Both the position numbers and the translations under genes were made by a program. Of a stretch of 64,000 nt of DNA, positions 1 to 64,000 are shown piece by piece; positions within the stretch are counted from its first letter, which is position 1, and every line of letters starts with the position of its first letter. This DNA comes from Methylobacterium sp. 77 (GTDB lineage Bacteria > Pseudomonadota > Alphaproteobacteria > Rhizobiales > Beijerinckiaceae): the NCBI RefSeq assembly GCF_000372825.1, contig NZ_KB910516.1, forward strand, positions 776,011 through 840,010, written 5' to 3'. The notes beneath the pieces were generated by a model. It searched no databases and was not told the DNA's origin. It saw only the letters and a program-made list of their open reading frames with translations.

Positions 1-2620
1 CGCGTACGATTGCAGCCGTATCGGGATCGCCGATTTCACTGATGAACGATCGGTCGATTTTGATCTTGTCGAATGGGAAACGCCGAAGGTAGTTTAACGA
101 CGAGAAGCCGGTGCCGAAATCGTCGAGGGCTATATGCACTCCAAGCCCATGTAGCCGATGCAGGCAACTGATCGCGCTCTCTGCGTCACCCATCAGCACA
201 CTCTCGGTGATCTCTAGTTCGAGACGATGCGGCGGGAGACCGGATGCCGATAGCGCCGCCACAACGGCATGTTCCAAACCCGGCTCGGCGAATTGCAAAG
301 CGGAGACGTTCACAGCGACCATAAGGTCGCCCGGCCATTTCGCAGCTTCATGACAAGCTTCTTTCAGCGCCCAGGCACCTAGCTGTACGATCAAGCCAAT
401 CTCTTCAGCCAACGGAATAAATTCGGCAGGCGGCACGAAGCCTCGATCGGGCGTCCGCCAGCGCATAAGCGCTTCAAAGCCGCTGGTCGCATTGGTTTCA
501 AGGTTCAAAGTCGGCTGATAAAACAACTCAAACTCACCCAATCGAACGGCTTCGCGCACATCCATTTCGAGGGCATTGCGCGCTGCCATCGCCACGTCCA
601 TCTCAGGTTCGTAGTAGCGGTATGTGCTTCGCCCGGCGGCCTTCGCGCGGTAAAGCGCGATGTCAGCATTCTTGAGTAACTGCTCTGGATCGCCGCCGTC
701 TTGTGGTCCGACCGCAATGCCAATGCTGATACCGACGCTGACTGTGCGGCCATCGAGATCGAAGGGCAGCTTCACCGCATCTATCACGTGCTGCGCCGTG
801 GTACTGGCATTTTGCGGGCGGTCGAGGCCTCTCAGTACGATCGCGAACTCGTCGCCGCCAAGTCTAGCAACAGTATCTCCCTCGCGGATGGCCGCCTGTA
901 GTCTCTCGGCAACCTTTCGGAGGAGGCTGTCACCTGCCGGATGACCCATACTATCGTTCACCGACTTGAATCGATCGAGATCGCAGGCCAGCACCGCGAA
1001 GACATGCCCGCGTCGTTCGGCGCTCACCATTTCGCGGTCAAGGCGATCGCGAAACAAGGTGCGGTTGGGCAATCCGGTAAGCGCATCGTGCAATGCCAAA
1101 TACTCGATCTGCAGTTCGGCCCGCTTGCGCGCTGCGATATCGATATGTATGCCAACGATTCGCTGCGGCTCCCCTGCTGGATTGCGCGTAACAATCTTGC
1201 CGCGTGACAAAAACCAGGTGTAGGCACCGCTCTTGGTGCGCATGCGTTGCTCGCATTCGTAGACCGCGCTTCTACTTTCGATATGATCTCTCAGTGACCT
1301 GCGAGACTTTTCCACGTCATCAGGGTGGGTGAGTTGCATCCAAGAGCGCGCATGGCCCTCGATCTCTCCCGGATCGTAGCCGAGCATGGTCTGCCAACGA
1401 TCTGAGAACCAAACCTTTCCCGTTGTGAAGTCCCAATCCCAGAGACCGTCGCTACCACTATCGAGCGCCAGCGCTAGGCGTTCTTCACTGATCCGCAAAG
1501 CCGTTTCTGCCAACATTCGGTCGCTGACATCTCGCAGTGAGGCTACATAGCCGGTCGGATCGGCATTATCTCCTGATCGGGTGACCTTAAAGGACGCTTC
1601 GATCCACACCCAGCGCCCGTCCTTGTGACGATAACGCTGCCTCGTTATCGCACCGTCGATCCGACCCTGGATCAGGTCGGTAAGCACCCGCTGATAGGCT
1701 GGACGATCATCGGGGTGGACGGTGTCGAGAGGCTGAGTTCCAATCAGTTCGTCAGGACTAACACCGAAAACTTGAAAGGAGGCAGGCGACACATATCGGC
1801 GAGTTGTGTCTAGATCAGACCGGATGATCACGTCGGTCGTGTTCTCTGCGAGCAGCCGATAGGCGGCCTCGCTGGTACGCAATGCCCGATTGGCTCGGCG
1901 CATCCGGTCGGCAAATAGTGCGAGCACGGCAAAGCCTAGGATCATTAGCATGAGCGCGGCAATGCCGGTGGCGAGTGCGAGGCGGGGCAAGCCCGTTTCC
2001 AAATTGGGTCTTTCCCCATCAGGGGTGATCACAATCGCGCCCATCGCGGTAAAATGTAGCCCCGCAATCGCGGCAGTCAGAAGCGTTGCGGCCACAGCGT
2101 TAGGGTACTTCAATTCCCGATGTCTGAAGGCTACGAAAGCGGCGGCGGAAAGAAGACAACCTATCATTACCGAGGCGACCACAAGACTTCGGTCCCAGGC
2201 AAACGCCCCAGGAAACTGAATGCTCGCCATGCCGACATAATGCATGGTTGCTACGCCCAGCCCAAGAATAATCCCGGCGACTGCTGCCATGGTTGAATTG
2301 ACAGCCCAACGTGCGAAGCTCAGTGCGATCACTGACGCCAGTATCGCTGCTATCAAAGACAACAACGTAAGGCGGGTATCGTAACCGACGACGACTCCAG
2401 GGTCATAACCGAGCATGCCGATGAAGTGCGTGCTCCATACTCCGGCTCCGGCAGAAAAGCTCGCTGCCAACAGCCACGCCCAAGGTTCCAGCTCCTGGCT
2501 TTTAAACGATTGGCGGGAAAGGCGAAGGGCGGTGTGACTTGACACCCAGCATACCATAGCGGCAAGCGGCAAGACCCAGCCGTCATGCTGCTCAGTTAGG
2601 CAGACAAGGGCGCGATACAT
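1..2620 (-). CDS. MHYT-PAS-PAS-GGDEF-EAL cyclic-di-GMP protein (3' end outside window)
   Basis: Membrane-bound c-di-GMP turnover protein. Translation from the ATG at 2620 gives an N-terminal MHYT sensor (THFIGML near residue 70, THxxG-type repeats, several membrane segments up to about residue 245), two PAS/PAC modules (about 270-500), a diguanylate cyclase domain with an intact LGGDEF motif (near residue 588) and an EAL phosphodiesterase domain (GFEALMRW and later DDFGTGFSSLNYL). MHYT domains are thought to bind copper and sense diatomic gases. The frame is open for 873 codons and leaves the window inside the EAL domain, so the C-terminus is not seen. GGDEF and EAL signatures both look intact, so the direction of activity cannot be told from sequence. 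It is transcribed away from the mobile-element region to its right. Confidence 0.93.
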   Translation of the reverse strand, partial: MYRALVCLTEQHDGWVLPLAAMVCWVSSHTALRLSRQSFKSQELEPWAWLLAASFSAGAGVWSTHFIGMLGYDPGVVVGYDTRLTLLSLIAAILASVIALSFARWAVNSTMAAVAGIILGLGVATMHYVGMASIQFPGAFAWDRSLVVASVMIGCLLSAAAFVAFRHRELKYPNAVAATLLTAAIAGLHFTAMGAIVITPDGERPNLETGLPRLALATGIAALMLMILGFAVLALFADRMRRANRALRTSEAAYRLLAENTTDVIIRSDLDTTRRYVSPASFQVFGVSPDELIGTQPLDTVHPDDRPAYQRVLTDLIQGRIDGAITRQRYRHKDGRWVWIEASFKVTRSGDNADPTGYVASLRDVSDRMLAETALRISEERLALALDSGSDGLWDWDFTTGKVWFSDRWQTMLGYDPGEIEGHARSWMQLTHPDDVEKSRRSLRDHIESRSAVYECEQRMRTKSGAYTWFLSRGKIVTRNPAGEPQRIVGIHIDIAARKRAELQIEYLALHDALTGLPNRTLFRDRLDREMVSAERRGHVFAVLACDLDRFKSVNDSMGHPAGDSLLRKVAERLQAAIREGDTVARLGGDEFAIVLRGLDRPQNASTTAQHVIDAVKLPFDLDGRTVSVGISIGIAVGPQDGGDPEQLLKNADIALYRAKAAGRSTYRYYEPEMDVAMAARNALEMDVREAVRLGEFELFYQPTLNLETNATSGFEALMRWRTPDRGFVPPAEFIPLAEEIGLIVQLGAWALKEACHEAAKWPGDLMVAVNVSALQFAEPGLEHAVVAALSASGLPPHRLELEITESVLMGDAESAISCLHRLHGLGVHIALDDFGTGFSSLNYLRRFPFDKIKIDRSFISEIGDPDTAAIVR

Positions 2621-2771
2621 TAACGAATACCTTGTGTCTTTATGTCCCTTACGTTGCCGTCAGGGAGTTTAACAAATCTGAATCTTCTTTCGGAAAAGTT
2701 GATGAGAGTCAGAGTTGTACAACGGACGGCTGTTTTTTTGGAACTCGTATTTCAGCTCTCGTACACGTTGA

Positions 2772-3166
2772 CATTCAGCCGACCATTGCTTCCGGAAGGA
2801 CCAGTTTGGCAATCCCCGCGGCCGGCCCCGAGGCGGCTCTGCGCTACTCGGCCGACGCGATCTTCTGGACGCGCTCACCCAGGAAGTACGATAGCAGATT
2901 GCAGTCACCAAGGATGGCCGCACGCTCCGGACAACCCAGATCGAGGCGCTTGCCCGGCACTCACCCGGAAGGCCATGCAGGGCGACATGAAGGCCGCCAA
3001 GCTTCTCTTCGATACCATCAAGGCTCTGGACCCGAAGACGGAGCCCGACGGCATGTCCCATGAGGAATGGCTGGACGTCCTGGACGATCAACCAAAGTAT
3101 CCGCCCAGCATCGAGGTTCGGTTCGTCAGCCCAAGCGACGTCTCGTCGGAGCCCGTAGGTACCTGA
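2772..3166 (+). pseudogene. Decayed DUF5681 domain gene
   Basis: Remnant of a small DUF5681 protein (family of unknown function common in alphaproteobacteria). The family start motif is visible in one frame as FRKDQFGNPRGRPRGG (about 2790-2837). It continues through DALTQEVR, then an in-frame TAG near 2893, then QIAVTKDGRTLRTTQIEAL. After about 2955 the homologous reading moves to another frame (LTRKAMQGDMKAAKLLFD) and ends at the TGA at 3164-3166. One nonsense codon plus at least one frameshift means it is not functional. No start codon is obvious. It ends just before a strong terminator hairpin. Recognition rests on the GNPxGRPxG signature and the order of the later blocks. Confidence 0.6.
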
Positions 3167-3197
3167 GCGTCCTGTCCCGATCCGCAAAACTGCATGC

Positions 3198-3230
3198 AGC
3201 CGGGGAGCCTCACAGCTCTCCGGCTTTTTT
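3198..3230 (+). terminator. Rho-independent terminator
   Basis: An 11-base stem (AGCCGGGGAGC pairing with GCTCTCCGGCT, one G-T wobble) with a 6-base loop is followed by a run of T. It lies 31 bases after the DUF5681 remnant stop and probably ended that transcript. Confidence 0.75.
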
Positions 3231-3508
3231 CCGTTTGCCCCCGTGCCGATCCTTGTTCGGGCCGATCGGATTGCCTGTTTCGACGAAACGCATCCCTGTT
3301 CAACTGGGACCAACTCCCTGTTCCGCAGCACACGGAATTGCCATTTAAGTCATTGCATTCGCTGCGGTATTGCTGGTCAAAACCGAGATTAGGAGCTGCA
3401 TCACCCCGTTTTCCCTGTTGTTTTCCCTGTTAGCAGGGAAACGGCGCCAGAGAATGGTTTGGACTGGTCGCGTGCCCCACCATACTTTGCCCTCTGTAGT
3501 CTCGTCCC
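3231..3508. repeat. Intergenic tract with repeated CCCTGTT units and a hairpin
   Basis: No gene is seen. CCCTGTT occurs at 3294, 3316, 3413 and 3425, and an inverted CAGGGAA at 3434. The last two form a perfect TTTCCCTG / CAGGGAAA hairpin at 3422-3441. Similar CCCTGTTTTCCCTGTT strings are, as far as I recall, scattered in alphaproteobacterial accessory DNA. Function unknown. Confidence 0.5.
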
Positions 3509-3523
3509 TAGAGCCGTTCCCAT

Positions 3524-4099
3524 TCATGTTGGGTCGAAGGCATCGTATCCGGCGGCAGCGACGTAGTTTCGGCATTCGCGAGGATGGAAGGCTTTGAAGG
3601 CGTTTCGGATCGCGCGCCGTAGGTCTGGGACTGTGCGCGCGGCGGCCGTTCGCAGGAGCGCTTTCAGCTTGGCAAAGGCTTGCTCAATCGGATTGAAGTC
3701 CGGGCTGTAGGCCGGGAGATAGAGGAGGCGGGCACCCGCCGCCTCGATGGTCTCCCTCACCCCAGCCACCTTGTGGACGCTCAGGTTGTCGAGGATGACC
3801 GTGTCGCCACGCTTCAGCACGGGGACCAGCGTGTCGGAGACGTAAGTCAGGAAGCGCTCGCCGCTCGTCGCTCCGTCGAACAAGGTGGTGGCGACGAGGC
3901 CGCTCGTGCGTAGGGCGGCGGTGACGGTGATGGTCTTGTAGTGCCCGTGCGGAGCGGAGATGCGGCAGCGCTCGCCCCGTAGGGATCGGCCATAGGGCCT
4001 CACCATGTTGGTGGCGGCTGCCGTCTCGTCGATGAAGACGAGGCTGTCCGGATCGAGATCGAGCTGGCCGTCGAGCCACGCGGTCCGGGCCGCCCTCAC
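3524..4099 (-). CDS. IS630 transposase, catalytic part (orfB)
   Basis: DDE catalytic half of an IS630 transposase. Visible motifs are FIDET (D24), ILDNLSVHK (D104) and YSPDFNPIEQ (E139), the expected D-D-E triad. Its annotated GTG start at 4099 overlaps the orfA stop as GTGA. However, the homologous frame extends upstream of that GTG (ALHADEQQREN), so the natural product is probably an orfA-orfB fusion made by -1 frameshifting on the AAAAAG run near 4135-4140, which joins RKK to GALHADEQQ. No disabling mutation is seen in this half. Confidence 0.9.
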   Translation of the reverse strand: MRAARTAWLDGQLDLDPDSLVFIDETAAATNMVRPYGRSLRGERCRISAPHGHYKTITVTAALRTSGLVATTLFDGATSGERFLTYVSDTLVPVLKRGDTVILDNLSVHKVAGVRETIEAAGARLLYLPAYSPDFNPIEQAFAKLKALLRTAAARTVPDLRRAIRNAFKAFHPRECRNYVAAAGYDAFDPT

Positions 4100-4479
4100 G
4101 TTCTCGCGCTGTTGCTCGTCTGCGTGAAGAGCCCCTTTTTACGGGTGATGCCGTGGCGACCGAAGAACCGCCACAACCCGCTCGTGCTGGTTCGGACACC
4201 CCGCTCGGCCAGCGTGTCGCGCAACTCCCGGAGGAAGATCTGCGGATGCGCGCGGCAGATCTCCAGGATCGTCTCGGCATGGGCTTCGATGGCAGGCGGG
4301 GACCCGTCGCCGCCCGCGGGCTTGGGCGCGATCTCGCCCTCGTCGCGGAAGCGCGCGTGCCAACGGATCGCGCTGGCCTTCCCGACACCGAAGCGCTCGG
4401 CCGCCTGCCGCCGCGACGATCCCGCTTCAACCGCTTCGATGACACGCTCGCGCAGATCCACTGACAGAGCTGACGGCAT
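4096..4479 (-). CDS. IS630 transposase, DNA-binding part (orfA)
   Basis: N-terminal helix-turn-helix half of the IS630 transposase. MPSALSVDLRERVIEAVEAG is followed by SRRQAAERFGVGKASAIRW, a typical paired-type HTH that recognises the element ends, then a second helical region (LRELRDTLAERGV). The ATG at 4479 is preferred over one seven codons upstream because GGAG lies about seven bases before it. The frame stops at 4096 shortly after an A-rich slippery run (CGT AAA AAG GGG) where a -1 shift would fuse it to orfB. Confidence 0.85.
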   Translation of the reverse strand: MPSALSVDLRERVIEAVEAGSSRRQAAERFGVGKASAIRWHARFRDEGEIAPKPAGGDGSPPAIEAHAETILEICRAHPQIFLRELRDTLAERGVRTSTSGLWRFFGRHGITRKKGLFTQTSNSART

Positions 4480-4565
4480 GGTGCTCTCCTTCGAAAGCAA
4501 ACCATCGAATCAGAATGCGCCCGTCACCGCTACCCCCGACTCAATCCAGAAGGGAACGGCTCTAG

Positions 4566-5425
4566 AGGCTGTTACGAACCGGGTGCCAGTTGAGCGGCCT
4601 GTTTGAGCATGAGGGAGACGAAGGCGACGATGTGGAGATCGGCGAGTGTGCTGGGATAGCGCTCGTCATTCTTGACGAGGCGGCGGAAGCGCGTCGCCCA
4701 GGCGAAGGAACGCTCCACGACCCAGCGGCGCGGCAGCAGGACGAAGCCGCGCTTGGCCTCCGGGAGTTTGACGACTTCCAGTTCGATGCCGTGTTCGCGA
4801 GCGGCCTTGGCCGGCTTTTCCCCGATGTAGCCCTGGTCGACTTAAGCCAGATCGACGCTGTCCCCGGTGGCGGCCTGCACGGCTTGCGCCAGATGCCCGA
4901 CCTGGGCCCGGTCGTCGGCATCGGCGGGGGTGATGTGCAGGGCCAGAAGATGGCCGAGGGTGTCGACGGCCAGATGGACCTTCGAGCCCTTCTTGCGCTT
5001 GGCTCCATCGTAGCCGGCCCACTCGCCGCTCTCGGGCGTCGAACGCAAGGTTCGGCTGTCGAGGATGGCCGTGCTCGGCTGAAGCGAACGCCCGGAAGCC
5101 AGGCGCAGCAGCGCCCGCAGATCGTCGGCGAGTTGCTCGAAGCAGCCTGCAGCCAGCCAGCGCTGCGCCTGCTGGTAGACGGCTTCCCAGGGCGGGAGGT
5201 CGTGGGGCATCCACCGCCAGGGTGCCCCCGTCTTCACCACGTAGCGCAGTCCGTTGAACGCCTCGCGAAGCGAATGCTCGCACTGCCCCGCATCCTCGCG
5301 CAGCAGCGTCAGGTACGGCGCGACCAGCGCCCATTCATCATCGGAAACGTCGGACGGGTAGGCTTGGCGCGAAGAGGTCATGCCTCCTCATCTGGATTCC
5401 AGAACGCTCAGGTCTATAATAGCCT
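4566..5425 (-). mobile_element. IS5-family insertion sequence, inactivated
   Basis: An 860-base element with terminal inverted repeats AGGCTGTTACGAACC and AGGCTATTATAGACC (11 of 15 match). The right flank is CTAG (5426-5429). The left CTAG copy is split by the IS630 insertion (C at 3508, TA on both sides of IS630, G at 4565), so the target duplication is CTAG. Its single transposase frame carries a nonsense codon. Confidence 0.85.
4572..5381 (-). pseudogene. IS5-family transposase with internal stop
   Basis: DDE transposase of 269 residues broken by one in-frame TAA at codon 180. Before the stop: N-terminal DDEWALVAPYL, PWRWMPHDLPPWEAVY and the first catalytic Asp in AILDSRTLRS (D108). Reading through, the same frame continues with [10 protein letters not shown] (second Asp, D182) and [15 protein letters not shown] (Glu, E223) to a TAA at 4572. 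Only one codon is wrong; the usual sequence there is an aromatic or hydrophobic residue just before VDQGY. The truncated product lacks two of the three catalytic residues and should be dead unless the stop is suppressed. Confidence 0.88.
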
Positions 5426-5458
5426 CTAGGTCGGCACACCAATACCAATTGCGGGCGG

Positions 5459-8400
5459 TCAATGAATGGAAGCCACAAATTCGTAATTCATGTGAGTTTC
5501 AGATGGTTGTTGCGACATATCTGATTTGTGCTTCTCTTTTTGAAGGAGGGTGAGCGACAAAGTCAGGGATTCGCGACAAAGCGAGCGCGCCTGCTCCAGC
5601 CGGTGCTGGAACACCCTCTCTCCCTCGTTGGCCACGCGCTGCTCGTTGACGCTCTCCAGGTCCCGGCAGGCGTTGGATAGAGCCGAAAAACCAAGCATTC
5701 CGGCGGAAGTCATAAGGGTATGAGCCTCGAAGCGAAGCTGTTCGCGGTCCTCGATCGAGGCGCTGCTCCCGAGGAAGCTCCCGGCGAGCTCGTCTCCAAG
5801 GGCCTCTAGCAGACCGGCCAACCGCTCAGAGCTAATGACGGATGCCGTCTCGTCGTAGATCCGCTGATCCAGGAGACCGGAATGGTTACTCGCATCGGCC
5901 GTATCGGATCGTGATGTTCCAACTCCCCATGCCAGCCACTTGTCGATCAGCCGGTAGAGTTCCGCCCGCTTGAACGGCTTGCCGATATGGTCGTCCATCC
6001 CAGCCGCGCGGAAGGTCTGGATCTGGTCGGCCAGGACGTTGGCGGTCATGGCGATGATCGGCATCGTCGAGGCGGCGGTGCCGAGGGTTCGGATGCGCCG
6101 CGTCGCAGTCATGCCGTTCATGCCGGCCATCTGCACGTCCATCAGGACGATGTCGTAGCGGCTCTGCTCCACCGCCAGAATCGCGGCCTCGCCGTCGGCG
6201 ACCACGTCGACAGTGTGGCCCCCGACCTCCAGGACGGCGCGCGCGAGTTCCTGGTTGATCACGTTGTCTTCGACAAGGAGCAGGTGGCCAGAGCGCCGTG
6301 CTGCCGGTGCATCCGTGGCTAGGGCAATGGTGCGCGCCACCGTGCCGCGCGGCAGCAGGACCGAGAACCAGAACGTCGCGCCGATGCCGGCCTCGGAGAG
6401 GACGCCGATCTCGCCGCCCATCAGGTCGACAAGTTGCTTGCAGATGGCCAGACCTAGGCCGGTACCGCCGAAATCACGCTCGATCGAACCATCGACCTGT
6501 GAGAAGCGCTTGAACAAGCGTTCCTGCTGGTCGCGCGCGATGCCGATGCCGGTATCGGATACGCTGAAACGTAGGCGCTCGCCGGCATCGGTGGTGCCCC
6601 CGTGCTGCACGTTCAAGGTGATGGAGCCCCGATGAGTGAACTTGATGGCGTTGTTTAGGAGGTTGAGCAACACCTGCCGTAGGCGTGACTCGTCGCCCAC
6701 CAATGCTTTGGGCATTAACGGGTCGATCACGGCCCGGACTTCCAAGCCCTTCTGGTCCGCCGTGCCGCGAACGATCGAAAGGCTGTTGTAGATCAGGGCA
6801 CGAGGATCGAAGGCTTGCCGGTCGAGCTCGATGGCGCCGGCCTCGACCTTGGAGAAGTCGAGGATGTCGTTGACGATCGTCAGCAGGGACGCGCTTGAAG
6901 TGCGCACCAACTCGGCCGGGCGTTGCAGGTCCTGCGGCAGGCGGCCGGAGGTGACCAGCAGGTCGGTGAAGCCGATGATGGCGTTGAGAGGCGTGCGGAT
7001 CTCGTGGCTCATCGAAGCCAGGAACTCGGTCTTGGCCGCGCTCGCACGTTCGGCGGCGACCTTAGCGTCCGCCAGGGCCTCTCTTTGCACCCGGCGTTCT
7101 GACACGTCGCGGAATGTTGCGACGATCGTCGCTTCGTTCGGTTGGGCGTCCGGGATGCGACGGAACACCCCCTCGACCCAGATCCAACCCCGAGTCTTGT
7201 GCAGCGACCGGTATTCGCACGTGGCCTCTGCCTGGCTGTCAGCAAGGGGGCGAGTTGCGGTGAACAGGGACTCCAAGTCGTCCGGGTGGACATAATCGCG
7301 AAGCCGCATCGCGCCGAGCTCTTTGGGTGTGTAGCCCAAGAGGCGCTCAGAGGCGGGTGAGATGTAGGAGCGCCGGCCGTCATCGTGGCCAAGCATGATC
7401 AGTTCGCTGGTGTTCTCGGCCAGCAGGCGGAAGCGGTGCTCGCTTTCCCGAATGCGCTGCTCGGCCTCGACGCGCGGCGTGATGTTTCGGGTTGAAGCGA
7501 CGCAGCCGACGGGCTGACCCATGCTGTCGTGAATCATCTGGTAGCTGACTTCGACCCAGACATAGGCGCCGTCCTTGCGCCGGTAGCGCTGGCGCATCAG
7601 CGCCTGGCTGCGCCGTCCGTCCGTGAGTTCCGCGAGGAGGGCGGCCACCCCATCCCGGTCGTCATGATGGACCATGTCGATGGGCTTCGTCCCGATCAAC
7701 TCCTCGGGCTCGTAGCCGAGGATGTCTTTGCAGGCCGGTGAGACGTAGCGGCGGGTGGTGTCGAGGTCGACCTGGACGATCATATCGCTGGTGTGGTCGG
7801 CAAGCAGCCGGTAGCGCGCCTCGCTCTCGACCACGGCCCGTTCCGTTTGGCGCAGGTCGGTGACGTCCATGACGGTGCCGAACACCGCCGTGGTGGCGCC
7901 GACGGCATCCTGTTCGCACAGCCCCCGACTCACGACCTCGCGTAGGTCTCCGTCGCCGGTAATGATGCGGGCCGAGAAGGAGAAGCTCTGCCCGGTCTCC
8001 ATCGCGTCCGCGACGCAGCGCGCGACCTCGTCCCGATCGTCGGGATGATAGACCGCAATCGCTGTGTCGAGGGAGGGCGGCCCACCCTCGGGCGAGCGGC
8101 CATGTATCCGGAACACTTCGTCCGACCAGTACAGGACGCGTCCGGGCACGCTGATGCGCCAGTGCCCGATATGCGCGATCTGGGCGGCGAGGCTGAGCAG
8201 GCGGTTGGCCTCATGCGTCTGGCTCACAGCCTGGCGAGCGACGGCTTCTTTCTCGGCCAAGGTCACGTTGGCCAGCGTCAGGGCCGCCCGCTGCTGGCCG
8301 CCGCGCTCCAGACCCCGCAGGAGGATGAGGAGGAAGGCCAAAAGCAGGACCGTCACGATGGCGCCTGCGATCCGCGCGCGCAGGCGCTCGTCGGCAAGCG

Positions 8401-9283
8401 GCGCCATGACCTCGTCGAGGGACTGACCGACGTTGACAATGAGCGGCAGCGACCCGACGGAGCGATAGCCGTAGATGCGGGTAACTTGGTCGTAGGGGCT
8501 CTTCATCTGGAACGAGCCCGAGGTGCTCTGCTGGAAGAGGTCGCTGGGCAGGCCGAGGGTACGGGTATTCATCTCGTACATGCCGACGACCTGCGGCGAG
8601 CGAGCCCGTATGAATCCGTCCTTGCCGATCAACGCAATGCTGCCCTTGGCCCCAAGGTCGAAGGCTTTGAATTGGCCGGCAAGGTAAGCAGGATCGATCG
8701 AAGTGACGATGACGCCCGCAAAGCGTCCGTCCGGATGGTTGAGGCGCCGCGCCGTCTGGATGAGATCGGCGCCGGTGAACCGACCCTTCATCGTCCGGTC
8801 GATGTAGAGGCCTTCATCGGGGTTCGCAGAAAGTGCCTGGAAGTACACTCGGTCGCGGACGTTGATGCGTGGCAGCTCGGGCGGCGGTGGCGTGCGCGAG
8901 GAGATCAGGTCTCCATGCTCGTCGAACAGCGAGATCTGATGCACGACGTGCTCCAGCGAGGTCGCGCGCTGGAGCCAGGCGTGAAAGTTGAAGGTCTCCG
9001 GGTCGCGAAAGTGATCCTCTGCGATGAAGCGCATGACCTGATCAATTCCGACGACGAGGCGCTCGACGTGCTGCTCGACGGCGATCGAAAGGTTCACGAC
9101 GTCCCGTGCCGCCTGCTCCTGAACCGTCTGTTCGCGCAGACTCAGGTGCAAGGACAGGCCGATCCAAACAACGGCGATCGTCAGCAATCCTGCCGCGAAC
9201 ACGAGGATCTGGAGGGCGTCTGTCGCCGGTCGCGGCTTCGGGAACACGACACCGGATGGCCCCGGATGCAATTGGGTTGACAT
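5459..9283 (-). CDS. PDC-PAS3 hybrid histidine kinase with receiver and Hpt
   Basis: A 1274-residue membrane sensor kinase with its whole phosphorelay built in. Order: membrane helix (about 24-46), periplasmic PDC/Cache-like sensor (50-300), second helix (306-328), three PAS/PAC modules (about 365-735), HisKA with H-box [19 protein letters not shown] (His near 759), HATPase with [14 protein letters not shown] and GGTGLGLAI boxes, receiver LLLVEDN...IVLMDVQM (Asp near 1048), and a C-terminal Hpt motif [13 protein letters not shown] (His near 1188). Ligand unknown; no output regulator is adjacent. Its 3' end lies only about 30 bases from the IS5 target site, so the insertion just missed it. Confidence 0.93.
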
Positions 9284-9683
9284 AGGGCCGTCCGCTTACG
9301 AGCCAGTGGGCACCCGTTCGTTCGCAGTCTGATTATGTCAGCCTGGAGGTTCGAGTGTTTTCACTGACTGAATCGTCTGTTGTGGGCGAAAGCCAATCAC
9401 TTTTGCCGGGTTCATCAGCCAACCCTTAAGTGTTGCAAGAAGGAAACAGACCCGCTCTCAGTGTGGATGTGGCCTGACCATCAGATGCGGTGCATGAAAC
9501 TGCGGAATCTATAGTTCATGCGCACAACGCATGAGTTCATTCGTCCGTTAGGGCACACCCCAGAGGACTTCCAGAAACTGTCCAAAAATCTGTCCGCTAG
9601 GGTTGCCTTCGCCTTGTGAACACGGCCCTTGTGGACATGAAGCCAGCCCTTTCAGACCGTTTTTGACGCTCGCGTCTCCACCG
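9284..9683. other. Intergenic region, 400 bases, no gene seen
   Basis: Upstream of the large hybrid kinase. No convincing reading frame, RNA gene or repeat was recognised. It presumably holds the kinase promoter. Confidence 0.5.
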
Positions 9684-9893
9684 ATGAGCAGACCTCCGCG
9701 CACCAGGGTCCGCACCGGGAAGCAGGGTTCCGTAGCGGCATTCCCGGCGCATTGGGCACCGAACGATGTGGAGATCGACCTCTCCGATCTGTTCCGGAGA
9801 GCCTATCGGGGCGGCACCTTCATCGCGTTCCACGGCTCTTGGATCGATGCGCTCGCGGCCTATGTCCGGGCCATCGGTCACCAGAAGCTCTGA
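9684..9893 (+). pseudogene. Fragment of a glucose/sorbosone dehydrogenase-like gene
   Basis: A 69-codon frame containing FPAHWAPNDVEIDLSD and YRGGTFIAFHGSW. The pattern RGxxFIAFHGSW is a hallmark of PQQ-dependent glucose/L-sorbosone dehydrogenases (beta-propeller enzymes of about 400 residues), where it is normally followed by NR. Here it is followed by IDALAAYVRAIGHQKL and a stop, and nothing homologous is seen on either side, so this is a short decayed piece. The ATG at 9684 may be fortuitous. The identification rests on one motif. Confidence 0.4.
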
Positions 9894-10098
9894 ACGTGGC
9901 AGAGGGGCCGGCGGTGCCGCTGCGCCGGCTTTCCGATGGCTTCGATCGGGAGGGGGTGCGGATGCACACGTCCTCTCGGGCACCATCGGACACTCTTGGG
10001 CAACGCGGACGCGACCGCTTTCGTTGATGTCCTGCGAGACCCTTCGGGATCGGTCATCACAGACGCGACGCTTGCGCGTCGCCATGCAAGGACATCCA

Positions 10099-10461
10099 AT
10101 GAGCTTACAAGGCCAAGCTATCGCCGATATCTGGGACCAAACCTTCAACAGGGGCGACACCGCCGCGTTGGGAAGACTCTATAGCCGCGACGGCAAGGTG
10201 ATCCCCGCCGGCGGCACGTCCGTGCAGGGCCCGGAGGGCATCGCCGCCTTCTTCGCCGATCTGCAGTCCAAGGGGTTCAAGGACCATAAGATTACGGTCG
10301 AGGACACCACTCAGAAGGGTGAGACCCTCATCCTGACGGGACGCTGGCAGTTGAACGGTCCGGGTGAAAGTGGAGACACGCAGAGCTACGGCGGCAACTG
10401 GGTCAACGTCCTGGAACGCCAGGGCGATGATTGGCGCACCTTGCTTCACACCTGGAACTGA
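10099..10461 (+). CDS. SnoaL/DUF4440-like small protein
   Basis: A 120-residue protein of the NTF2-like fold (SnoaL/DUF4440 group). N-terminal helix IADIWDQTFNRGDTAALGRLY, strand DGKVIPAGGTSVQGPEGIAAFF, then ILTGRWQLNG and WVNVLERQGDDWRTLLHTWN, the usual closing strand pattern. The ATG at 10099 is chosen because AAGGA lies seven bases before it; the frame is open further upstream without homology. Such proteins bind small hydrophobic or polyketide-like substrates, or are associated domains; no specific substrate can be given. It lies 177 bases before a TetR gene on the same strand and may share its regulation. Confidence 0.8.
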   Translation: MSLQGQAIADIWDQTFNRGDTAALGRLYSRDGKVIPAGGTSVQGPEGIAAFFADLQSKGFKDHKITVEDTTQKGETLILTGRWQLNGPGESGDTQSYGGNWVNVLERQGDDWRTLLHTWN

Positions 10462-10603
10462 ACGTTCTCGGAAACCGGTTTGCCGGGCTGCATCTGCGGC
10501 CCGGCGCTCGTCACCCGATCGGTTGCTTTTCCGGCCCCACCACGATCGGCGATAGCGGTTGGTGGCCTCGAACAACCACGAAACCGCTTTTCTCTACACT
10601 CAC

Positions 10604-10618
10604 TAGACGACCGGTCTA
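10604..10618 (+). promoter_or_regulatory. Probable TetR operator (TAGAC-N5-GTCTA)
   Basis: TAGACGACCGGTCTA is an inverted repeat with perfect 5-base arms, placed 20 bases before the tetR start codon. The same arms with nearly the same centre recur at 11287, before the DJ-1 gene. This points to autoregulation by the TetR protein. It resembles, from memory, the NemR-type box. Confidence 0.8.
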
Positions 10619-10638
10619 ATTTTGGTTATGTTGCCGTC

Positions 10639-11241
10639 ATGAGCGTTGCCCGCGATACCATCGACGTCCGGCAGAACATCCTCGCCGCTGCCCAGCGCAT
10701 CATGGCGGCGAAGGGCTTCTCGGCCGTCGGGCTCAACGAGATCCTCGTCTCCGCCAGGGTGCCGAAGGGCTCGTTCTACCACTACTTCGGTTCGAAGGAG
10801 GCGTTCGGCGAAGCGCTGCTGGCGGGCTACTTTCAAGACTATCTCATGGATCTCGATGCGACCCTTGGAGAGCCCGGCCTCAGCCATGCCGAGCGACTGA
10901 TGAACTACTGGCGCCGGTGGCAGGAGAGCCAGGGTAACCTCGACTGCCAAGGCAAGTGCCTTGCAATCAAGCTCGCAGCGGAAGTCTCCGATCTGTCTGA
11001 GGCCATGCGCCTCGCGCTCAAGACTGGGACGACCGGCATCATCGAACGGTTGTCGCATGCCATCGAGGCTGGCGTCGCCGAGGGGTCAGTCGTGATTGAA
11101 GACAAACCGCACGCGACAGCCGAGACGCTCTATCACCTCTGGATGGGCGCGAGCCTGATGGCGAAGATCCTTCGCACGCCGGCACCATTCGACACTGCAA
11201 CAGCGACCACGCGGCGCATTCTGAGCGTTCCCGCACACTGA
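10639..11241 (+). CDS. TetR-family transcriptional repressor
   Basis: A 200-residue TetR regulator. The N-terminal HTH is complete (NILAAAQRIMAAKGFSAVGL, then VPKGSFYHYFGSKEAFGEAL). The C-terminal ligand domain has LDCQGKCLAIKLAAEVSDLS, with two cysteines near residue 100 that could make it thiol- or electrophile-responsive, as in NemR-type relatives. The ATG at 10639 is chosen because it gives the normal short N-terminus before the HTH and follows the operator; in-frame sequence upstream has no homology. The same palindrome stands before this gene and before the next one, so it most likely represses itself and the DJ-1 gene. Confidence 0.92.
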   Translation: MSVARDTIDVRQNILAAAQRIMAAKGFSAVGLNEILVSARVPKGSFYHYFGSKEAFGEALLAGYFQDYLMDLDATLGEPGLSHAERLMNYWRRWQESQGNLDCQGKCLAIKLAAEVSDLSEAMRLALKTGTTGIIERLSHAIEAGVAEGSVVIEDKPHATAETLYHLWMGASLMAKILRTPAPFDTATATTRRILSVPAH

Positions 11242-11286
11242 AGTTGGTTCCGACAGCAAGGCCCGAACCACGCCGTGGCGAATTTA

Positions 11287-11301
11287 TAGACGACTGGTCT
11301 A
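11287..11301 (+). promoter_or_regulatory. Second TetR operator, before DJ-1/PfpI gene
   Basis: TAGACGACTGGTCTA matches the element at 10604 at 14 of 15 positions, with identical arms. It lies 60 bases before the DJ-1/PfpI start codon. Confidence 0.8.
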
Positions 11302-11360
11302 CTGTAAGCGGTCAATCCAGTCGTTGTCACTCACGACCGCACAATGGAAAAGTACCCGAC

Positions 11361-12047
11361 ATGAACATCCTGATCGTCCTCACCTCGCACGACGAGCTCG
11401 GCAGCACCGGCCGCAAGACCGGATTCTGGCTGGAGGAGTTGGCCGCGCCCTACTACGTGTTCCGGGACGCGGGTGCCGACCTCGTGCTGGCCTCACCCAA
11501 GGGAGGCGAGCCGCCGCTCGACCCGAAGAGCAACGAGCCTGGATTCCAGACCGACGCCACACGACGCTTCGAAGCTGATGCGGATGCGAAGGCAGCCCTC
11601 GCCAGCACCGTGCGTCTCGACGGGGTCTCGCAGGACGGGTTCGATGCGGTGTTCTATCCCGGTGGTCATGGCCCCTTGTGGGATCTTGCCGAGGATCCGA
11701 ACTCCCGTCGGCTGATTGAAACGACGGTCAGGGCCGGCAAGCCGATCGCGCTCGTCTGTCACGCCCCAGGCGTGCTGCGACATGTCACGACCGAAGACGG
11801 CGCCCCTCTCGTCCGCGATAGGAAGGTGACGGGCTTCACGAATTCGGAGGAAGACGCCGTGCAGCTCACAACCATCGTGCCGTTCCTGGTCGAGGACGAG
11901 CTGACGCGTCTCGGCGGTCACTTCAGCAAGATCGCCGACTGGCAACCCTATGTGGTGGAAGACGGTCTCCTGATCACCGGGCAGAACCCAGCATCCTCGG
12001 GCCCGGCGGCTCAGGCCCTCCTCGACCGTCTAAAGAAGCGCGCCTGA
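11361..12047 (+). CDS. DJ-1/PfpI family protein (glyoxalase III / Hsp31-like)
   Basis: A 228-residue class I glutamine-amidotransferase-like protein of the DJ-1/PfpI superfamily. Seen: NILIVLTSHDELGS at the N-terminus, TGFWLEELAAPY (catalytic Glu), GFDAVFYPGGHGPLWDL, and the nucleophile elbow IALVCHAPGVL (Cys near residue 135). This set fits the Hsp31/HchA-like or cofactor-independent glyoxalase branch, which detoxifies methylglyoxal and related reactive carbonyls. The start at 11361 gives the standard N-terminal strand. The shared operator with the upstream TetR gene supports an inducible response to electrophiles or aldehydes, which would suit a methylotroph. The exact substrate is an inference. 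Confidence 0.9.
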   Translation: MNILIVLTSHDELGSTGRKTGFWLEELAAPYYVFRDAGADLVLASPKGGEPPLDPKSNEPGFQTDATRRFEADADAKAALASTVRLDGVSQDGFDAVFYPGGHGPLWDLAEDPNSRRLIETTVRAGKPIALVCHAPGVLRHVTTEDGAPLVRDRKVTGFTNSEEDAVQLTTIVPFLVEDELTRLGGHFSKIADWQPYVVEDGLLITGQNPASSGPAAQALLDRLKKRA

Positions 12048-12244
12048 TCCGCGTCTCATCTTCAGTCCAGCGTCGATCCGGAGGTGGAGCCGCGCTCCCA
12101 CCTTCGAATCTTCGCGGATACCATCCATGATCTCATGAAGATCGCAGTGCCGGCCGTCGGGCGCATCCGCCGAGTAAAGGCCTCTCGACGGCAGGCGACG
12201 AGTGGGATTCGATCACGGGACGGCGAAAGCGAAGCCGCCGCATC

Positions 12245-13234
12245 TCATCGCCGGAACCGTCCCAATCGCGGCAGCAGCGTAGACAGGGCAATCAGCCCAC
12301 CGGCCGCCGCCATCAGGAACGCGTCGCGCTGGCGGCTGGTGAAGAATTCGGTTCGCGTCGGCAACACGCGATCGGTCCATCGACCGTCGATGGCAGCGGG
12401 ACCGGCAACCGGCTCATCCAGGTTGCCCGACCGTTCGGGAATGGACCCGCCAAGCTGCACATCCCGCATGTCACTCGCCTTCCGATCGGCATAGCTTGGC
12501 GCCACGGCTTGGCCGAGAGCCATCATCAGCGTGCTTCGTCCGACCCAGACTTCGCGGGACGGATGTTCGATCGCATGAACGATGGCATCGGCACAAAGCC
12601 GAGGATCGAAGACGGGATCAGGGGCCACCTGTTGGCGCCCGGTATGATTGCGCGACCATCCGAATTGCGGCGTGTTCACCGCAGGGAGGTAGATGACCGA
12701 CAGGGATACATCGATACGGTCGGCGATCAGTTCGGAGCGCAAGGCATCGGTGAAGCCGGTCACCGCAAATTTGGCACCGCAATAGGCGGCCTGGAGTGGC
12801 GCCGCCCGGATGGCGAGGCCCGACGAGACCTGGATGATGGTGCCGCGACCGCGTGGTTTCATGTGGCGCAAGGCGGCGAGGGTGCCGTGGACCTGGCTGA
12901 GATAAGTCGTGGCGGTGACGCGGGCGTATTCCGCGGCGCTGATCCGATCCGCGGGAGCCACCACGGTCGACATGGCATTATTCACCCAGGCCGCGATCGG
13001 TCCCAGATCCCGTTCGATCCGGTCGGCCGCAGCATCGACGGCAGCGGCATCCGCCACGTCAGCCGAGATCGACAGCACGGCGCCACCGAAGCGGCGCAGA
13101 AACGTGACCGCTTCGTCCAGGCGTTCGGGATCACGGGCCAAGATGGCGACGGACCAGCCTTTCCGGGCCAGCGCCTCGGCGGTGGCCAACCCGATGCCGG
13201 CGCTTCCTCCCGTCACGACTGCGACTCGTGCCAT
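12245..13234 (-). CDS. SDR-family oxidoreductase with C-terminal membrane tail
   Basis: A 329-residue short-chain dehydrogenase/reductase. N-terminal NAD(P) fold VAVVTGGSAGIGLATAEAL, then WVNNAMSTVV (NNA-type motif), IIQVSSGLAI (catalytic Ser) and AAYCGAKFAVTGF (YxxxK). The classical core ends near residue 250. It is followed by about 80 extra residues ending in a hydrophobic stretch FLMAAAGGLIALSTLLPRLG and a basic tail, which would fit a membrane anchor. Substrate unknown. It is convergent with the DJ-1 gene and has no clear operon partner. Confidence 0.9.
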   Translation of the reverse strand: MARVAVVTGGSAGIGLATAEALARKGWSVAILARDPERLDEAVTFLRRFGGAVLSISADVADAAAVDAAADRIERDLGPIAAWVNNAMSTVVAPADRISAAEYARVTATTYLSQVHGTLAALRHMKPRGRGTIIQVSSGLAIRAAPLQAAYCGAKFAVTGFTDALRSELIADRIDVSLSVIYLPAVNTPQFGWSRNHTGRQQVAPDPVFDPRLCADAIVHAIEHPSREVWVGRSTLMMALGQAVAPSYADRKASDMRDVQLGGSIPERSGNLDEPVAGPAAIDGRWTDRVLPTRTEFFTSRQRDAFLMAAAGGLIALSTLLPRLGRFRR

Positions 13235-13333
13235 CGTTGGTTTTCCAGTTCTGATGCCCGGAGGAAGAACGCGTCAGCGTCCAGCGGCTGGATGTGCCGT
13301 AAGGTAGCAGGGCCGAACTGGACTCTGGACGTC

Positions 13334-13642
13334 ATGCACTCCGCTACTGGAGTTCGACCTGTCTCTATCGATTTGGCGACCCGGCGCTGGCAGGCGTTCA
13401 GGGGGCGCGACGCCATCCGCGAACGCATCGACGCTTGTTCCGCTCAGCGTCTCGCTTGCGGCTGGAAGGCGGTCGTAAACGAAGCGGTCCATGAGGCCGG
13501 TTTTGCCATCCGCCGGCACGGTGACAAGGTATCGGAGATCGAGGCTCATCCTCGGCCTTCGGATGCTTCCGAACCAAGGTCTCGGGCTCGTTTCCGACCC
13601 GACGATGTCGATTATTCCGCCGCCCGCTCCGAGGTATCCTGA
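13334..13642 (+). CDS. Possible small hypothetical protein
   Basis: A 102-codon frame beginning MHSATGVRPVSIDLATRRWQ. It contains a plausible helical segment (RDAIRERIDA, WKAVVNEAVHEAGFAI) and ends in an Arg/Ser-rich tail. No family was recognised and no good ribosome binding site is seen. It fills the gap between the SDR gene and the EcfG-type promoter. It could equally be non-coding. Confidence 0.3.
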   Translation: MHSATGVRPVSIDLATRRWQAFRGRDAIRERIDACSAQRLACGWKAVVNEAVHEAGFAIRRHGDKVSEIEAHPRPSDASEPRSRARFRPDDVDYSAARSEVS

Positions 13643-13705
13643 CTTCACGAGCGGCTGTGCGCATCTGTCCTGAATGTCGAGACCTGACTGACCTGAGACC
13701 GATCC

Positions 13706-13731
13706 GGAACGGTTTTCGCCCTTGCGTCGTT
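13706..13731 (+). promoter_or_regulatory. EcfG-type general stress promoter
   Basis: GGAAC at 13706-13710, a 17-base spacer, then CGTT at 13728-13731. This is the consensus for alphaproteobacterial EcfG promoters (GGAAC-N16/17-CGTT). Transcription should start near 13738, which leaves a leader of about 50 bases before the ATG at 13790. Confidence 0.7.
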
Positions 13732-13789
13732 GCTTTGCTCGATGACGGACGTATCCCCCGTTTTGGTGGATCGTCGGGAATTCCAGTCC

Positions 13790-14017
13790 ATGACCTACGA
13801 AACGCCCCATCGCGTGACCCTGGAGACCCGCGATGGCCGTCGCGTGCTCGACGCGCCGAGCGAGCGCGAGGTCGCGTTGATGGCAGAGTCGGTGATGCGT
13901 CGCTACGAGGGATCGTCCCTGACGCTCGGTTTCTGCGTCGATTGCGCGGATGCCGGCGCACGCGAGCGTATCGCCTTCTACCTGACGGACCTTGCTATGG
14001 AACTCGAATCGGCCTGA
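13790..14017 (+). CDS. Small hypothetical protein under a stress promoter
   Basis: A 75-residue soluble protein: MTYETPHRVTLETRDGRRVL, then SEREVALMAESVMRRYEG and a C-terminal helix RERIAFYLTDLAMELESA. No family recognised. The ATG at 13790 is preferred over the in-frame ATG at 13742 because the EcfG promoter predicts a transcript starting only about four bases before 13742, and GGGA precedes 13790. It contains two Cys (FCVDCAD), a possible metal or redox pair. Its position just upstream of an EcfG-like sigma gene suggests membership of the general stress response. Confidence 0.6.
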   Translation: MTYETPHRVTLETRDGRRVLDAPSEREVALMAESVMRRYEGSSLTLGFCVDCADAGARERIAFYLTDLAMELESA

Positions 14018-14253
14018 AGCGGGTCTATATCTGCCGATCACGAGAACGATGGCTTGCCGCCGTTCTGTACGTCAGAGGATAATCCCTGGTTGTTTCAGGT
14101 CGATAGGCCGCCGAATGGACGGGATGCTGCAGTTGTACGGCTCCCTTCAGTCCGCGAAAACATGAACCATAAGCCGGCATTTCGTTTCACTGCTGTTCAG
14201 TTTTGAGCGAGTCTAAGGAAGAACCTTCCCTGGAGCCCGCGAGACGCATCAGC

Positions 14254-14949
14254 ATGTCCATCCTCGATCCAGACCCATCTTCGGACACTGGCACGGTCGA
14301 TATTCCCACCCATGTCCGTCGACACCTGGGTTGCGAGTTACAGGCCTATTTCGCCGTTGCGACGGGTGAGGGGCTTCCGCAGCGCCTTGCCCACCTCGTG
14401 GGGCGATTGGAAGCGGTCGTGGCATCGACAGGGATCGGCATTGGCGATGAGTTCCGCGATGCCCTGATCCAGGCGGTACCGGCGCTGAGGGGCTTTGCGT
14501 TCTCTCTCATCGGCGATGCGACCAGGGCCGACGACCTCGTGCAGGAGACCCTCGTGAAGGCCTGGGGCAACCGCCAGCGGTTCACGCCGGGCACCAACAT
14601 GAATGCCTGGCTCTTCACGATCCTGCGCAATCAGTTCTACACCGACATGCGCAAGGCCAAGCGCGAGGTCGAGGACGCCGATGGCGTCCACGCCGGCAAG
14701 CTCACGGCGCTCCCCGAACAGGAAGGCGTCGTGAACCTTCAGAAGCTTCAGGAAAAGCTCGAGCAGATCCCGGAAGCGCAGCGTATCGCGCTGCTGATGG
14801 TGGGTGCGGAAGGCTATACCTACGAGGAGGCCGCCGAGCGGCTTCACTGCGCGGTGGGCACGGTGAAGAGCCGGGTCAGCCGGGCCCGGGCCTACCTATC
14901 CGAGGCACTTGGGCTTGGCGGCATGGACGGCGCAAACGCCGCAGCCTGA
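14254..14949 (+). CDS. EcfG-like sigma factor with N-terminal NepR-like domain
   Basis: RNA polymerase sigma factor of the EcfG (general stress) group with an unusual N-terminus. Residues about 60-231 form the ECF core: DATRADDLVQETLVKAWGN (region 2), NMNAWLFTILRNQFYTDMRK and REVEDADG (EcfG hallmarks), then QRIALLMVGAEGYTYEEAAE and VGTVKSRVSRAR (region 4). Residues about 17-55 (PTHVRRHLGCELQAYF, LPQRLAHLVGRLE) match the spacing of the anti-sigma NepR core IGxQLRxxY...VPDRFxxLL. NepR normally is a separate protein that sequesters EcfG until phosphorylated PhyR removes it. A TTG at 14203 is an alternative start; neither start has a strong ribosome binding site. Neither phyR nor a separate nepR is in the window. 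Confidence 0.85.
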   Translation: MSILDPDPSSDTGTVDIPTHVRRHLGCELQAYFAVATGEGLPQRLAHLVGRLEAVVASTGIGIGDEFRDALIQAVPALRGFAFSLIGDATRADDLVQETLVKAWGNRQRFTPGTNMNAWLFTILRNQFYTDMRKAKREVEDADGVHAGKLTALPEQEGVVNLQKLQEKLEQIPEAQRIALLMVGAEGYTYEEAAERLHCAVGTVKSRVSRARAYLSEALGLGGMDGANAAA

Positions 14950-15239
14950 CCGCGCCGACAAGACGATGACCCTGCACGAGATCGCCTGGCAACCTCGCGT
15001 CGGACGTTTCGGCAAGTCCGTCATCCTCGGATGCCTTATCGACCGATTGCCTTCGCGTTCGACGAGAATCGGACGAGGCGGCATGGCCGCACGCGACCCG
15101 CGGCTTCGGAGGGTTGAGGAATGCGATCCCGATACGCCTCTCGGCATGATTGACGCCTTACCGCAGGTCCCCCTTGCCATTTGGCCGCTTCCTTCGGAGC
15201 GCGTCTCCGCATTGCGTCGTTGGAGGAGCGGTGCCCTTC

Positions 15240-18035
15240 TCAGACGGCTCGTCGGGTCTGCGCCGCATCGGTAGAGACCGTGCCGAGCGACAGGCGTTCG
15301 CCGACCTTGGCCACGGTGGAATCGACCAGGGGAGCAAGGCGCTCGACGGCGTCGGATGTCGGTAGGCGCGCCTCCGACCGGGCTGCATCCTCGATCTCAG
15401 CCAGGGCCTTCGCAAGGGCACGGCCGCCGATGTTCAGGCTCATGGAGCGTAGGCTATGCGCCGCGCGGGCGACTTCATCCGCGCTGGTCGCAGCCCGGAG
15501 CGCGTCGAGCGCTGCCGGGGCGTGCTCCGCGAAGAGGTCGAGAATACGAGCGGCAAAGCCTGGGCCCGCTCGTTCGGCCATCTCTGCGAGGCCGCCCACC
15601 ACGTCTTCGTCGAGGAGGCCTGTGTCGAGAGAGGCCGCATCAAGCGTCGGTGCCGTAGACACCTGCTCGTTGCCCCCTCTGCTCTCCTGAGACTCACTTG
15701 GCACTGCGTGGTCAGGGATCAGGAAGCGCAGAAGCGTGTCTCCGAGACCGCTCAGAGTGAAAGGTTTCGTCAGGACCCCGTCCATGCCGGCTGCCTGCCA
15801 CGCCTGCGCTGCCGTGCCCACCACGTGAGCAGTCAGCGCGATGATCGGCAAGCGCGCCGCTCCTCGCGCAGCTTCATCGGCTCGGATTGCCGCGGCCGCC
15901 TCGTAGCCGTCGAGGATCGGCATGCTCCCATCCATGAGCACGAGATCGAACGCTTCGACTCGGCAGGCATCGACGGCGCTCTGCCCGTCTTCAGCCATCA
16001 CGATCGCAGTGATACCGCAACGGGCCAGCGCAGCACGAGCGACCTCGCGATTCACGGCACTGTCATCCGCCACCAGAACCCTTGCGGAGGGGAATTGTGG
16101 GAGGGCTGTTCGAACGTTGACCGGGTGCGCATCGAGACACGCGAGATCGGTTCCGCTTGCCAAAGCAGCGAGCGCTCGCGACCATTCCGTTTGAATGAGG
16201 GGCCACGTCAAGAGCGCGTCGGCCCAGCCGGCCTCAACGATCGCTGCGCCCGTGGGATCGCCGAATCGAGCCAGCGCCAGGATACGACCAGATGCGCTGG
16301 GACGGCGTCCGAGCTCACTGATGGCGGCGGCATCCGCAATCCAGTGGGCACCGTCCGTCCGAGTCCCGGAGGTGACTATAGTAAAGCCTGCCGCCACGAG
16401 ACCTTCACGCACCGTATCTGCCGTCGCTTCTCCGGAGATCGCGACGACGACGCCTGATGCCACCGCCTGGCCCCGCTGCGGGGCGGCGTGGAACGGTCCG
16501 TCGGCAACAGCTTCCAGAGGCAGTTCGGCCCAGAAAGTCGAGCCTTCGTCGATCTGGCTGTCGACCCCGATGCGTCCGCCCATTGCGAGGACCAGCCGGT
16601 GAGCGATCGAGAGACCCAGCCCGGTGCCACCGAAGCGCCGCGTCGTCGATTGGTCGGCCTGGGAGAAGGCGGAGAAGATGGTTCCGACTTTATCGGCGGC
16701 GATGCCGATGCCCGTGTCCCGAACGCTCAGCCGCAGGGCGCCGCTCGCAAGGCATTCCAGGCGCACGCGCACCGAGCCGGTCAGAGTGAATTTGAGGGCG
16801 TTATTGACGAAGTTGCCGAGGATCTGGCCAAGGCGGACAGGGTCGCCCAGAACGCGGAGTGGCACGCCGGGCGCTACGGTCGAGGCGAGATCGAGCCCGC
16901 TCTCGCGCGCCTTCTCGGCAAAGAGCGCGACGACGGTATCCACAATCTCGGATGGATCGAGTGACACGTGCTCAAGATCCAGTTTGCCGGACTCGACCTT
17001 CGCGAAATCGAGGATGTCGTTGATGATCGCGAGAAGATTCTGGCCCGACCGGTAGATGACGTCGGCGTGGCGCTTCTGGCGTTCCGGCAGGTTCGACTCG
17101 GCGAGCAATTCCGCCATGACCAACATGCCGTTCAACGGTGTCCGGATCTCGTGACTCATGGTGGCGAGGAAGCTCGACTTGGCTTGGTTGGCAGCCTCGG
17201 CCGCGTCCTTCGCCTCACGCAGATCGGCGGTGCGATCCGCGACCTCGTTCTCCAACTGCTCCATGTGCTGCACCAGACGGGCGTCGCGGTCGCGCAAGGC
17301 AACGAGGAGCGCGTTGAACGAGCGGGCCAGAACGCCGACTTCGTCGTCGCGGACGATCCGGGCCGTTTGTGTGTAATCCTGGCTCTCGCCCACCTGATCC
17401 ATGGTTCTGGCAAGCGATGCGATCGGTCGTGTGATGGCGCGCTGGAGACCGTAGGACAAGCCGATACCAAGGCCGAGCGCCAGGAGCCAGCCGAGTGCGG
17501 AGCTTTTGAGCAGGGTGAGAATACGATCCAGAAGATCTGTCGTGTCCGCGACGAGAACCAGGGTGCCGACTTTGTGTCCAGCTTCGAGGATCGGCACCTC
17601 CACCTGTGCGGTGCGGCTCAGGAGAAGCAGGAAGGGCGAGACGTCCTTGTCGAGATCGATGTCGCTCGCCAGGCGGATGGCGAGGCCTCGGTCGGTGAGA
17701 ATCGAACCGTCGAGGCGCTCGATTCCCGCGTAAACCAGATCGGAGCGCCGGCCGATGGCATTGAGGGCGCGCGCCGCCGCTGTGGCATCCCCAGCCTTTA
17801 CATCCCGCGCGCTCGCAGCGGCGAAGATGTCAGCGATGGTAATCAACGACTCACGCTTGGTCTCTGAGTAGCGGTGCACCTCCTGCCAAATCGAAAGGAC
17901 CGTCGCTATGGCAAGGGCGAGTGCAATAGACCCGAAGACCGCCAGGGCGAGCCGGGTGGCGAGCGAATGCGCGAACCGCAACCTTGGACGGTGGGATCCC
18001 GGGGCGGAAAGGGTCGTCAGGCGCGTATCGTTCAT
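15240..18035 (-). CDS. HAMP hybrid histidine kinase with receiver and Hpt
   Basis: A 931-residue membrane sensor kinase. Membrane helix near 25-50, a periplasmic segment of about 120 residues, second helix, HAMP (ITRPIASLARTMDQVG), coiled linker, HisKA ([16 protein letters not shown], His near 294), HATPase (NNALKF, DTGIGIA, GGTGLGLSI). A degenerate receiver-like segment lies around 530-640, followed by a true receiver (VLVADDSAVNREVA, LVLMDGSMP; Asp near 701) and a C-terminal Hpt (AHSLRSMSLNIGG; His near 860). Signal unknown. It is divergent from the Tad-like genes, and the pilus genes and the HD-GYP regulator nearby suggest a link to surface attachment, which is inference. Confidence 0.92.
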   Translation of the reverse strand: MNDTRLTTLSAPGSHRPRLRFAHSLATRLALAVFGSIALALAIATVLSIWQEVHRYSETKRESLITIADIFAAASARDVKAGDATAAARALNAIGRRSDLVYAGIERLDGSILTDRGLAIRLASDIDLDKDVSPFLLLLSRTAQVEVPILEAGHKVGTLVLVADTTDLLDRILTLLKSSALGWLLALGLGIGLSYGLQRAITRPIASLARTMDQVGESQDYTQTARIVRDDEVGVLARSFNALLVALRDRDARLVQHMEQLENEVADRTADLREAKDAAEAANQAKSSFLATMSHEIRTPLNGMLVMAELLAESNLPERQKRHADVIYRSGQNLLAIINDILDFAKVESGKLDLEHVSLDPSEIVDTVVALFAEKARESGLDLASTVAPGVPLRVLGDPVRLGQILGNFVNNALKFTLTGSVRVRLECLASGALRLSVRDTGIGIAADKVGTIFSAFSQADQSTTRRFGGTGLGLSIAHRLVLAMGGRIGVDSQIDEGSTFWAELPLEAVADGPFHAAPQRGQAVASGVVVAISGEATADTVREGLVAAGFTIVTSGTRTDGAHWIADAAAISELGRRPSASGRILALARFGDPTGAAIVEAGWADALLTWPLIQTEWSRALAALASGTDLACLDAHPVNVRTALPQFPSARVLVADDSAVNREVARAALARCGITAIVMAEDGQSAVDACRVEAFDLVLMDGSMPILDGYEAAAAIRADEAARGAARLPIIALTAHVVGTAAQAWQAAGMDGVLTKPFTLSGLGDTLLRFLIPDHAVPSESQESRGGNEQVSTAPTLDAASLDTGLLDEDVVGGLAEMAERAGPGFAARILDLFAEHAPAALDALRAATSADEVARAAHSLRSMSLNIGGRALAKALAEIEDAARSEARLPTSDAVERLAPLVDSTVAKVGERLSLGTVSTDAAQTRRAV

Positions 18036-18309
18036 GATTGCGCAGCATGGGCAGGTTTTGTTTGACGCTTCCTAACTGCCGGGCGGGTTTGTGACGCGTG
18101 CCTGAGGATGGCACAGCGCCAGGGCGGACAGTTGATGGAAAATTAAGCTGAGACCGATGTAAGCTACGCCTGCCTGTTTTGAGTCATTCCATCTTCAATC
18201 TGACCTCAAGGCAGGGTGCGAATACCCCACACTGCATTCGATATAACATTGAAACTCACGGTTGTATAAGCAGCCATTACTTCTGTATTGGGTCGTTCGC
18301 GGGGCAGGA

Positions 18310-18876
18310 ATGCTGGTGGAGGGGAGATACAGCGTCGCATTTCGGCACTTGAATCGGCTCAAGACCGATCAGCGTGGAGCGATGGCAGTCGAATTTGCCA
18401 TGATCCTATTTCCCCTCTGCGTCTTGCTCTTTTTTATCATGGAAGTCGCATTGGTCTACTGGATCTCGGCCGCATTGGACAATGGACTCGATGTATCCAT
18501 GCGGCAGTTCTACGTCCAGGCTGAAGCCAACTCGAAGACACCCATGGAAGGGATCCGCGAAGAATTGTGCCGACAGGTGTCGCCCTTCGTGAAATGCGAA
18601 AATCTGAAGGTCGACATCGCTGCCTATGACAGCTTCGGCCGCATCGACAAGACGGGACCGGTCGATGATGCAGCGGGGACGTGGCGCGTGGGTTTCGGCG
18701 AACAGCACGGTTGCTTGACGAAAAGCAGCATTGTGGTGGTGCAGGCGGCCTTGGCCCAGCAGACCTTCCAGAACTTCGGCATCGTGAAGAATCGCTTCAA
18801 AGATGGCAGCCAGCTGATTCTTTCGACTTCGGTCCTCCAGCTCGACGGCAACACCATCGGCGCCACCGGCTGCTAG
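18310..18876 (+). CDS. TadE-like pilus assembly protein
   Basis: A protein of about 188 residues with a TadE-type N-terminus: DQRGAMAVEFAMILFPLCVL, the Glu-containing prepilin-like membrane segment, followed by LFFIMEVALVYWISAALDNG and a periplasmic region with four Cys. TadE/TadF are pseudopilins of the Flp/Tad secretion system that build adhesive pili. Start uncertain: the ATG at 18310 puts the hydrophobic segment at about 30-50, while an in-frame ATG at 18262 would add 16 residues. The stop is two bases before the next gene, so they form one operon. The Tad ATPase, secretin and flp pilin genes are not in the window. Confidence 0.82.
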   Translation: MLVEGRYSVAFRHLNRLKTDQRGAMAVEFAMILFPLCVLLFFIMEVALVYWISAALDNGLDVSMRQFYVQAEANSKTPMEGIREELCRQVSPFVKCENLKVDIAAYDSFGRIDKTGPVDDAAGTWRVGFGEQHGCLTKSSIVVVQAALAQQTFQNFGIVKNRFKDGSQLILSTSVLQLDGNTIGATGC

Positions 18877-18878
18877 GG

Positions 18879-19523
18879 ATGTCGAGAGCGTTCCTCAGGG
18901 CAATCCATTGTGCCTGTCGTAAGGGACAGCACAGTCGCGCTCGGTTCGGACGGGCCGAGGATGGCATTGCCATACTCGAATTCGCACTCATTACACCAAT
19001 TCTGATTCTGCTCTACTTTGGAACGGTCGAGCTGGCCAACGCCATGCGGTATGCGCGCAAGATCGATCTCCTGTCACGAACACTCGGTGACACTTTCTCA
19101 CAACGGAATACGTCGACACCGGCGGAGGCGGCCGACATTTTCGAAGTCGCCCACATGGTGATGGCACCCTTCGACAGCACCGGTATCTTGATGACCGTCA
19201 GCGCGGTGGGGGTGATTGGCGAAGTGGACGGCGCATTGCAGGTCTGCTCGAGCGCATCCGCGCCGAACTCACCGATCCGTGCCCCTGGCAACCAGGCCAA
19301 CGTCGAAGCCGCCGACCTTCTCCAAACCAAGGGAACGCGCCTCATCCTGGTCGAGATCTCGATGATCTACAAACCCGTGGCTGGCGCTACCATCTTCAAG
19401 GATAGCCCAATCGGCTTCACGATGTCGCGAAAGACCCTGTGGCCAGTCCGCTATGGGCGACGATTTTACAGCCAGAGCCCCGAGATCGTCATCGCGAACG
19501 GCGCCGCCTGTCCCGACCGCTGA
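18879..19523 (+). CDS. TadE/TadF-like pilus assembly protein
   Basis: A 214-residue protein with the same architecture as the gene before it: basic N-terminus, then DGIAILEFALITPILILLYF (prepilin-like helix with the conserved Glu), then a periplasmic domain. Start at 18879, two bases after the preceding stop; translation is probably coupled. The two genes are paralogous in plan but clearly divergent in sequence, as TadE and TadF usually are. Likely a minor pilin or assembly factor in the inner membrane. Confidence 0.82.
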   Translation: MSRAFLRAIHCACRKGQHSRARFGRAEDGIAILEFALITPILILLYFGTVELANAMRYARKIDLLSRTLGDTFSQRNTSTPAEAADIFEVAHMVMAPFDSTGILMTVSAVGVIGEVDGALQVCSSASAPNSPIRAPGNQANVEAADLLQTKGTRLILVEISMIYKPVAGATIFKDSPIGFTMSRKTLWPVRYGRRFYSQSPEIVIANGAACPDR

Positions 19524-19563
19524 GAGGCGACGCGGTCCACGACGAGACGTCCGTCCTGGGACA

Positions 19564-19595
19564 ATCAAATGGATGGGCCATCAAATGGATGGGCC
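19564..19595. repeat. Direct tandem repeat, 2 x 16 bases
   Basis: ATCAAATGGATGGGCC occurs twice back to back in the spacer between convergent pilus genes. No function is evident. Confidence 0.85.
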
Positions 19596-19653
19596 ATGGC
19601 ACCGCCACGCGGATGTCCTCAAACCGCGCATGGCATTTCGCTTATAACCCAAC

Positions 19654-19690
19654 CTCACTGAGCCTGCCGCATCGGTCAGGCTCAAGTGAG
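19654..19690. terminator. Hairpin between convergent Tad genes
   Basis: CTCACTGAGCCTG pairs with CAGGCTCAAGTGAG across a 10-base loop, with one small bulge. A second GC-rich hairpin follows at about 19701-19726. No T run is present. Position between two converging genes suggests a bidirectional terminator. Confidence 0.5.
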
Positions 19691-19763
19691 ACGGGGAGGA
19701 CGACCGGCGCCGCGCCGTCGCGCCGGCAGACCGCGATGCGCCATGCTCATCGCGGTCTTGGTG

Positions 19764-21149
19764 TTACTGCGAGAGTTGCGTATCCGCCGAGCTGGGTCCG
19801 ACGCCTTTGGGCACCGGTATGTCGGTTGTGCCGTAACGGGCATTCAGCATCAAATCCGGTCCGTCATAAAGATTGATCATGCGCGCGATGATGACCGTGT
19901 AGGCGGATTGGTCTGCGACGGGCTTTTTCGAATCGATGATCAGGCGGCCGACGGGAAGATAAATGGTCCCCAGCAGGGTCCGTGCGTTGTCACTGATGAT
20001 CCGGTACTCGCGCAGAGCCGTGATGCCACCAGGTGCCGACTTCGCCTTTCCTTTTCCACTGGCCGGAAGCAGCGAGAGAAGTCCCGGCGGTGCAAGGCGG
20101 TCCTCAAAGAATAGAAGTCCCGCCATGTCACCGTCCTTGGGTGCGGTGAGACTGACGACGCTTTTCTCATCGAACAGAAGGCCACCGCGCATTCCAGTAA
20201 AATAGAACCCGGTGTTCACCCCCGTCAGACTTGCGTTTTTGTCAACGACCAAAGGGCCGTTCTTCATGATGTAGATGCCGGGCTTCAGGACGACCTGGGC
20301 CCCCTTCGTGATGTGGAGACCACCGCAATAGGTGCCAGGATTCAGGGTCGCAAAACCACTGACGACGTTCACGCCAAAAAGAGGATCGTCGATACCATCG
20401 ATGAATTTTTTGGGGTCGAGGAAGAACCCCAATGAGATGCAGTTCCCTGAAGGAGGTCCCTGCCTCTCGATGAGCGGGTCGCGTAAGGGCGGGCAGTTGG
20501 TGGCGGGGGGCGGCATGAAGATCGCGCTCGATCCGGAGAAGCCGCCCGCTGTGCAGGTTGACAGCGCCTTGGCGACAGCCGCGTTTTCACCTTCGATTCC
20601 CGCCGAACTGGTCGAATTCGAATAGAGTGAACAATCGGAAGCGGTGACCCGTGCCGCGCTTTCCAGATGGAAGGCACCCTGTGCGACCGGATCGAGAGCC
20701 AGGAGGCAGAGCCGCGTCGTTCCTGCGAGCTTGGCTGTCGAGCGGACCGCGACCTCGGCACTGGGCATGTTGAGGAACTTGCCGAAGGGTAGCGGCACGG
20801 TCTCTGAAACCGTAACCTGAACCCCGGAGTGGTTGCCGATCACGACAGCGGTCACTTGCGGTGTTGACCCACCGTTGTTTCGGCCTTGGGCCTTTGCCGT
20901 TGTCTCCGCCATTCGGATCGCGCTGGCGTCGTCGGCATTGGCGAGCTTGAACTGGTTCACTCCCGCGATGCTGGCGGTGTCGGCCGCACGCTGCAGCTCG
21001 GTCCGTCGCTTCACCAGGCCAGTGTACTCAATCGCGGCTCCGGCGAGACCGATCAGAACGGGCGTCATCAGAGCAAAAAGGACGAGCACCCCGCCGCTCT
21101 CTTGAGCGCGAACACGTGAAGCGAACTTAACGGCTTTGCAGACTTTCAT
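19764..21149 (-). CDS. TadG-like pilus assembly membrane protein
   Basis: A 461-residue protein with a TadG-type N-terminus: QESGGVLVLFALMTPVLIGL (one membrane helix), EYTGLVKRRTELQRAADTAS, then a long periplasmic part. The C-terminal two thirds are rich in beta-strand and glycine (GTYCGGLHITKGAQVVLKPG, IIARMINLYDGPDLMLNARY) and hold about seven Cys. This looks like the polymer-forming or beta-helix style region of Tad-associated proteins, not a von Willebrand A domain. It faces the TadE pair convergently and probably belongs to the same surface apparatus. Upstream regulation is not visible. Confidence 0.82.
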   Translation of the reverse strand: MKVCKAVKFASRVRAQESGGVLVLFALMTPVLIGLAGAAIEYTGLVKRRTELQRAADTASIAGVNQFKLANADDASAIRMAETTAKAQGRNNGGSTPQVTAVVIGNHSGVQVTVSETVPLPFGKFLNMPSAEVAVRSTAKLAGTTRLCLLALDPVAQGAFHLESAARVTASDCSLYSNSTSSAGIEGENAAVAKALSTCTAGGFSGSSAIFMPPPATNCPPLRDPLIERQGPPSGNCISLGFFLDPKKFIDGIDDPLFGVNVVSGFATLNPGTYCGGLHITKGAQVVLKPGIYIMKNGPLVVDKNASLTGVNTGFYFTGMRGGLLFDEKSVVSLTAPKDGDMAGLLFFEDRLAPPGLLSLLPASGKGKAKSAPGGITALREYRIISDNARTLLGTIYLPVGRLIIDSKKPVADQSAYTVIIARMINLYDGPDLMLNARYGTTDIPVPKGVGPSSADTQLSQ

Positions 21150-21292
21150 GCCACGACGCTAGCGCGCGGACCTGCCTAAAGTCTGAACTTGAATGCCGAA
21201 AGTACCTGGAGTCGGCAGATCGCGATCCTAAGGTTAATATAAATGCCGTCCCGCAAGTCAATGGACCGAGACTAAGAGTTGCAACCCGAAGG

Positions 21293-22309
21293 CTATTCGA
21301 GTGATACGCCATGGCATAGGAGAAAAGCCTCTACACACGCTGGGTCGAAATGACTTCCTCGATTCACCTTTAGATGGTTGAGGGCTTCGGTCTTGGTCCA
21401 AGCTTTTTTATAGGGCCGTTCCGATGTGAGTGCATCGTAGACATCCGCGACGGCGACGATGCGCCCGGACAGTGGAATGCACTCTCCCTTCAATCCGTTC
21501 GGATAACCGGTCCCGTCCCAACGCTCGTGGTGAGTGGCTGCGATCTCCGCCGCCAGCTGAATGAGCGGTGAGCCACTGCCTTCGAGAATGCGGCGGCCAC
21601 GCTCGGCGTGCTCCTCCATCTCCCGGCGCTCATCGTTTGACAAAAGCCCAGGCTTGAGAAGTATTGAATCGGGAACGCTGATCTTGCCGACGTCGTGCAT
21701 GGTCGAGGCCAAGCTGAGCTGATCTACCTCATCCGGCGCAAGCCCAAGCGCCTGGCCGATCATCGCAACATACTCCGCAACCCTCACGACGTGATTGCCG
21801 GTCTCGGTATCGCGGTGCTCAGCGGCCTTCATCAGCATCATAACGATCTCACGCTCGCGCGCTGCGATCACTGCCGTGGCCGCTTTCACTTCGCGATCGA
21901 GCCAGGCCGCACGATCGATCTGGTCCAGGCGTGCCTGGTTCAGTGCGAGGAGATTGGAGACACGGGCTCGGACTTCGACGGCGTCGAACGGCTTGGCGAG
22001 AAAGTCCGTGGCACCCGCCGCCAAGGCTTCACGACGCAGGCTTCGCTGATCGAAACTGGTGACCATGACGATGGGAACATGCTGGAAGCCAGGAATGGCA
22101 CGAGCAGCGCGGATGAAAGCGAGGCCATCCATGCCGGGCATCTCGTAGTCGGAGATGGCGACGCCGATCTGCGCGGCATACTCCCGTACGAAGGCGAGGG
22201 CGTCTGAGCCTTGCGTGAAGTCCTGGACCTTGCAGTCAGGCAGGTCACGAAGCGCTTCGCCCATCAGCATGTTGTTCAGCGGGGCATCATCCAGAATGAG
22301 CACGAACAT
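21293..22309 (-). CDS. Response regulator with HD-GYP phosphodiesterase domain
   Basis: A 338-residue two-domain protein. The receiver has LILDDAPLNN, ISDYEMPGMDG (phosphorylated Asp near 54) and VTSFD...LAKPFD. The HD-GYP domain has TGNHVVRVAEY, STMHDVGKISVPD (HD metal site) and HHERWDGTGYPNGLKGE (GYP loop), then VADVYDALTSERPYK. HD-GYP enzymes hydrolyse cyclic-di-GMP. All visible metal ligands are present, so it should be active. With the GGDEF-EAL protein at the left edge, the window holds at least two c-di-GMP turnover proteins. The partner kinase could be one of the hybrid kinases, but nothing shows this. Confidence 0.93.
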   Translation of the reverse strand: MFVLILDDAPLNNMLMGEALRDLPDCKVQDFTQGSDALAFVREYAAQIGVAISDYEMPGMDGLAFIRAARAIPGFQHVPIVMVTSFDQRSLRREALAAGATDFLAKPFDAVEVRARVSNLLALNQARLDQIDRAAWLDREVKAATAVIAAREREIVMMLMKAAEHRDTETGNHVVRVAEYVAMIGQALGLAPDEVDQLSLASTMHDVGKISVPDSILLKPGLLSNDERREMEEHAERGRRILEGSGSPLIQLAAEIAATHHERWDGTGYPNGLKGECIPLSGRIVAVADVYDALTSERPYKKAWTKTEALNHLKVNRGSHFDPACVEAFLLCHGVSLE

Positions 22310-22436
22310 GGAAGATACTTACGGTTTCATCGTGAGGGGCAGGCTCGATTTCTAGCGATCAGCCATTGATGGATCACCGCAGAGAACGCGCGATTCGAGA
22401 ACAGCCGGTGTGCTTAAGCCCATGCGCAAAAATTGA

Positions 22437-22560
22437 TTAACATCCCGATCCTTCCCCGGCTTCACGGACAGGGGGTTGGCTCGCATTCCCCTCGGCTTGC
22501 TCGGGCGTGATGTCGCCGAGCGCCGAGTGGATACGCGACCGTTTGTAAGAGCCTTCGCTG
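22437..22560 (-). pseudogene. Tail of an IS3-family transposase
   Basis: About 40 codons ending at a TAA at 22437. The reading includes YKRSRIHSALGDITPEQAE, the conserved C-terminal signature of IS3-family OrfB integrases (normally NxxRxHSALGxxxPxxf). Nothing of the catalytic core is seen upstream on this strand. It is a leftover of an insertion. Confidence 0.65.
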
Positions 22561-22675
22561 CCGGCGAACAGGTCATATCGGACCTCGTCGCGGGTCGCCC
22601 ATCGTCACCGCTGTTCGCGTTCGACTGTGTGCGAGTTCGACCTCGAGCGTGGGGACAACGCTTTCCATCGGGGCG

Positions 22676-22996
22676 TCATCGTAGCAGCAGACTGTCCGCC
22701 TCATGGAGGGCATCGCCTGCATGATGCGCAGCCGCGGCGCTGATCGTGCCGCTGTTATTGATGACGATGCCTGCACTCGTTGGCAGATTCGTCGTGTCCA
22801 GGGCAATCGCAACGGCCGTCGTCTTGGGCGAGCCCACGGAGGTGACGGTAAACCCATCATCCGCACTGCGATTACCGTCTCTGAGCGTGACGGCCGCGGT
22901 GAGCGTAGTCGAGATCGAAGTATGGGACACGACGTGTTCCCTGGACGTACCCGCGATGGGGCTTTTGAACGTATTTGTTGAGGGACACCAGATCAT
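22676..22996 (-). pseudogene. Fragment of an autotransporter/adhesin passenger-like gene
   Basis: A 106-codon frame with the run TTLTAAVTLRDGNRSADD and then AGIVINNSGTISAAAAH. IxNSGTIxA repeats are typical of beta-helical passenger domains of autotransporters and haemagglutinins. No signal peptide, no further repeats and no beta-barrel are present. It sits next to the IS3 tail in unusually AT-rich DNA, so it reads as a piece of a larger surface-protein gene lost through rearrangement. Confidence 0.45.
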
Positions 22997-23425
22997 AGAC
23001 AGGCGACGTATTTATCGCCCAAAGCGGTATACAGCGACAACTCATAAAATATCTACTCATGCACAACGAATTAAAGATGACAATTTTATTAATAAAATGA
23101 GATCGAGATGACACTCGCCGTCTGCTCAGAGACTGATATTGCCCGCAGTTCTTTTCGCCGATATATGGATAAAATTAAGAATATGTAGATTATAATGTTG
23201 CTTGTCGAACACCGTTCTACCATGATGTGTCTTGCACTTTTGCGCTTCGAAAATTGCGATGCCAGTTGATGATGCATGTCATATGACATCGCTTTATCGG
23301 CACGTGTAATCCTGGAGCTATGATCCGTAGACATCGGAATATTAATCATTCCTCGAAGCTCCCGATCAGCAACATGCCCCCAAATCGTGTGCCTGCGTGG
23401 CTTCAGTTCCGACCGCGAAGCGGCG
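22997..23425. other. AT-rich intergenic tract with a 16-base palindrome
   Basis: No gene was found. The base composition is much richer in A+T than the rest of the window. A perfect palindrome, ATTTTATTAATAAAAT, lies at 23083-23098. The tract may be foreign DNA, and the palindrome a protein-binding site or small hairpin. Confidence 0.5.
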
Positions 23426-23584
23426 TCATCGGAAGAGCGCGAGGCCAGCTCCTAGAAAAGCAAACCCGGCCACCAGCAATACCCCAGCGTAAACCTCGAA
23501 TTTTAATCTTCGTTTTGGATCGACAGTCGAGGCATATGCTAGCAAGAATCCAGAAACGAGACATAGGCCGCCCAATATCGCCAC
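23426..23584 (-). CDS. Small two-helix membrane protein
   Basis: About 52 residues with two hydrophobic stretches (VAILGGLCLVSGFLLAYAS and VYAGVLLVAGFAFLGAGLAL) joined by a charged turn (DPKRRLKFE). The GTG at 23584 is chosen because GGGA stands about eight bases before it and the product then begins right at the first helix; the frame stays open further upstream with no helix. No family recognised. It lies alone in the accessory region. Confidence 0.5.
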   Translation of the reverse strand: MAILGGLCLVSGFLLAYASTVDPKRRLKFEVYAGVLLVAGFAFLGAGLALFR

Positions 23585-24666
23585 AGTAACTATCCCGACA
23601 CAGTTAATATCGGGATGATTGCAAGGATCTCTCCGTGTTGGTGCTTCGTCACGGCTTACGTGCCGCTGTCGCCCTCGGCGTGTTCGATGCGGCTCGCGGT
23701 ATCGACCGGCTGCATCGCTGGCGACGTGGCGTCCTCTCACGGGCTGGTCACGAAGGCGGATGCGGGGTCGTCATGACCGCGACGGTGGGGATTGCCGTCT
23801 ATGTGGTGGCGCTGTGATCGATATGGCCGTCCTGGCGGTGCACGGTCACGCAGAATCGTGTCGCCACCGGCCGGCACCGTGAGCTTGTGGGGCAAGCTCG
23901 GGGCGGGTCCGGCACCGAGCGCAAGCCGGAGACGATCGACGATGCCGTCGAGCCGGGCCGTGCACCAGAAGCGGCGGACGCTCCCGTCAATGATGACGAG
24001 GCCAAATAGGACTAGAGAATCGGGACGAGAGAACCGGGACGCGGGCTGGGAGGCATGGCGAGATCTCACTCGACCGAAGCCGAGGCCCATCACCGCGCCT
24101 GCACCGAAAATGATTCGGATCCAAAGCCGCACGCCGAAACACTCGCTCTGGAAGATGCACCGAGATCGACCGAACCGATGTCACACGCGCCACCGGCGTC
24201 ATCGCTTTCGAGCCGATCAGACGAGACTGCGATGTAGCCTCTAAAACCGTCTGCAGACGCCGTCGACGGGGCGGGGATCGCGATCACCGATCTTGCTTTT
24301 TCCGTGTTTGGAGGTGGGCGGCGCAGCATGAATTCCGAGATCGATTCGTGCTGCGTCGCGCAAATCATCCCCCGATCACGAATTCGTGATATAAGCAAAA
24401 AATCTTGATTGCCATCGTAAATTATAGTCTATCTTCAAAGTGCTGTACAAATTTCGGCCAAATCGAAATATTCGATGAAAACAACACTTGATTGGCATTA
24501 GATAGATTGAGCCCGGATTTTGATGATGTATTAGACGCGCACTTTATAATTTGATGTCGCTTTCAACGATCCCTTTTTGTTTTGTACAACGAATGATGCT
24601 TTTTTGATCTTTCGTCGGTGATTAGATCGATCAAGACTCTGTTCTCGGGCCGGGGGAGGGTGTCTG
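23585..24666. other. Long region without a confident gene, AT-rich on its right side
   Basis: Several open frames exist, but none has a recognisable domain together with a good start. The best is a minus-strand frame at 23737-24132 beginning MRLWIRIIFGAGAVMGLGFG, which could be a secreted or membrane protein but looks random after residue 35. From about 24390 to 24620 the DNA is markedly AT-rich with poly-T runs, directly upstream of the acyltransferase/RTX pair, and probably holds their promoter. Confidence 0.4.
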
Positions 24667-25224
24667 GTGACGACGATGGCGCTTCCCCCGACGCTACGAT
24701 TGTTCCGCCCAGACAAGCCTGCCGTCGCCCTCGGCCTCGCGGTCAACCATCTCATGGTGAAGCCGGCCTTTGCGAATCTGCGGTTCGGTGAATGGTCGCG
24801 CATCCTCGTGGGCCAGATCAATCGCGGCCATTACTGCTTTGCCATCGACGAGGCGGGCCAGATCCAAGGCTTCGTCGGCTGGGCACTGACCAATCGTGAG
24901 AAGGCGGAGGCTTGGGTCGAGGGCCGACACGCTCTTTCCTACGAGGAGAGCCTGGCGGGCGATTGTCTCGTCTTTAACGCCTGGTCCGCGAATTCGACGC
25001 GCGTGCACCGGTTCCTCGTGGACGAGGCACGCAAACTCATCAGCGACAAGCAGACGCTGTACTTCAAGCGTCACTACAAGAACGGCACGTCTCGCCCCGT
25101 CCGCCTGTCGGTGAACGATTTCGTCGCCGGGCATATCGACCGCGCCTCGACCGCCGACGATCCATCGCTTCGCGTCCCGACTCCACCGCCCCGTTTCGCG
25201 ACCGGCGACACGGCCGGCACCTAG
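24667..25224 (+). CDS. Toxin-activating lysine acyltransferase (HlyC/RtxC-like)
   Basis: A 185-residue protein resembling HlyC-type acyltransferases, which use acyl-ACP to fatty-acylate internal lysines of RTX toxins in the cytoplasm. Seen: AVNHLMVKPAFANLRFGEW (candidate catalytic His near 28), QINRGHYCFAIDEAGQIQGF, FVGWALTNREKAEAW, and DCLVFNAWSANSTRVHRFL. The C-terminal tail (last 30 residues) is Pro/Thr-rich and probably disordered. The GTG at 24667 is preferred over the ATG at 24676 because GGGGGAGGG lies seven bases before it. Eighteen bases separate it from the RTX gene, so they are co-transcribed. No type I secretion genes are nearby. Confidence 0.8.
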   Translation: MTTMALPPTLRLFRPDKPAVALGLAVNHLMVKPAFANLRFGEWSRILVGQINRGHYCFAIDEAGQIQGFVGWALTNREKAEAWVEGRHALSYEESLAGDCLVFNAWSANSTRVHRFLVDEARKLISDKQTLYFKRHYKNGTSRPVRLSVNDFVAGHIDRASTADDPSLRVPTPPPRFATGDTAGT

Positions 25225-25242
25225 CTGCCTGAGGAGGTTCCC

Positions 25243-28200
25243 ATGGTCTCGGTCGTCAACGCCACAGGCAATCCGGATATCGATGGCATCCTCTGGGGAT
25301 GGAAGACGGACCGGACGAACATCACGTTCTCCTTCCCGACCTCGACGGCCGAATACGGCAGTTACACCACGATCAACGGCTTTCAGGCCTTCGAAGGCGT
25401 GCCCGGCGACGATAAGCAGGGGTCGGTGAGGATGATCGTCGGTAACCTGGCGAGCTTCACGAACCTCACCTTCACGGAAACCACGAGCTCCGGTGCCTAT
25501 CTCAGGTTCGCGCAAGCAACGTCGATCAACTACTCGAACGATGCCACGGTCGCCGGGCATCGCGGGCTGCACACTATCAGCACCGCCGAGGCCAACCCGC
25601 CCGAGCTCGCCTACAACGGAAACCCGCCCTATTCACCGGCCTTCGCGCAGGGTGACAGCTGGTACAACCCGAACAATTACGACAATCCCCTGAAGGGTAC
25701 CTATCAGTACACCGCCGGGCTCATGCACGAGACCGGGCACAATCTCGGGCTCAAGCATGGGCATGCGACCCAGAACGGCCATGGTACGACGTTCCCGATG
25801 CTGCCCTCCGATCACAACAGCCAAGAATACTCGGTGATGACCTACAACGACTTCGTGGGCGACACCGACCCGCGGATCAATTCATCCGATCTGCCGACCA
25901 CCTTCATGCAGGACGACATCGCGGCGCTGCAACTCATGTACGGCGCCAATTACGGCGCCAGCGCCCATAACGGCGATACGACCTACACGTGGAGTGCCAC
26001 CACGGGCGAGGAAAGCATCGAGGGGACCGGTCAGGGCGCCCCCTGGCGCAATGCCGTCTTCATGACGGTCTGGGACGGCGGCGGCATCGATACCTACGAT
26101 TTCTCGAATTACACCACCAATCTCAGCGTCGATCTGGCGCCGGGAGGATGGACGATCCTCGACACCAGTAGCAGCCATGCCCAGCGCGCCTATCTCGGCA
26201 ATGACGGCAGCGGAAGCGGCGACCACTATGCCCGCGGCAACATCGCCAACGCGCTGATCGACCCCACCAACCCCACCGAGGTGGCCTCCCTCATCGAGAA
26301 CGCCACCGGCGGATCCGGCAACGACACGATCTCGGGCAACGGCGCCGACAACACACTCAAGGGCGGCGGCGGCAACGACACGCTCTACGGGCTCGAGGGC
26401 GCCGATACCATTTACGGCGACAGCATTTTCGGCGCGTCGGGCGACGACACGCTCAAGGGCGGAGGAGGCGCCGATACGCTCTATGGCGGCGGCGGCACCG
26501 ACATGCTGAAGGGCGGCGGCGGGGCGGATACGCTCGATGGCGGCGCGGGCATCGACACTGCGGATTATTCACAATCCGCCGACGGCGTCACGGTCGACCT
26601 TACGGACGGGACCGGAAGCGGCGGCGACGCGGACGGCGACACGCTGACCGGCATCGAGAACATTTTCGGCACGACCCTGGCCGATTTCCTCGGCGGTGAC
26701 GAGGCCGACAATCATCTCGAGGGCAGCAGCGGCGCCGATATCCTCAAGGGAGCAGGCGGAACCGACAACCTCGAGGGCGGCGCCGATGACGACACGCTCA
26801 AGGGCGGCGGAGGCGCCGACGTGCTCGACGGCGGCAGCGGCGTGAACACGGCGAGCTATTCGCAATCGAGCATCGGTGTCGTGGTGAACCTGCGTGCCGG
26901 CACCGGCACCGGGGGGGATGCGCAGGGCGACACGTACATCAACATCCAGAACCTCACCGGCTCGTCCGGCGACGATGTGCTCGGCGGCATTGCGGGCGCC
27001 AACGTGCTCAATGGCCTCGGCGGCAACAACACCGCCGACTATTCCCTTTCCCCGGGTGCCGTCACCATCGACCTCGGCGCCGGTACGGCCTCCGGCGGCG
27101 ACGCCGCGGGTGACACGCTCATCGACATCCAGAACCTGACCGGATCGATCGGGGCCGACTCCCTGACGGGTGACGCGAAAGCCAATATCCTCAGAGGCGG
27201 CGACGGCGCCGACATCCTCAATGGGGCTGGCGGCAAGGACCGCCTGGTGGGGGGCACGGGCGACGATACGATGAGCGGAGGAGCCGACGACGATATCTAC
27301 TTCGTCGACTCGGCCGCCGATCGCGTGCTCGAAGCCGTCGGCGGCGGAGCCGACCGGGTGTTGACGAGTTTCAGCTACATCCTCGAAGCCGGCCAGGAAA
27401 TCGAGCGGCTCGAGGTCGCGACCGCCACCAGTGTCAACGCCATCGATCTCACGGGCAATGCGTTCGGCAATACCCTGGTGGGCAATGACGGGTCCAACCG
27501 ACTGGACGGCATGGGCGGCATCGACACCCTTTCGGGACGAGGCGGCAGCGACACCTACATCGTGGACATCGCGGCCGACAAGGTCGTCGAGGCCATCGGT
27601 GACGGCAACGACACGGTCATTGCCGCCGTGAGCTTCGTGCTGGCCGCCGGCCAGGAAATCGAAACCCTGCGGACCACGAACGATACAGGCACGGGGGCCA
27701 TCGACCTGACGGGCAACGCTTTCGCCAACAAGCTCGTCGGAAACGACGGGGCCAACGTGCTCGATGGCGGCGCCGGTGCGGACAGCCTCTATGGAAAGGG
27801 CGGCGACGACACCTTCCTCGTCGATATTTCCTCCGACAAGGTGTTCGAGACCGTCGGCGATGGCAACGACACGGTCAGGGCCTCCGTGAGCTTCGTGCTG
27901 GCCGCCGGACAGGAAATCGAAACCCTGCGGACCACGAACGATACGGGCACGGGGGCCATCGACCTGACGGGCAACGCATTCGCCAACAAGCTCGTCGGAA
28001 ACGACGGGGCAAACGTGCTCGATGGCGGCGCCGGTGCAGACAGCCTCTATGGAAAAGGCGGCGACGACACCTTCTTCGTCGGCCTGTCCTCCGACAAGGT
28101 GTTCGAGGCCGTCGGCGATGGCAACGACACGGTCAGGGCCTCGGTGAGCTTCGTGCTGGCCGCCGGCCAGGAAATCGAAGCTCTGCGGACGACCAGCGAT

Positions 28201-28638
28201 ACAGGCACGGGGGCCATCGATCTGACGGGCAACGAACGCGTCAACAAGCTCGTCGGAAACGACGGGGCCAACATACTGAGCGGCGGGACTGGTGCGGACA
28301 GCCTCTTCGGGAGGGGAGGGGCCGACACGTTCCTCTACAAGCTACTGACGGATAGTACGGTGGCCGGAAGCGGACGCGATACGCTTCAGGATTTCAGCCG
28401 TACTCAGGGCGACCGGATCGATCTGCACCTGATCGACGCGGTCGCGGGTGGGAGTGTCAACCAAGCCTTCAAATTCATCGGCGACGACGACTTCACTCAG
28501 CGGGCCGGAGAACTGCACGCCGTCGCTTCCGGGGCGAACACCCTCGTCAGTGGCGATGTGGACGGCGACGGCACATCCGATTTCAGCATCCTGCTGAAAA
28601 GCACCATCACCCTGCATTCGGCCGATTTCATCCTCTAG
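25243..28638 (+). CDS. RTX serralysin-like zinc metalloprotease
   Basis: An 1131-residue secreted protein. The N-terminal 250 residues are an M10-type protease: zinc site HETGHNLGLKH (H162, E163, H166, H172) and Met-turn SVMTYNDF (Met near 199). The rest is a very long RTX region of GGxGxDxLx nonapeptides (GGNDTLYGLEGADTIYGD and many more), interspersed with VDLxxGTGxGGDAxGD modules and large repeats around 730-1015. The C-terminus (DTLQDFSRTQGDRIDLHLID to SILLKSTITLHSADFIL) matches the type I secretion signal region of serralysins. Family members are usually about 480 residues, so this one is twice the size. RTX folds on calcium outside the cell. A GAGGAGG ribosome binding site precedes the ATG. 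The partner acyltransferase is unusual for a protease of this class. Confidence 0.93.
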   Translation: MVSVVNATGNPDIDGILWGWKTDRTNITFSFPTSTAEYGSYTTINGFQAFEGVPGDDKQGSVRMIVGNLASFTNLTFTETTSSGAYLRFAQATSINYSNDATVAGHRGLHTISTAEANPPELAYNGNPPYSPAFAQGDSWYNPNNYDNPLKGTYQYTAGLMHETGHNLGLKHGHATQNGHGTTFPMLPSDHNSQEYSVMTYNDFVGDTDPRINSSDLPTTFMQDDIAALQLMYGANYGASAHNGDTTYTWSATTGEESIEGTGQGAPWRNAVFMTVWDGGGIDTYDFSNYTTNLSVDLAPGGWTILDTSSSHAQRAYLGNDGSGSGDHYARGNIANALIDPTNPTEVASLIENATGGSGNDTISGNGADNTLKGGGGNDTLYGLEGADTIYGDSIFGASGDDTLKGGGGADTLYGGGGTDMLKGGGGADTLDGGAGIDTADYSQSADGVTVDLTDGTGSGGDADGDTLTGIENIFGTTLADFLGGDEADNHLEGSSGADILKGAGGTDNLEGGADDDTLKGGGGADVLDGGSGVNTASYSQSSIGVVVNLRAGTGTGGDAQGDTYINIQNLTGSSGDDVLGGIAGANVLNGLGGNNTADYSLSPGAVTIDLGAGTASGGDAAGDTLIDIQNLTGSIGADSLTGDAKANILRGGDGADILNGAGGKDRLVGGTGDDTMSGGADDDIYFVDSAADRVLEAVGGGADRVLTSFSYILEAGQEIERLEVATATSVNAIDLTGNAFGNTLVGNDGSNRLDGMGGIDTLSGRGGSDTYIVDIAADKVVEAIGDGNDTVIAAVSFVLAAGQEIETLRTTNDTGTGAIDLTGNAFANKLVGNDGANVLDGGAGADSLYGKGGDDTFLVDISSDKVFETVGDGNDTVRASVSFVLAAGQEIETLRTTNDTGTGAIDLTGNAFANKLVGNDGANVLDGGAGADSLYGKGGDDTFFVGLSSDKVFEAVGDGNDTVRASVSFVLAAGQEIEALRTTSDTGTGAIDLTGNERVNKLVGNDGANILSGGTGADSLFGRGGADTFLYKLLTDSTVAGSGRDTLQDFSRTQGDRIDLHLIDAVAGGSVNQAFKFIGDDDFTQRAGELHAVASGANTLVSGDVDGDGTSDFSILLKSTITLHSADFIL
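27427..28290 (+). repeat. 258-base coding repeats inside the RTX gene
   Basis: The unit is 258 bases (86 residues), starting with GAIDLTGNAFANKLVGNDGA and including SVSFVLAAGQEIE. Copies at 27685-27942 and 27943-28200 are nearly identical; a diverged copy lies before (27427) and a partial one after (28201). Near identity at the DNA level indicates recent duplication or gene conversion, and the tract may change in copy number. Confidence 0.88.
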
Positions 28639-28651
28639 CCGGCCGTTCCCG

Positions 28652-28681
28652 GACTCCGCCCAGCTTTGGTCGGGCGGGGTC
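28652..28681 (+). terminator. Terminator hairpin after the RTX gene
   Basis: GACTCCGCCC pairs with GGGCGGGGTC over a 10-base loop, 15 bases after the stop codon. No strong T run follows. Confidence 0.55.
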
Positions 28682-28700
28682 GGTCGATGCAGACGAGCGG

Positions 28701-28862
28701 TCAGCGGTCTTCGCTGACTGCCTCCAAGGCGATAATCCTGCGATCGAGCGCGATCAGCGTATCGACGACCGTGAGCGGGATCGGCTCATGCAATGCAGCA
28801 CGCTCTGCCAGAGCTTGCCGCTCCCGTTTCAGACGCCTGATGAGTGTGTCAAAACCGATCAT
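28701..28862 (-). CDS. Small hypothetical protein
   Basis: A 53-residue charged helical protein (FDTLIRRLKRERQALAERAA, then VVDTLIALDRRIIALEA). The ATG at 28862 is preferred; the frame continues upstream to another ATG without clear sense. The regular hydrophobic spacing suggests two antiparallel helices or a coiled coil. No family recognised and no obvious partner; it converges on the RTX gene. Confidence 0.45.
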   Translation of the reverse strand: MIGFDTLIRRLKRERQALAERAALHEPIPLTVVDTLIALDRRIIALEAVSEDR

Positions 28863-29147
28863 GCCATAGATACGCAGGCAGGACGGCAATAGTTTCACAT
28901 CCTGGAAAACGCTCCGCTCCGGGATGCCCAGCCTCGGCTCGGTCACCCGCATCGAACGGTGTGGCACGCGGCGACAGGAGGCGGGCGAGTGCGTCGATGG
29001 CCGGCTGAATCGTCGAGCCTCGTCTTTGCCATCCGGGTTTCGCCCGTCACGGATTCAGGATGGCCGCCAGGGAGAAGATCGCTCGGCGGGGGCAGAGCGG
29101 AACCGACCGTTCGTCGACGGTGTTCGTTTCCAAATCGGAGGAAATGA

Positions 29148-29468
29148 ATGTCTGACAGCGCTTTGGCTTCGGTGACCCTACCCTCACTCAGGGCTGCCCG
29201 ATCGGCAAGAGAACGGCTCGCCCAGGCCGGCTTTGCCCGAAACAGCATCGACATCGAACGTCGTGGCGACGAGTTCGAGGTCTCCATCAGCACCAAGTTG
29301 GAGAATTTGGATCGCGCTCAGGATATTCTGTTGGGTAACCCGGTCGTGCAGGATATCCGCGATGCCGGATCGCGTGCGATCGGTGCTTTTCACGACAATC
29401 GGCCACTCGCACTCGGTCTCGCGGCAGTGGCAGGCTTCGCGATCTTCCACTTTTCGAAGAGGCGCTGA
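29148..29468 (+). CDS. Conserved-looking hypothetical protein with C-terminal membrane helix
   Basis: A 106-residue protein. The N-terminal part ASVTLPSLRAARSARERLAQ, then GFARNSIDIERRGDEFEVSI, reads like the ferredoxin-like fold of general stress protein 17M-type domains (a helix pairing two residues per strand). The tail LALGLAAVAGFAIFHFSKRR is a short membrane helix with a basic end. The start has a good ribosome binding site (GGAGGA about six bases away). A weak EcfG-like element, GGAAC-N17-TGTT, lies at 29099-29124. Function unknown; a stress-related envelope role is a guess from these two hints. Confidence 0.65.
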   Translation: MSDSALASVTLPSLRAARSARERLAQAGFARNSIDIERRGDEFEVSISTKLENLDRAQDILLGNPVVQDIRDAGSRAIGAFHDNRPLALGLAAVAGFAIFHFSKRR

Positions 29469-29471
29469 ACC

Positions 29472-29519
29472 AGAGGCCGGCCGGCGAGCACGCCTCCCGT
29501 GCGTTGCGACCGGCCCTCT
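29472..29519. terminator. Hairpin between convergent genes
   Basis: AGAGGCCGG and CCGGCCCTCT form an imperfect stem with one bulge and a long loop, between the small stress-like gene and allA. Confidence 0.35.
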
Positions 29520-29568
29520 CGTCGGCACAGCCGACGTCATGGAGAGCCGGGCTGGTTCGGAGGACGGC

Positions 29569-30081
29569 CTACGCTCCGAGCGCGCCCGGCAGATCGACCG
29601 TCCAGGGCTCGTCGAAGCTGACCTCCTCGAGATTCACGCCCGCGCCGGCGCGATCGACCACGAGGAACTCCTGTGGTTCGCCGAACGGGGTCAGCACGCC
29701 GTGCCAGATGCCGAGATCGTAGCAGATTCCCTGGCCCGGAGCCGTGACGAAGGCCTGCGGCCGCCCGGGTCGCCCGCCTTCATCGGGGCAGACCACGACG
29801 AGGAACGGGGCGGCATTCAGGGGCATGAAAGCCTGTGAGCCGAGAGGATGGCGCTCGACGAGGCTCACACGCAACGGCAGCGCATAAGGCTCGGCTTCGA
29901 CGAGACCGATCACAACGCGCGCATCCTCGCCGGTGGCGCGTAGCGCCGCGAGGTCGTGGAAACGGCGGGCTTTGCCGGCATTCATCGGACGCGGATCGAC
30001 GGCCGCCTTGTCGATGACGGCACCGAACGGCGCGAAGGCCTCGGCGGTGAGTGACTGCGCGACGATGTGGCGGCCGGTCAT
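29569..30081 (-). CDS. allA: Ureidoglycolate lyase
   Basis: A 170-residue cupin-fold enzyme that splits (S)-ureidoglycolate to glyoxylate and urea, the late step of purine/allantoin breakdown. Seen: LTAEAFAPFGAVID at the N-terminus, LPLRVSLVERHPLGSQAFMP, FLVVVCPD, and YDLGIWHGVLTPFGEPQEFL, with the conserved His and the HPLGSQ block of the AllA family. The ATG at 30081 shares one base with the stop of the upstream gene (TGATG), so translation is coupled to it. The neighbour performs the preceding reaction, which strongly supports the call. Confidence 0.93.
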   Translation of the reverse strand: MTGRHIVAQSLTAEAFAPFGAVIDKAAVDPRPMNAGKARRFHDLAALRATGEDARVVIGLVEAEPYALPLRVSLVERHPLGSQAFMPLNAAPFLVVVCPDEGGRPGRPQAFVTAPGQGICYDLGIWHGVLTPFGEPQEFLVVDRAGAGVNLEEVSFDEPWTVDLPGALGA

Positions 30082-30917
30082 CAGCCCAACCTGTGCGGCG
30101 TGAGGGCCGGGTGGCGGTTGACGTCTTTGTAGAGGAGGTAGCGGAAGGGTCCGGGGCCGCCCGCGTAGCAGGCCTGTGGGCAGAAGGCGCGTAGCCACAT
30201 GAAGTCGCCGGCTTCCACTTCGACCCAATCGCGGTTGAGCCGGTAGACCGCCTTGCCCTCCAGGACGAAGAGCCCGTGTTCCATCACGTGAGTCTCCTCG
30301 AAGGGGATCGAGGCGCCGGGCTGGAGGGTCACGATGTTGACGTGCATGTCGTGGCGCACATCGTCGGGCGCGACGAAGCGGGTCGTGGCCCAGACACCGT
30401 TCGTGCCGACCATGCCCCGAGGATCGACCTCGGAATCATGGGCGATGAAGGCCGGCGGGACATCGATGCCGGGGACACGCTCGTAGGCCTTGCGAATCCA
30501 GTGGAAGCGCGCGGGCTCGTCGCCGCGATTGCGCAGGGTCCAGGCGGCGCCCGGCGGCAAATAGGCATAGCTGCCGGGGCGCAGGTCGTGGGTGGCCCCA
30601 TCGAGGACGAGGCTGGGATGGCCGCCCACGACGAAGAGAACGCCCTCGGCGCGGGCATCGAGTTCCGGGCGCTCGCTGCCGCCGCCGGGCGCGACCTCCA
30701 TCAGGTACTGCGCGAACGTCTCCGAGAAGCCCGAGAGCGGCCTGGACAGGATCCAGGCGCGGGTCTCGTCCCAGAACGGAAGCACGCTAGTGACGATATC
30801 GCTCATCACGCCCCTCGGAATGACGGCATAGGCTTCCGTGAACACGGCCCGGCCGGTCATCAGCGAGGTCTGGGGCGGAAGGCCGCCACAGGGTGGATTG
30901 TAGGAAGAGGCGCTCAT
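30081..30917 (-). CDS. allE: (S)-ureidoglycine aminohydrolase
   Basis: A 278-residue bicupin that converts (S)-ureidoglycine to (S)-ureidoglycolate and ammonia using manganese. Seen: NPPCGGLPPQTSLMTGRAVF at the N-terminus, first cupin FAQYLMEVAPGGGSERPE and GHPSLVLDG, linker RFHWIRKAYERVPGIDVP, second cupin HVNIVTLQPGASIPFEETHV (metal ligands Glu and His), MEHGLFVLEGKAVYRL. Length and motif order fit AllE. The start at 30917 has GGAGA about eight bases before it. First gene of a two-gene operon with allA; the DctA carrier upstream is on the same strand. Confidence 0.92.
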   Translation of the reverse strand: MSASSYNPPCGGLPPQTSLMTGRAVFTEAYAVIPRGVMSDIVTSVLPFWDETRAWILSRPLSGFSETFAQYLMEVAPGGGSERPELDARAEGVLFVVGGHPSLVLDGATHDLRPGSYAYLPPGAAWTLRNRGDEPARFHWIRKAYERVPGIDVPPAFIAHDSEVDPRGMVGTNGVWATTRFVAPDDVRHDMHVNIVTLQPGASIPFEETHVMEHGLFVLEGKAVYRLNRDWVEVEAGDFMWLRAFCPQACYAGGPGPFRYLLYKDVNRHPALTPHRLG

Positions 30918-31064
30918 GGGCTCGTCTCCGACATCTCAATCATGACCTTCGGGCAGAACCTTCGGGCCGTCATCATCTCGCAGCGTAGCCGACACAGCGC
31001 GGATCGTGCCACGGCAAGTTCGGCCCGTCGTCCTGAGGCCACCCGTTCGGGCCGGGCATGGAGA

Positions 31065-32366
31065 TTACGCCTGGGCGGTGGGTCCATCGAGCACCGCGGC
31101 CGTGTCGGCCGCAACCTCTCCGTTCAGGACGCGGTGGGCCTGCGCGCGGTCGATGTCGCCCTCCCAGGCGGCGATCACCACGGTCGCCACGCAATTGCCG
31201 ATGAGGTTGCCGAGGGCGCGGGCGATGCCGACGAACCAGTCGATCGACAACACGAGCACCAAACCGATCACCGGGATCTCTGGCACTGCCGACAACGTCG
31301 CCGCCAGGACGACGATGGCCGAACCGGGAACGCCGTGGGCTCCCTTCGAGGTCAGGAGGGCGATCCCGAGGATCAGCAGCAAGTGCCCGAACGACAGGGG
31401 CGTGTTGGTCGCCTGTGCGATGAACACCGTGGCGAGCGTCAGGTAGAGGGAGAAGGCATCGAGGTTGAACGAATAGCCCGTCGGGATCACGAGACCGACG
31501 GTGGAGTCGCGGATGCCGAGCCGTTCGAGCTTGCGCATCACCTGCGGCAGCACGCTGTCGGAGGAGGCCGTGCCCGCGACCACGATGAGTTCCTCGCGCA
31601 GGTAGGCCAGCAACTTCAGGATGCTGAAGCCGGCGGCGCGCAGGATCGCGCCGAGGACGACGAAGACGAAGAACGCGACACCGAAGTAGAACAGCACGAC
31701 CAGCATTCCGAGCTGCCGGAGCGAGCCGATGCCGTACTTGCCGACGGTGAATGCGACGGCGCCGAGCACGCCGAGCGGTGCGAGCCGTACGATGAACCCG
31801 ATGATCTTGAACAGGACCGCCGTGATCCGTTCGATGCTCTGCGCCAGGGGCTGCCCGTGCTCGCCCAGCAACGACAATCCCGAGCCGAACAGGACCGCGA
31901 TGATGAGCACCTGCAGGATGTCGCCCTTGGCGAAGGCATCGACCAGGGTGGTGGGGATGATCTTCATCAGGAAGTCGACGGTACCCGTCACCTGCCCGAC
32001 GCGATCGGTGTAGCTGGCGATGGCCTTGGCATCGAGGGTGGTCGGATCGACATTCATGCCCGCGCCAGGCGCGAACACGTAGGCGAGGACGATGCCGAGA
32101 ACGAGCGCGAGCGTCGTGACGGCTTCGAAATAGATCAAGGCCTTGAGACCGACCCGGCCGACCTTGCGCAGATCTCCCGCGCCGACGATGCCGTGCACAA
32201 CGACACCGAAAACGAGCGGCGCGATCGCCATCTTGATCAGCTTGATGAACGCGTCACCCAAGGGCTTCAGGGCGACGGCGAAATCCGGCCAGACAATTCC
32301 GAGGACGATTCCGAGGATGAGGGCCGTGATCACCTGACAGAACAGGGACGCAAAAAAGCGCCGCAT
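31065..32366 (-). CDS. dctA: C4-dicarboxylate/cation symporter
   Basis: A 433-residue inner-membrane carrier of the DAACS family, which imports succinate, fumarate, malate and similar acids with protons or sodium. Seen: QVITALILGIVLGIVWPDF, IKLIKMAIAPLVFGVVVHGI, the serine-rich re-entrant motif VAGTASSDSVLP, and VIPTGYSFNLDAFSLYLTLA, all in family positions. The ATG at 32366 is supported by GGAGG eight bases upstream. It is divergent from a LysR gene, with a perfect palindrome between them, so that regulator likely controls it. It lies 147 bases before allE on the same strand; a shared substrate link is possible but not shown. Confidence 0.94.
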   Translation of the reverse strand: MRRFFASLFCQVITALILGIVLGIVWPDFAVALKPLGDAFIKLIKMAIAPLVFGVVVHGIVGAGDLRKVGRVGLKALIYFEAVTTLALVLGIVLAYVFAPGAGMNVDPTTLDAKAIASYTDRVGQVTGTVDFLMKIIPTTLVDAFAKGDILQVLIIAVLFGSGLSLLGEHGQPLAQSIERITAVLFKIIGFIVRLAPLGVLGAVAFTVGKYGIGSLRQLGMLVVLFYFGVAFFVFVVLGAILRAAGFSILKLLAYLREELIVVAGTASSDSVLPQVMRKLERLGIRDSTVGLVIPTGYSFNLDAFSLYLTLATVFIAQATNTPLSFGHLLLILGIALLTSKGAHGVPGSAIVVLAATLSAVPEIPVIGLVLVLSIDWFVGIARALGNLIGNCVATVVIAAWEGDIDRAQAHRVLNGEVAADTAAVLDGPTAQA

Positions 32367-32542
32367 GCGAACCACCCTCCGTTTTTTCAGGCCATTCGTC
32401 GCTTCGCGTGCCCGGCCCTGATGCATCGGAAGGTTGGCAGACCGGAAACGGGGCGTCCTGCAAAATTTCTCAGGCAAAATTTTTCAGGAGGGAGCACCGC
32501 CAACAATCGCGAGACGCACCATTGTTCGGCCATCCATCGGCG

Positions 32543-32558
32543 TCAAATATATATTTGA
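32543..32558. promoter_or_regulatory. LysR-type operator between dctA and lysR
   Basis: TCAAATATATATTTGA is a perfect 16-base palindrome in the divergent promoter region, 36 bases before the lysR start. Its TCAAA/TTTGA arms and AT-rich centre suit a LysR recognition site that would act on both genes. Confidence 0.7.
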
Positions 32559-32593
32559 TCGCCAATAAGACTTTCCTTATATGAATAGCGACT

Positions 32594-33493
32594 ATGGAAC
32601 TCCGTCACCTCCGCTACTTCGTTGCCGTCGCGGAACGCCTCAGTTTTACCGTGGCGGCGGCGGATCTCGGGGTAGCGCAGCCGCCCTTGAGCCAACAGAT
32701 CCGAGATCTGGAAGCCGACATCGGAACCCGTCTGTTCGAGCGCACGACCCGCCGCGTGTCGCTCACGCCAGCGGGTGAGGATTTCCTGATCAGGGCGAAG
32801 GCGATCCTGCACAATGTGCAGGACGCCGCCGAACGGGCGCAGGCGATAGGCTGCGGCAGCGTCGGTGTGCTCAATGTCGGGTTGACGGGATCAATGCTCG
32901 CCGGACCGCTCGGCCGGCTCATCTACAACTTCCAGGCCTCTTTCACCGGCGTGGACATCCAGATCCACGAGATGTCGCCGGACAAGCAGATCGCCGCGCT
33001 GAAGTCGGGGCAGACGGATATCAGTTTCCTCCGAACTCCACCGCAGGACCCTGGTCTCGTCAGCGAACTCGCCTGGAAGGAGGGGATCAACGTCGTCCTG
33101 CCGAGAGGACACAGAATTCGAACGGACTCGATCGGCCTGAGCCAGCTGAAAGACGAGAGGTTCGTTTTCCTGCGGTTGCGGGACTCCCTCTTCGCCAAGC
33201 ACATCCTGCAATGCTGCGTCAGCAGCGGGTTTTATCCGAAAATATCTCAGCAGGCCGTCGAGGCAGCCTCGCTCACCAGTCTCGTCGCGGCGGGATTTGG
33301 CGTCGCCCTGATCCCGGAATTCGTCTCGAACCTCGCTCACGCGAAGGTCAGCTATCGGCGCGTCATCTCTTCCACCCTGTCGGCGGATGTCCATGCGCTA
33401 TACCATCTCCGATCCGGACCGATCGCGCATCATTTCTTGGCCAAGATGCGCAGCGATGCGGGAGACTTGGTCGAACAGCTTCGCCTCGGGTGA
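32594..33493 (+). CDS. LysR-family transcriptional regulator
   Basis: A 299-residue LysR regulator. The N-terminal winged HTH is canonical (MELRHLRYFVAVAERLSF, then AAADLGVAQPPLSQQI and LFERTTRRVSLTPAGEDFL). The effector domain spans about 90-299 (VGVLNVGLTGSMLAGPLGRL, SLVAAGFGVALIPEF). The AxxLxxxQPPLSQQI wording and the co-inducer fold are those of the BenM/CatM-like branch, whose members sense small carboxylates. It is transcribed away from dctA across a palindromic operator, so a dicarboxylate-type effector is likely. Confidence 0.93.
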   Translation: MELRHLRYFVAVAERLSFTVAAADLGVAQPPLSQQIRDLEADIGTRLFERTTRRVSLTPAGEDFLIRAKAILHNVQDAAERAQAIGCGSVGVLNVGLTGSMLAGPLGRLIYNFQASFTGVDIQIHEMSPDKQIAALKSGQTDISFLRTPPQDPGLVSELAWKEGINVVLPRGHRIRTDSIGLSQLKDERFVFLRLRDSLFAKHILQCCVSSGFYPKISQQAVEAASLTSLVAAGFGVALIPEFVSNLAHAKVSYRRVISSTLSADVHALYHLRSGPIAHHFLAKMRSDAGDLVEQLRLG

Positions 33494-33657
33494 CGTCACG
33501 ACCTTGCCACGACGGAGGGCGGATGAGCGGAACCGTCCGAGCCGGTGAAGCCACGTGAGGCGTGTGGCGGGCATGATCGATGCGTCCAGGTCGTCAGCAA
33601 TGGAGAGTGCAAAGGGAACACCCTGGAGGTCCGCGACACTCATAGGTGATTCCTCGC

Positions 33658-33879
33658 ATGGTTAACGAAGTGTTACCGATGCCCGGGTTGGCGCTGGAAC
33701 TGCCTGAGGGAGCACCGGTGACGCATTACGATAACGGGCACTTGCCGGAGCCCGAAGGTCACTTTGTCGACGTCTACGTTCAGCGCGCGCTCATTGCGTT
33801 CTGGGTGCTCGTCGAAGCGATGTGGATCGGCGCGTTAGCGTATGGCGCCGTGCCCGTGATCAAGTGGCTCATCGTCTGA
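33658..33879 (+). CDS. Small single-pass membrane protein
   Basis: A 73-residue protein (77 if a GTG at 33646 is used). A Pro/Glu-rich N-terminal half (LALELPEGAPVTHYDN, then LPEPEGHFVDVYV) precedes one hydrophobic segment, LIAFWVLVEAMWIGALAYGA, and VIKWLIV. The topology suggests a soluble N-terminus and one helix anchoring it. No family recognised. It follows lysR by 165 bases and may be independent. Confidence 0.55.
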   Translation: MVNEVLPMPGLALELPEGAPVTHYDNGHLPEPEGHFVDVYVQRALIAFWVLVEAMWIGALAYGAVPVIKWLIV

Positions 33880-34334
33880 TCCGACCCGTCGTGTCGCTTG
33901 CTTCGGTCAGGAACCGAGGAATGCGGTCGGACCCGAACATGGTGTTCGCCGCAAGAACGCCGATCCGGCATTCGCCATCGGTTATGGCGGGCTTGCGTTG
34001 CGCGGGCGAGATCCGAGCGTACCGGCTACCTCGGAAGGGGCAATTGACCGACGATCCAGCCGATGGCTTTTTCAGATCGTCGCTTCAATTTGCCCGCCTC
34101 AACCGGCAACGAGGTGACAGCGGGCTGGGCTTGCTTCATCCGCGCGTCCGGCCCGCACCGAACTTCGGTCGCTGCCGATGTCCGCCGCGATGGCCTCGAG
34201 CCCGCGAACGACCGATCCGGTTGACTCGATTACGGTTCGGCAAGCAGCGAAGTCCGTCGGTCCGTATCGGATTTCTTACACGTGACGAACCGCGAAGAAG
34301 AACATCTGCCTTCGACGGTGGCCATGAAACCGGC
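33880..34334. other. Region without a recognised gene (455 bases)
   Basis: Lies between a small membrane protein gene and the 3' end of the molybdopterin oxidoreductase gene. Open frames here have no domain or initiation signal that I can support. Confidence 0.4.
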
Positions 34335-35105
34335 TCACAGGCCGGAGAACCAGTTGTAGCCCTGATCTTCCCAATATCCACCGGGATAGTCGTTGGTGAC
34401 GGTGATCGCCATGATGTGCTTCGGATTCTTGAAGCCGAGCTTGGTCGGGATGCGCAGCTTGACCGGAAATCCGTATTTCGGCGGCAGAGGTGCGCCCGCG
34501 TAATCCAGGGCGAGGATCGTCTGAGGATGGAGCGCGCTCGCCATGTCGATGCTCGTCCAGTAATCGTCGCCGCAGGCGAACCGGACGTAGCGGGCTCTGG
34601 TATCGGCCCCGATCCGTTCGAGGAACGTGCGGAACGGGACCCCCGACCATTGCCCGATGGCGCTCCAGCCCTCGACGCAGACATGGCGGGTGATCTGCCC
34701 TTCCTGCGGCAGAGCCCTCAGGCGATCGAGCGTCCAGGGCGTCTTGTCGGAGACGAGCCCGGCGAGTTCGAGCTTCCAGGTAGAGCCGTCGATGACCCGG
34801 ATCTTGCTCGCCGGATAATAGGCGTTGAACGGGAAGTCCGGCGTGATGTCCGAGACCCCGAAGGTCGGCGCAAGGCGGGTGCCACCGAAGAGGGCGCCCT
34901 GAAACCTGTCGTTCAGGCGGGAGATCCCGCCGAGGATGCTGTCCACCTGCGGATTGTCCGTGAGATCGCAACCGCCCAGTGCGAGACCGGCGGCCGCGGT
35001 GAGACCGCCACGGAGGAACAGGCGCCTGTCGGGCTGGATCAGGCGCGCCTCGGAGTTCGCGAGATCCGTGCGCGGGCGGCGGAGGAACCGGTCGAAGGTC
35101 TTCAT
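34335..35105 (-). CDS. Periplasmic molybdopterin oxidoreductase, sulfite oxidase family
   Basis: A 256-residue molybdoenzyme of the sulfite oxidase/YedY(MsrP) family. A twin-arginine-type leader (DRRLFLRGGLTAAAGLALGGC) suggests Tat export and possibly a lipid anchor on the Cys. The molybdopterin region has RHVCVEGWSAIGQWSGVPF, with the Mo-ligating Cys near 142, then YVRFACGDDYWTSIDM and VKLRIPTKLGFKNPKHI. It is shorter than classical MsrP but has the full fold. The ATG overlaps the stop of the cytochrome b gene upstream (ATGA), so the two form an operon, with the cytochrome as likely electron donor or acceptor. By analogy it may reduce oxidised methionine or oxidise sulfite; the substrate is not decided. 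Confidence 0.88.
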   Translation of the reverse strand: MKTFDRFLRRPRTDLANSEARLIQPDRRLFLRGGLTAAAGLALGGCDLTDNPQVDSILGGISRLNDRFQGALFGGTRLAPTFGVSDITPDFPFNAYYPASKIRVIDGSTWKLELAGLVSDKTPWTLDRLRALPQEGQITRHVCVEGWSAIGQWSGVPFRTFLERIGADTRARYVRFACGDDYWTSIDMASALHPQTILALDYAGAPLPPKYGFPVKLRIPTKLGFKNPKHIMAITVTNDYPGGYWEDQGYNWFSGL

Positions 35106-35746
35106 GGCTTCACCACGCTATGGCGGCCGAGATGGATCTCGCGACCGACGATCATCGTCGGCAGCGTCCGAGGGACCAGGAGCACGAGGGCGAGGTGCAC
35201 CGCCACGAAGCCCGCGATGCCGGCCATGGCGAGGAAATGGACGATCCGCGCCATATCGTAGCCGCCCATGAGGGCCGTGAGCGGGGCGAGCTGGACAGGC
35301 TTCCAGATCGCGAGACCGGACAGCACGATGACGATTCCAATGAGCAGGACCACGACGTAGAGCAGTCGCTGCACGGCATTGTAGACTCCAGGGTCGTGGG
35401 GAAGCCGGAACTTCAGGGCCGCAACGAAGTCGTGCACGATCTCCCTCGGCCGCAGGGGTGTGAGGCGCCGGCGCAGATGGCCGGAGGCGAACCCATAGGT
35501 AAGGTAGGCGAGGCCATTGGCGACCAGGAGCCACATGGCGGCGAAGTGCCATTGCAGGGCCCCTCCGAGCCAACCGCCGAGCGTGATCGCCTTCGGGAAA
35601 GCCCAATCGCCGAAGATCGGCGAGGCGTTGTAGATGCGCCAACCGCTGGTGATCATGATCAGCATGGCCAGCGCGTTCACCCAATGGGTGATCCGCACGA
35701 AGAGGGGGTGAATCGGGCGCTCGGCCCGCGGTGAAGCGGAGGACAT
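35102..35746 (-). CDS. Cytochrome b561-type membrane subunit
   Basis: A 214-residue membrane cytochrome b (Ni/Fe-hydrogenase type / b561 family). Several helices are visible: FVRITHWVNALAMLIMITSG (His for heme), LQWHFAAMWLLVANGLAYL, LLYVVVLLIGIVIVLSGLAI, and IVHFLAMAGIAGFVAVHLAL (His pairs). The ATG at 35746 is chosen because AGGAA lies seven bases upstream and the product then begins shortly before the first helix. First gene of the operon with the molybdoenzyme, to which it should pass electrons through the membrane. A SigF-like promoter element lies about 75 bases upstream. Confidence 0.88.
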   Translation of the reverse strand: MSSASPRAERPIHPLFVRITHWVNALAMLIMITSGWRIYNASPIFGDWAFPKAITLGGWLGGALQWHFAAMWLLVANGLAYLTYGFASGHLRRRLTPLRPREIVHDFVAALKFRLPHDPGVYNAVQRLLYVVVLLIGIVIVLSGLAIWKPVQLAPLTALMGGYDMARIVHFLAMAGIAGFVAVHLALVLLVPRTLPTMIVGREIHLGRHSVVKP

Positions 35747-35820
35747 CGGAGCATTCCTGATGGTTGCCCCGGACCTCGGGCAGGATGGCGGCCGACCGGT
35801 GCCGGGGCTGTCCGATACGG

Positions 35821-35845
35821 TTCGTCGTTGCAGCGACTTGGTTAC
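35821..35845 (-). promoter_or_regulatory. SigF-like ECF promoter before cytochrome b / molybdoenzyme operon
   Basis: On the minus strand: GTAACC (35845-35840), a 15-base spacer, CGAA (35824-35821). This matches the Caulobacter SigF consensus as I recall it (GTAACC-N16-CGAA), apart from one base of spacing. The same arrangement stands before the DUF1223 operon, with identical flanks (GTAACCAAG and CGACGAA). Confidence 0.6.
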
Positions 35846-36016
35846 GGACCGCGCTGCATTCTCACCGCGGCGACACCTTGCGAAAGCACCGCTCTGTGCG
35901 TGCCATCGAACCGGTGACGGCCCTGCGGCTCTATGATGTCGAACCCAGTGAAAGACCGGCGCGAGGAGCGGGCGACCTGGATGGGCCACCCGCACCGCGC
36001 GCTCATGTCGACGCGA

Positions 36017-36274
36017 TTATTTCTTCATCGAGTCCTTCGACATCGAATCCTTGGACATGGAATCCTTGGCCATGCCGTCCTTGGACATGGAATCCTTCTT
36101 CATCGAATCCTTGGCCATGGAATCCTTCGCCATGCCGTCCTTCGCCATGCCGTCCTTGGACATCGAATCCTTCGACATGCTGTCCTTCGACATGGAATCG
36201 GCCGCGAAGACCGGGGTCGCCGTGACAGCCGTGGCGAGGACGAGGGCGGAGGCGATGCGCAGGAGCGTGCTCAT
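36017..36274 (-). CDS. Secreted MXKDX pentapeptide-repeat protein
   Basis: An 85-residue protein with a signal peptide (MSTLLRIASALVLATAVTAT, cleavage after VFAA). The mature part is nothing but about eleven copies of the pentad DSMSK / DGMAK / DSMKK. This is the MXKDX repeat family, a low-complexity periplasmic or secreted protein of unknown function that often accompanies SigF-type ECF regulators. The start is placed at 36274 to give a proper signal peptide. Methionine makes up about a quarter of the mature chain, which suggests a sink for oxidants or a metal-binding role; this is inference. It has its own SigF-like promoter. Confidence 0.85.
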   Translation of the reverse strand: MSTLLRIASALVLATAVTATPVFAADSMSKDSMSKDSMSKDGMAKDGMAKDSMAKDSMKKDSMSKDGMAKDSMSKDSMSKDSMKK

Positions 36275-36326
36275 GGAGATGATCCTTCGTAAGTGTGCCG
36301 GGACTAGCAGTGGCACTGCCATGAGT

Positions 36327-36352
36327 TTCGCCCGGGCGTCCGCGGCGGTTAC
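36327..36352 (-). promoter_or_regulatory. SigF-like ECF promoter before the MXKDX gene
   Basis: Minus strand: GTAACC (36352-36347), 16-base spacer, CGAA (36330-36327), 53 bases before the start codon and directly after the dsbD stop. Spacing equals the recalled consensus. Confidence 0.6.
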
Positions 36353-36355
36353 GCG

Positions 36356-38428
36356 TCAGGGGGAAATTTTCATCGTCGTCGGGCGTTCGATGGAATGTTC
36401 TGCCCGCATCAGGGCCGCCCGCAATGTTGCCGGCGCGAGCAGTTCCGGCAGCGCCTCTCCGTCCGGGGTTCCAGGCCCGTAGACGACCACGAGGGGAATT
36501 CCGAAGCGCCCGAAGCGGCGCAGGAACGAGAGGATCGCGGGATCGGCCTGGGTCCAGTCCGCTCGCATGGCGAACAGATCCTGGGCCGACAGGCGGGCGC
36601 GGATGTCGGCCCGGTCGAAAGTCGTCAGTTCGTTGAGCCGGCAGGTCAGGCACCATGCCGCCGTCACATCGACGACCACGACCCGCCCCTCCGCCACCAG
36701 ACCCGGGATCGTGTCGGGCGCGAAGGCGCGCCATGACCCATCCGCCGTTCGAACCGGGGAAGCCGCGCCGAAAGCGACGGGTATGAGCATGAGGGCAAGG
36801 AGCGCCGCCACGAGGCTCCGGCGCCGGCCGACATCCCTCTCCCGTCGGCTCAGGGCGAGCCATCCGAGAAGGAGAGTCAGGATCGCTGCCGTTCCGATCG
36901 CCCGCGGGAGGCCGACCACGTCGCCGAGGACGGTGAGGAGCCAGAGAGTCGTTCCGAGCAGCAGCAGGCCGAGGCCCGTCCGAAGCAGGGTCATCCAGGC
37001 CCCCGGTCGCGGCAGGAACCGGGTCCATCCCGGTTTCACTGCCAGCAGGAGAAAGGGAAGCGCCATGCCGATGCCCAAAGCGGCGAAGACGGCCAGGATT
37101 TCCGGGGTCCCACGAGTCAGTGCGAAGCCGACGGCGCTGCCGACGAACGGAGCGGAACAGGGCGTGGCCAGAAGCGTGGCGAAGGCGCCGGTGAGAAAGG
37201 CTTCCGAATGACGTCCGGCACCGGGCAGGGAACCGAGGGCGGCAAAGGAGCGGGGCAGACCGATCGCCACCCACTCGAACAGGCTCGCCGCGAACAAGGT
37301 CGTCAGCAAGGCCATTCCGGCGAGGAACCAGGGGGACTGGAACTGGATGCCCCAGCCGATGCTCGCCCCCGACGCCTTCAGACCGATGAGAGCTGTGGCG
37401 ATCAGGAGGAAGGAAGCGAGGATCCCGGCGGCCGTCGCGAGGAGCCCGCTTCGGATTGCGGCCCGACCCGCTCCGGCAGACTTCGTCAACGCGAAGGCCT
37501 TCAAGGACAGGACCGGCAGGACGCAGGGCATCGCGTTGAGGATGAAGCCTCCGAGCAGGGCCGTGGCGAGGATCGCAAGAAAGTCGCCCCACCCGACCTC
37601 GGCCGGCGGTGGAACCACGTGTTCGGCGCTGCGGAGGCCATCGACCAGGGTCACATGCAGGGCGGCATCTGCGACGCCCGGAGGTAGGTCGAGCTCGAAA
37701 CGAGCCTCGTGCCCCCCGTTCGAGAGGGTGATCGTGGGCTGAGCGGTGACGGCCCCCTTCGGCCCCTCGACGAACAGATCGGGCGCGACGAAGGCTCGAC
37801 CCTCGTCGATCACGCGCAGCACCAGCCGCTGATCGTGTGGCGGCCCTTCGCGCGTCTGCTCCGCGATCGCGAAGCCGGCGGCTTCGGGTGAGCCCGGAAC
37901 CCGGCCACGCGCCGTCACGATCGGCCCCGCCTCGGCCGAGGCGCGTTCGACACCCGCCGGCAGCGCGAGATCGAGGGTCGCGCGATAGGGCACGCAGACC
38001 TCGCCGCAGACCGCGTGAACGAGGCGCAAGCGAAGATGTGCGGCTCCGTCCCCCCGGTGCGCGAAGCGGAGGGGCAGGATCACCCCGGACTCGTACACGA
38101 AGGTCTGGAGATCACCGACGGTGAGACGTCGCGGTGCGGGCCAATCGATGGATTCGAGGACGAGCCCGTCGGATCCGCTCCAGTCGAAGGTCGGGGCGAG
38201 GCCGGCATCGCCCGGGCTGCGCCACGCCCCATGCCACCCGTCGCCGAAGCGGAACTCGAGGCCCGCCTCAAGCTGTGATCCCGCGCTCACGGAATCCGTG
38301 GCCGTGATGAGCCGTACCGACGCCCTGGCGTCACCGATCCAGGCGCTGGCGGCCGCTCGCGCCGGGCCAGCCCCCGCGAGGAAGATCGCGAGGTACGCGA
38401 ACACGCTTCGCAGCACGGGACCGATCAT
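36356..38428 (-). CDS. Thiol:disulfide interchange protein DsbD/ScsB-like
   Basis: A 690-residue inner-membrane electron conduit that carries reducing power from cytoplasmic thioredoxin to periplasmic thiols. Signal peptide (LRSVFAYLAIFLAGAG). N-terminal periplasmic domain with AVCGEVCVPYRATL (Cys pair). Membrane core with AMPCVLPVLSLKAF and ATPCSAPFVGSAVGF (the two redox Cys of the DsbD core). C-terminal thioredoxin domain with VDVTAAWCLTCRLNEL (CxxC). All three redox centres are present. The long N-terminal domain is closer to ScsB than to E. coli DsbD. The ATG at 38428 gives a proper signal peptide. It starts eight bases after the nrsF stop, in an operon with nrsF and DUF1223. Confidence 0.9.
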   Translation of the reverse strand: MIGPVLRSVFAYLAIFLAGAGPARAAASAWIGDARASVRLITATDSVSAGSQLEAGLEFRFGDGWHGAWRSPGDAGLAPTFDWSGSDGLVLESIDWPAPRRLTVGDLQTFVYESGVILPLRFAHRGDGAAHLRLRLVHAVCGEVCVPYRATLDLALPAGVERASAEAGPIVTARGRVPGSPEAAGFAIAEQTREGPPHDQRLVLRVIDEGRAFVAPDLFVEGPKGAVTAQPTITLSNGGHEARFELDLPPGVADAALHVTLVDGLRSAEHVVPPPAEVGWGDFLAILATALLGGFILNAMPCVLPVLSLKAFALTKSAGAGRAAIRSGLLATAAGILASFLLIATALIGLKASGASIGWGIQFQSPWFLAGMALLTTLFAASLFEWVAIGLPRSFAALGSLPGAGRHSEAFLTGAFATLLATPCSAPFVGSAVGFALTRGTPEILAVFAALGIGMALPFLLLAVKPGWTRFLPRPGAWMTLLRTGLGLLLLGTTLWLLTVLGDVVGLPRAIGTAAILTLLLGWLALSRRERDVGRRRSLVAALLALMLIPVAFGAASPVRTADGSWRAFAPDTIPGLVAEGRVVVVDVTAAWCLTCRLNELTTFDRADIRARLSAQDLFAMRADWTQADPAILSFLRRFGRFGIPLVVVYGPGTPDGEALPELLAPATLRAALMRAEHSIERPTTMKISP

Positions 38429-38436
38429 CGCCGCCC

Positions 38437-39105
38437 TCAGGGTTTCGCGCGCAGCAGGCGCCGGCCGAGGCCCGCACCGGCACCGGAGAGCAAGGCCACC
38501 GCGAGCGCATGCAGGGCGAGATCGTTCAAGGCCATGGCGAAGGGGTGGAAAAGGCCGAGGATCGAGGCCGCGGCCGACGCAGCCGCGAGACCCGCGAGAC
38601 CTCCGCTCAAGGACGGATGGAGGGCATATCCCCCCTTCATGCTCGCCGCGAGCAGAAGCGCGAAGGGGATGCCGAATCCGAGGATGAACCCGACGCATGC
38701 GCAGGCCTCCGACAGGGAAATCGGCACTCCGTGGTCCATGCCTGCCCCGGAAACACTCGCCCCGATCCAGAGCGCGAGGCTTGGCAGGGGCAGCAAGGCC
38801 CAGCGAGGATCGCGGTCGGGAAGCGTCGCGAGGACCGCCGCGGCCGCAGCAGCGACGGCGGTCGCGATCGAACCGACCGCCGCCAGGACCAGGGCCGGGT
38901 CGACGGCGTGGCGTGCGAGCGTGCCGCGCAGGTCGGCGACGGCGGCGAGCCCAGCACCGGGCAGGCCCACGACGAGGAGCCAGCCCAGAATGCGTCGGAC
39001 CGGAGAGCCGAAGCTCGGGACCGGGAGGAGCCCGCGGGCCAGCCTGTCGATCAGGCGCGCGTGAGGAGAGCCGGAGGCGATCGGCACCTTGTCCCAGAGG
39101 GCCAT
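38437..39105 (-). CDS. nrsF: NrsF/DUF1109 membrane anti-sigma factor
   Basis: A 222-residue protein with six predicted membrane helices (ILGWLLVVGLPGAGLAAVAD, LVLAAVGSIATAVAAAAAAV, LLPLPSLALWIGASVSGAG and others) and the cysteine-bearing turn EACACVGFILGFGIPF. This matches DUF1109, called NrsF in Caulobacter, where it holds the ECF sigma factor SigF at the membrane and releases it on oxidative or heavy-metal stress through its cysteines. No ECF sigma gene is next to it here, which is unusual. It lies between a DUF1223 gene and dsbD with gaps of 3 and 8 bases, so all three are co-transcribed. Confidence 0.82.
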   Translation of the reverse strand: MALWDKVPIASGSPHARLIDRLARGLLPVPSFGSPVRRILGWLLVVGLPGAGLAAVADLRGTLARHAVDPALVLAAVGSIATAVAAAAAAVLATLPDRDPRWALLPLPSLALWIGASVSGAGMDHGVPISLSEACACVGFILGFGIPFALLLAASMKGGYALHPSLSGGLAGLAAASAAASILGLFHPFAMALNDLALHALAVALLSGAGAGLGRRLLRAKP

Positions 39106-39108
39106 GTC

Positions 39109-39804
39109 TCAGGCTCCCGGCGTCAGGCGTGCGGCCCCGAGGATGCGGCCGTCCGGTTGCTGCACGATGACGGCGACGTCCTGCCCGGCCGGAATCGCCT
39201 CGCTGAGCTGCAGGGGCTCGCCGGACCATGTGCCGATGGTGCGCAGCGAGCGCACGACATTGGCCTGCGCGATGGTCCGTCCACTGTTCTCGCCCCGTGC
39301 CACGGGGGTACGCAGGGATCGGTCGAAGCCGACGAGGATCACCTGGGCGCTGCCCTTGCCGGACCCGACCTTCACGCTGAGGCGACCATTCCGGCGCGAC
39401 ACGGCGACGTCCGTCTCCGAGCCTATCTCGGCCTTGGCCTGCGCCACCGCCGAGGCGGCTTCGGCGCGGCGCGAGCCTACGACGCTCCGGCGTCCGTCGA
39501 TCACGAGCTGCGGGGTGAAATTGCCCTGGCCGAGGCGCCCGGCATAGGTCGCCTGCCGATCCGTCGCCCCTTGAAAGGACGCGGTGTCCTTCCAGCCGAG
39601 ATCGTCCCAGTACGTGACATGGAATCCGAGGGGCAGAAGGTCGGCCCGCCCGGCGAGTTCACCGAGCAACGCCTCTGCGGGCGGGCATGACGAGCATCCC
39701 TGCGATGTGAAGAGCTCGACCACCACGGGCCTTGCCTGCGCACCGGCGGGCGACAGCGCGACCGGGAACAGGGCGACGAGGATGGGAATGAGGCGGGACG
39801 ACAT
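39109..39804 (-). CDS. DUF1223 secreted thioredoxin-like protein
   Basis: A 231-residue exported protein. Signal peptide MSSRLIPILVALFPVALSPA. A thioredoxin-like site VVVELFTSQGCSSCPPAEAL (CSSC), then LPLGFHVTYWDDLGWKDTAS and TPQLVIDGRRSVVGSRR, the conserved blocks of DUF1223. The function of the family is unknown; the CxxC in a thioredoxin-like setting and the DsbD gene in the same operon suggest a periplasmic thiol reductase or oxidase fed by DsbD. The start at 39804 gives a proper signal peptide. First gene of the operon, 35 bases behind a SigF-like promoter. Confidence 0.88.
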   Translation of the reverse strand: MSSRLIPILVALFPVALSPAGAQARPVVVELFTSQGCSSCPPAEALLGELAGRADLLPLGFHVTYWDDLGWKDTASFQGATDRQATYAGRLGQGNFTPQLVIDGRRSVVGSRRAEAASAVAQAKAEIGSETDVAVSRRNGRLSVKVGSGKGSAQVILVGFDRSLRTPVARGENSGRTIAQANVVRSLRTIGTWSGEPLQLSEAIPAGQDVAVIVQQPDGRILGAARLTPGA

Positions 39805-39838
39805 GGCGTGCTCCGAAACGATGGCGGGATACCCGTCA

Positions 39839-39863
39839 TTCGTCGGAGACGCGGCTTGGTTAC
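39839..39863 (-). promoter_or_regulatory. SigF-like ECF promoter before the DUF1223-nrsF-dsbD operon
   Basis: Minus strand: GTAACC (39863-39858), 15-base spacer, CGAA (39842-39839). Flanking bases (AAG after the -35, CGA before the -10) equal those of the element at 35821. Confidence 0.6.
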
Positions 39864-40124
39864 AGGCAATCGATGCTTCTGTGAGGTTCCCGACCCCCAT
39901 CGCCCGTCCGTCTCTCAAAGTAACGTTTTGCTTTTTTGCGTCCACTCTCCGAGATGAAATCCAATCGAAGCAGGAACATGGTCTCGGAGAACAAAGAATT
40001 CTCCTTCTCCAGGGACCGTGAATCAAATCGTTCTCTCCGACGAGATCGGCCTGAAACTTCTCCGCTCCTCCGGCCGTATCGATCGATGACCCCGCAAGAC
40101 GGGGCCGGACACCCGGAGATACAC

Positions 40125-40700
40125 ATGACTCGCATGTTCAAGGTCGCTAGCCTCACCGTCGCCATGGCGCTCACCGGCGTCGGCGCGTTCGGCACGGTGG
40201 CCCAGGCAGCGGAAGAAAAGACGGTGACGGTCGGTGGCGCGCCGATGTACCCATCGAAGACGATCGTCGAGAATGCGGTCAACTCGAAGGATCACACCAC
40301 GCTCGTCGCCGCCGTGAAGGCCGCCGGCCTCGTCGAGACGCTCTCGGGCAAGGGTCCGTTCACCGTCTTCGCCCCGACCAACGCGGCCTTCGCCAAACTG
40401 CCGGCCGGCACGGTCGATACGCTGGTGAAGCCCGAGAGCAAGGCGACGCTCACCAAGATTCTGACATACCACGTGGTGGCGGGCACCATGACTGCGGCCG
40501 ATCTCCAGAAGGCGATCAAGGCCGGCGGCGGCAAGGCCATGCTGAAGACGGTCGAGGGTGGCAGCCTGACCGCCGAAGAGAAGGCCGGCAAGATCGAACT
40601 CGTCGATGGCAAGGGCGGCATGTCCACCGTCACGATCGCCGACGTGATGCAATCGAACGGCGTCATCCACGTGGTCGATACCGTCCTCATGCCGAAGTAA
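40125..40700 (+). CDS. Fasciclin (FAS1) domain secreted protein
   Basis: A 191-residue exported protein. Signal peptide [20 protein letters not shown], ending AQAA. One FAS1 domain with the H1 motif [48 protein letters not shown] and the H2-type end [15 protein letters not shown]. Bacterial FAS1 proteins are periplasmic or secreted and mediate adhesion; several are induced by envelope stress. The ATG at 40125 follows a GGAG and gives a normal signal peptide. No SigF-like element was found before it. A strong terminator follows. Confidence 0.9.
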
Positions 40701-40725
40701 TCGGCGCACCATTCCGGTATCCCGA

Positions 40726-40755
40726 GGCTGCCCGGAACCTCTCCGGGCAGCCTTT
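40726..40755 (+). terminator. Rho-independent terminator after fasciclin gene
   Basis: GGCTGCCCGG and CCGGGCAGCC form a perfect 10-base stem with a 7-base loop, followed by TTT, 25 bases after the stop codon. Confidence 0.75.
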
Positions 40756-40914
40756 CCGTGTCCGCCGTGCGAAGTCGGAAGAATGACGACCTCGGCGTAA
40801 CCGAACCGGGTATCGTGTCGAAACCTCAAGGAGGCAGTGTTCGCGCCCGGCGACGGTCCTTATCCATAAGGCCGTGCTCCTCAAAGGCCTTGGGGGCGGG
40901 AGGGATGCTCGGCT

Positions 40915-42144
40915 ATGCTAGCGTGCTACGCCCGCACCGACGTCGAACCTGCTTCGGCCTCGCCCATAGGTCCACCGATGGCCATCGAGGAAACGGGCGG
41001 CCCGCGCGACTTCCGTTACGACGCGGTTCCACGTCTCACGCATTTCTCGGACGTGCTCGACGAGGCTCGGTACGTCCCGGTACCGGACAGCTGGTGGATC
41101 GCCCTCTGCGACGTGGTGATGTCGACGCGGGCGATCGAGGACGGGCGCTACCGGTCCGTGAACATCGCCGGGGCCGCCATGATCGCGGCCGTGAGCAACG
41201 CCCTACCTGGGGCCGACATACCGTTCGTGTTCGGGGGTGATGGCGCGACCCTGCTCGTTTCGCCCGAGCATCGCGATACGGTCGAAGCGGTGCTGGCCGC
41301 GACGGTGACCTGGGTCCGCGAGGCGCTCAAGCTCGACTTACGGGCCGCGCTGATTCCGATCTCGGCGGTAAGAGCGGCCGGTCACGATCTGCGCGTCGCA
41401 CGCTTCTCGGCCTCTGCCACCGTCGATTACGCGATGTTTTCGGGCGGTGGCGTCGCCTATGCGGACGCGACATTGAAGCGTGGCCTCCACGCGATCCCGG
41501 CGGCTTCTCCCGGTACCAAGCCCGACCTCACCGGCCTCTCCTGCCGGTTCCAGGCGGTCCCGGCCCAGGCCGGTCTGGTCCTCTCCCTGATCGTCCTGCC
41601 GGAGGAGGGCGCGGATCGGAGCGCGGTGTTCGCGATCCTCGGCGGGATCCTGGCCGAGATCGATGCGAGCCCCGGCATGGGACGGCCGCTGCCGGAATCC
41701 GGTCCTCCGATGCGACCGCCCTGGTCGGGCCTCTTCGAAGACGCGCACGCGGAAGGGCCTCTGGCGGGGTCGAGGCTTCTTCGGCTGGCGCAGCTGTTCC
41801 TGTCGCGCGGGACGGCCTTCGCGATATTCCGTCTCGGCGTGCCGTTCGGACGCTTCTCTCCACGCCGCTATCGACGCAGACTGGCCGCCAATGCCGATTT
41901 CCGCAAATACGATGACGGGCTCCGCCTGACCGTGGCCTGTCCCGTCGCCGTGGCGAATCGGATCGAGGCCCGCCTTTCGGTCGCGCAGGACGAGGGGCTG
42001 GTGCGATACGGGATCCACCGCCAGGATGCCGCCGTCGTCACCTGTATCAGCCCGTCGGTCCTGCGCGACGATCACGTCCATTTCGTCGACGGCGCCGATG
42101 GCGGCTATGCCAGGGCGGCCACCATGCTCAAGCGACGGCCATGA
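40915..42144 (+). CDS. DUF3095 protein, nucleotidyl-cyclase-like
   Basis: A 409-residue soluble protein of family DUF3095. The N-terminal part reads like a class III nucleotidyl cyclase fold: WIALCDVVMSTRAIEDGRYR holds an Asp (D66) where the first metal ligand belongs, and PFVFGGDGATLLVSPEH holds a second (D109) in a GGDG turn resembling the cyclase/GGDEF loop. The C-terminal third (RYRRRLAANADFRKYDDGLR, then HVHFVDGADGGYARAATML) is conserved-looking but of unknown role. Start at 40915 with GGGAGGG about 10 bases before it; an in-frame ATG at 40978 is possible. The stop overlaps the next ATG by four bases, so expression is tightly linked to a cNMP-binding patatin. A cyclase activity is inference. 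Confidence 0.8.
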   Translation: MLACYARTDVEPASASPIGPPMAIEETGGPRDFRYDAVPRLTHFSDVLDEARYVPVPDSWWIALCDVVMSTRAIEDGRYRSVNIAGAAMIAAVSNALPGADIPFVFGGDGATLLVSPEHRDTVEAVLAATVTWVREALKLDLRAALIPISAVRAAGHDLRVARFSASATVDYAMFSGGGVAYADATLKRGLHAIPAASPGTKPDLTGLSCRFQAVPAQAGLVLSLIVLPEEGADRSAVFAILGGILAEIDASPGMGRPLPESGPPMRPPWSGLFEDAHAEGPLAGSRLLRLAQLFLSRGTAFAIFRLGVPFGRFSPRRYRRRLAANADFRKYDDGLRLTVACPVAVANRIEARLSVAQDEGLVRYGIHRQDAAVVTCISPSVLRDDHVHFVDGADGGYARAATMLKRRP

Positions 42145-43886
42145 CGGGACCGGAAATCCCGTTCCTCGCCGGTCTGGACGACGAGGCCGCCGCCGCGGTG
42201 CGGGCGCACATGGTCCCGGTGGCGGTGGCCGGCGGAAGCACGCTGTTTGCGGAAGGAGAGCCGGGGGACGCGCTCTACACTCTGGTCTCGGGCGCCATCG
42301 GGATCTCGGTCGACGATCCCGATGGCGCGCCGCGCCGGATCGCCCGCCTCAGGCCGCCCGAAAGTTTCGGCGAGATGGCGCTGCTGTCGCCCGCGCCCCG
42401 GTCCGCGAAGGCCACGGCCCTGCGGGATTCCAGTCTCCTGCGGCTGACCCGCCCGGATTTCGAGGAGGTGGTCGAGCGTCATCCTCGGATGCTGCTCTAT
42501 TTCGCGCGACTGCTCACCGAGCGCATGCGCGCCACCCATGCCGGAGAGGCAATCCACCACAAGCCGCGCAGTTTCGCCGTGCTCGCCGTCACCGATGGCC
42601 TCGATGCCAGTGCGTTCGGGCATGCGCTGGCAGCGGCCTTCGACGACACCCTCCCGGGGAATACGGGTTGCCTGACGCGCTGGCCGGATGGGGCGGACGA
42701 AACGTGGTTCCATGATTACGAGACCGGCCACGCCCGCACGATCTTCGTCGCTCACGAGGTCGGCTGCCCATGGTGCCGGTTGTGCCTGCGCTACGCGGAT
42801 CATGTCCTCCTTCTCGCCGAACCCGGCCAACCGCTGCGCGCCGGGGCTGCCGCCTGGCTCGGGAGCCTGCGATCGGACTGGATCCGCATGGATCTCGCCG
42901 TTCCGCAGCGTGCGGATGCGGTTCTACCCCAGGCCATCCACCCGGATGTCGCCGCGTTGCCCGTCGCCCTGCGCATCCCCGTGCGTGTGGGCAATGCGGG
43001 CGATCTCCGCCGGCTCGCGCGTCTCGCGAGCGGCACGGCCAGGGGCCTCGTCCTCGGCGGCGGCGGCGCGCGCGGGCTCGCCCATCTCGGCGTGCTGCAG
43101 GCCCTGGACGAGGCCGGCTACGCTCCGGACTTCGTCGGCGGCACCAGCATGGGCGCGGTCGTCGCCGCGAGCCTCGCCATGGGGCTGAGCATCGAGCGGA
43201 TACGCGCGCGCACCGTCGACTTCTTCGTCGGGCACAATCCCCTCAACGACTACACGCTGCCCTACCATGCGCTGACCCGCGGGGCGAAGGTCGATGCCGG
43301 CCTCTCCGCGTGGTTCGGCGGCGCCCGGATCGAGGATCTCTGGCTCCCCTTCCTCTGCGTCTCCTCGAATCTGACGACGGGCTCCGCGATGGTTCATCGC
43401 GCGGGCGACCTGCCGGAGGCGTTGCGTGCCAGCATCGCCATTCCCGGACTTCTCCCGCCGGTCTGCACCGAGGCGGGCGTGCTGGTGGATGGCGGCATGA
43501 TGAACAACCTGCCGGCCGACGTCATGGCCGGGCTGGAGCGGGGACCGGTACTCGCCATCGATGTCGGCAGCGACCGCGCCTTCGGCGACATGCCGGCGCG
43601 CTCCTGGCGCGGCCGCATGATCCGGCGGATGCTCGGCGCGCCCGATGCCATGCCCGGCATCGCGCCCCTTCTGCTTCGGGCGGCAACGGTGTCGGGTGAC
43701 GCGCAGTCGATGATGGCGGTCGGCCACGCCGCCGCCCTGCTCAAGCCGCCCCTGGCCGGCATCGACCTGCGGGCGTGGTCGAGCTTCGAGGCCATCGCCG
43801 AGATCGGCTACCGGCACGCCAGGGAAGCGATCGCGCAGGGGCAGCTGCAGGCATGGGCGGAGGGCGACGGCCTACGCCGGCCATGA
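42141..43886 (+). CDS. Cyclic-nucleotide-binding patatin-like phospholipase (NTE family)
   Basis: A 581-residue protein. N-terminal cNMP-binding domain (about 5-125: GGSTLFAEGEPGDALYTLVS and FGEMALLSPAPRSAKATA, the phosphate-binding cassette with E and R). A middle Rossmann-like part (about 135-300, RSFAVLAVTDGLDASAF) as in neuropathy target esterase relatives. C-terminal patatin domain: oxyanion loop GLVLGGGGARGLAHLGVL (near 305), nucleophile GTSMG (Ser near 336), and the catalytic Asp in VLVDGGMMNN (near 450). The Ser-Asp dyad is intact. It should hydrolyse lysophospholipids or phospholipids at the membrane, with activity possibly switched by a cyclic nucleotide. The upstream DUF3095 gene overlaps it by four bases. 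Confidence 0.92.
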   Translation: MTGPEIPFLAGLDDEAAAAVRAHMVPVAVAGGSTLFAEGEPGDALYTLVSGAIGISVDDPDGAPRRIARLRPPESFGEMALLSPAPRSAKATALRDSSLLRLTRPDFEEVVERHPRMLLYFARLLTERMRATHAGEAIHHKPRSFAVLAVTDGLDASAFGHALAAAFDDTLPGNTGCLTRWPDGADETWFHDYETGHARTIFVAHEVGCPWCRLCLRYADHVLLLAEPGQPLRAGAAAWLGSLRSDWIRMDLAVPQRADAVLPQAIHPDVAALPVALRIPVRVGNAGDLRRLARLASGTARGLVLGGGGARGLAHLGVLQALDEAGYAPDFVGGTSMGAVVAASLAMGLSIERIRARTVDFFVGHNPLNDYTLPYHALTRGAKVDAGLSAWFGGARIEDLWLPFLCVSSNLTTGSAMVHRAGDLPEALRASIAIPGLLPPVCTEAGVLVDGGMMNNLPADVMAGLERGPVLAIDVGSDRAFGDMPARSWRGRMIRRMLGAPDAMPGIAPLLLRAATVSGDAQSMMAVGHAAALLKPPLAGIDLRAWSSFEAIAEIGYRHAREAIAQGQLQAWAEGDGLRRP

Positions 43887-43927
43887 GCGTTCGGGGCATG
43901 AGCGTTCGTGGCATGAGCATTCGGGGA
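43883..43927 (+). repeat. Three 15-base direct repeats after the patatin gene
   Basis: ATGAGCGTTCGGGGC, ATGAGCGTTCGTGGC and ATGAGCATTCGGGGA lie back to back starting at the patatin stop. In frame they encode MSVRG, MSVRG, MSIRG, so three successive ATG codons occur. Possibly replication slippage, or a leader before the glycosyltransferase. Confidence 0.8.
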
Positions 43928-44032
43928 AAGCCCGGTGCGCGGGCGCACCCGATCGCGGGATCGGCAGGTAACCGGGAGGTCTGCCGCAGCGAGTTCCTAG
44001 CATCGCAATCGATGTATCGAGGACGCGCCGCC

Positions 44033-45322
44033 ATGAAGGTGCTGATCGCCGCTACCGCCCTGACCGGGCACGTCAATCCGCTTCTCGCCGTCGGCCGGCT
44101 TCTCGCCGCGCGTGGGGACAGCGTCGTCATGACCACCGCCGAGCGGTTCCGCGAGCCGATCGAAGCGGCGGCCCTGCGTTTCGTGCCCTATGACGACGGC
44201 CATGCCGCGGAATACCGCGAGACAGGCCTGCCGGCAGGCCCCGAGCGCTCCCGGCGCGAGTTCGAACGGCGCTTCATCGATCCGATGCCGGTGCAGGCAG
44301 AGGCCCTGCGGCGTCTCGTCGAGACGGAACGGCCCGACGTGATCGTCGCCGGCAGCCTGTTCCTCGGCGTGTTGCCGATGCTGCTCGGATCGCGTCCGCG
44401 TCCGCCCATCGTCGTCCTGAACGTCAGCTTCCTGTTCCTCGACCGGCCGGACGACGCGCCGGTGGGCCTCGGACTGGCGCCGGCCCGGAACGCGGTCGAG
44501 CGGGCTCAATACGCGGTGCTGAAGTCCGCCATGGACGCCGCCTTCGTCGCTCCGGTGCGGTCCTATGCGGACGCAAAGCTCGCGGGGCTCGGCCTGCCGC
44601 CCCTGCCGGCGTCACTTCCGCATTCCATCGCCGTGTTGCCGGACCTGTTCCTCCAGCCGACCGTGCCTGAATTCGAGTACGATTACGGGATGCTTCCGCC
44701 GAACCTTCGCTTTACCGGCTTGCTACCGGTCCCGCAGACAGGGGTGCCGCTCCCGGATTGGTGGCGCACGCGCGATCCGGCGAAGTCCGTCGTCCTGGTG
44801 ACACAGGGCACCCTGGCGAATGCCGATCTCGGCGAACTGATCGAACCGACATTGGCGGCCCTGGCGGATCGTGACGACCTGATCGTCGTCGCGACGACCG
44901 GCGGGCGCCCGATCGAAGCCTTGAGCGGGGCAGTGCCGGCGAATGCACGGGTCGCACCGTTCCTGCCGTTCGATGCGATGCTGCCGGAGGTCGCCGTTCT
45001 CGTCACGAACGGAGGCTACGGCAGCGTCTCGCAAGCGCTCGCGGCCGGTGTCCCCATCGTCTCGGCGGGGATGACCGAGGACAAGGCGGAGATCGGCGCA
45101 CGCATCGGCTGGTCCGGCGCCGGCCTCAACCTCGCGACCAACGCTCCGACGGTCGGCGCACTCCGTGACGCGATCGATACGGCGCTGGCCCAGCCCCGCT
45201 TCCGCGCGCGGGCCGCGTCCATGGCCCGCTCCTTCGCGATGCTGGAATCGGGCAGGGCGGTCCTCGCCGGGATCGACGATGTCGTTCGCGCCGCGCCGGT
45301 TATCGAGGGGATCGCCGCATGA
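44033..45322 (+). CDS. MGT-type glycosyltransferase (GT1 family)
   Basis: A 429-residue GT-B enzyme. N-terminal acceptor domain MKVLIAATALTGHVNPLLAV (GHVNP is typical of UGT/macrolide glycosyltransferases). C-terminal sugar-nucleotide domain with VVLVTQGTLANADLGELIEP, RVAPFLPFDAMLPEVAVLVT, and NGGYGSVSQALAAGVPIVSA (the donor-binding signature normally HGGxGS; here Asn replaces the His). Donor is UDP- or dTDP-sugar and acceptor a small hydrophobic molecule, neither identifiable. The ATG at 44033 gives the canonical N-terminus. Its stop overlaps the next start, and three redox genes follow, so it probably decorates the product of the P450. Confidence 0.9.
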   Translation: MKVLIAATALTGHVNPLLAVGRLLAARGDSVVMTTAERFREPIEAAALRFVPYDDGHAAEYRETGLPAGPERSRREFERRFIDPMPVQAEALRRLVETERPDVIVAGSLFLGVLPMLLGSRPRPPIVVLNVSFLFLDRPDDAPVGLGLAPARNAVERAQYAVLKSAMDAAFVAPVRSYADAKLAGLGLPPLPASLPHSIAVLPDLFLQPTVPEFEYDYGMLPPNLRFTGLLPVPQTGVPLPDWWRTRDPAKSVVLVTQGTLANADLGELIEPTLAALADRDDLIVVATTGGRPIEALSGAVPANARVAPFLPFDAMLPEVAVLVTNGGYGSVSQALAAGVPIVSAGMTEDKAEIGARIGWSGAGLNLATNAPTVGALRDAIDTALAQPRFRARAASMARSFAMLESGRAVLAGIDDVVRAAPVIEGIAA

Positions 45323-45519
45323 TGGTCCCACTCCTCTCCCACCGCGACCGGACCGTATCGAACCAGAACCGCCCACCCCATGCCGGGATACGAACGCCCC
45401 GGTTGATCGCGTTCGCCGCCACCCTCGTGCTCACCATGGCGACCGGCCTGCCCATCGGGTCCGTCGCCAGCCTGATCCCGCAGGCGGACGATCGGGCCGG
45501 TCCGTTTCTCGGCATCTGA
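45319..45519 (+). CDS. Possible small exported peptide in the P450 operon
   Basis: A 66-residue frame whose ATG overlaps the stop of the glycosyltransferase (ATGA). Basic, Arg/Pro-rich N-terminus, one hydrophobic segment (LIAFAATLVLTMATGLPIGS), then IPQADDRAGPFLGI. No family recognised. It fills the gap to the ferredoxin gene exactly (19 bases), which favours a real gene. It could be a membrane-anchored accessory or a precursor peptide; nothing decides this. Confidence 0.45.
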   Translation: MMVPLLSHRDRTVSNQNRPPHAGIRTPRLIAFAATLVLTMATGLPIGSVASLIPQADDRAGPFLGI

Positions 45520-45538
45520 CCATCAGGGAGACCTCGTC

Positions 45539-45787
45539 ATGACGCGCACCAGCGAGACTGTTCCAGGCGAGACCGCGCCTCTCCGCGTCGTGGTCGACCT
45601 CAATCGGTGCCAGGGCTACGCGCAATGCTGCTACGCGGCGCCGGGCGCCTTCGAGGTCAGGGGCCACGAGATCCTGTTCTACGATCCCGCACCGCCGCGC
45701 GCGCGACGGGGCGAGATCGAGCGCGCCGTCCAGGCCTGCCCCGTCCGCGCCATCAGCCTGCAGGCCGATCAGGGAGAGATGCCGTGA
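45539..45787 (+). CDS. [3Fe-4S]-type ferredoxin of a P450 system
   Basis: An 82-residue ferredoxin. Cluster ligands are C24 and C30 in LNRCQGYAQCCYAAPGAFEV and C67 in QACPVRAISL. The position of the fourth Cys (CxxCxxC) is Tyr27, as in the CxxYxxC 3Fe-4S ferredoxins that serve bacterial P450s. It carries single electrons from the reductase encoded next to the P450 encoded after that. Its stop overlaps the GTG of the reductase (GTGA). AGGGAGA just upstream gives a good ribosome binding site. Confidence 0.92.
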   Translation: MTRTSETVPGETAPLRVVVDLNRCQGYAQCCYAAPGAFEVRGHEILFYDPAPPRARRGEIERAVQACPVRAISLQADQGEMP

Positions 45788-47103
45788 GCCCCGGCATCGA
45801 CGCCGGCATCGTCGTCGTCGGCGCCTCGCTGGCCGGCCTTCGCGGTGCGGAGGCTCTGCGCCGAAACGGCTATGCGGGCCGGCTCACCCTCATCGGCGAC
45901 GAACCGCATCGCCCCTACGATCGGCCGCCGCTGTCGAAGCACGTCCTGTCCGGCGAACTGGCGCCGGACGCAACGGAACTTCCGCACCTCGTCGCCCTCG
46001 ACGCGCAGTGGCGACTGGGCCAAGCGGCAGTGGCCCTCGACCGCGACGCACATACGATCCGCCTCGCCGACGGGACCTCGCTCGCCTACGACAGGCTGCT
46101 CGTCGCCACCGGTGCCCAGGCACGCCCCTGGCCGTCCGCGTCGGGCGGCACCCTCGCCAACATCTTCACCCTGCGCGGCCGCGACGATGCCGCCCGGCTG
46201 CGCACCGCGCTCGCTCGAGGGCCTCGCCGTGTCCTGATCGTCGGTGCCGGCCTGATCGGCTGCGAAGCGGCGTCCTGCTGCCGCGATCTCGGCCTGCCCG
46301 TCACCCTGGTCGACCCCAACCCGACGCCGCTCGCCCGCTCCCTCGGCACCTGGATCGGCGGTGTGATCGCCGAATGCCTCACGGATTCGGGCGTCGTCTT
46401 TCATCCGGGCGCACAGGTGCTCCGCTTCGACGGCGATGCGTCGGGCCGAGTCGTTCGCGCCCGGCTCGCGGACGGGCGCGTCGTCGAGACCGACCTCGTC
46501 ATCGTGGCTTTGGGCGCGACCCGGGCCACGGACTGGCTGAAGGGAGCCGGCCTCATGGCCGATCCCGGCGGCCTGACCTGCGACGGCGCCTGCCGCGTTC
46601 TCGGCACAGACGGCATTCCGGCTCCCGGCATCTACGCGGCCGGAGACGTCGCGCGCTGGCCGAACACCCTCTATGGCGGCCGACTGGTCTCGGTGGAGCA
46701 TTGGGGCAATGCCATCGCGCAAGGCGCGCATGCGGCACGCAACATGCTGGCGCCGGCCGAAGACCAGCGGATCTACGAGCATCTGCCGGCCTTCTGGTCG
46801 AGCCAGTTCGGGATCAACATCAAGGCCGTGGGCCTGAGCGAAGGCGCGGATTCGGTCGCCATCGTGCAAGGCTCGCGCGCATCGCGGCGCTTCCTCGCCG
46901 TCTACGGCCGCCACGGGCGCAGCATCAGCGCCGTGTCGTTCGATCAGGCGCGGTGGCTCCCGGCCTATGCCGAGGCGATCGTCGCCGGCCACCCGTTCCC
47001 GCCGATCCGCGATGCCGGCGACCAGGGCCGATTCCACTCCATGGCACCGGGTTTTCCGACGCCGCGTCCCGCATCCAGACCCGACGAGGCCCGCCATGGC
47101 TGA
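45784..47103 (+). CDS. FAD-dependent ferredoxin reductase
   Basis: A 439-residue NAD(P)H:ferredoxin reductase of the rubredoxin/putidaredoxin reductase type. FAD fold IVVVGASLAGLRGAEALRRN, then HRPYDRPPLSKHVLSG (family hallmark), NAD(P) fold RRVLIVGAGLIGCEAASCC, and PAPGIYAAGDVARWPN. The C-terminal domain has VEHWGNAIAQGAHAARNML. The GTG at 45784 overlaps the ferredoxin stop; in-frame sequence before it has no homology. Family length is about 400-410, so the Pro/Arg-rich last 25 residues are extra. It overlaps the P450 start by eight bases. Together these give a complete class I P450 chain. Confidence 0.93.
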   Translation: MSPGIDAGIVVVGASLAGLRGAEALRRNGYAGRLTLIGDEPHRPYDRPPLSKHVLSGELAPDATELPHLVALDAQWRLGQAAVALDRDAHTIRLADGTSLAYDRLLVATGAQARPWPSASGGTLANIFTLRGRDDAARLRTALARGPRRVLIVGAGLIGCEAASCCRDLGLPVTLVDPNPTPLARSLGTWIGGVIAECLTDSGVVFHPGAQVLRFDGDASGRVVRARLADGRVVETDLVIVALGATRATDWLKGAGLMADPGGLTCDGACRVLGTDGIPAPGIYAAGDVARWPNTLYGGRLVSVEHWGNAIAQGAHAARNMLAPAEDQRIYEHLPAFWSSQFGINIKAVGLSEGADSVAIVQGSRASRRFLAVYGRHGRSISAVSFDQARWLPAYAEAIVAGHPFPPIRDAGDQGRFHSMAPGFPTPRPASRPDEARHG

Positions 47104-48349
47104 CGACACGTTGTTCGCCGAAGTGCTGGACCCGGCCAATCGGGCCGATCCGTATCCGATCTATGCGCGGCTCCGCCAGAGCCCGGTCTCGCGCCAGCGC
47201 GACGGCAGCATCGTGGTGAGCACGCATGCGGCGATCCGCAGCCTGATGTTCGATCCGCGCCTCAGCTCGGAGGACCTGCCGCCCTCCCACCGCCCACGCA
47301 CCGGCAACCCGCTCAAGGATTGGCTCCTCAACCCGATCAAGGACCGCATCGCCACGGCGCACCGCCCCCTGATCTTCCGCGATCCGCCGGACCACGACAC
47401 CTTGCGCAGCGTCGTGATGCGGGAATTTTCGGTGTCGCGGGTGCAGGCGCTGAAACACCGCGTCGTCCGCGACGTGGACGCTCTCATCGATGCCTGCCGG
47501 GGACGCGACGAGGTCTGCCTCGTGGAGGATCTGTCCTACCCGCTGCCGGTATCCGTGATCTGCGACATGCTCGGCGTGCCGGAGGCGGACGAACCACAGT
47601 TCCAGGTCTGGGCGACGCAACTCGCCACCGCCCTCGAACCCGATGCCCGCCACGACGAGGCCAGCCGGCACAGGACGGTCGCCGCCTTCGACGCGATTTC
47701 CGGATACATGCGCGCCCTGATCCGTGAGAAGCGCCGGCGTCCGGGCCCCGACATGCTCAGCGCACTTGCAGCACCCGGCCCCGGCGGAAAGGGGGTGATG
47801 GGCGATTTCGACCTGATCTCGACGGCGATCCTGCTTCTGGTGGCGGGCCACGAGACGACCGTGAACCTGATCACCAACGGCATGCTGACCCTGCTGCGAC
47901 ATCCGCGGGAACTGGACCGCCTGCGCGACGATCCCGAGCGCGCCCCGCGCGTCATCGAGGAACTGCTCCGTTACGAGCCGCCCGTGCATTTCCGGACCCG
48001 GAAGGCGCTCGGGACCATCGAAGTTGCAGGGCACAGCATCCCGAAGGGAACGCCGGTGATCCTGCTCTTTGCCGCGGCGAACCGCGACCCCGCCCGATTC
48101 GTCGATCCGGACCGTTTCGACCCGGATCGGGAGGACATCCAGCATTTCGGGTTCGGCGGCGGGCTTCACTACTGCATGGGTGCACCGCTCGCGAGGATCG
48201 AGGCCGAGATCGCCCTGGTCGCCCTCTGTCGCCGCTTGATCGCACCGCGTCTCCTCGCCGATCCGCCACCTTATCGGCCCGGCGCGTCGCTGCGTGGCCC
48301 GGAGCAGCTCGGCATCGCCATCGCAGGGATCGCGCCCCTTCACGCGTAG
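47096..48349 (+). CDS. Cytochrome P450 monooxygenase
   Basis: A 417-residue soluble bacterial P450. I-helix oxygen site LLVAGHETTVNLITNGMLTL, K-helix ExxR in EELLRYEPPVHFRTRKA, and heme loop FGFGGGLHYCMGAPLARIE with the axial Cys at 360. N-terminal LDPANRADPYPIYARLR is typical of the CYP family that includes CYP107/CYP109-like enzymes. The ATG at 47096 gives this normal start. It hydroxylates or epoxidises a small molecule with electrons from the two genes before it. Substrate unknown. The glycosyltransferase at the head of the operon suggests a hydroxylate-then-glycosylate pathway. Only 18 bases separate its stop from that of the convergent outer-membrane gene. Confidence 0.95.
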   Translation: MADDTLFAEVLDPANRADPYPIYARLRQSPVSRQRDGSIVVSTHAAIRSLMFDPRLSSEDLPPSHRPRTGNPLKDWLLNPIKDRIATAHRPLIFRDPPDHDTLRSVVMREFSVSRVQALKHRVVRDVDALIDACRGRDEVCLVEDLSYPLPVSVICDMLGVPEADEPQFQVWATQLATALEPDARHDEASRHRTVAAFDAISGYMRALIREKRRRPGPDMLSALAAPGPGGKGVMGDFDLISTAILLLVAGHETTVNLITNGMLTLLRHPRELDRLRDDPERAPRVIEELLRYEPPVHFRTRKALGTIEVAGHSIPKGTPVILLFAAANRDPARFVDPDRFDPDREDIQHFGFGGGLHYCMGAPLARIEAEIALVALCRRLIAPRLLADPPPYRPGASLRGPEQLGIAIAGIAPLHA

Positions 48350-48367
48350 CGATCCGCCGCTCACGAC

Positions 48368-49273
48368 CTACCGAAGAGTTTGCCGTCCACTGAGCGGGAT
48401 CGAGGGAGCCGCCGAACTGGTGCTCTCCTTGTAGATCGGCACGATCAACCGGAGCCAGCCACGGGTCTCGCGGCCGCCGTAATTGCGCTCGACCACATCC
48501 TGCGTGACGTAGGCCTGGACGTTCACCGGGCCGAAATTATAGCCGACGAGGCCACCGACGGCGATCTGGCCCTGGCGGCGATATCCGGGAAACCGAGTGG
48601 GCAGGTCGGTGGAGGCGAAGGCCACCGGGCCGACCTCCCATTTGCCGAACTTCTTCGTCGCGGTCAGATCGAGGTTGAGGTAATCGGGATAGACCACGCC
48701 CTGAGCGGTCACCGGATCGACGAAGATCCCGTAGAGCAGGTTGGCCGTCAGGTTGAGGCCGTTTCCGGTATAGCTCGCGGCGAAACGGTGGCTGAGGGAG
48801 GCGTTCTGCGTCAGGAAGCCAGTCTGGATCGGCAGGTACCCACCGAAGAGATAGCTCACCCCGAAATCATTGCCGAGGTTCCAGGCGAACTGCGCGGCGA
48901 GCAAAGGCTGGCCGATGCCACTCTGGTAGGGAGTGCCGCGTGGGCTCGAAGCCACGACCGGTTGAATCGCGATCAGGTTGAGGCGCGCGCCGAGCAGGTT
49001 CCACGACGTCGCCCAGAGGAACGTAGGCAGGTTGATGTTCGACTGAGACTCGAGCGGTAGGGTATCCCGGACGCCGAAGCTCGACGTGTTGACGAAGTAG
49101 AGCCCGACGGGAAGCTGCGCGCCGGCAGGAAGGCCCACGGTCTGGCCCGGTTGCGCCGCCGAACCGGCCTGTGCCGGCCCCACAGCGGCACTTACCAGGC
49201 CGAAGCCGGCGCACAGAGCGAGACCGATGGTGCAAATTGCGTGACGAAAACCGTGGATCATCCAGTGCCTCAT
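48368..49273 (-). CDS. MetA-like outer-membrane transporter (phenol_MetA_deg family)
   Basis: A 301-residue exported beta-barrel. Signal peptide HAICTIGLALCAGFGLVSAA ending AQAG. Body of alternating beta-strands: LPVGLYFVNTSSFGVRDT, FAWNLGNDFGVSYLFGGYLP, AVGGLVGYNFGPVNVQAYVT, closing with a short C-terminal end (the last residue is not Phe). This matches the putative MetA pathway / SphA-like barrels annotated as transporters of hydrophobic or aromatic compounds. It converges on the P450 operon and might handle that product or substrate, which is inference. Regulation is not visible. Confidence 0.85.
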   Translation of the reverse strand: MRHWMIHGFRHAICTIGLALCAGFGLVSAAVGPAQAGSAAQPGQTVGLPAGAQLPVGLYFVNTSSFGVRDTLPLESQSNINLPTFLWATSWNLLGARLNLIAIQPVVASSPRGTPYQSGIGQPLLAAQFAWNLGNDFGVSYLFGGYLPIQTGFLTQNASLSHRFAASYTGNGLNLTANLLYGIFVDPVTAQGVVYPDYLNLDLTATKKFGKWEVGPVAFASTDLPTRFPGYRRQGQIAVGGLVGYNFGPVNVQAYVTQDVVERNYGGRETRGWLRLIVPIYKESTSSAAPSIPLSGRQTLR

Positions 49274-49580
49274 ATGGGGGCCGCGACAGGGAAGCCGCCG
49301 CGTTCGAGCAGCCTCTCCCTCATCGACGTACCGGCACTGGCTCTCATTCCCTCCCGCTCAGCATCGCATCGGCGGCTGTCACTCTAAGGTCACATCCGTA
49401 TTGACTCGATCATTCGGCGGCGAATTCGCTCGGCGATAAAGTTATTCCGTCTTATTCATGAATTGAATTTGATTATTTGTCTTTCCATTATGACGACATA
49501 GACCGATCCGATGCCGATCATATTTCTTCCGTACATGAGCCCCTGCGCGCAATCATGCGAGATCCGTCGGCCGCCCTGTG
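49274..49580. other. Intergenic region with AT-rich core
   Basis: Holds the promoter side of the outer-membrane gene and the 3' flank of the cytochrome c gene. Bases about 49430-49540 are distinctly AT-rich. No gene or clear hairpin was found. Confidence 0.45.
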
Positions 49581-51149
49581 TCAGGGCGTCGGGGCGGTAC
49601 CGGCTGGAGCCGGCAAGGCGGCCCGCTTCTCGGGGTTCTTGATCTGGCTGTAGACGATGCTGGAGAAGCTTCCGATCACCGCGTGCCAGCCGGGCTTGTC
49701 GTAGCTCGGGTCGTTGCGAGCGGCTTGGCAGAATGCCGTCGTCAGACCGTTGACGATGTCGTCGTCCTTGGCACTCCCTGCGGATGCCTTCACCTTGCGA
49801 AGCAGGCTGTCGACGACAGGAATGAAATTCTCCTGCGCCAACCCCTTCAGACTTTCCGCGCTGCCCGCATCGGCGATAGCCTTGGCGACTTCGGGTTGGG
49901 CGATCTCGGCGCAGGGTGCTGATCCGGCGAGCATGGTCTGAGTCGCGGAGCGCGCGGTTCCGACGATGCCGCGTTCGCGGATGACGGGGGCGTTGTTACC
50001 CCAGGCATTGCGGACGTAATCGGTGACGTCGGCCACCTCCTGATCGGTCATGCCGGCCCCGACCGCCGGCATCGGTGCGTAGCCGTTCTGGGCGGCGAGC
50101 CCCCCGAGGATGACACGGATCACCGTCTCCGGTCCTGCGGCCTGGACCGAAGTATTGCCGGCAAGGGCGGGGATCGCGCCCTCGACGCCCTTGCCGTCCG
50201 GCTTGTGGCAAGAGGAACAGTAGCTGAGATAGGTCGCGGCACCCGGCGCATCGGCTTGGTTGAAAGCCTGGATGTCCTTAACCTTGTAGCTCTCCTTGGC
50301 CTTCTGAGTGCGGAGATAGGCCACCATCGCCTTGAGGTCGGCATCGGTGAGCTTGGAGAGGGATTCCTCGATCGTCTGTCGCATCGGCCCGGCGGCGACA
50401 CCCGGTCGGTTGCCGGGTGCGGCGCCGGTCTTGAGGTACGTCACCACCTGATCGTCGGTCCAGGCGCCGATGCCGGTATGGTCGTCGGGGGTGATGTTGG
50501 GCGCGTACCAGCCGTCGATGACGCCACCGCCGAGCTTGCCGGCCAGCCCGCTATTGCCGACGATCTTGTTGGCGTTGTGACACATTCCGCAATGGCCGAG
50601 CCCTTCCACGAGGTAGCCGCCGCGATTGACCTCGGCGCTGGCATTCGGGTCCGGCTTGAACTCGCCCGCCGTGAAGAAAGCGGTGCGCCAGGTGATGAGC
50701 GCAGTGCGGATGTTGAAGGGGAAGGGGATCTCGGAGGGCTTGCGCGGCTCCTTCACCGGCTCGAGGGAGCGGAGATACGCGAAGATCGCGTCGGAATCCT
50801 CGCGCGTCACCTTGGTGTACCAAGCGAAGGGGAAGGCCGGGTAGAGGTAGCTACCCTCGTTGTCGATGCCTTCGTGCAGGGCCCGATAGAAGTCGTCGGC
50901 GGTCCATTTGCCGAGGCCGGTCTCGTCGTCCGGCGTGAGGTTCGGCGTGCGGATCTTTCCGATCGGCGTGTTGAGAACGTAATTCCCGGCAAAGGGCTTG
51001 CCGCCCGGAGCGGAGTGGCAGGCGACGCAATCGCCCGCCGTCGCCAAGTATTCGCCGCGTTTGATCTGCTCCGCATCCTGGGCCGACGCACAGGTCGCTG
51101 CGGCGAACAATCCGGCCGAACCGAGCAGGAGAGCGGATATATGACGCAT
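49581..51149 (-). CDS. Triheme membrane/periplasmic cytochrome c
   Basis: A 522-residue c-type cytochrome with signal peptide (HISALLLGSAGLFAAATCAS) and three heme sites: CVACH (from residue 41), CGMCH (near 187) and CSSCH (near 311). The layout NLTPDDETGLGKWTADDFYR ... APNITPDDHTGIGAWTDDQV is that of the cytochrome subunits of alcohol and gluconate dehydrogenases, which pass electrons from periplasmic PQQ or flavin dehydrogenases to quinone. Family length is about 430-470. Here the last about 135 residues carry extra sequence with two additional Cys and a Pro/Ala-rich tail. No dehydrogenase subunit is adjacent, so the partner is encoded elsewhere. It borders the photosynthesis cluster. Confidence 0.9.
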   Translation of the reverse strand: MRHISALLLGSAGLFAAATCASAQDAEQIKRGEYLATAGDCVACHSAPGGKPFAGNYVLNTPIGKIRTPNLTPDDETGLGKWTADDFYRALHEGIDNEGSYLYPAFPFAWYTKVTREDSDAIFAYLRSLEPVKEPRKPSEIPFPFNIRTALITWRTAFFTAGEFKPDPNASAEVNRGGYLVEGLGHCGMCHNANKIVGNSGLAGKLGGGVIDGWYAPNITPDDHTGIGAWTDDQVVTYLKTGAAPGNRPGVAAGPMRQTIEESLSKLTDADLKAMVAYLRTQKAKESYKVKDIQAFNQADAPGAATYLSYCSSCHKPDGKGVEGAIPALAGNTSVQAAGPETVIRVILGGLAAQNGYAPMPAVGAGMTDQEVADVTDYVRNAWGNNAPVIRERGIVGTARSATQTMLAGSAPCAEIAQPEVAKAIADAGSAESLKGLAQENFIPVVDSLLRKVKASAGSAKDDDIVNGLTTAFCQAARNDPSYDKPGWHAVIGSFSSIVYSQIKNPEKRAALPAPAGTAPTP

Positions 51150-51195
51150 GAAGCCGGTTCTCCGCTCACGGAATCAAATATCGAATCGGAATTAT

Positions 51196-51555
51196 TTAAA
51201 GATGTCCGGGGAACGCGACACCAGCAGAGCTTGTTCCTGGCGCGACCAGTTCTTGATTGCGACGTATTGGCTCGCGGAGGCGGAGCCGCAATTCGGCGAG
51301 ATGTGCCATCAGCGACAGCGCGAGACAGGCGGCAATCGTGATCCAGTCCGCACCGGTCAGCGCCGCACGGATGGCCAGCATCAGGGCTGCACCGGAGCCG
51401 AGATTACAGAGCAGCGGCGGCAGGACCAGCCGCCCCCCGCGTCGGAGGCGCCAGACCACGAGAGCCGCCGCTTCGAGAGCCACGAGGCAAAGGATGAGGT
51501 CGATGATCCGCCCGGAGGCGAACAGGGTCGCCATGCTCGCCGAATCCGGCATCAT
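51196..51555 (-). CDS. Small integral membrane protein downstream of tspO
   Basis: A 119-residue protein with three or four hydrophobic stretches (GRIIDLILCLVALEAAALVV, LVLPPLLCNLGSGAALMLAI, WITIAACLALSLMAHLAELR) and a basic cytoplasmic-looking tail. The start at 51555 overlaps the tspO stop by four bases (ATGA), so it is translated with tspO. No family recognised by name; similar small proteins often sit at this position in photosynthesis clusters as far as I recall. Confidence 0.75.
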   Translation of the reverse strand: MMPDSASMATLFASGRIIDLILCLVALEAAALVVWRLRRGGRLVLPPLLCNLGSGAALMLAIRAALTGADWITIAACLALSLMAHLAELRLRLREPIRRNQELVAPGTSSAGVAFPGHL

Positions 51556-52079
51556 GCCCGGCTCCCGGCCGTGCGTGCCGGGCCGACCTGCCCGAACGGC
51601 CCATTCAGCCGCACGATCGCCCGGTTGAGCAGGGTCGCGACGCTGACCCAGGCGAGGTAAGGGGCGAGCAGCAGCGCAGCAATCCCCGATATCCGGGCCG
51701 TCACCACGATCAGCGCGACGATCGAGAGCCACAGGGCGATCACTTCGAGATAGGCCCAGTCCGGCCGGCGCAGACGGAAGAAGATCCCGCTCCAGGCGAT
51801 GTTGAGGACGAGATTGACGCCGTAGGCGGCAAGCAGCGCATGGCGCGTCGAGGCTTCCGCATCGGCGTTCCAGGCGATCACGGCGGAGACCGCCGTGAGG
51901 GTGAAGATCGTGGTCCAGACCGGGCCGAAGGCCCAATCCGGCGGTTTCCAGGAAGGCCGACGCAGGGCCTGGTACCAGGGGCCGGTCACCGTCAGGAGGC
52001 CGCCGGCCAGGGCGGTAACGAAGGCCGCTCCCGCCGCGACGGCGATCGTGCCCCAATCCGCGAGCAACCCGGACATCAT
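51552..52079 (-). CDS. tspO: TspO/MBR tryptophan-rich sensory protein
   Basis: A 175-residue membrane protein with five helices. Hallmarks: GGLLTVTGPWYQALRRPSWK and PPDWAFGPVWTTIFTLTAVS (the WxxxLxxPxWxPP loop that binds porphyrins), GVNLVLNIAWSGIFFRLRRP, APYLAWVSVATLLNRAI. In Rhodobacter TspO acts as an oxygen-related negative regulator of photosynthesis genes by handling tetrapyrrole intermediates in the outer membrane. The double Met start overlaps the bchP stop by four bases. Its place at the end of the bchG-bchP operon fits that role. Confidence 0.95.
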   Translation of the reverse strand: MMSGLLADWGTIAVAAGAAFVTALAGGLLTVTGPWYQALRRPSWKPPDWAFGPVWTTIFTLTAVSAVIAWNADAEASTRHALLAAYGVNLVLNIAWSGIFFRLRRPDWAYLEVIALWLSIVALIVVTARISGIAALLLAPYLAWVSVATLLNRAIVRLNGPFGQVGPARTAGSRA

Positions 52080-53260
52080 GGCGAGACCCAGCGGAAGAGA
52101 TGCGCGAGATCCTTGAAGAAGATCCGCGCATGGGCGGCTGGCTTTGCTCGGACCAGCTCCTTGTTCATGTAGGAATCCCAGGTGAGCTGCTGGACGTCCT
52201 TGTCCTTGCAGATCGAGACGAAGCGCTCGCGCAGGGCATCGTTGCGATACCAGACCCACTGCATCATCCGCAGGATCAGGAAGACGCGGCCGTGCAGCCG
52301 CATGAAGCGGCGCCGGGCCAGAGCCAGCGACGCGACCTTGCCGGTGGCGAGGAAGGTGTCGGCCGCTTCCGCCGCGAGCCGGCCGCCGAGCATCGCGTAA
52401 TAGATACCCTCGCCGGAGGCCGGGGCGACGATGCCGGCGGCGTCCCCGGTGAGCAGCACGTCGCGGCCGTTGTCCCAGCGCTTGAGCGGTTTCAACGGCA
52501 GCGGCGCGCCCTCACGGCGCACAGTTTCCCCGGCATCGAGGCCGGTGGAGGCGCGCAAGGCCCGGATCGCCCCGCGCAGGGAGAACCCCTTGCGCGCGCT
52601 GCCGGTGCCGATGCTGATCGTGTCGCCATGGGGAAAGACCCAGGCGTAGAAATCCGGCGAGAGCTTGCCCTGGTAATAGACGTCGCAGCGCGTGCCTTCG
52701 ACATCGCCGCTTCCATCCGCCGGCCGCCGGACGATCTCGTGATAGGCGAAGACCTGCTTCATCGACGCGTGGCCAGGAATCTCCGCCCGCCCGACCACCG
52801 AACTCGCGCCGTCCGCACCGATCACGAGGCGTGTGCGGACCCGGTGTTCGATGTCGCCGGCGCGGTAATGCACCACCGCCCTGCCGTCATCGTCCCGGAC
52901 GATGCGGGAGAAGCTTCCGGCCCGGTGGTCCGCGCCGGCCAGGGCCGCTCGGTCGCGCAGCCAGGGATCGAAATGCTCCCGGTCCACCATGCCGACGAAA
53001 CCGTCGCCGATGGGCATGTCGACACGCTTGTCGGCCGGCGAGACCATGCGGGCCGAGCGCACGCGGGCGACGAGGAGTTCGTCGGGGATGGCGAAATCGC
53101 GGATCAGTCGCGGCGGTATCGCGCCGCCGCAGGGCTTGATCCGACCCGGCTTGTCGAGGAGCAAAACCCGGCGGCCCATCCGGGCGAGGTCGGTGGCGGC
53201 CGTGGCCCCGGCCGGGCCGCCGCCCACCACCACGACGTCGAAGGTCTCCAGTTCCGGCAT
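52076..53260 (-). CDS. bchP: Geranylgeranyl diphosphate / bacteriochlorophyll reductase
   Basis: A 394-residue FAD flavoprotein that reduces the geranylgeranyl tail of bacteriochlorophyll a to phytyl. Seen: FDVVVVGGGPAGATAATDLA, VLLLDKPGRIKPCGGAIPPR (BchP/ChlP hallmark), RLVIGADGASSVVGRAEIPG, VLLTGDAAGIVAPASGEGIY. The start at 53260 is four bases after the stop of the PucC-like gene, so the two are co-transcribed. Length and neighbours (bchG two genes upstream) match other purple-bacterial clusters. Expression is likely controlled by the PpsR site upstream of bchG. Confidence 0.96.
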   Translation of the reverse strand: MPELETFDVVVVGGGPAGATAATDLARMGRRVLLLDKPGRIKPCGGAIPPRLIRDFAIPDELLVARVRSARMVSPADKRVDMPIGDGFVGMVDREHFDPWLRDRAALAGADHRAGSFSRIVRDDDGRAVVHYRAGDIEHRVRTRLVIGADGASSVVGRAEIPGHASMKQVFAYHEIVRRPADGSGDVEGTRCDVYYQGKLSPDFYAWVFPHGDTISIGTGSARKGFSLRGAIRALRASTGLDAGETVRREGAPLPLKPLKRWDNGRDVLLTGDAAGIVAPASGEGIYYAMLGGRLAAEAADTFLATGKVASLALARRRFMRLHGRVFLILRMMQWVWYRNDALRERFVSICKDKDVQQLTWDSYMNKELVRAKPAAHARIFFKDLAHLFRWVSP

Positions 53261-53264
53261 CGGT

Positions 53265-54608
53265 TCACCTCAGCGACAAGTGGGGCTGGAGCACCGGCTC
53301 CTTGGGACGGGCGCGGCGGCGCAACTGGGTCTCGGTCGCATGCTCGATCCGCACCGCCAGGGCGGCGCCGACCAGGAACAGGGCGGCCTCGGCCAGGAAA
53401 ACGGCGGCATAGGCATGGACCGGCTCGGGGCTGACGAGGCGGGCGAGATCCACCGCCATCGTTCCGAGGAAGCCGCCGGCCCCGAAGGCGACGCCTTGGG
53501 CCGCCCCCCAGACACCCATCCTCGTACCGCGCTCGGCCTCACCGCCGGCGCCGGCCAGCCCCATCATCGAGCCGATGGCGGCCACCGCGAAGATTCCGTT
53601 GAACAGGCCGAGGGCGAAGACGGCAACGCGCAAGGGGAAGTCCGGTCCGACCAGGCCACCTCCGGCAATCGCCGCGAGTGCCAAGGCGGAACCGGCGCAG
53701 CCGGTGGCGGTCCACAGCTTGAGCGATCCGAGATAGGGACCACCGATTCCCATGGTCAGGCCGGCGACGGTGAGCATGCCGGCGAGCACGCCGCCATGCT
53801 GCAAGCCCGACAGTTTGGTGGTGCCGCCCGGCGTCATCGCGAAGACGAGACCGGCGAACGGTTCGAGGATGAGTTCCTGCGCACTGTAGGCGAGCATCGC
53901 CACGAAGATGAAGATGGTGAAGCGGCGAGAGGCCGGCTCGGCCCAGACCCGGGCGAGCACCTCACCGAACGGCCGCTTCTCCGACGTCTCCGACGGGCCG
54001 GATGCGGACCGGTGCGGTTCGACGCCGCTCACTGCGATCACGGCGAGGGCGAAGGCGGCGAGCGACACCGTGCCGGAGACGGCGACCAGGCGGCCGCCGG
54101 AGAACGGGTCGAGGAAATGGCCGGCCAGGGGCGCGCTGATCGCGAAGCCGGCGATCATCATCACCCAGACGATCGTCGCGGCAGCCCCCCTGCGGCGGGC
54201 ATCGACGCCGCCCGCCAGGAGGACAAGGAGCGAGGTCCCCGCGGCACCCGCGCCCATCCCCACCATCAGGAAGGACAGGATGGCGAGGCCGATACCGGCC
54301 GCGAGATGCGTCTCCATGAGGGCAGTGGCCGAAGCCGCGCCGAAGCCGCCGAGGCAGAGCGCCGCCATTCCGCCGACGATCCAGGGCGTGCGCCGCCCAC
54401 CCACATCCGAACCGTAGCCCCAGCGAGGGCGCAGGACCTGCACGGCATAATGCAGCGTGACGAGAGCACCCGGAATCATCGCCGGAAGGGCGAGTTCCAC
54501 GACCATGACCCGGTTGAGGGTCGAGGTCATGAGGACGACGACCGAGCCCAGAGCAGTCTGGACGAGGCCGAGCCGGACGATGGCGAGCCAGCTCAGGGTC
54601 GGCGCCAT
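53265..54608 (-). CDS. PucC-family MFS transporter (BCD family)
   Basis: A 447-residue major-facilitator-type membrane protein with about 12 helices, of the BCH/PucC family (often called bch2, orf428 or LhaA/PucC-like). Seen: VQTALGSVVVLMTSTLNRVM, VQVLRPRWGYGSDVGGRRTP, AGAAGTSLLVLLAGGVDARR, LEPFAGLVFAMTPGGTTKL. Such proteins help assemble light-harvesting complexes, perhaps by moving or delivering bacteriochlorophyll. It sits between bchG and bchP as in Rhodobacter. Its ATG shares one base with the bchG stop. Confidence 0.92.
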   Translation of the reverse strand: MAPTLSWLAIVRLGLVQTALGSVVVLMTSTLNRVMVVELALPAMIPGALVTLHYAVQVLRPRWGYGSDVGGRRTPWIVGGMAALCLGGFGAASATALMETHLAAGIGLAILSFLMVGMGAGAAGTSLLVLLAGGVDARRRGAAATIVWVMMIAGFAISAPLAGHFLDPFSGGRLVAVSGTVSLAAFALAVIAVSGVEPHRSASGPSETSEKRPFGEVLARVWAEPASRRFTIFIFVAMLAYSAQELILEPFAGLVFAMTPGGTTKLSGLQHGGVLAGMLTVAGLTMGIGGPYLGSLKLWTATGCAGSALALAAIAGGGLVGPDFPLRVAVFALGLFNGIFAVAAIGSMMGLAGAGGEAERGTRMGVWGAAQGVAFGAGGFLGTMAVDLARLVSPEPVHAYAAVFLAEAALFLVGAALAVRIEHATETQLRRRARPKEPVLQPHLSLR

Positions 54609-55528
54609 CAGGTGTTTCCCTGAATGAGGGCACGCAGGGCGAATGCCGCCACCAGCATGCCGAGCACGTAGAGTGTGGTGCCGGTGCCGTTGTACCAGGC
54701 CGCCCGCTCGCGCGGGCTCTGAAGCAGGCGGGACATCAGGGCCAGCTGGGCGACGAGCAGGCCTCCGATGGCGGCGGCATGCCCGGCGCAGTTCCAGGCT
54801 GAGAGGATGATGATCACCACCACCTGGGGCGCCGCCATCACGAGGCAGGCGAAGCGAGCCGCCCGGTCCGTTCCGAGCTGGACCGGCAGCGATCGCAGGC
54901 CCATGCGCTCATCGCCCTCCACCGACTTGAAATCGTTGAGGGTCATGATGCCATGGGCGCCGATGGAGTAGAGCAGGGCGACGATCAGGACTCGAGGGTC
55001 GGGCAGGGCACCGGCCATCACGGCAGCGCCAGTGAACCAGGGCAGGCCCTCGTAGCAGAGCCCCACCGCCGCGTTGCCCCACCATCCGTTCCGCTTCAGC
55101 CTAAGTGGCGGTGCGCTGTAGACCCAGGCGAGGACGAGCCCGAACAGGGCGGCCCCGAGGATCCAGGGTCCGAGCACGGCCGAGACGGAGAGGGAGAGGG
55201 CGGTCCAGGCGAGGGCGACGTAGAGTCCCCAGCGTCCGGGCATCCGCCCGGATGGGATCGGCCGATGCGGCTCGTTGATCGCATCGACATGGCGGTCGTA
55301 CCAATCGTTGACCGCCTGCGAGGTGGCGCAGACCAGCGGACCGGCCAGCACGATGCCGGCGACGATGACGGGCCAGCGCCCTTCGGCAGACACACCGGAG
55401 GAGACCACGCCACAGGCGAAGGCCCACATCGGCGCGAACCAGGTGATCGGCTTCAGAAGCTCGAGCAGAGTGCTGGGAGCGGGGATGCCGACGGAAGCGG
55501 CGGGAGGTGTGGACGCCGACGTTGCCAT
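54608..55528 (-). CDS. bchG: Bacteriochlorophyll synthase
   Basis: A 306-residue UbiA-type prenyltransferase that attaches the geranylgeranyl or phytyl tail to bacteriochlorophyllide a in the inner membrane. Seen: LLELLKPITWFAPMWAFACG, the Asp-rich site QAVNDWYDRHVDAINEPHRP, RPIPSGRMPGRWGLYVALAW, and the second Asp motif TLNDFKSVEGDERMGLRSLP. These are diagnostic of BchG/ChlG. First gene of the bchG-pucC-like-bchP-tspO operon. A perfect PpsR-type palindrome lies 32 bases before its start. Confidence 0.97.
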   Translation of the reverse strand: MATSASTPPAASVGIPAPSTLLELLKPITWFAPMWAFACGVVSSGVSAEGRWPVIVAGIVLAGPLVCATSQAVNDWYDRHVDAINEPHRPIPSGRMPGRWGLYVALAWTALSLSVSAVLGPWILGAALFGLVLAWVYSAPPLRLKRNGWWGNAAVGLCYEGLPWFTGAAVMAGALPDPRVLIVALLYSIGAHGIMTLNDFKSVEGDERMGLRSLPVQLGTDRAARFACLVMAAPQVVVIIILSAWNCAGHAAAIGGLLVAQLALMSRLLQSPRERAAWYNGTGTTLYVLGMLVAAFALRALIQGNT

Positions 55529-55559
55529 GACGTCGAAGCTAGGGGTCGCCCCCAGCCTG

Positions 55560-55577
55560 TGTCAATCTGGATTGACA
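55560..55577 (-). promoter_or_regulatory. PpsR/CrtJ binding site before bchG
   Basis: TGTCAATCTGGATTGACA: TGT-N12-ACA with perfect 8-base arms. This is the PpsR/CrtJ consensus, located in the bchG promoter region and just downstream of the ppsR gene itself. A partly overlapping TTGACA could serve as a -35. Confidence 0.85.
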
Positions 55578-55632
55578 ATGAAGACGTCAAGAAAATGCGA
55601 CATCTCGTCCATCAATGGACAGGACGGCCTCA

Positions 55633-57075
55633 TTACTCGTCCGGGGTCTCCGGCCCGTCGAGATCGCCGATACCGTAGCGGCGCAGCTTGGCGTAGAGCC
55701 CCTGGCGGCTGAGTCCGAGCATTTCGGCGGCCGAGGCGCGGTTGTCGCGGGTGATGCGCAGGGCGGCCTCGATGCAGAGACGCTCGATCAGATCCGTCGA
55801 TTCGCGCACGAGGTTCTTCATCGATACGCGGCCGACGAGTTCGGTCATCTGTTCGACGGAGCGCGGCAACTCACGCCCGCCCGGTGCGGCAGCCGCGCGG
55901 CGCGGGGTCGAGCGGATGGTGAAGCCGAAGCAGGGCTGCCCGCCACCGGGCACCGAGACGGCCGCGACCTCGACATCCTCCACCGAGCCGTACTCGCCAC
56001 GGAGGCTCGTCGCGAAGTGACGCACGGAGCCATGCTGGCCGAGGGTCGAGAACAAGGCGGCGGCCTCGGTCTCCTCGCGCCCGAGCCAGCGGTCGAGGGG
56101 TTCGCCGCGCACCTGTTCCTCGGTGGCGAGCTGCACGAGATCAAGGAAGGCCGCGTTGGCGGCAAGGATGCGGCGCGACGGATCGGTGACGACGAAGCCT
56201 TCCGGCAGGCTCTGGATCACGTCGAGGGCCGAGGCACCGGCACGCCCGGGAACCGATGCGTCGGACGGTCCGGAGGAGAGGCGCAGGAGCGCGCTCGTGG
56301 CGTTCTCCTGCCGGAACAAAGAGGCGGCGACGCGGGTCTCGCCGCGGCCGTTGCCGAGCCGGGCAACGAGGTCGCCGGCCTGGCCGGTGACGCGCAGCCC
56401 CGCGAACAGCGATTCGAGCTCGCGCGTACTGCCGGCCTCGAACAGATCGACCACGTCCTGGCCGATGATTCGCTTCTCCGCCCGGCCGAGAAGGCGGGCG
56501 GCGGCCGGGTTCACTTCGGTGACGCGGCGGGTGGCGGCATCCACCACCAGCACCGGCTCGCCCGCGAGCTGGAACAGCAGGCGATAACGGGTCTCGGCCC
56601 CGCGCAGGCGGAGATAGTCGCGTTCCAACGCCTGCTGCGTTTCCGCGAGCTTGCGTTGAAGCGCCGCCATCGCGCGCAGATTGCGGCCGATGACGATGAT
56701 CGGGCCATCGGTCTCGAGGCGCATGGCGGAATAGCGCACGGGCAGATCGATGCCGGTGGCGGAGGGGTGGTTCACCTGCCGCCAGCGCGTCACGGCACCG
56801 GGTGCGGCATCACGCAGGAGGGCGGCGATCTTGGGCCGGCTCTCGACGGTGACGGTATCCACCCAGCGTTGGCCGAGCCAGGTCTCACAGCCTTCGTCGG
56901 CGAAATCGGCATTGCCGAAGGCCGCGTCGCGGATGATCCCATCCGCGTCGACCACAAGGGCGAGGTCGGTGGCAGCCGCGACGAGAAGCCCAGCCGACTC
57001 TGCATCGAGTGGGCCGAGGGCTTTGCGGAGCGCTGCGAACGTTTCCGCCGCTGCAGGAAGTGCCAGACTGGTCAA
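55633..57075 (-). CDS. ppsR: PpsR/CrtJ photosynthesis repressor
   Basis: A 480-residue regulator. N-terminal region and PAS domains (about 20-125, 155-265, 280-390), including VLVVDAATRRVTEVNPAAAR and GFVVTDPSRRILAANAAFLD. C-terminal Fis-type helix-turn-helix: LCIEAALRITRDNRASAAEM, then LGLSRQGLYAKLRRYGI. The Cys in LCIEAAL is the conserved redox-active residue of the DNA-binding domain. PpsR represses bch, crt and puc genes under oxygen at TGT-N12-ACA sites, one of which is present before bchG. It follows aerR by 35 bases, the standard arrangement. Confidence 0.96.
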   Translation of the reverse strand: MTSLALPAAAETFAALRKALGPLDAESAGLLVAAATDLALVVDADGIIRDAAFGNADFADEGCETWLGQRWVDTVTVESRPKIAALLRDAAPGAVTRWRQVNHPSATGIDLPVRYSAMRLETDGPIIVIGRNLRAMAALQRKLAETQQALERDYLRLRGAETRYRLLFQLAGEPVLVVDAATRRVTEVNPAAARLLGRAEKRIIGQDVVDLFEAGSTRELESLFAGLRVTGQAGDLVARLGNGRGETRVAASLFRQENATSALLRLSSGPSDASVPGRAGASALDVIQSLPEGFVVTDPSRRILAANAAFLDLVQLATEEQVRGEPLDRWLGREETEAAALFSTLGQHGSVRHFATSLRGEYGSVEDVEVAAVSVPGGGQPCFGFTIRSTPRRAAAAPGGRELPRSVEQMTELVGRVSMKNLVRESTDLIERLCIEAALRITRDNRASAAEMLGLSRQGLYAKLRRYGIGDLDGPETPDE

Positions 57076-57110
57076 GGATCACCACGATGTGACGACGTCG
57101 AGCCGGTCTT

Positions 57111-57995
57111 TCAGCAGGGTCTCGCCCGCGGATCAAGCAAGCTCTCGGCGATGGTTAAGGCAATACGTGCATCGCTCGCCGTCGCGTCCGCGCCGACGAG
57201 TGCCGAATGGTCGGGGTTATCGAGGAAGATCGGCCCGCCGACCATGACACGGACAGAGGGATTGCGCGAGGCACGACGAAGCTCGGTCACCACCCGGGTG
57301 AGAGTCGGAAGTAATGTTTCGCACCCGAGAGACACGCCGATCACGTCGAACCAACCCGTGCTGGCGGTGCGGAGGACATTGGAATGAGGGGAGTGCGCCG
57401 TGCTCGTCACGTCCCATCCCGCATCACGAAAGAACCGCTCGACGAGAGAGAGGCCGAAACTATGCGTCTCGCCCGGACAGGCCATCAGGAAGATGCTGCG
57501 CCCATGCGGATCCGGCGCCGGCTCGGAGTGAAACCGGGCGGTGAGATCGTGCATGATGCGCTGAAGCCGGCCCATGGCGATGGTGAGTTCCGCGAAATCG
57601 CAGAGATCCTCCTCCCAGAGATGCCCGAGATGGCGGGCCGTCGGGGCGAGCAGATCGAGCAGCAGGCTGTCGAGGGCCAAGCCGCCATCCACGAGGATCG
57701 CGATCCGGCTTTCGACATCCTCGCAATCCGGCGACAGGACCAAGGTCGCGAAATCCACGATCTGGTCGGAATTCGGCAGGATACCGGGACGTTCGGCGCG
57801 AGAATCCGCCCGATGCGCGAGCATCAAACGCGGGATGATCTCGGCCTCGATCACACCGGCGAGATGGAGATCCCAGGGTGCGCTCTGAGCCGGTCGCGGC
57901 AGATCGGGATATCGTGCAGACTCGCGGAGTGCGTGCACGTCGTTAGGCAATGAATCAAAGGTCGAAACCGTACGAAGTTGTCGAACATCATCCAT
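57111..57995 (-). CDS. aerR: AerR/PpaA-like cobalamin-binding regulator
   Basis: A 294-residue antirepressor-type regulator. N-terminal helical region (LALDSLLLDLLAPTARHLGH, then LWEEDLCDFAELTIAMGRLQ), then a B12-binding Rossmann domain with IFLMACPGETHSFGLSLVER (the His near 176 is the expected cobalt ligand), FDVIGVSLGCETLLPTL and VRVMVGGPIFLD. AerR/PpaA binds cobalamin, senses light, and modulates CrtJ/PpsR. The ATG at 57995 is chosen because GGAGGA lies five bases before it; a TTG four codons upstream is possible. Upstream of ppsR in the same operon. Confidence 0.92.
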   Translation of the reverse strand: MDDVRQLRTVSTFDSLPNDVHALRESARYPDLPRPAQSAPWDLHLAGVIEAEIIPRLMLAHRADSRAERPGILPNSDQIVDFATLVLSPDCEDVESRIAILVDGGLALDSLLLDLLAPTARHLGHLWEEDLCDFAELTIAMGRLQRIMHDLTARFHSEPAPDPHGRSIFLMACPGETHSFGLSLVERFFRDAGWDVTSTAHSPHSNVLRTASTGWFDVIGVSLGCETLLPTLTRVVTELRRASRNPSVRVMVGGPIFLDNPDHSALVGADATASDARIALTIAESLLDPRARPC

Positions 57996-58192
57996 TGGAT
58001 CCTCCAATGTTTCATGATGGCTTCTTGATACAGCTCGATCTTAACTGCCGAACTTCACGTCATCGACTTAAAAGACGTCAGGCGCTGCTTACAATGCGAC
58101 AGGCGACCTTGTCGGTGACGATACGCATGGAAATCGGTTTGGCAATCCTGAAACTCACATTATTATGCATCAATTCCGTAAATTGAAAATGA

Positions 58193-60074
<1,882 letters not shown>

Positions 60075-60078
60075 GCCG

Positions 60079-61608
60079 ATGCAGCTCACCGTCTGGACCT
60101 ATGAAGGACCACCCCATATTGGCGCCATGCGCGTCGCCACCGCCATGCGCGGCCTCCACTACGTCCTGCACGCGCCGCAAGGCGACACCTACGCCGACCT
60201 GCTGTTCACCATGATCGAGCGGCGCGATGCGCGCCCGCCGGTGACCTACACTACCTTCCAGGCTCGCGACCTCGGCTCGGACACCGCCGCGATCTTCAAG
60301 GACGCGGTGGAAGCCGCCTACGAGCGGTTCAAACCGGAGGCGATGATCGTCGGCGCGTCCTGCACCGCTGAGCTGATCCAGGACGATCCGGGTGGCCTCG
60401 CCAAGGCCCTCGCCCTGCCGATCCCGGTGATCGCACTCGAACTCCCGGCGTACCAGAAGAAGGAGAACTGGGGCGCCTCGGAGACCTTCTATCGGCTGGT
60501 GCGGACGCTCGCCGGCCCGGCCGCGCCCGCCGGACCTCGCGAGGGACGGCGTCCGCTCTGCAACATCCTCGGCCCCACCGCCCTCGGCTTCCGTCACCGC
60601 GACGACCTCATCGAGATCAGGAGCCTGCTCGACCGGCTCGGGATCGACGTGAACGTCGTAGCGCCGCTGGGCGCGAGCCCCACCGACCTCACCCGCCTCG
60701 GCGCGGCCGATTTCAACGTCGTGCTCTATCCCGAGATCGCCCGCGCCGCCGCGCAGCACCTGCAGAAGATCTTCGGCCAGCCGATGATCGAGACCGTGCC
60801 GATCGGCGTCGGAGCGACCATCCGTTTCATCGAGGAAGTGGCGGCACTCGCCGGGATCGATCCGGCCCCGGTCCTCGCCGGCGCCCCCTCGCGGCTGCCC
60901 TGGTATTCGCGCTCGGTCGATTCGACCTATCTGACGGGCAAGCGCGTCTTCATCTTCGGCGATGCGACCCATGCGCTCGCCGCCGCCCGGGTCGCGGCCA
61001 CCGAGCTAGGCTTCAAAATCGTCGGTCTCGGCACTTACACTCGCGAATTCGCTCGGGAGATCCGGGCCGAGGCGGCGCTCCACGGCATCGAGGCCCTCGT
61101 CACCGACGATTACCTCGACGTGGAGGCGGCAATCCAGGCCAGCGCCGCCGAGCTGGTGCTGGGCACGCAGATGGAGCGCCACATCGCCAAGCGTCTGGGC
61201 CTGCCCTGCGCGGTGATCTCGGCCCCGATCCACGTCCAGGATTTTCCGGCCCGGCACTCGCCGCAGATGGGATTCGAGGGCGCCAACGTCCTGTTCGATA
61301 CCTGGGTCCATCCCCTGATGATGGGGCTCGAGGAGCACCTCCTGGGCATGTTCCGCGAGGACCACGAATTCCACGCCGACGCCGCGCCCTCGCACCTGTC
61401 GGCGCATGCCGAGGACATCGCCTCCCCCAAAGCGGAAGGACAGCGGGTGGCACCCTGGGATGCCTCCGCCGAGAAGGAACTCAAGAAGATCCCCTTCTTC
61501 GTGCGCGGAAAAGCCCGCGCCAACACCGAACGGTTCGCACGCGAGCGCGAACTCTCCCTCATCACAGTCGAGACGCTCTATGATGCCAAAGCGCATTTCG
61601 GGCGCTGA
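60079..61608 (+). CDS. bchB: Light-independent protochlorophyllide reductase subunit B
   Basis: A 509-residue partner of BchN. The N-terminus [20 protein letters not shown] and [20 protein letters not shown] place Asp36 as the fourth, non-cysteine ligand of the NB cluster. Other family blocks: [60 protein letters not shown], and the C-terminal [20 protein letters not shown]. The start at 60079 gives the canonical N-terminus. Its 3' end overlaps bchH by 26 bases, so the two are translationally coupled. Confidence 0.97.
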
Positions 61609-64000
61609 GCGTCCCACCCTCCGCATCGTCGTCGTGACGATGGACAACCATATGGCGAGCGCTCTCGAACGCGCTCGCCGTCGGCTCCAGGACGAGATGC
61701 CCGGACTCGTCCTCGGCTTCCACGCGGCGGCCGAATGGGACACGGACCCGGGGGCGCTCGCGGCTTGCAAGTCCGATATCGGATCCGCCGACATCGTGCT
61801 CTCGACCATGCTGTTCATGGATGAGCATGTCCGGGCGATCCATCCGACGCTGCTCGCCCGCCGGCCCCATTGCGACGCGATGATCGGCTGCCTCTCGGCC
61901 AGCGAGATCGTGAAGACCACCCGCCTCAACCGCTTCGACATGGACGGCACCAAGCGCGGCGCCCTCGACTTTCTCAAGAAGCTGCGCGGTAAGCCGGGAG
62001 CCCAGGGCAACGGCGCCCGCCAGATGGCGATGATCCGCCGGCTGCCGAAGATCCTGCGCTTCATCCCCGGCTCGGCCCAGGATGTCAGGGCTTATTTCCT
62101 GACCCTGCAATACTGGCTCTCGGGCTCGGACGAGAACATCGCCGCCCTCGTGCGCTTCCTCGTCAGCCGCTATGCCGCCGGTCCGCGCGCGGTCTGGCGC
62201 GACATCGCCGCCGCTCCGCCACCCGTGAGCTATCCCGAGACCGGCCTCTACCATCCGCGCATGAAGGGCCGTATCGGCGAGGACGTCGCGCGGCTTCCCG
62301 TGCCCACCGGCGCCATGAAAGGCCGTGTCGGCCTTCTCGTGATGCGCTCCTACGTGCTCGCCGGGAACACCGCGCATTACGACGGCGTCATCGCCGCCCT
62401 CGAAGCGCGCGGGCTCGCCGTCGTGCCGGCCTTCGCCAGCGGCCTCGACAACCGACCGGCGGTGGAGGCGTTCTTCCATCGCGACGGGCGCCCGTCCATC
62501 GACGCCCTCGTCTCGCTGACCGGGTTCTCACTGGTGGGTGGTCCGGCCTATAACGACGCGGCCGCCGCCGAGACCACCCTGCGCGGCCTCGACGTCCCGT
62601 ATCTCGCCGCCCACGCCCTCGAGTTCCAGACCATCGAGCAATGGGAGGCCTCGGATCGCGGCCTCTCGCCGGTGGAGGCCACCATGATGGTGGCGATCCC
62701 CGAACTCGACGGCGCCACCGCGCCGATGGTGTTCGGAGGCCGCTCCAGCCGCTCGCCCGGCGCCAATGCCCGCGACATGAGCGTCCATTCCGAGCGGGCG
62801 GACACGCTGGCCGCGCGCGTCGAGCGTCTCGTCTCGCTGCGCAGGCGCGCCAAGGCCTCGCGCAAGATCGCCGTCGTCCTGTTCGGCTTTCCGCCCAATG
62901 CCGGAAGCATCGGCACGGCGGCCTTCCTCTCGGTCTACCAATCGCTCCACAACACGCTGAAAGGGCTCAAGGCCGACGGCTACGACGTCGCCGTGCCGGA
63001 CAGTGTCGACGATCTGCGCAACGCCGTCCTCGCCGGCAACGCCGCCCGCTTCGGCACGAACGCCAACGTCCACCACCGCATCCCGGCCGACGACCACGTC
63101 CGGCGCGAGCGGCATCTCGCCGAGATCGAGGCGCAATGGGGTCCCGCCCCGGGGCGCCAGAACAGCAACGGGTCGCAGATCTTCGTGCTCGGCGCGCAGT
63201 TCGGCAACGTCTTCGTCGGGGTCCAGCCGGGCTTCGGCTACGAAGGCGATCCGATGCGGCTGCTGTTCGAGCGCGGTTTTGCCCCGACGCATGCCTTCAG
63301 CGCCTTCTACCGCTACCTGCGCGAGGATTTCCGCGCCGATGCCGTCCTGCATTTCGGCACCCACGGCGCCCTCGAATTCATGCCGGGCAAACAGACCGGC
63401 CTGTCGGAATCCTGCTGGCCCGAGCGCCTGATCGGCTCGCTGCCGAACGTCTACCTCTACGCCGCCAACAACCCGTCCGAGGGCATGATCGCCAAGCGCC
63501 GCTCGGCCGCGACGATGGTGAGCTACCTCACGCCGAGCCTCACCCAGGCCGGGCTCTATCGCGGGCTCATCGACCTCAAGGCCTCGATCGAGCGCTGGCG
63601 CGGTCTGGAGCCGGAAGCGGAGGCCGAACGCCGCGACCTCGGCCAGATGATCCAGGTTCAGGGCGCCGCTCTCGATCTGACATCCGCCGAACCGGCCTGG
63701 TCCGGGGACGTCTCGGCCAAGGTCCTGGCTCTCGGCCTCGCGGTCAGCGAACTCGAACACACCCTGATCCCGCACGGGATGCATGTGGTCGGTGAAGGCA
63801 CCCCGCCCGAGGAGCGGATCGACCTTCTCGTGGCCCTGGCGGAAGCATCCAGCGGGCTCCAGCCCGACCGCGCCGGGATCGAATCCCTGGTGGCGGGCGA
63901 CACGATCGACCAAGCCCTGACGGCGGCCCGGCTGCCCCTCGACGACGGCCATCGCGCCGCCTTCGTCGCCCTGCGCGAGACCGATGCGCTGCTGTCGCGT
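61583..64000 (+). CDS. bchH: Magnesium chelatase subunit H (3' end outside window)
   Basis: First 806 codons of the large magnesium chelatase subunit, which binds protoporphyrin IX and inserts Mg with BchI and BchD, the first committed step to bacteriochlorophyll. Seen: [99 protein letters not shown]. The ATG at 61583 lies inside the end of bchB; a second ATG three bases earlier is in frame with it. Full proteins are about 1200-1300 residues, so about a third is missing. Confidence 0.97.

Follow-up and report, generated by a model that had tools for sequence, protein, structure and literature searches.

In Methylobacterium sp. 77, two overlapping genes encode a DUF3095 protein and a lipase that carries both a cyclic-nucleotide-binding (CNB) domain and a patatin domain, which raises the question of whether the first makes a messenger that the second senses, and whether such a pair serves phage defence or lipid metabolism. 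The window, the whole stretch of 64,000 nucleotides that was analysed (contig NZ_KB910516.1, positions 776,011 to 840,010 of the forward strand), contains the pair as follows:

40915..42144, + strand: DUF3095 protein gene, 409 aa, a predicted tandem class III cyclase-fold protein
42141..42144, + strand: ATGA overlap joining the two genes, read from the sequence; a stop/start overlap occurs in 8 of 10 pair loci
42141..43886, + strand: CNB–patatin lipase gene, 581 aa, encoding cNMP-binding and patatin domains and a weakly NTE P-loop-like stretch

The best reading, held tentatively and at somewhat under an even chance, is a signalling pair within a lipid-tailoring cluster.

The two genes and their products

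Both open reading frames lie on the plus strand at the coordinates given in a preliminary description of this DNA, and the four-base overlap that it reported is present. The DUF3095 protein belongs to PF11294 (414.3 bits against a cut-off of 22.2; E 6.4e-124), with residues 35–406 covering profile positions 2–378 of 378, and no further domains are found in its 409 aa. Its start is uncertain, since the database copy has 388 aa, the length given by an alternative start at 40978, and residues 1–30 of the model have a pLDDT below 50. The source genome (4.66 Mb, single contig) has one DUF3095 match, and the closest named homologues are those of Methylobacterium. DUF3095 itself is a family without an assigned function, and no paper turned up when an open-access library was searched for its name.

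The lipase matches cNMP_binding (PF00027, E 2.5e-21, residues 29–114) and Patatin (PF01734, E 1.5e-29, residues 303–461), together with a sub-threshold NTE_Ploop match (PF24179, 17.9 bits against a cut-off of 27, E 0.0027). Its functional motifs are situated as follows:

42366..42407, + strand: CNB phosphate-binding cassette, F76 to A89, FGEMALLSPAPRSA, with E78 and R87; intact in 17 of 17 unbroken same-genus copies
43137..43157, + strand: GGTSMGA patatin nucleophile elbow with S336, read as a motif
43488..43496, + strand: DGG catalytic Asp motif with D450, read as a motif

The CNB domain carries GEMALLSPAPRSA, in which E78 and R87 provide the Glu and Arg of a cassette predicted to bind cyclic nucleotides. 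The motifs GGGGARG, GTSMG (S336) and DGG (D450) give the protein the arrangement of an NTE-type CNB–patatin lipase, namely CNB plus patatin with GxSxG and DG(A/G). Every one of the 17 unbroken copies in the genus retains the cassette GE[MV]ALLS..PR[SA]A, the oxyanion motif GGGGAR, GTS[MI]G and DGG. With both profiles above cut-off and both cassette and dyad kept, the earlier description of the partner as a cNMP-binding domain joined to an intact Ser-Asp patatin stands. To our knowledge, the CNB domains of NTE-type lipases have no settled ligand. A motif scan for cyclase neighbours of CNB–patatin lipases elsewhere (30 loci, flanks of about 1.5 kb or less) gave just matches judged spurious. The residue after the cassette Arg is Ser in 7/7 linked copies and Ala in 9/10 unlinked copies; as a signal of linkage this difference was set aside, because it follows one clade of the lipase tree, and nothing is drawn from it.

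Linkage of the two genes

The pair was read at ten loci, namely the window, J-090, J-078, gregans, rhodinum, crusticola and four more, with two repeat copies of the gregans and J-078 loci left out of the count. The genes overlap by ATGA in six, by GTGA in one and by TTGA in one, and are separate in the remaining two. Among 37 same-genus genomes, the window's included, DUF3095 occurs in 12, an unbroken lipase in 17 and a broken one in 2; nine genomes have both genes, adjacent in seven, while the lipase lacks DUF3095 in 8/17 and DUF3095 lacks the lipase in 3/12. Mapped onto the tree of the lipases, the linked label requires four changes, three of them forced by well-supported branches, and 36 of 500 label shuffles reach as few as four. 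Linked copies are spread over several deep branches, a pattern consistent with an ancient linkage that disappeared in a clade of nine and on one further occasion; gains are possible too, the direction of change resting on a midpoint root.

Across the phylum sample of 397 genomes, DUF3095 matches occur in 50 (fragments included) and the lipase, at E up to 1e-50, in at least 39 (the best three candidates per genome being scored), and both genes occur together in 2 genomes against 4.9 expected by chance. Among the genomes scanned, the adjacency is seen in one genus only: the scan, which is uneven and dominated by Bradyrhizobium (80 of 565 confirmed loci kept), contains no lipase overlapping DUF3095 outside Methylobacterium/Methylorubrum. 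Pair counts rest on tblastn; genes at the loci were called with a simple program based on codon usage, and its output lacked a DUF3095 row at 7 loci of one set and at 10/60 of another. The adjacency that the preliminary description had proposed to survey recurs within one genus, with the overlap in 8/10 pairs, and has no counterpart at the level of the phylum (2/397).

That the genes are simply transcribed together, each with a role of its own that has nothing to do with the other, is improbable. The missing phylum-wide co-occurrence and the genomes with DUF3095 alone or lipase alone agree with such a reading; however, the overlap is kept in 8/10 pairs despite rearranged flanks, and the lipase bears a domain fit to read a cyclase product.

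At two loci (L228 in G033, L232 in G019), the CNB–patatin lipase gene is broken; L228 keeps the glycosyltransferase–ferredoxin–reductase–P450 set beside the broken copy, with DUF3095 absent. In six other Methylobacterium loci (L001, L003, L006, L072, L097 and L129), DUF3095 is followed by what appears from its sequence to be a GcrA-like regulator gene in place of the lipase. The upstream gene run of these six is shared with M. crusticola L057, where the lipase lies downstream.

Predicted fold of the DUF3095 protein

In model comparison, the DUF3095 protein shows paired domains with a class III cyclase-like fold. The top VIA match of the model is 6YII, at 10% identity, an ATP-binding protein by its PDB title (P. 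aeruginosa class III cyclase-like). A published classification assigns this structure to clade A PycC, whose members have two cyclase domains in succession, and its metal aspartates are superposable (PMC11224242); the literature search found no paper on structure 6YII itself. Together with the invariant aspartates described below, the fold sustains the earlier view of DUF3095 as cyclase-like.

Sequence-level proof of homology to cyclases was sought with three methods and obtained from none. The DUF3095 profile has no sequence match to cyclases in the PDB, 6YII included, and Guanylate_cyc (PF00211) matches 0 of 59 DUF3095 members at E up to 1. By hhalign against 14 cyclase relatives from the loci, the N half reaches a probability of 18.7 with the D109 region in register, the D66 motif aligning as a separate piece (probability 0.3), and the C half reaches 1.0. 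The second domain searched alone is not distinctive. An internal duplication is without sequence support, because the N and C halves match just through eight residues common to both cuts and a weak GGxxxA/LK match. A viral structure library holds no match to the model at E <= 0.001.

Candidate active site

The residues proposed for the active site are encoded as follows, with conservation given for an alignment of 263 rows:

41110..41112, + strand: codon of D66, first predicted metal-binding Asp (CDVVMST); Asp in 260 of the 260 rows with a residue
41239..41241, + strand: codon of D109, second predicted metal-binding Asp (FGGDGA); Asp in 261 of the 261 rows with a residue
41896..41907, + strand: D328-F-R-K331, second-domain hairpin, candidate base/phosphate contacts; D328 and K331 each in 263/263
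42073..42090, + strand: H387-V-H389-F-V-D392, second domain, candidate active-site residues; H387 in 258/263, H389 and D392 in 263/263

The alignment comprises the query, 143 distinct rows from loci (the query's own locus among them) and 119 from a protein search; it includes near copies, and 5 of the 263 rows are shorter than 330 residues. The two aspartates that had been noticed in CDVV and GGDG are present as D66 and D109 and invariant wherever covered, as well as in 59/59 aligned homologues. They are separated by 43 residues, in keeping with the spacing of about 44 for predicted metal binding in class III cyclases; in the pyrimidine cyclase EaPycC, D102 and D146 are 44 residues apart (PMC11224242). 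D328, K331, H389, F390, D392, G397, T376 and C377 are identical in 263/263 rows, and R143, K188, D328, K331, T376, H389 and D392 in every covering row.

The model has strands at 330–333 and 336–342 in the second domain, and the K331 hairpin of domain 2 matches the D109 hairpin of domain 1 by strand order, from which the D328–K331 residues would contact base or phosphate; K331 would presumably fall near the base-recognition lysine of adenylyl cyclases. H387, H389 and D392 may also belong to the active site. Class III cyclases possess a transition-state Asn-Arg pair near the last helix. In the alignments, the region around the second domain's last helix, as placed by strand order, shows no conserved Asn or Arg, position 400 being S/R/M/Q/L; conserved Asn and Arg occur elsewhere in DUF3095 (N83, N95 and R143). 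Since the invariant residues coincide with no Asn-Arg pair near the last helix, the site seems to be asymmetric, under strong selection and perhaps not canonical. The pyrimidine-specificity residues of EaPycC, F100, R142 and Q144 (PMC11224242), would by spacing from the aspartates correspond to L64, V105 and G107 in domain 1, but in a tandem cyclase the true counterparts may belong to domain 2.

DUF3095 and cyclases outside the pair

In the Bradyrhizobium-dominated scan, DUF3095 recurrently has the same neighbours, the commonest in 54/80 and 48/80 loci; in Bradyrhizobium they look, from sequence, like SDR, GNAT and MATE transporter genes. A second family within the order has a class III cyclase relative, found by BLASTP, within 5 kb of DUF3095 at 10/13 loci, against a chance expectation of about 0.4 (226 PF00211 matches, about 82 Mb); the synteny of these 10 loci makes them far fewer than 10 independent events, and PF00211 is confirmed in both loci tested (L136 and L142). 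At L173, the one locus of a further family, a relative of that cyclase, without a Pfam match, precedes DUF3095 on the same strand. On plasmids, DUF3095 occurs in 249 of 72,556 records, 226 of them Rhizobium or Sinorhizobium. The source genome itself has six PF00211 matches elsewhere.

Among the individual loci, L136 places DUF3095 between two class III cyclase-related genes (7621–9342 and 1839–3185), as do L145 and L167; the product of L136:7621–9342 has an N-terminus that looks hydrophobic, followed by a 2Fe-2S ferredoxin domain combined with a Guanylate_cyc domain. At L154:4953–7455 (G415), DUF3095 is present as a same-strand tandem of two genes, both full-length, which suggests a duplicated or heteromeric form. 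L022, L187 and L188 (G059, G164 and G264) encode paralogues of about 345–362 aa with part of the inter-domain linker missing. In the source genome, cNMP-binding and Guanylate_cyc matches fall apparently in one frame of 387 aa (G000:C1:2158206–2159135), possibly a self-sensing cyclase, and another Guanylate_cyc match lies about 0.4 kb beyond it.

Cyclases encoded elsewhere bear on a reading that we consider rather unlikely, in which DUF3095 binds nucleotide and makes no messenger, regulating or stabilising a lipase whose CNB domain senses the cAMP/cGMP of other cyclases. The PDB title of 6YII, the Asn-Arg pair not found at its expected place, the lipase without DUF3095 in 8/17 same-genus genomes, the six PF00211 matches and the cyclase relatives adjoining DUF3095 in another family are all consistent with nucleotide binding only. 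However, the invariant aspartates together with R143, K188, D328, K331, T376, H389 and D392 exceed what mere binding usually needs, and 6YII has also been assigned to clade A PycC, its metal aspartates being superposable (PMC11224242).

The P450 and glycosyltransferase neighbourhood

Downstream of the lipase, on the same strand, the window contains a redox chain and a glycosyltransferase:

44030..45322, + strand: glycosyltransferase, EryCIII/UGT-like (PF06722 E 1.9e-15, PF00201 E 2e-7), near 6 of 10 pair loci
45539..45787, + strand: ferredoxin (PF13459 E 9.5e-8), at 9 of 10 pair loci
45784..47103, + strand: ferredoxin reductase (PF07992 E 1.2e-51, Reductase_C PF14759), at 9 of 10 pair loci
47096..48349, + strand: cytochrome P450 (PF00067 E 6.8e-27), at 9 of 10 pair loci

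The closest solved relative of the P450 is CYP164A2 (E 2e-82), which it resembles along with the macrolide hydroxylase PikC, and the glycosyltransferase resembles natural-product enzymes. Within the flanks covered around the pairs, the P450, reductase and ferredoxin genes take at least four arrangements (same strand after or before, opposite strand before, and convergent); at the tenth locus, the sequence ends 0.4 kb past the lipase, and its 8 kb upstream is without the P450 set. At ten single-gene loci (seven DUF3095-only, two of them the same place, and three of the ten lipase-only), no P450, ferredoxin, reductase or glycosyltransferase lies within flanks of 2–8 kb. A P450 of at least 74% identity occurs in 14 same-genus genomes, all with the lipase (13 intact, one broken), and the other 23 have an intact lipase in 4, shared ancestry being uncorrected in this comparison; in 7/14 genomes having both, the lipase lies apart from the P450.

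Because the P450, ferredoxin, reductase and glycosyltransferase accompany the pair, a role in lipid or metabolite tailoring is favoured. A literature search on Methylobacterium P450/lipase clusters gave nothing relevant among the matches listed.

Elsewhere in the window, a PUCC-family gene (53265–54608, tested by profile) lies a few kb downstream of the P450, within 52000–64000, among genes with the appearance of a photosynthesis gene cluster. At 36017–36274 on the minus strand, a small secreted-looking protein consists largely of MSKDS/MAKDG-type pentapeptide repeats.

Relation to phage defence

The preliminary description compared the pair with CBASS and Pycsar. The likeness to Pycsar holds for architecture and logic, 6YII being classed as a clade A PycC, and lacks PADLOC support as regards defence. 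PADLOC has no family matching DUF3095 at E up to 1, the PycC models included, and none matching the ten genes searched out of 18 others called in the 35.1–57.1 kb interval; the lipase matches in its generic CNB and patatin regions only, the CNB with the PycTIR model (E 1.7e-16) and the patatin domain with phospholipase effector models (best E 1.5e-9). The adjacent CNB effector is of patatin type, not of the TM or TIR type of Pycsar, and no CD-NTase family (pfam, ncbifam, padloc, E up to 1) matches DUF3095. Among 50,697 phage records, one has a DUF3095 match, and that match spans 18% of the query. The search for defence, conducted with PADLOC on both genes and 10/18 neighbours and in plasmids and phages, yielded just the generic CNB and patatin matches.

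A defence role is unlikely, and we give little probability to a Pycsar-like anti-phage system in which infection fires the cyclase and the lipase destroys membranes. The cyclase-like gene beside a CNB-effector gene, the clade A PycC as top VIA match and the PycTIR and phospholipase matches of the lipase would suit it. Against it stand the PADLOC blanks for DUF3095 and 10/18 neighbours, the single partial phage match, the P450, ferredoxin, reductase and glycosyltransferase genes, and the ordinary-looking neighbourhood of the Bradyrhizobium DUF3095 genes beside the same SDR/GNAT/MATE-looking genes; moreover, on general reasoning, a killing effector is rarely kept without its cyclase, yet the lipase occurs alone in 8/17 genomes.

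Proposed mechanism

For the signalling pair in a lipid-tailoring cluster, the observed basis consists of the genes, the predicted fold, the conserved residues and the recurrence of both overlap and neighbourhood; from it we infer catalysis, messenger identity, gating and pathway as follows. DUF3095 would be a single-chain tandem class III cyclase-fold protein, like the C1–C2 core of mammalian adenylyl cyclases, in which the first domain would bear the two metal aspartates, D66 and D109, and the second would give the remaining active-site residues (candidates K331, D328, H387/H389 and D392). It probably turns an NTP into a 3',5'-cyclic nucleotide. That the product is instead a linear or cyclic oligonucleotide or c-di-GMP-like, with DUF3095 a palm-domain relative of Cas10, mCpol or GGDEF, is very improbable. 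In Methylobacterium, the CNB domain of the NTE-type lipase would sense what DUF3095 makes and so activate or inactivate the patatin domain. Since a P450 redox chain, and often a glycosyltransferase, accompanies the pair, the likely output would be a controlled release or remodelling of lipid, which would then be oxidised and glycosylated, and not cell killing.

A bolder version is possible, though doubtful: DUF3095 would found a family of tandem cyclases in one chain that has so far gone unrecognised, its non-canonical site having near-invariant His residues where the usual Asn-Arg pair is not found and its product being a cyclic mononucleotide, possibly an unusual one, and would form with the CNB–patatin protein a gated phospholipase switch feeding P450/glycosyltransferase lipid tailoring in Methylobacterium. 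With a predicted cyclase fold and an invariant, asymmetric candidate site, DUF3095 becomes open to a direct assay of enzyme activity. Should the proposal hold, the pair would be a non-immune case of a phospholipase gated by cyclic nucleotides and served by a cyclase of its own, and could be a bacterial model for NTE-type lipases in which gating can be measured.

Comparison with known systems

Close known systems exist for each part of the pair, but there are differences from every one. Human sAC/ADCY10, AC8 and AC9 are adenylyl cyclases with two catalytic domains in a single chain; compared with them, DUF3095 shows no sequence-profile match and, going by strand order, no recognisable Asn-Arg pair where one is expected, and has its own invariant His and GG motifs and no further domain. 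From 6YII it differs in sequence, with the low identity given above, no profile match to that structure and no PADLOC PycC match. Pycsar, in which PycC is paired with PycTM or PycTIR, shares a cyclase-like gene adjoining a CNB-domain effector gene, whereas the window pair has a patatin effector, metabolic neighbours and a distribution in one genus. CBASS with a patatin effector shares a nucleotide-gated patatin phospholipase as output, the gating being proposed here; in contrast, the sensor of the window pair is a CNB domain, DUF3095 has no CD-NTase match, and the lipase scores 34.3 bits against the CBASS_lipase cut-off of 200. NTE/PNPLA6-7 and the bacterial CNB–patatin lipases likewise join CNB and patatin in one chain, and the sub-threshold P-loop-like stretch of the window's lipase may be a further likeness. 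NTE has several CNB domains, whereas the lipase of the window has one, together with an overlapping cyclase-like gene.
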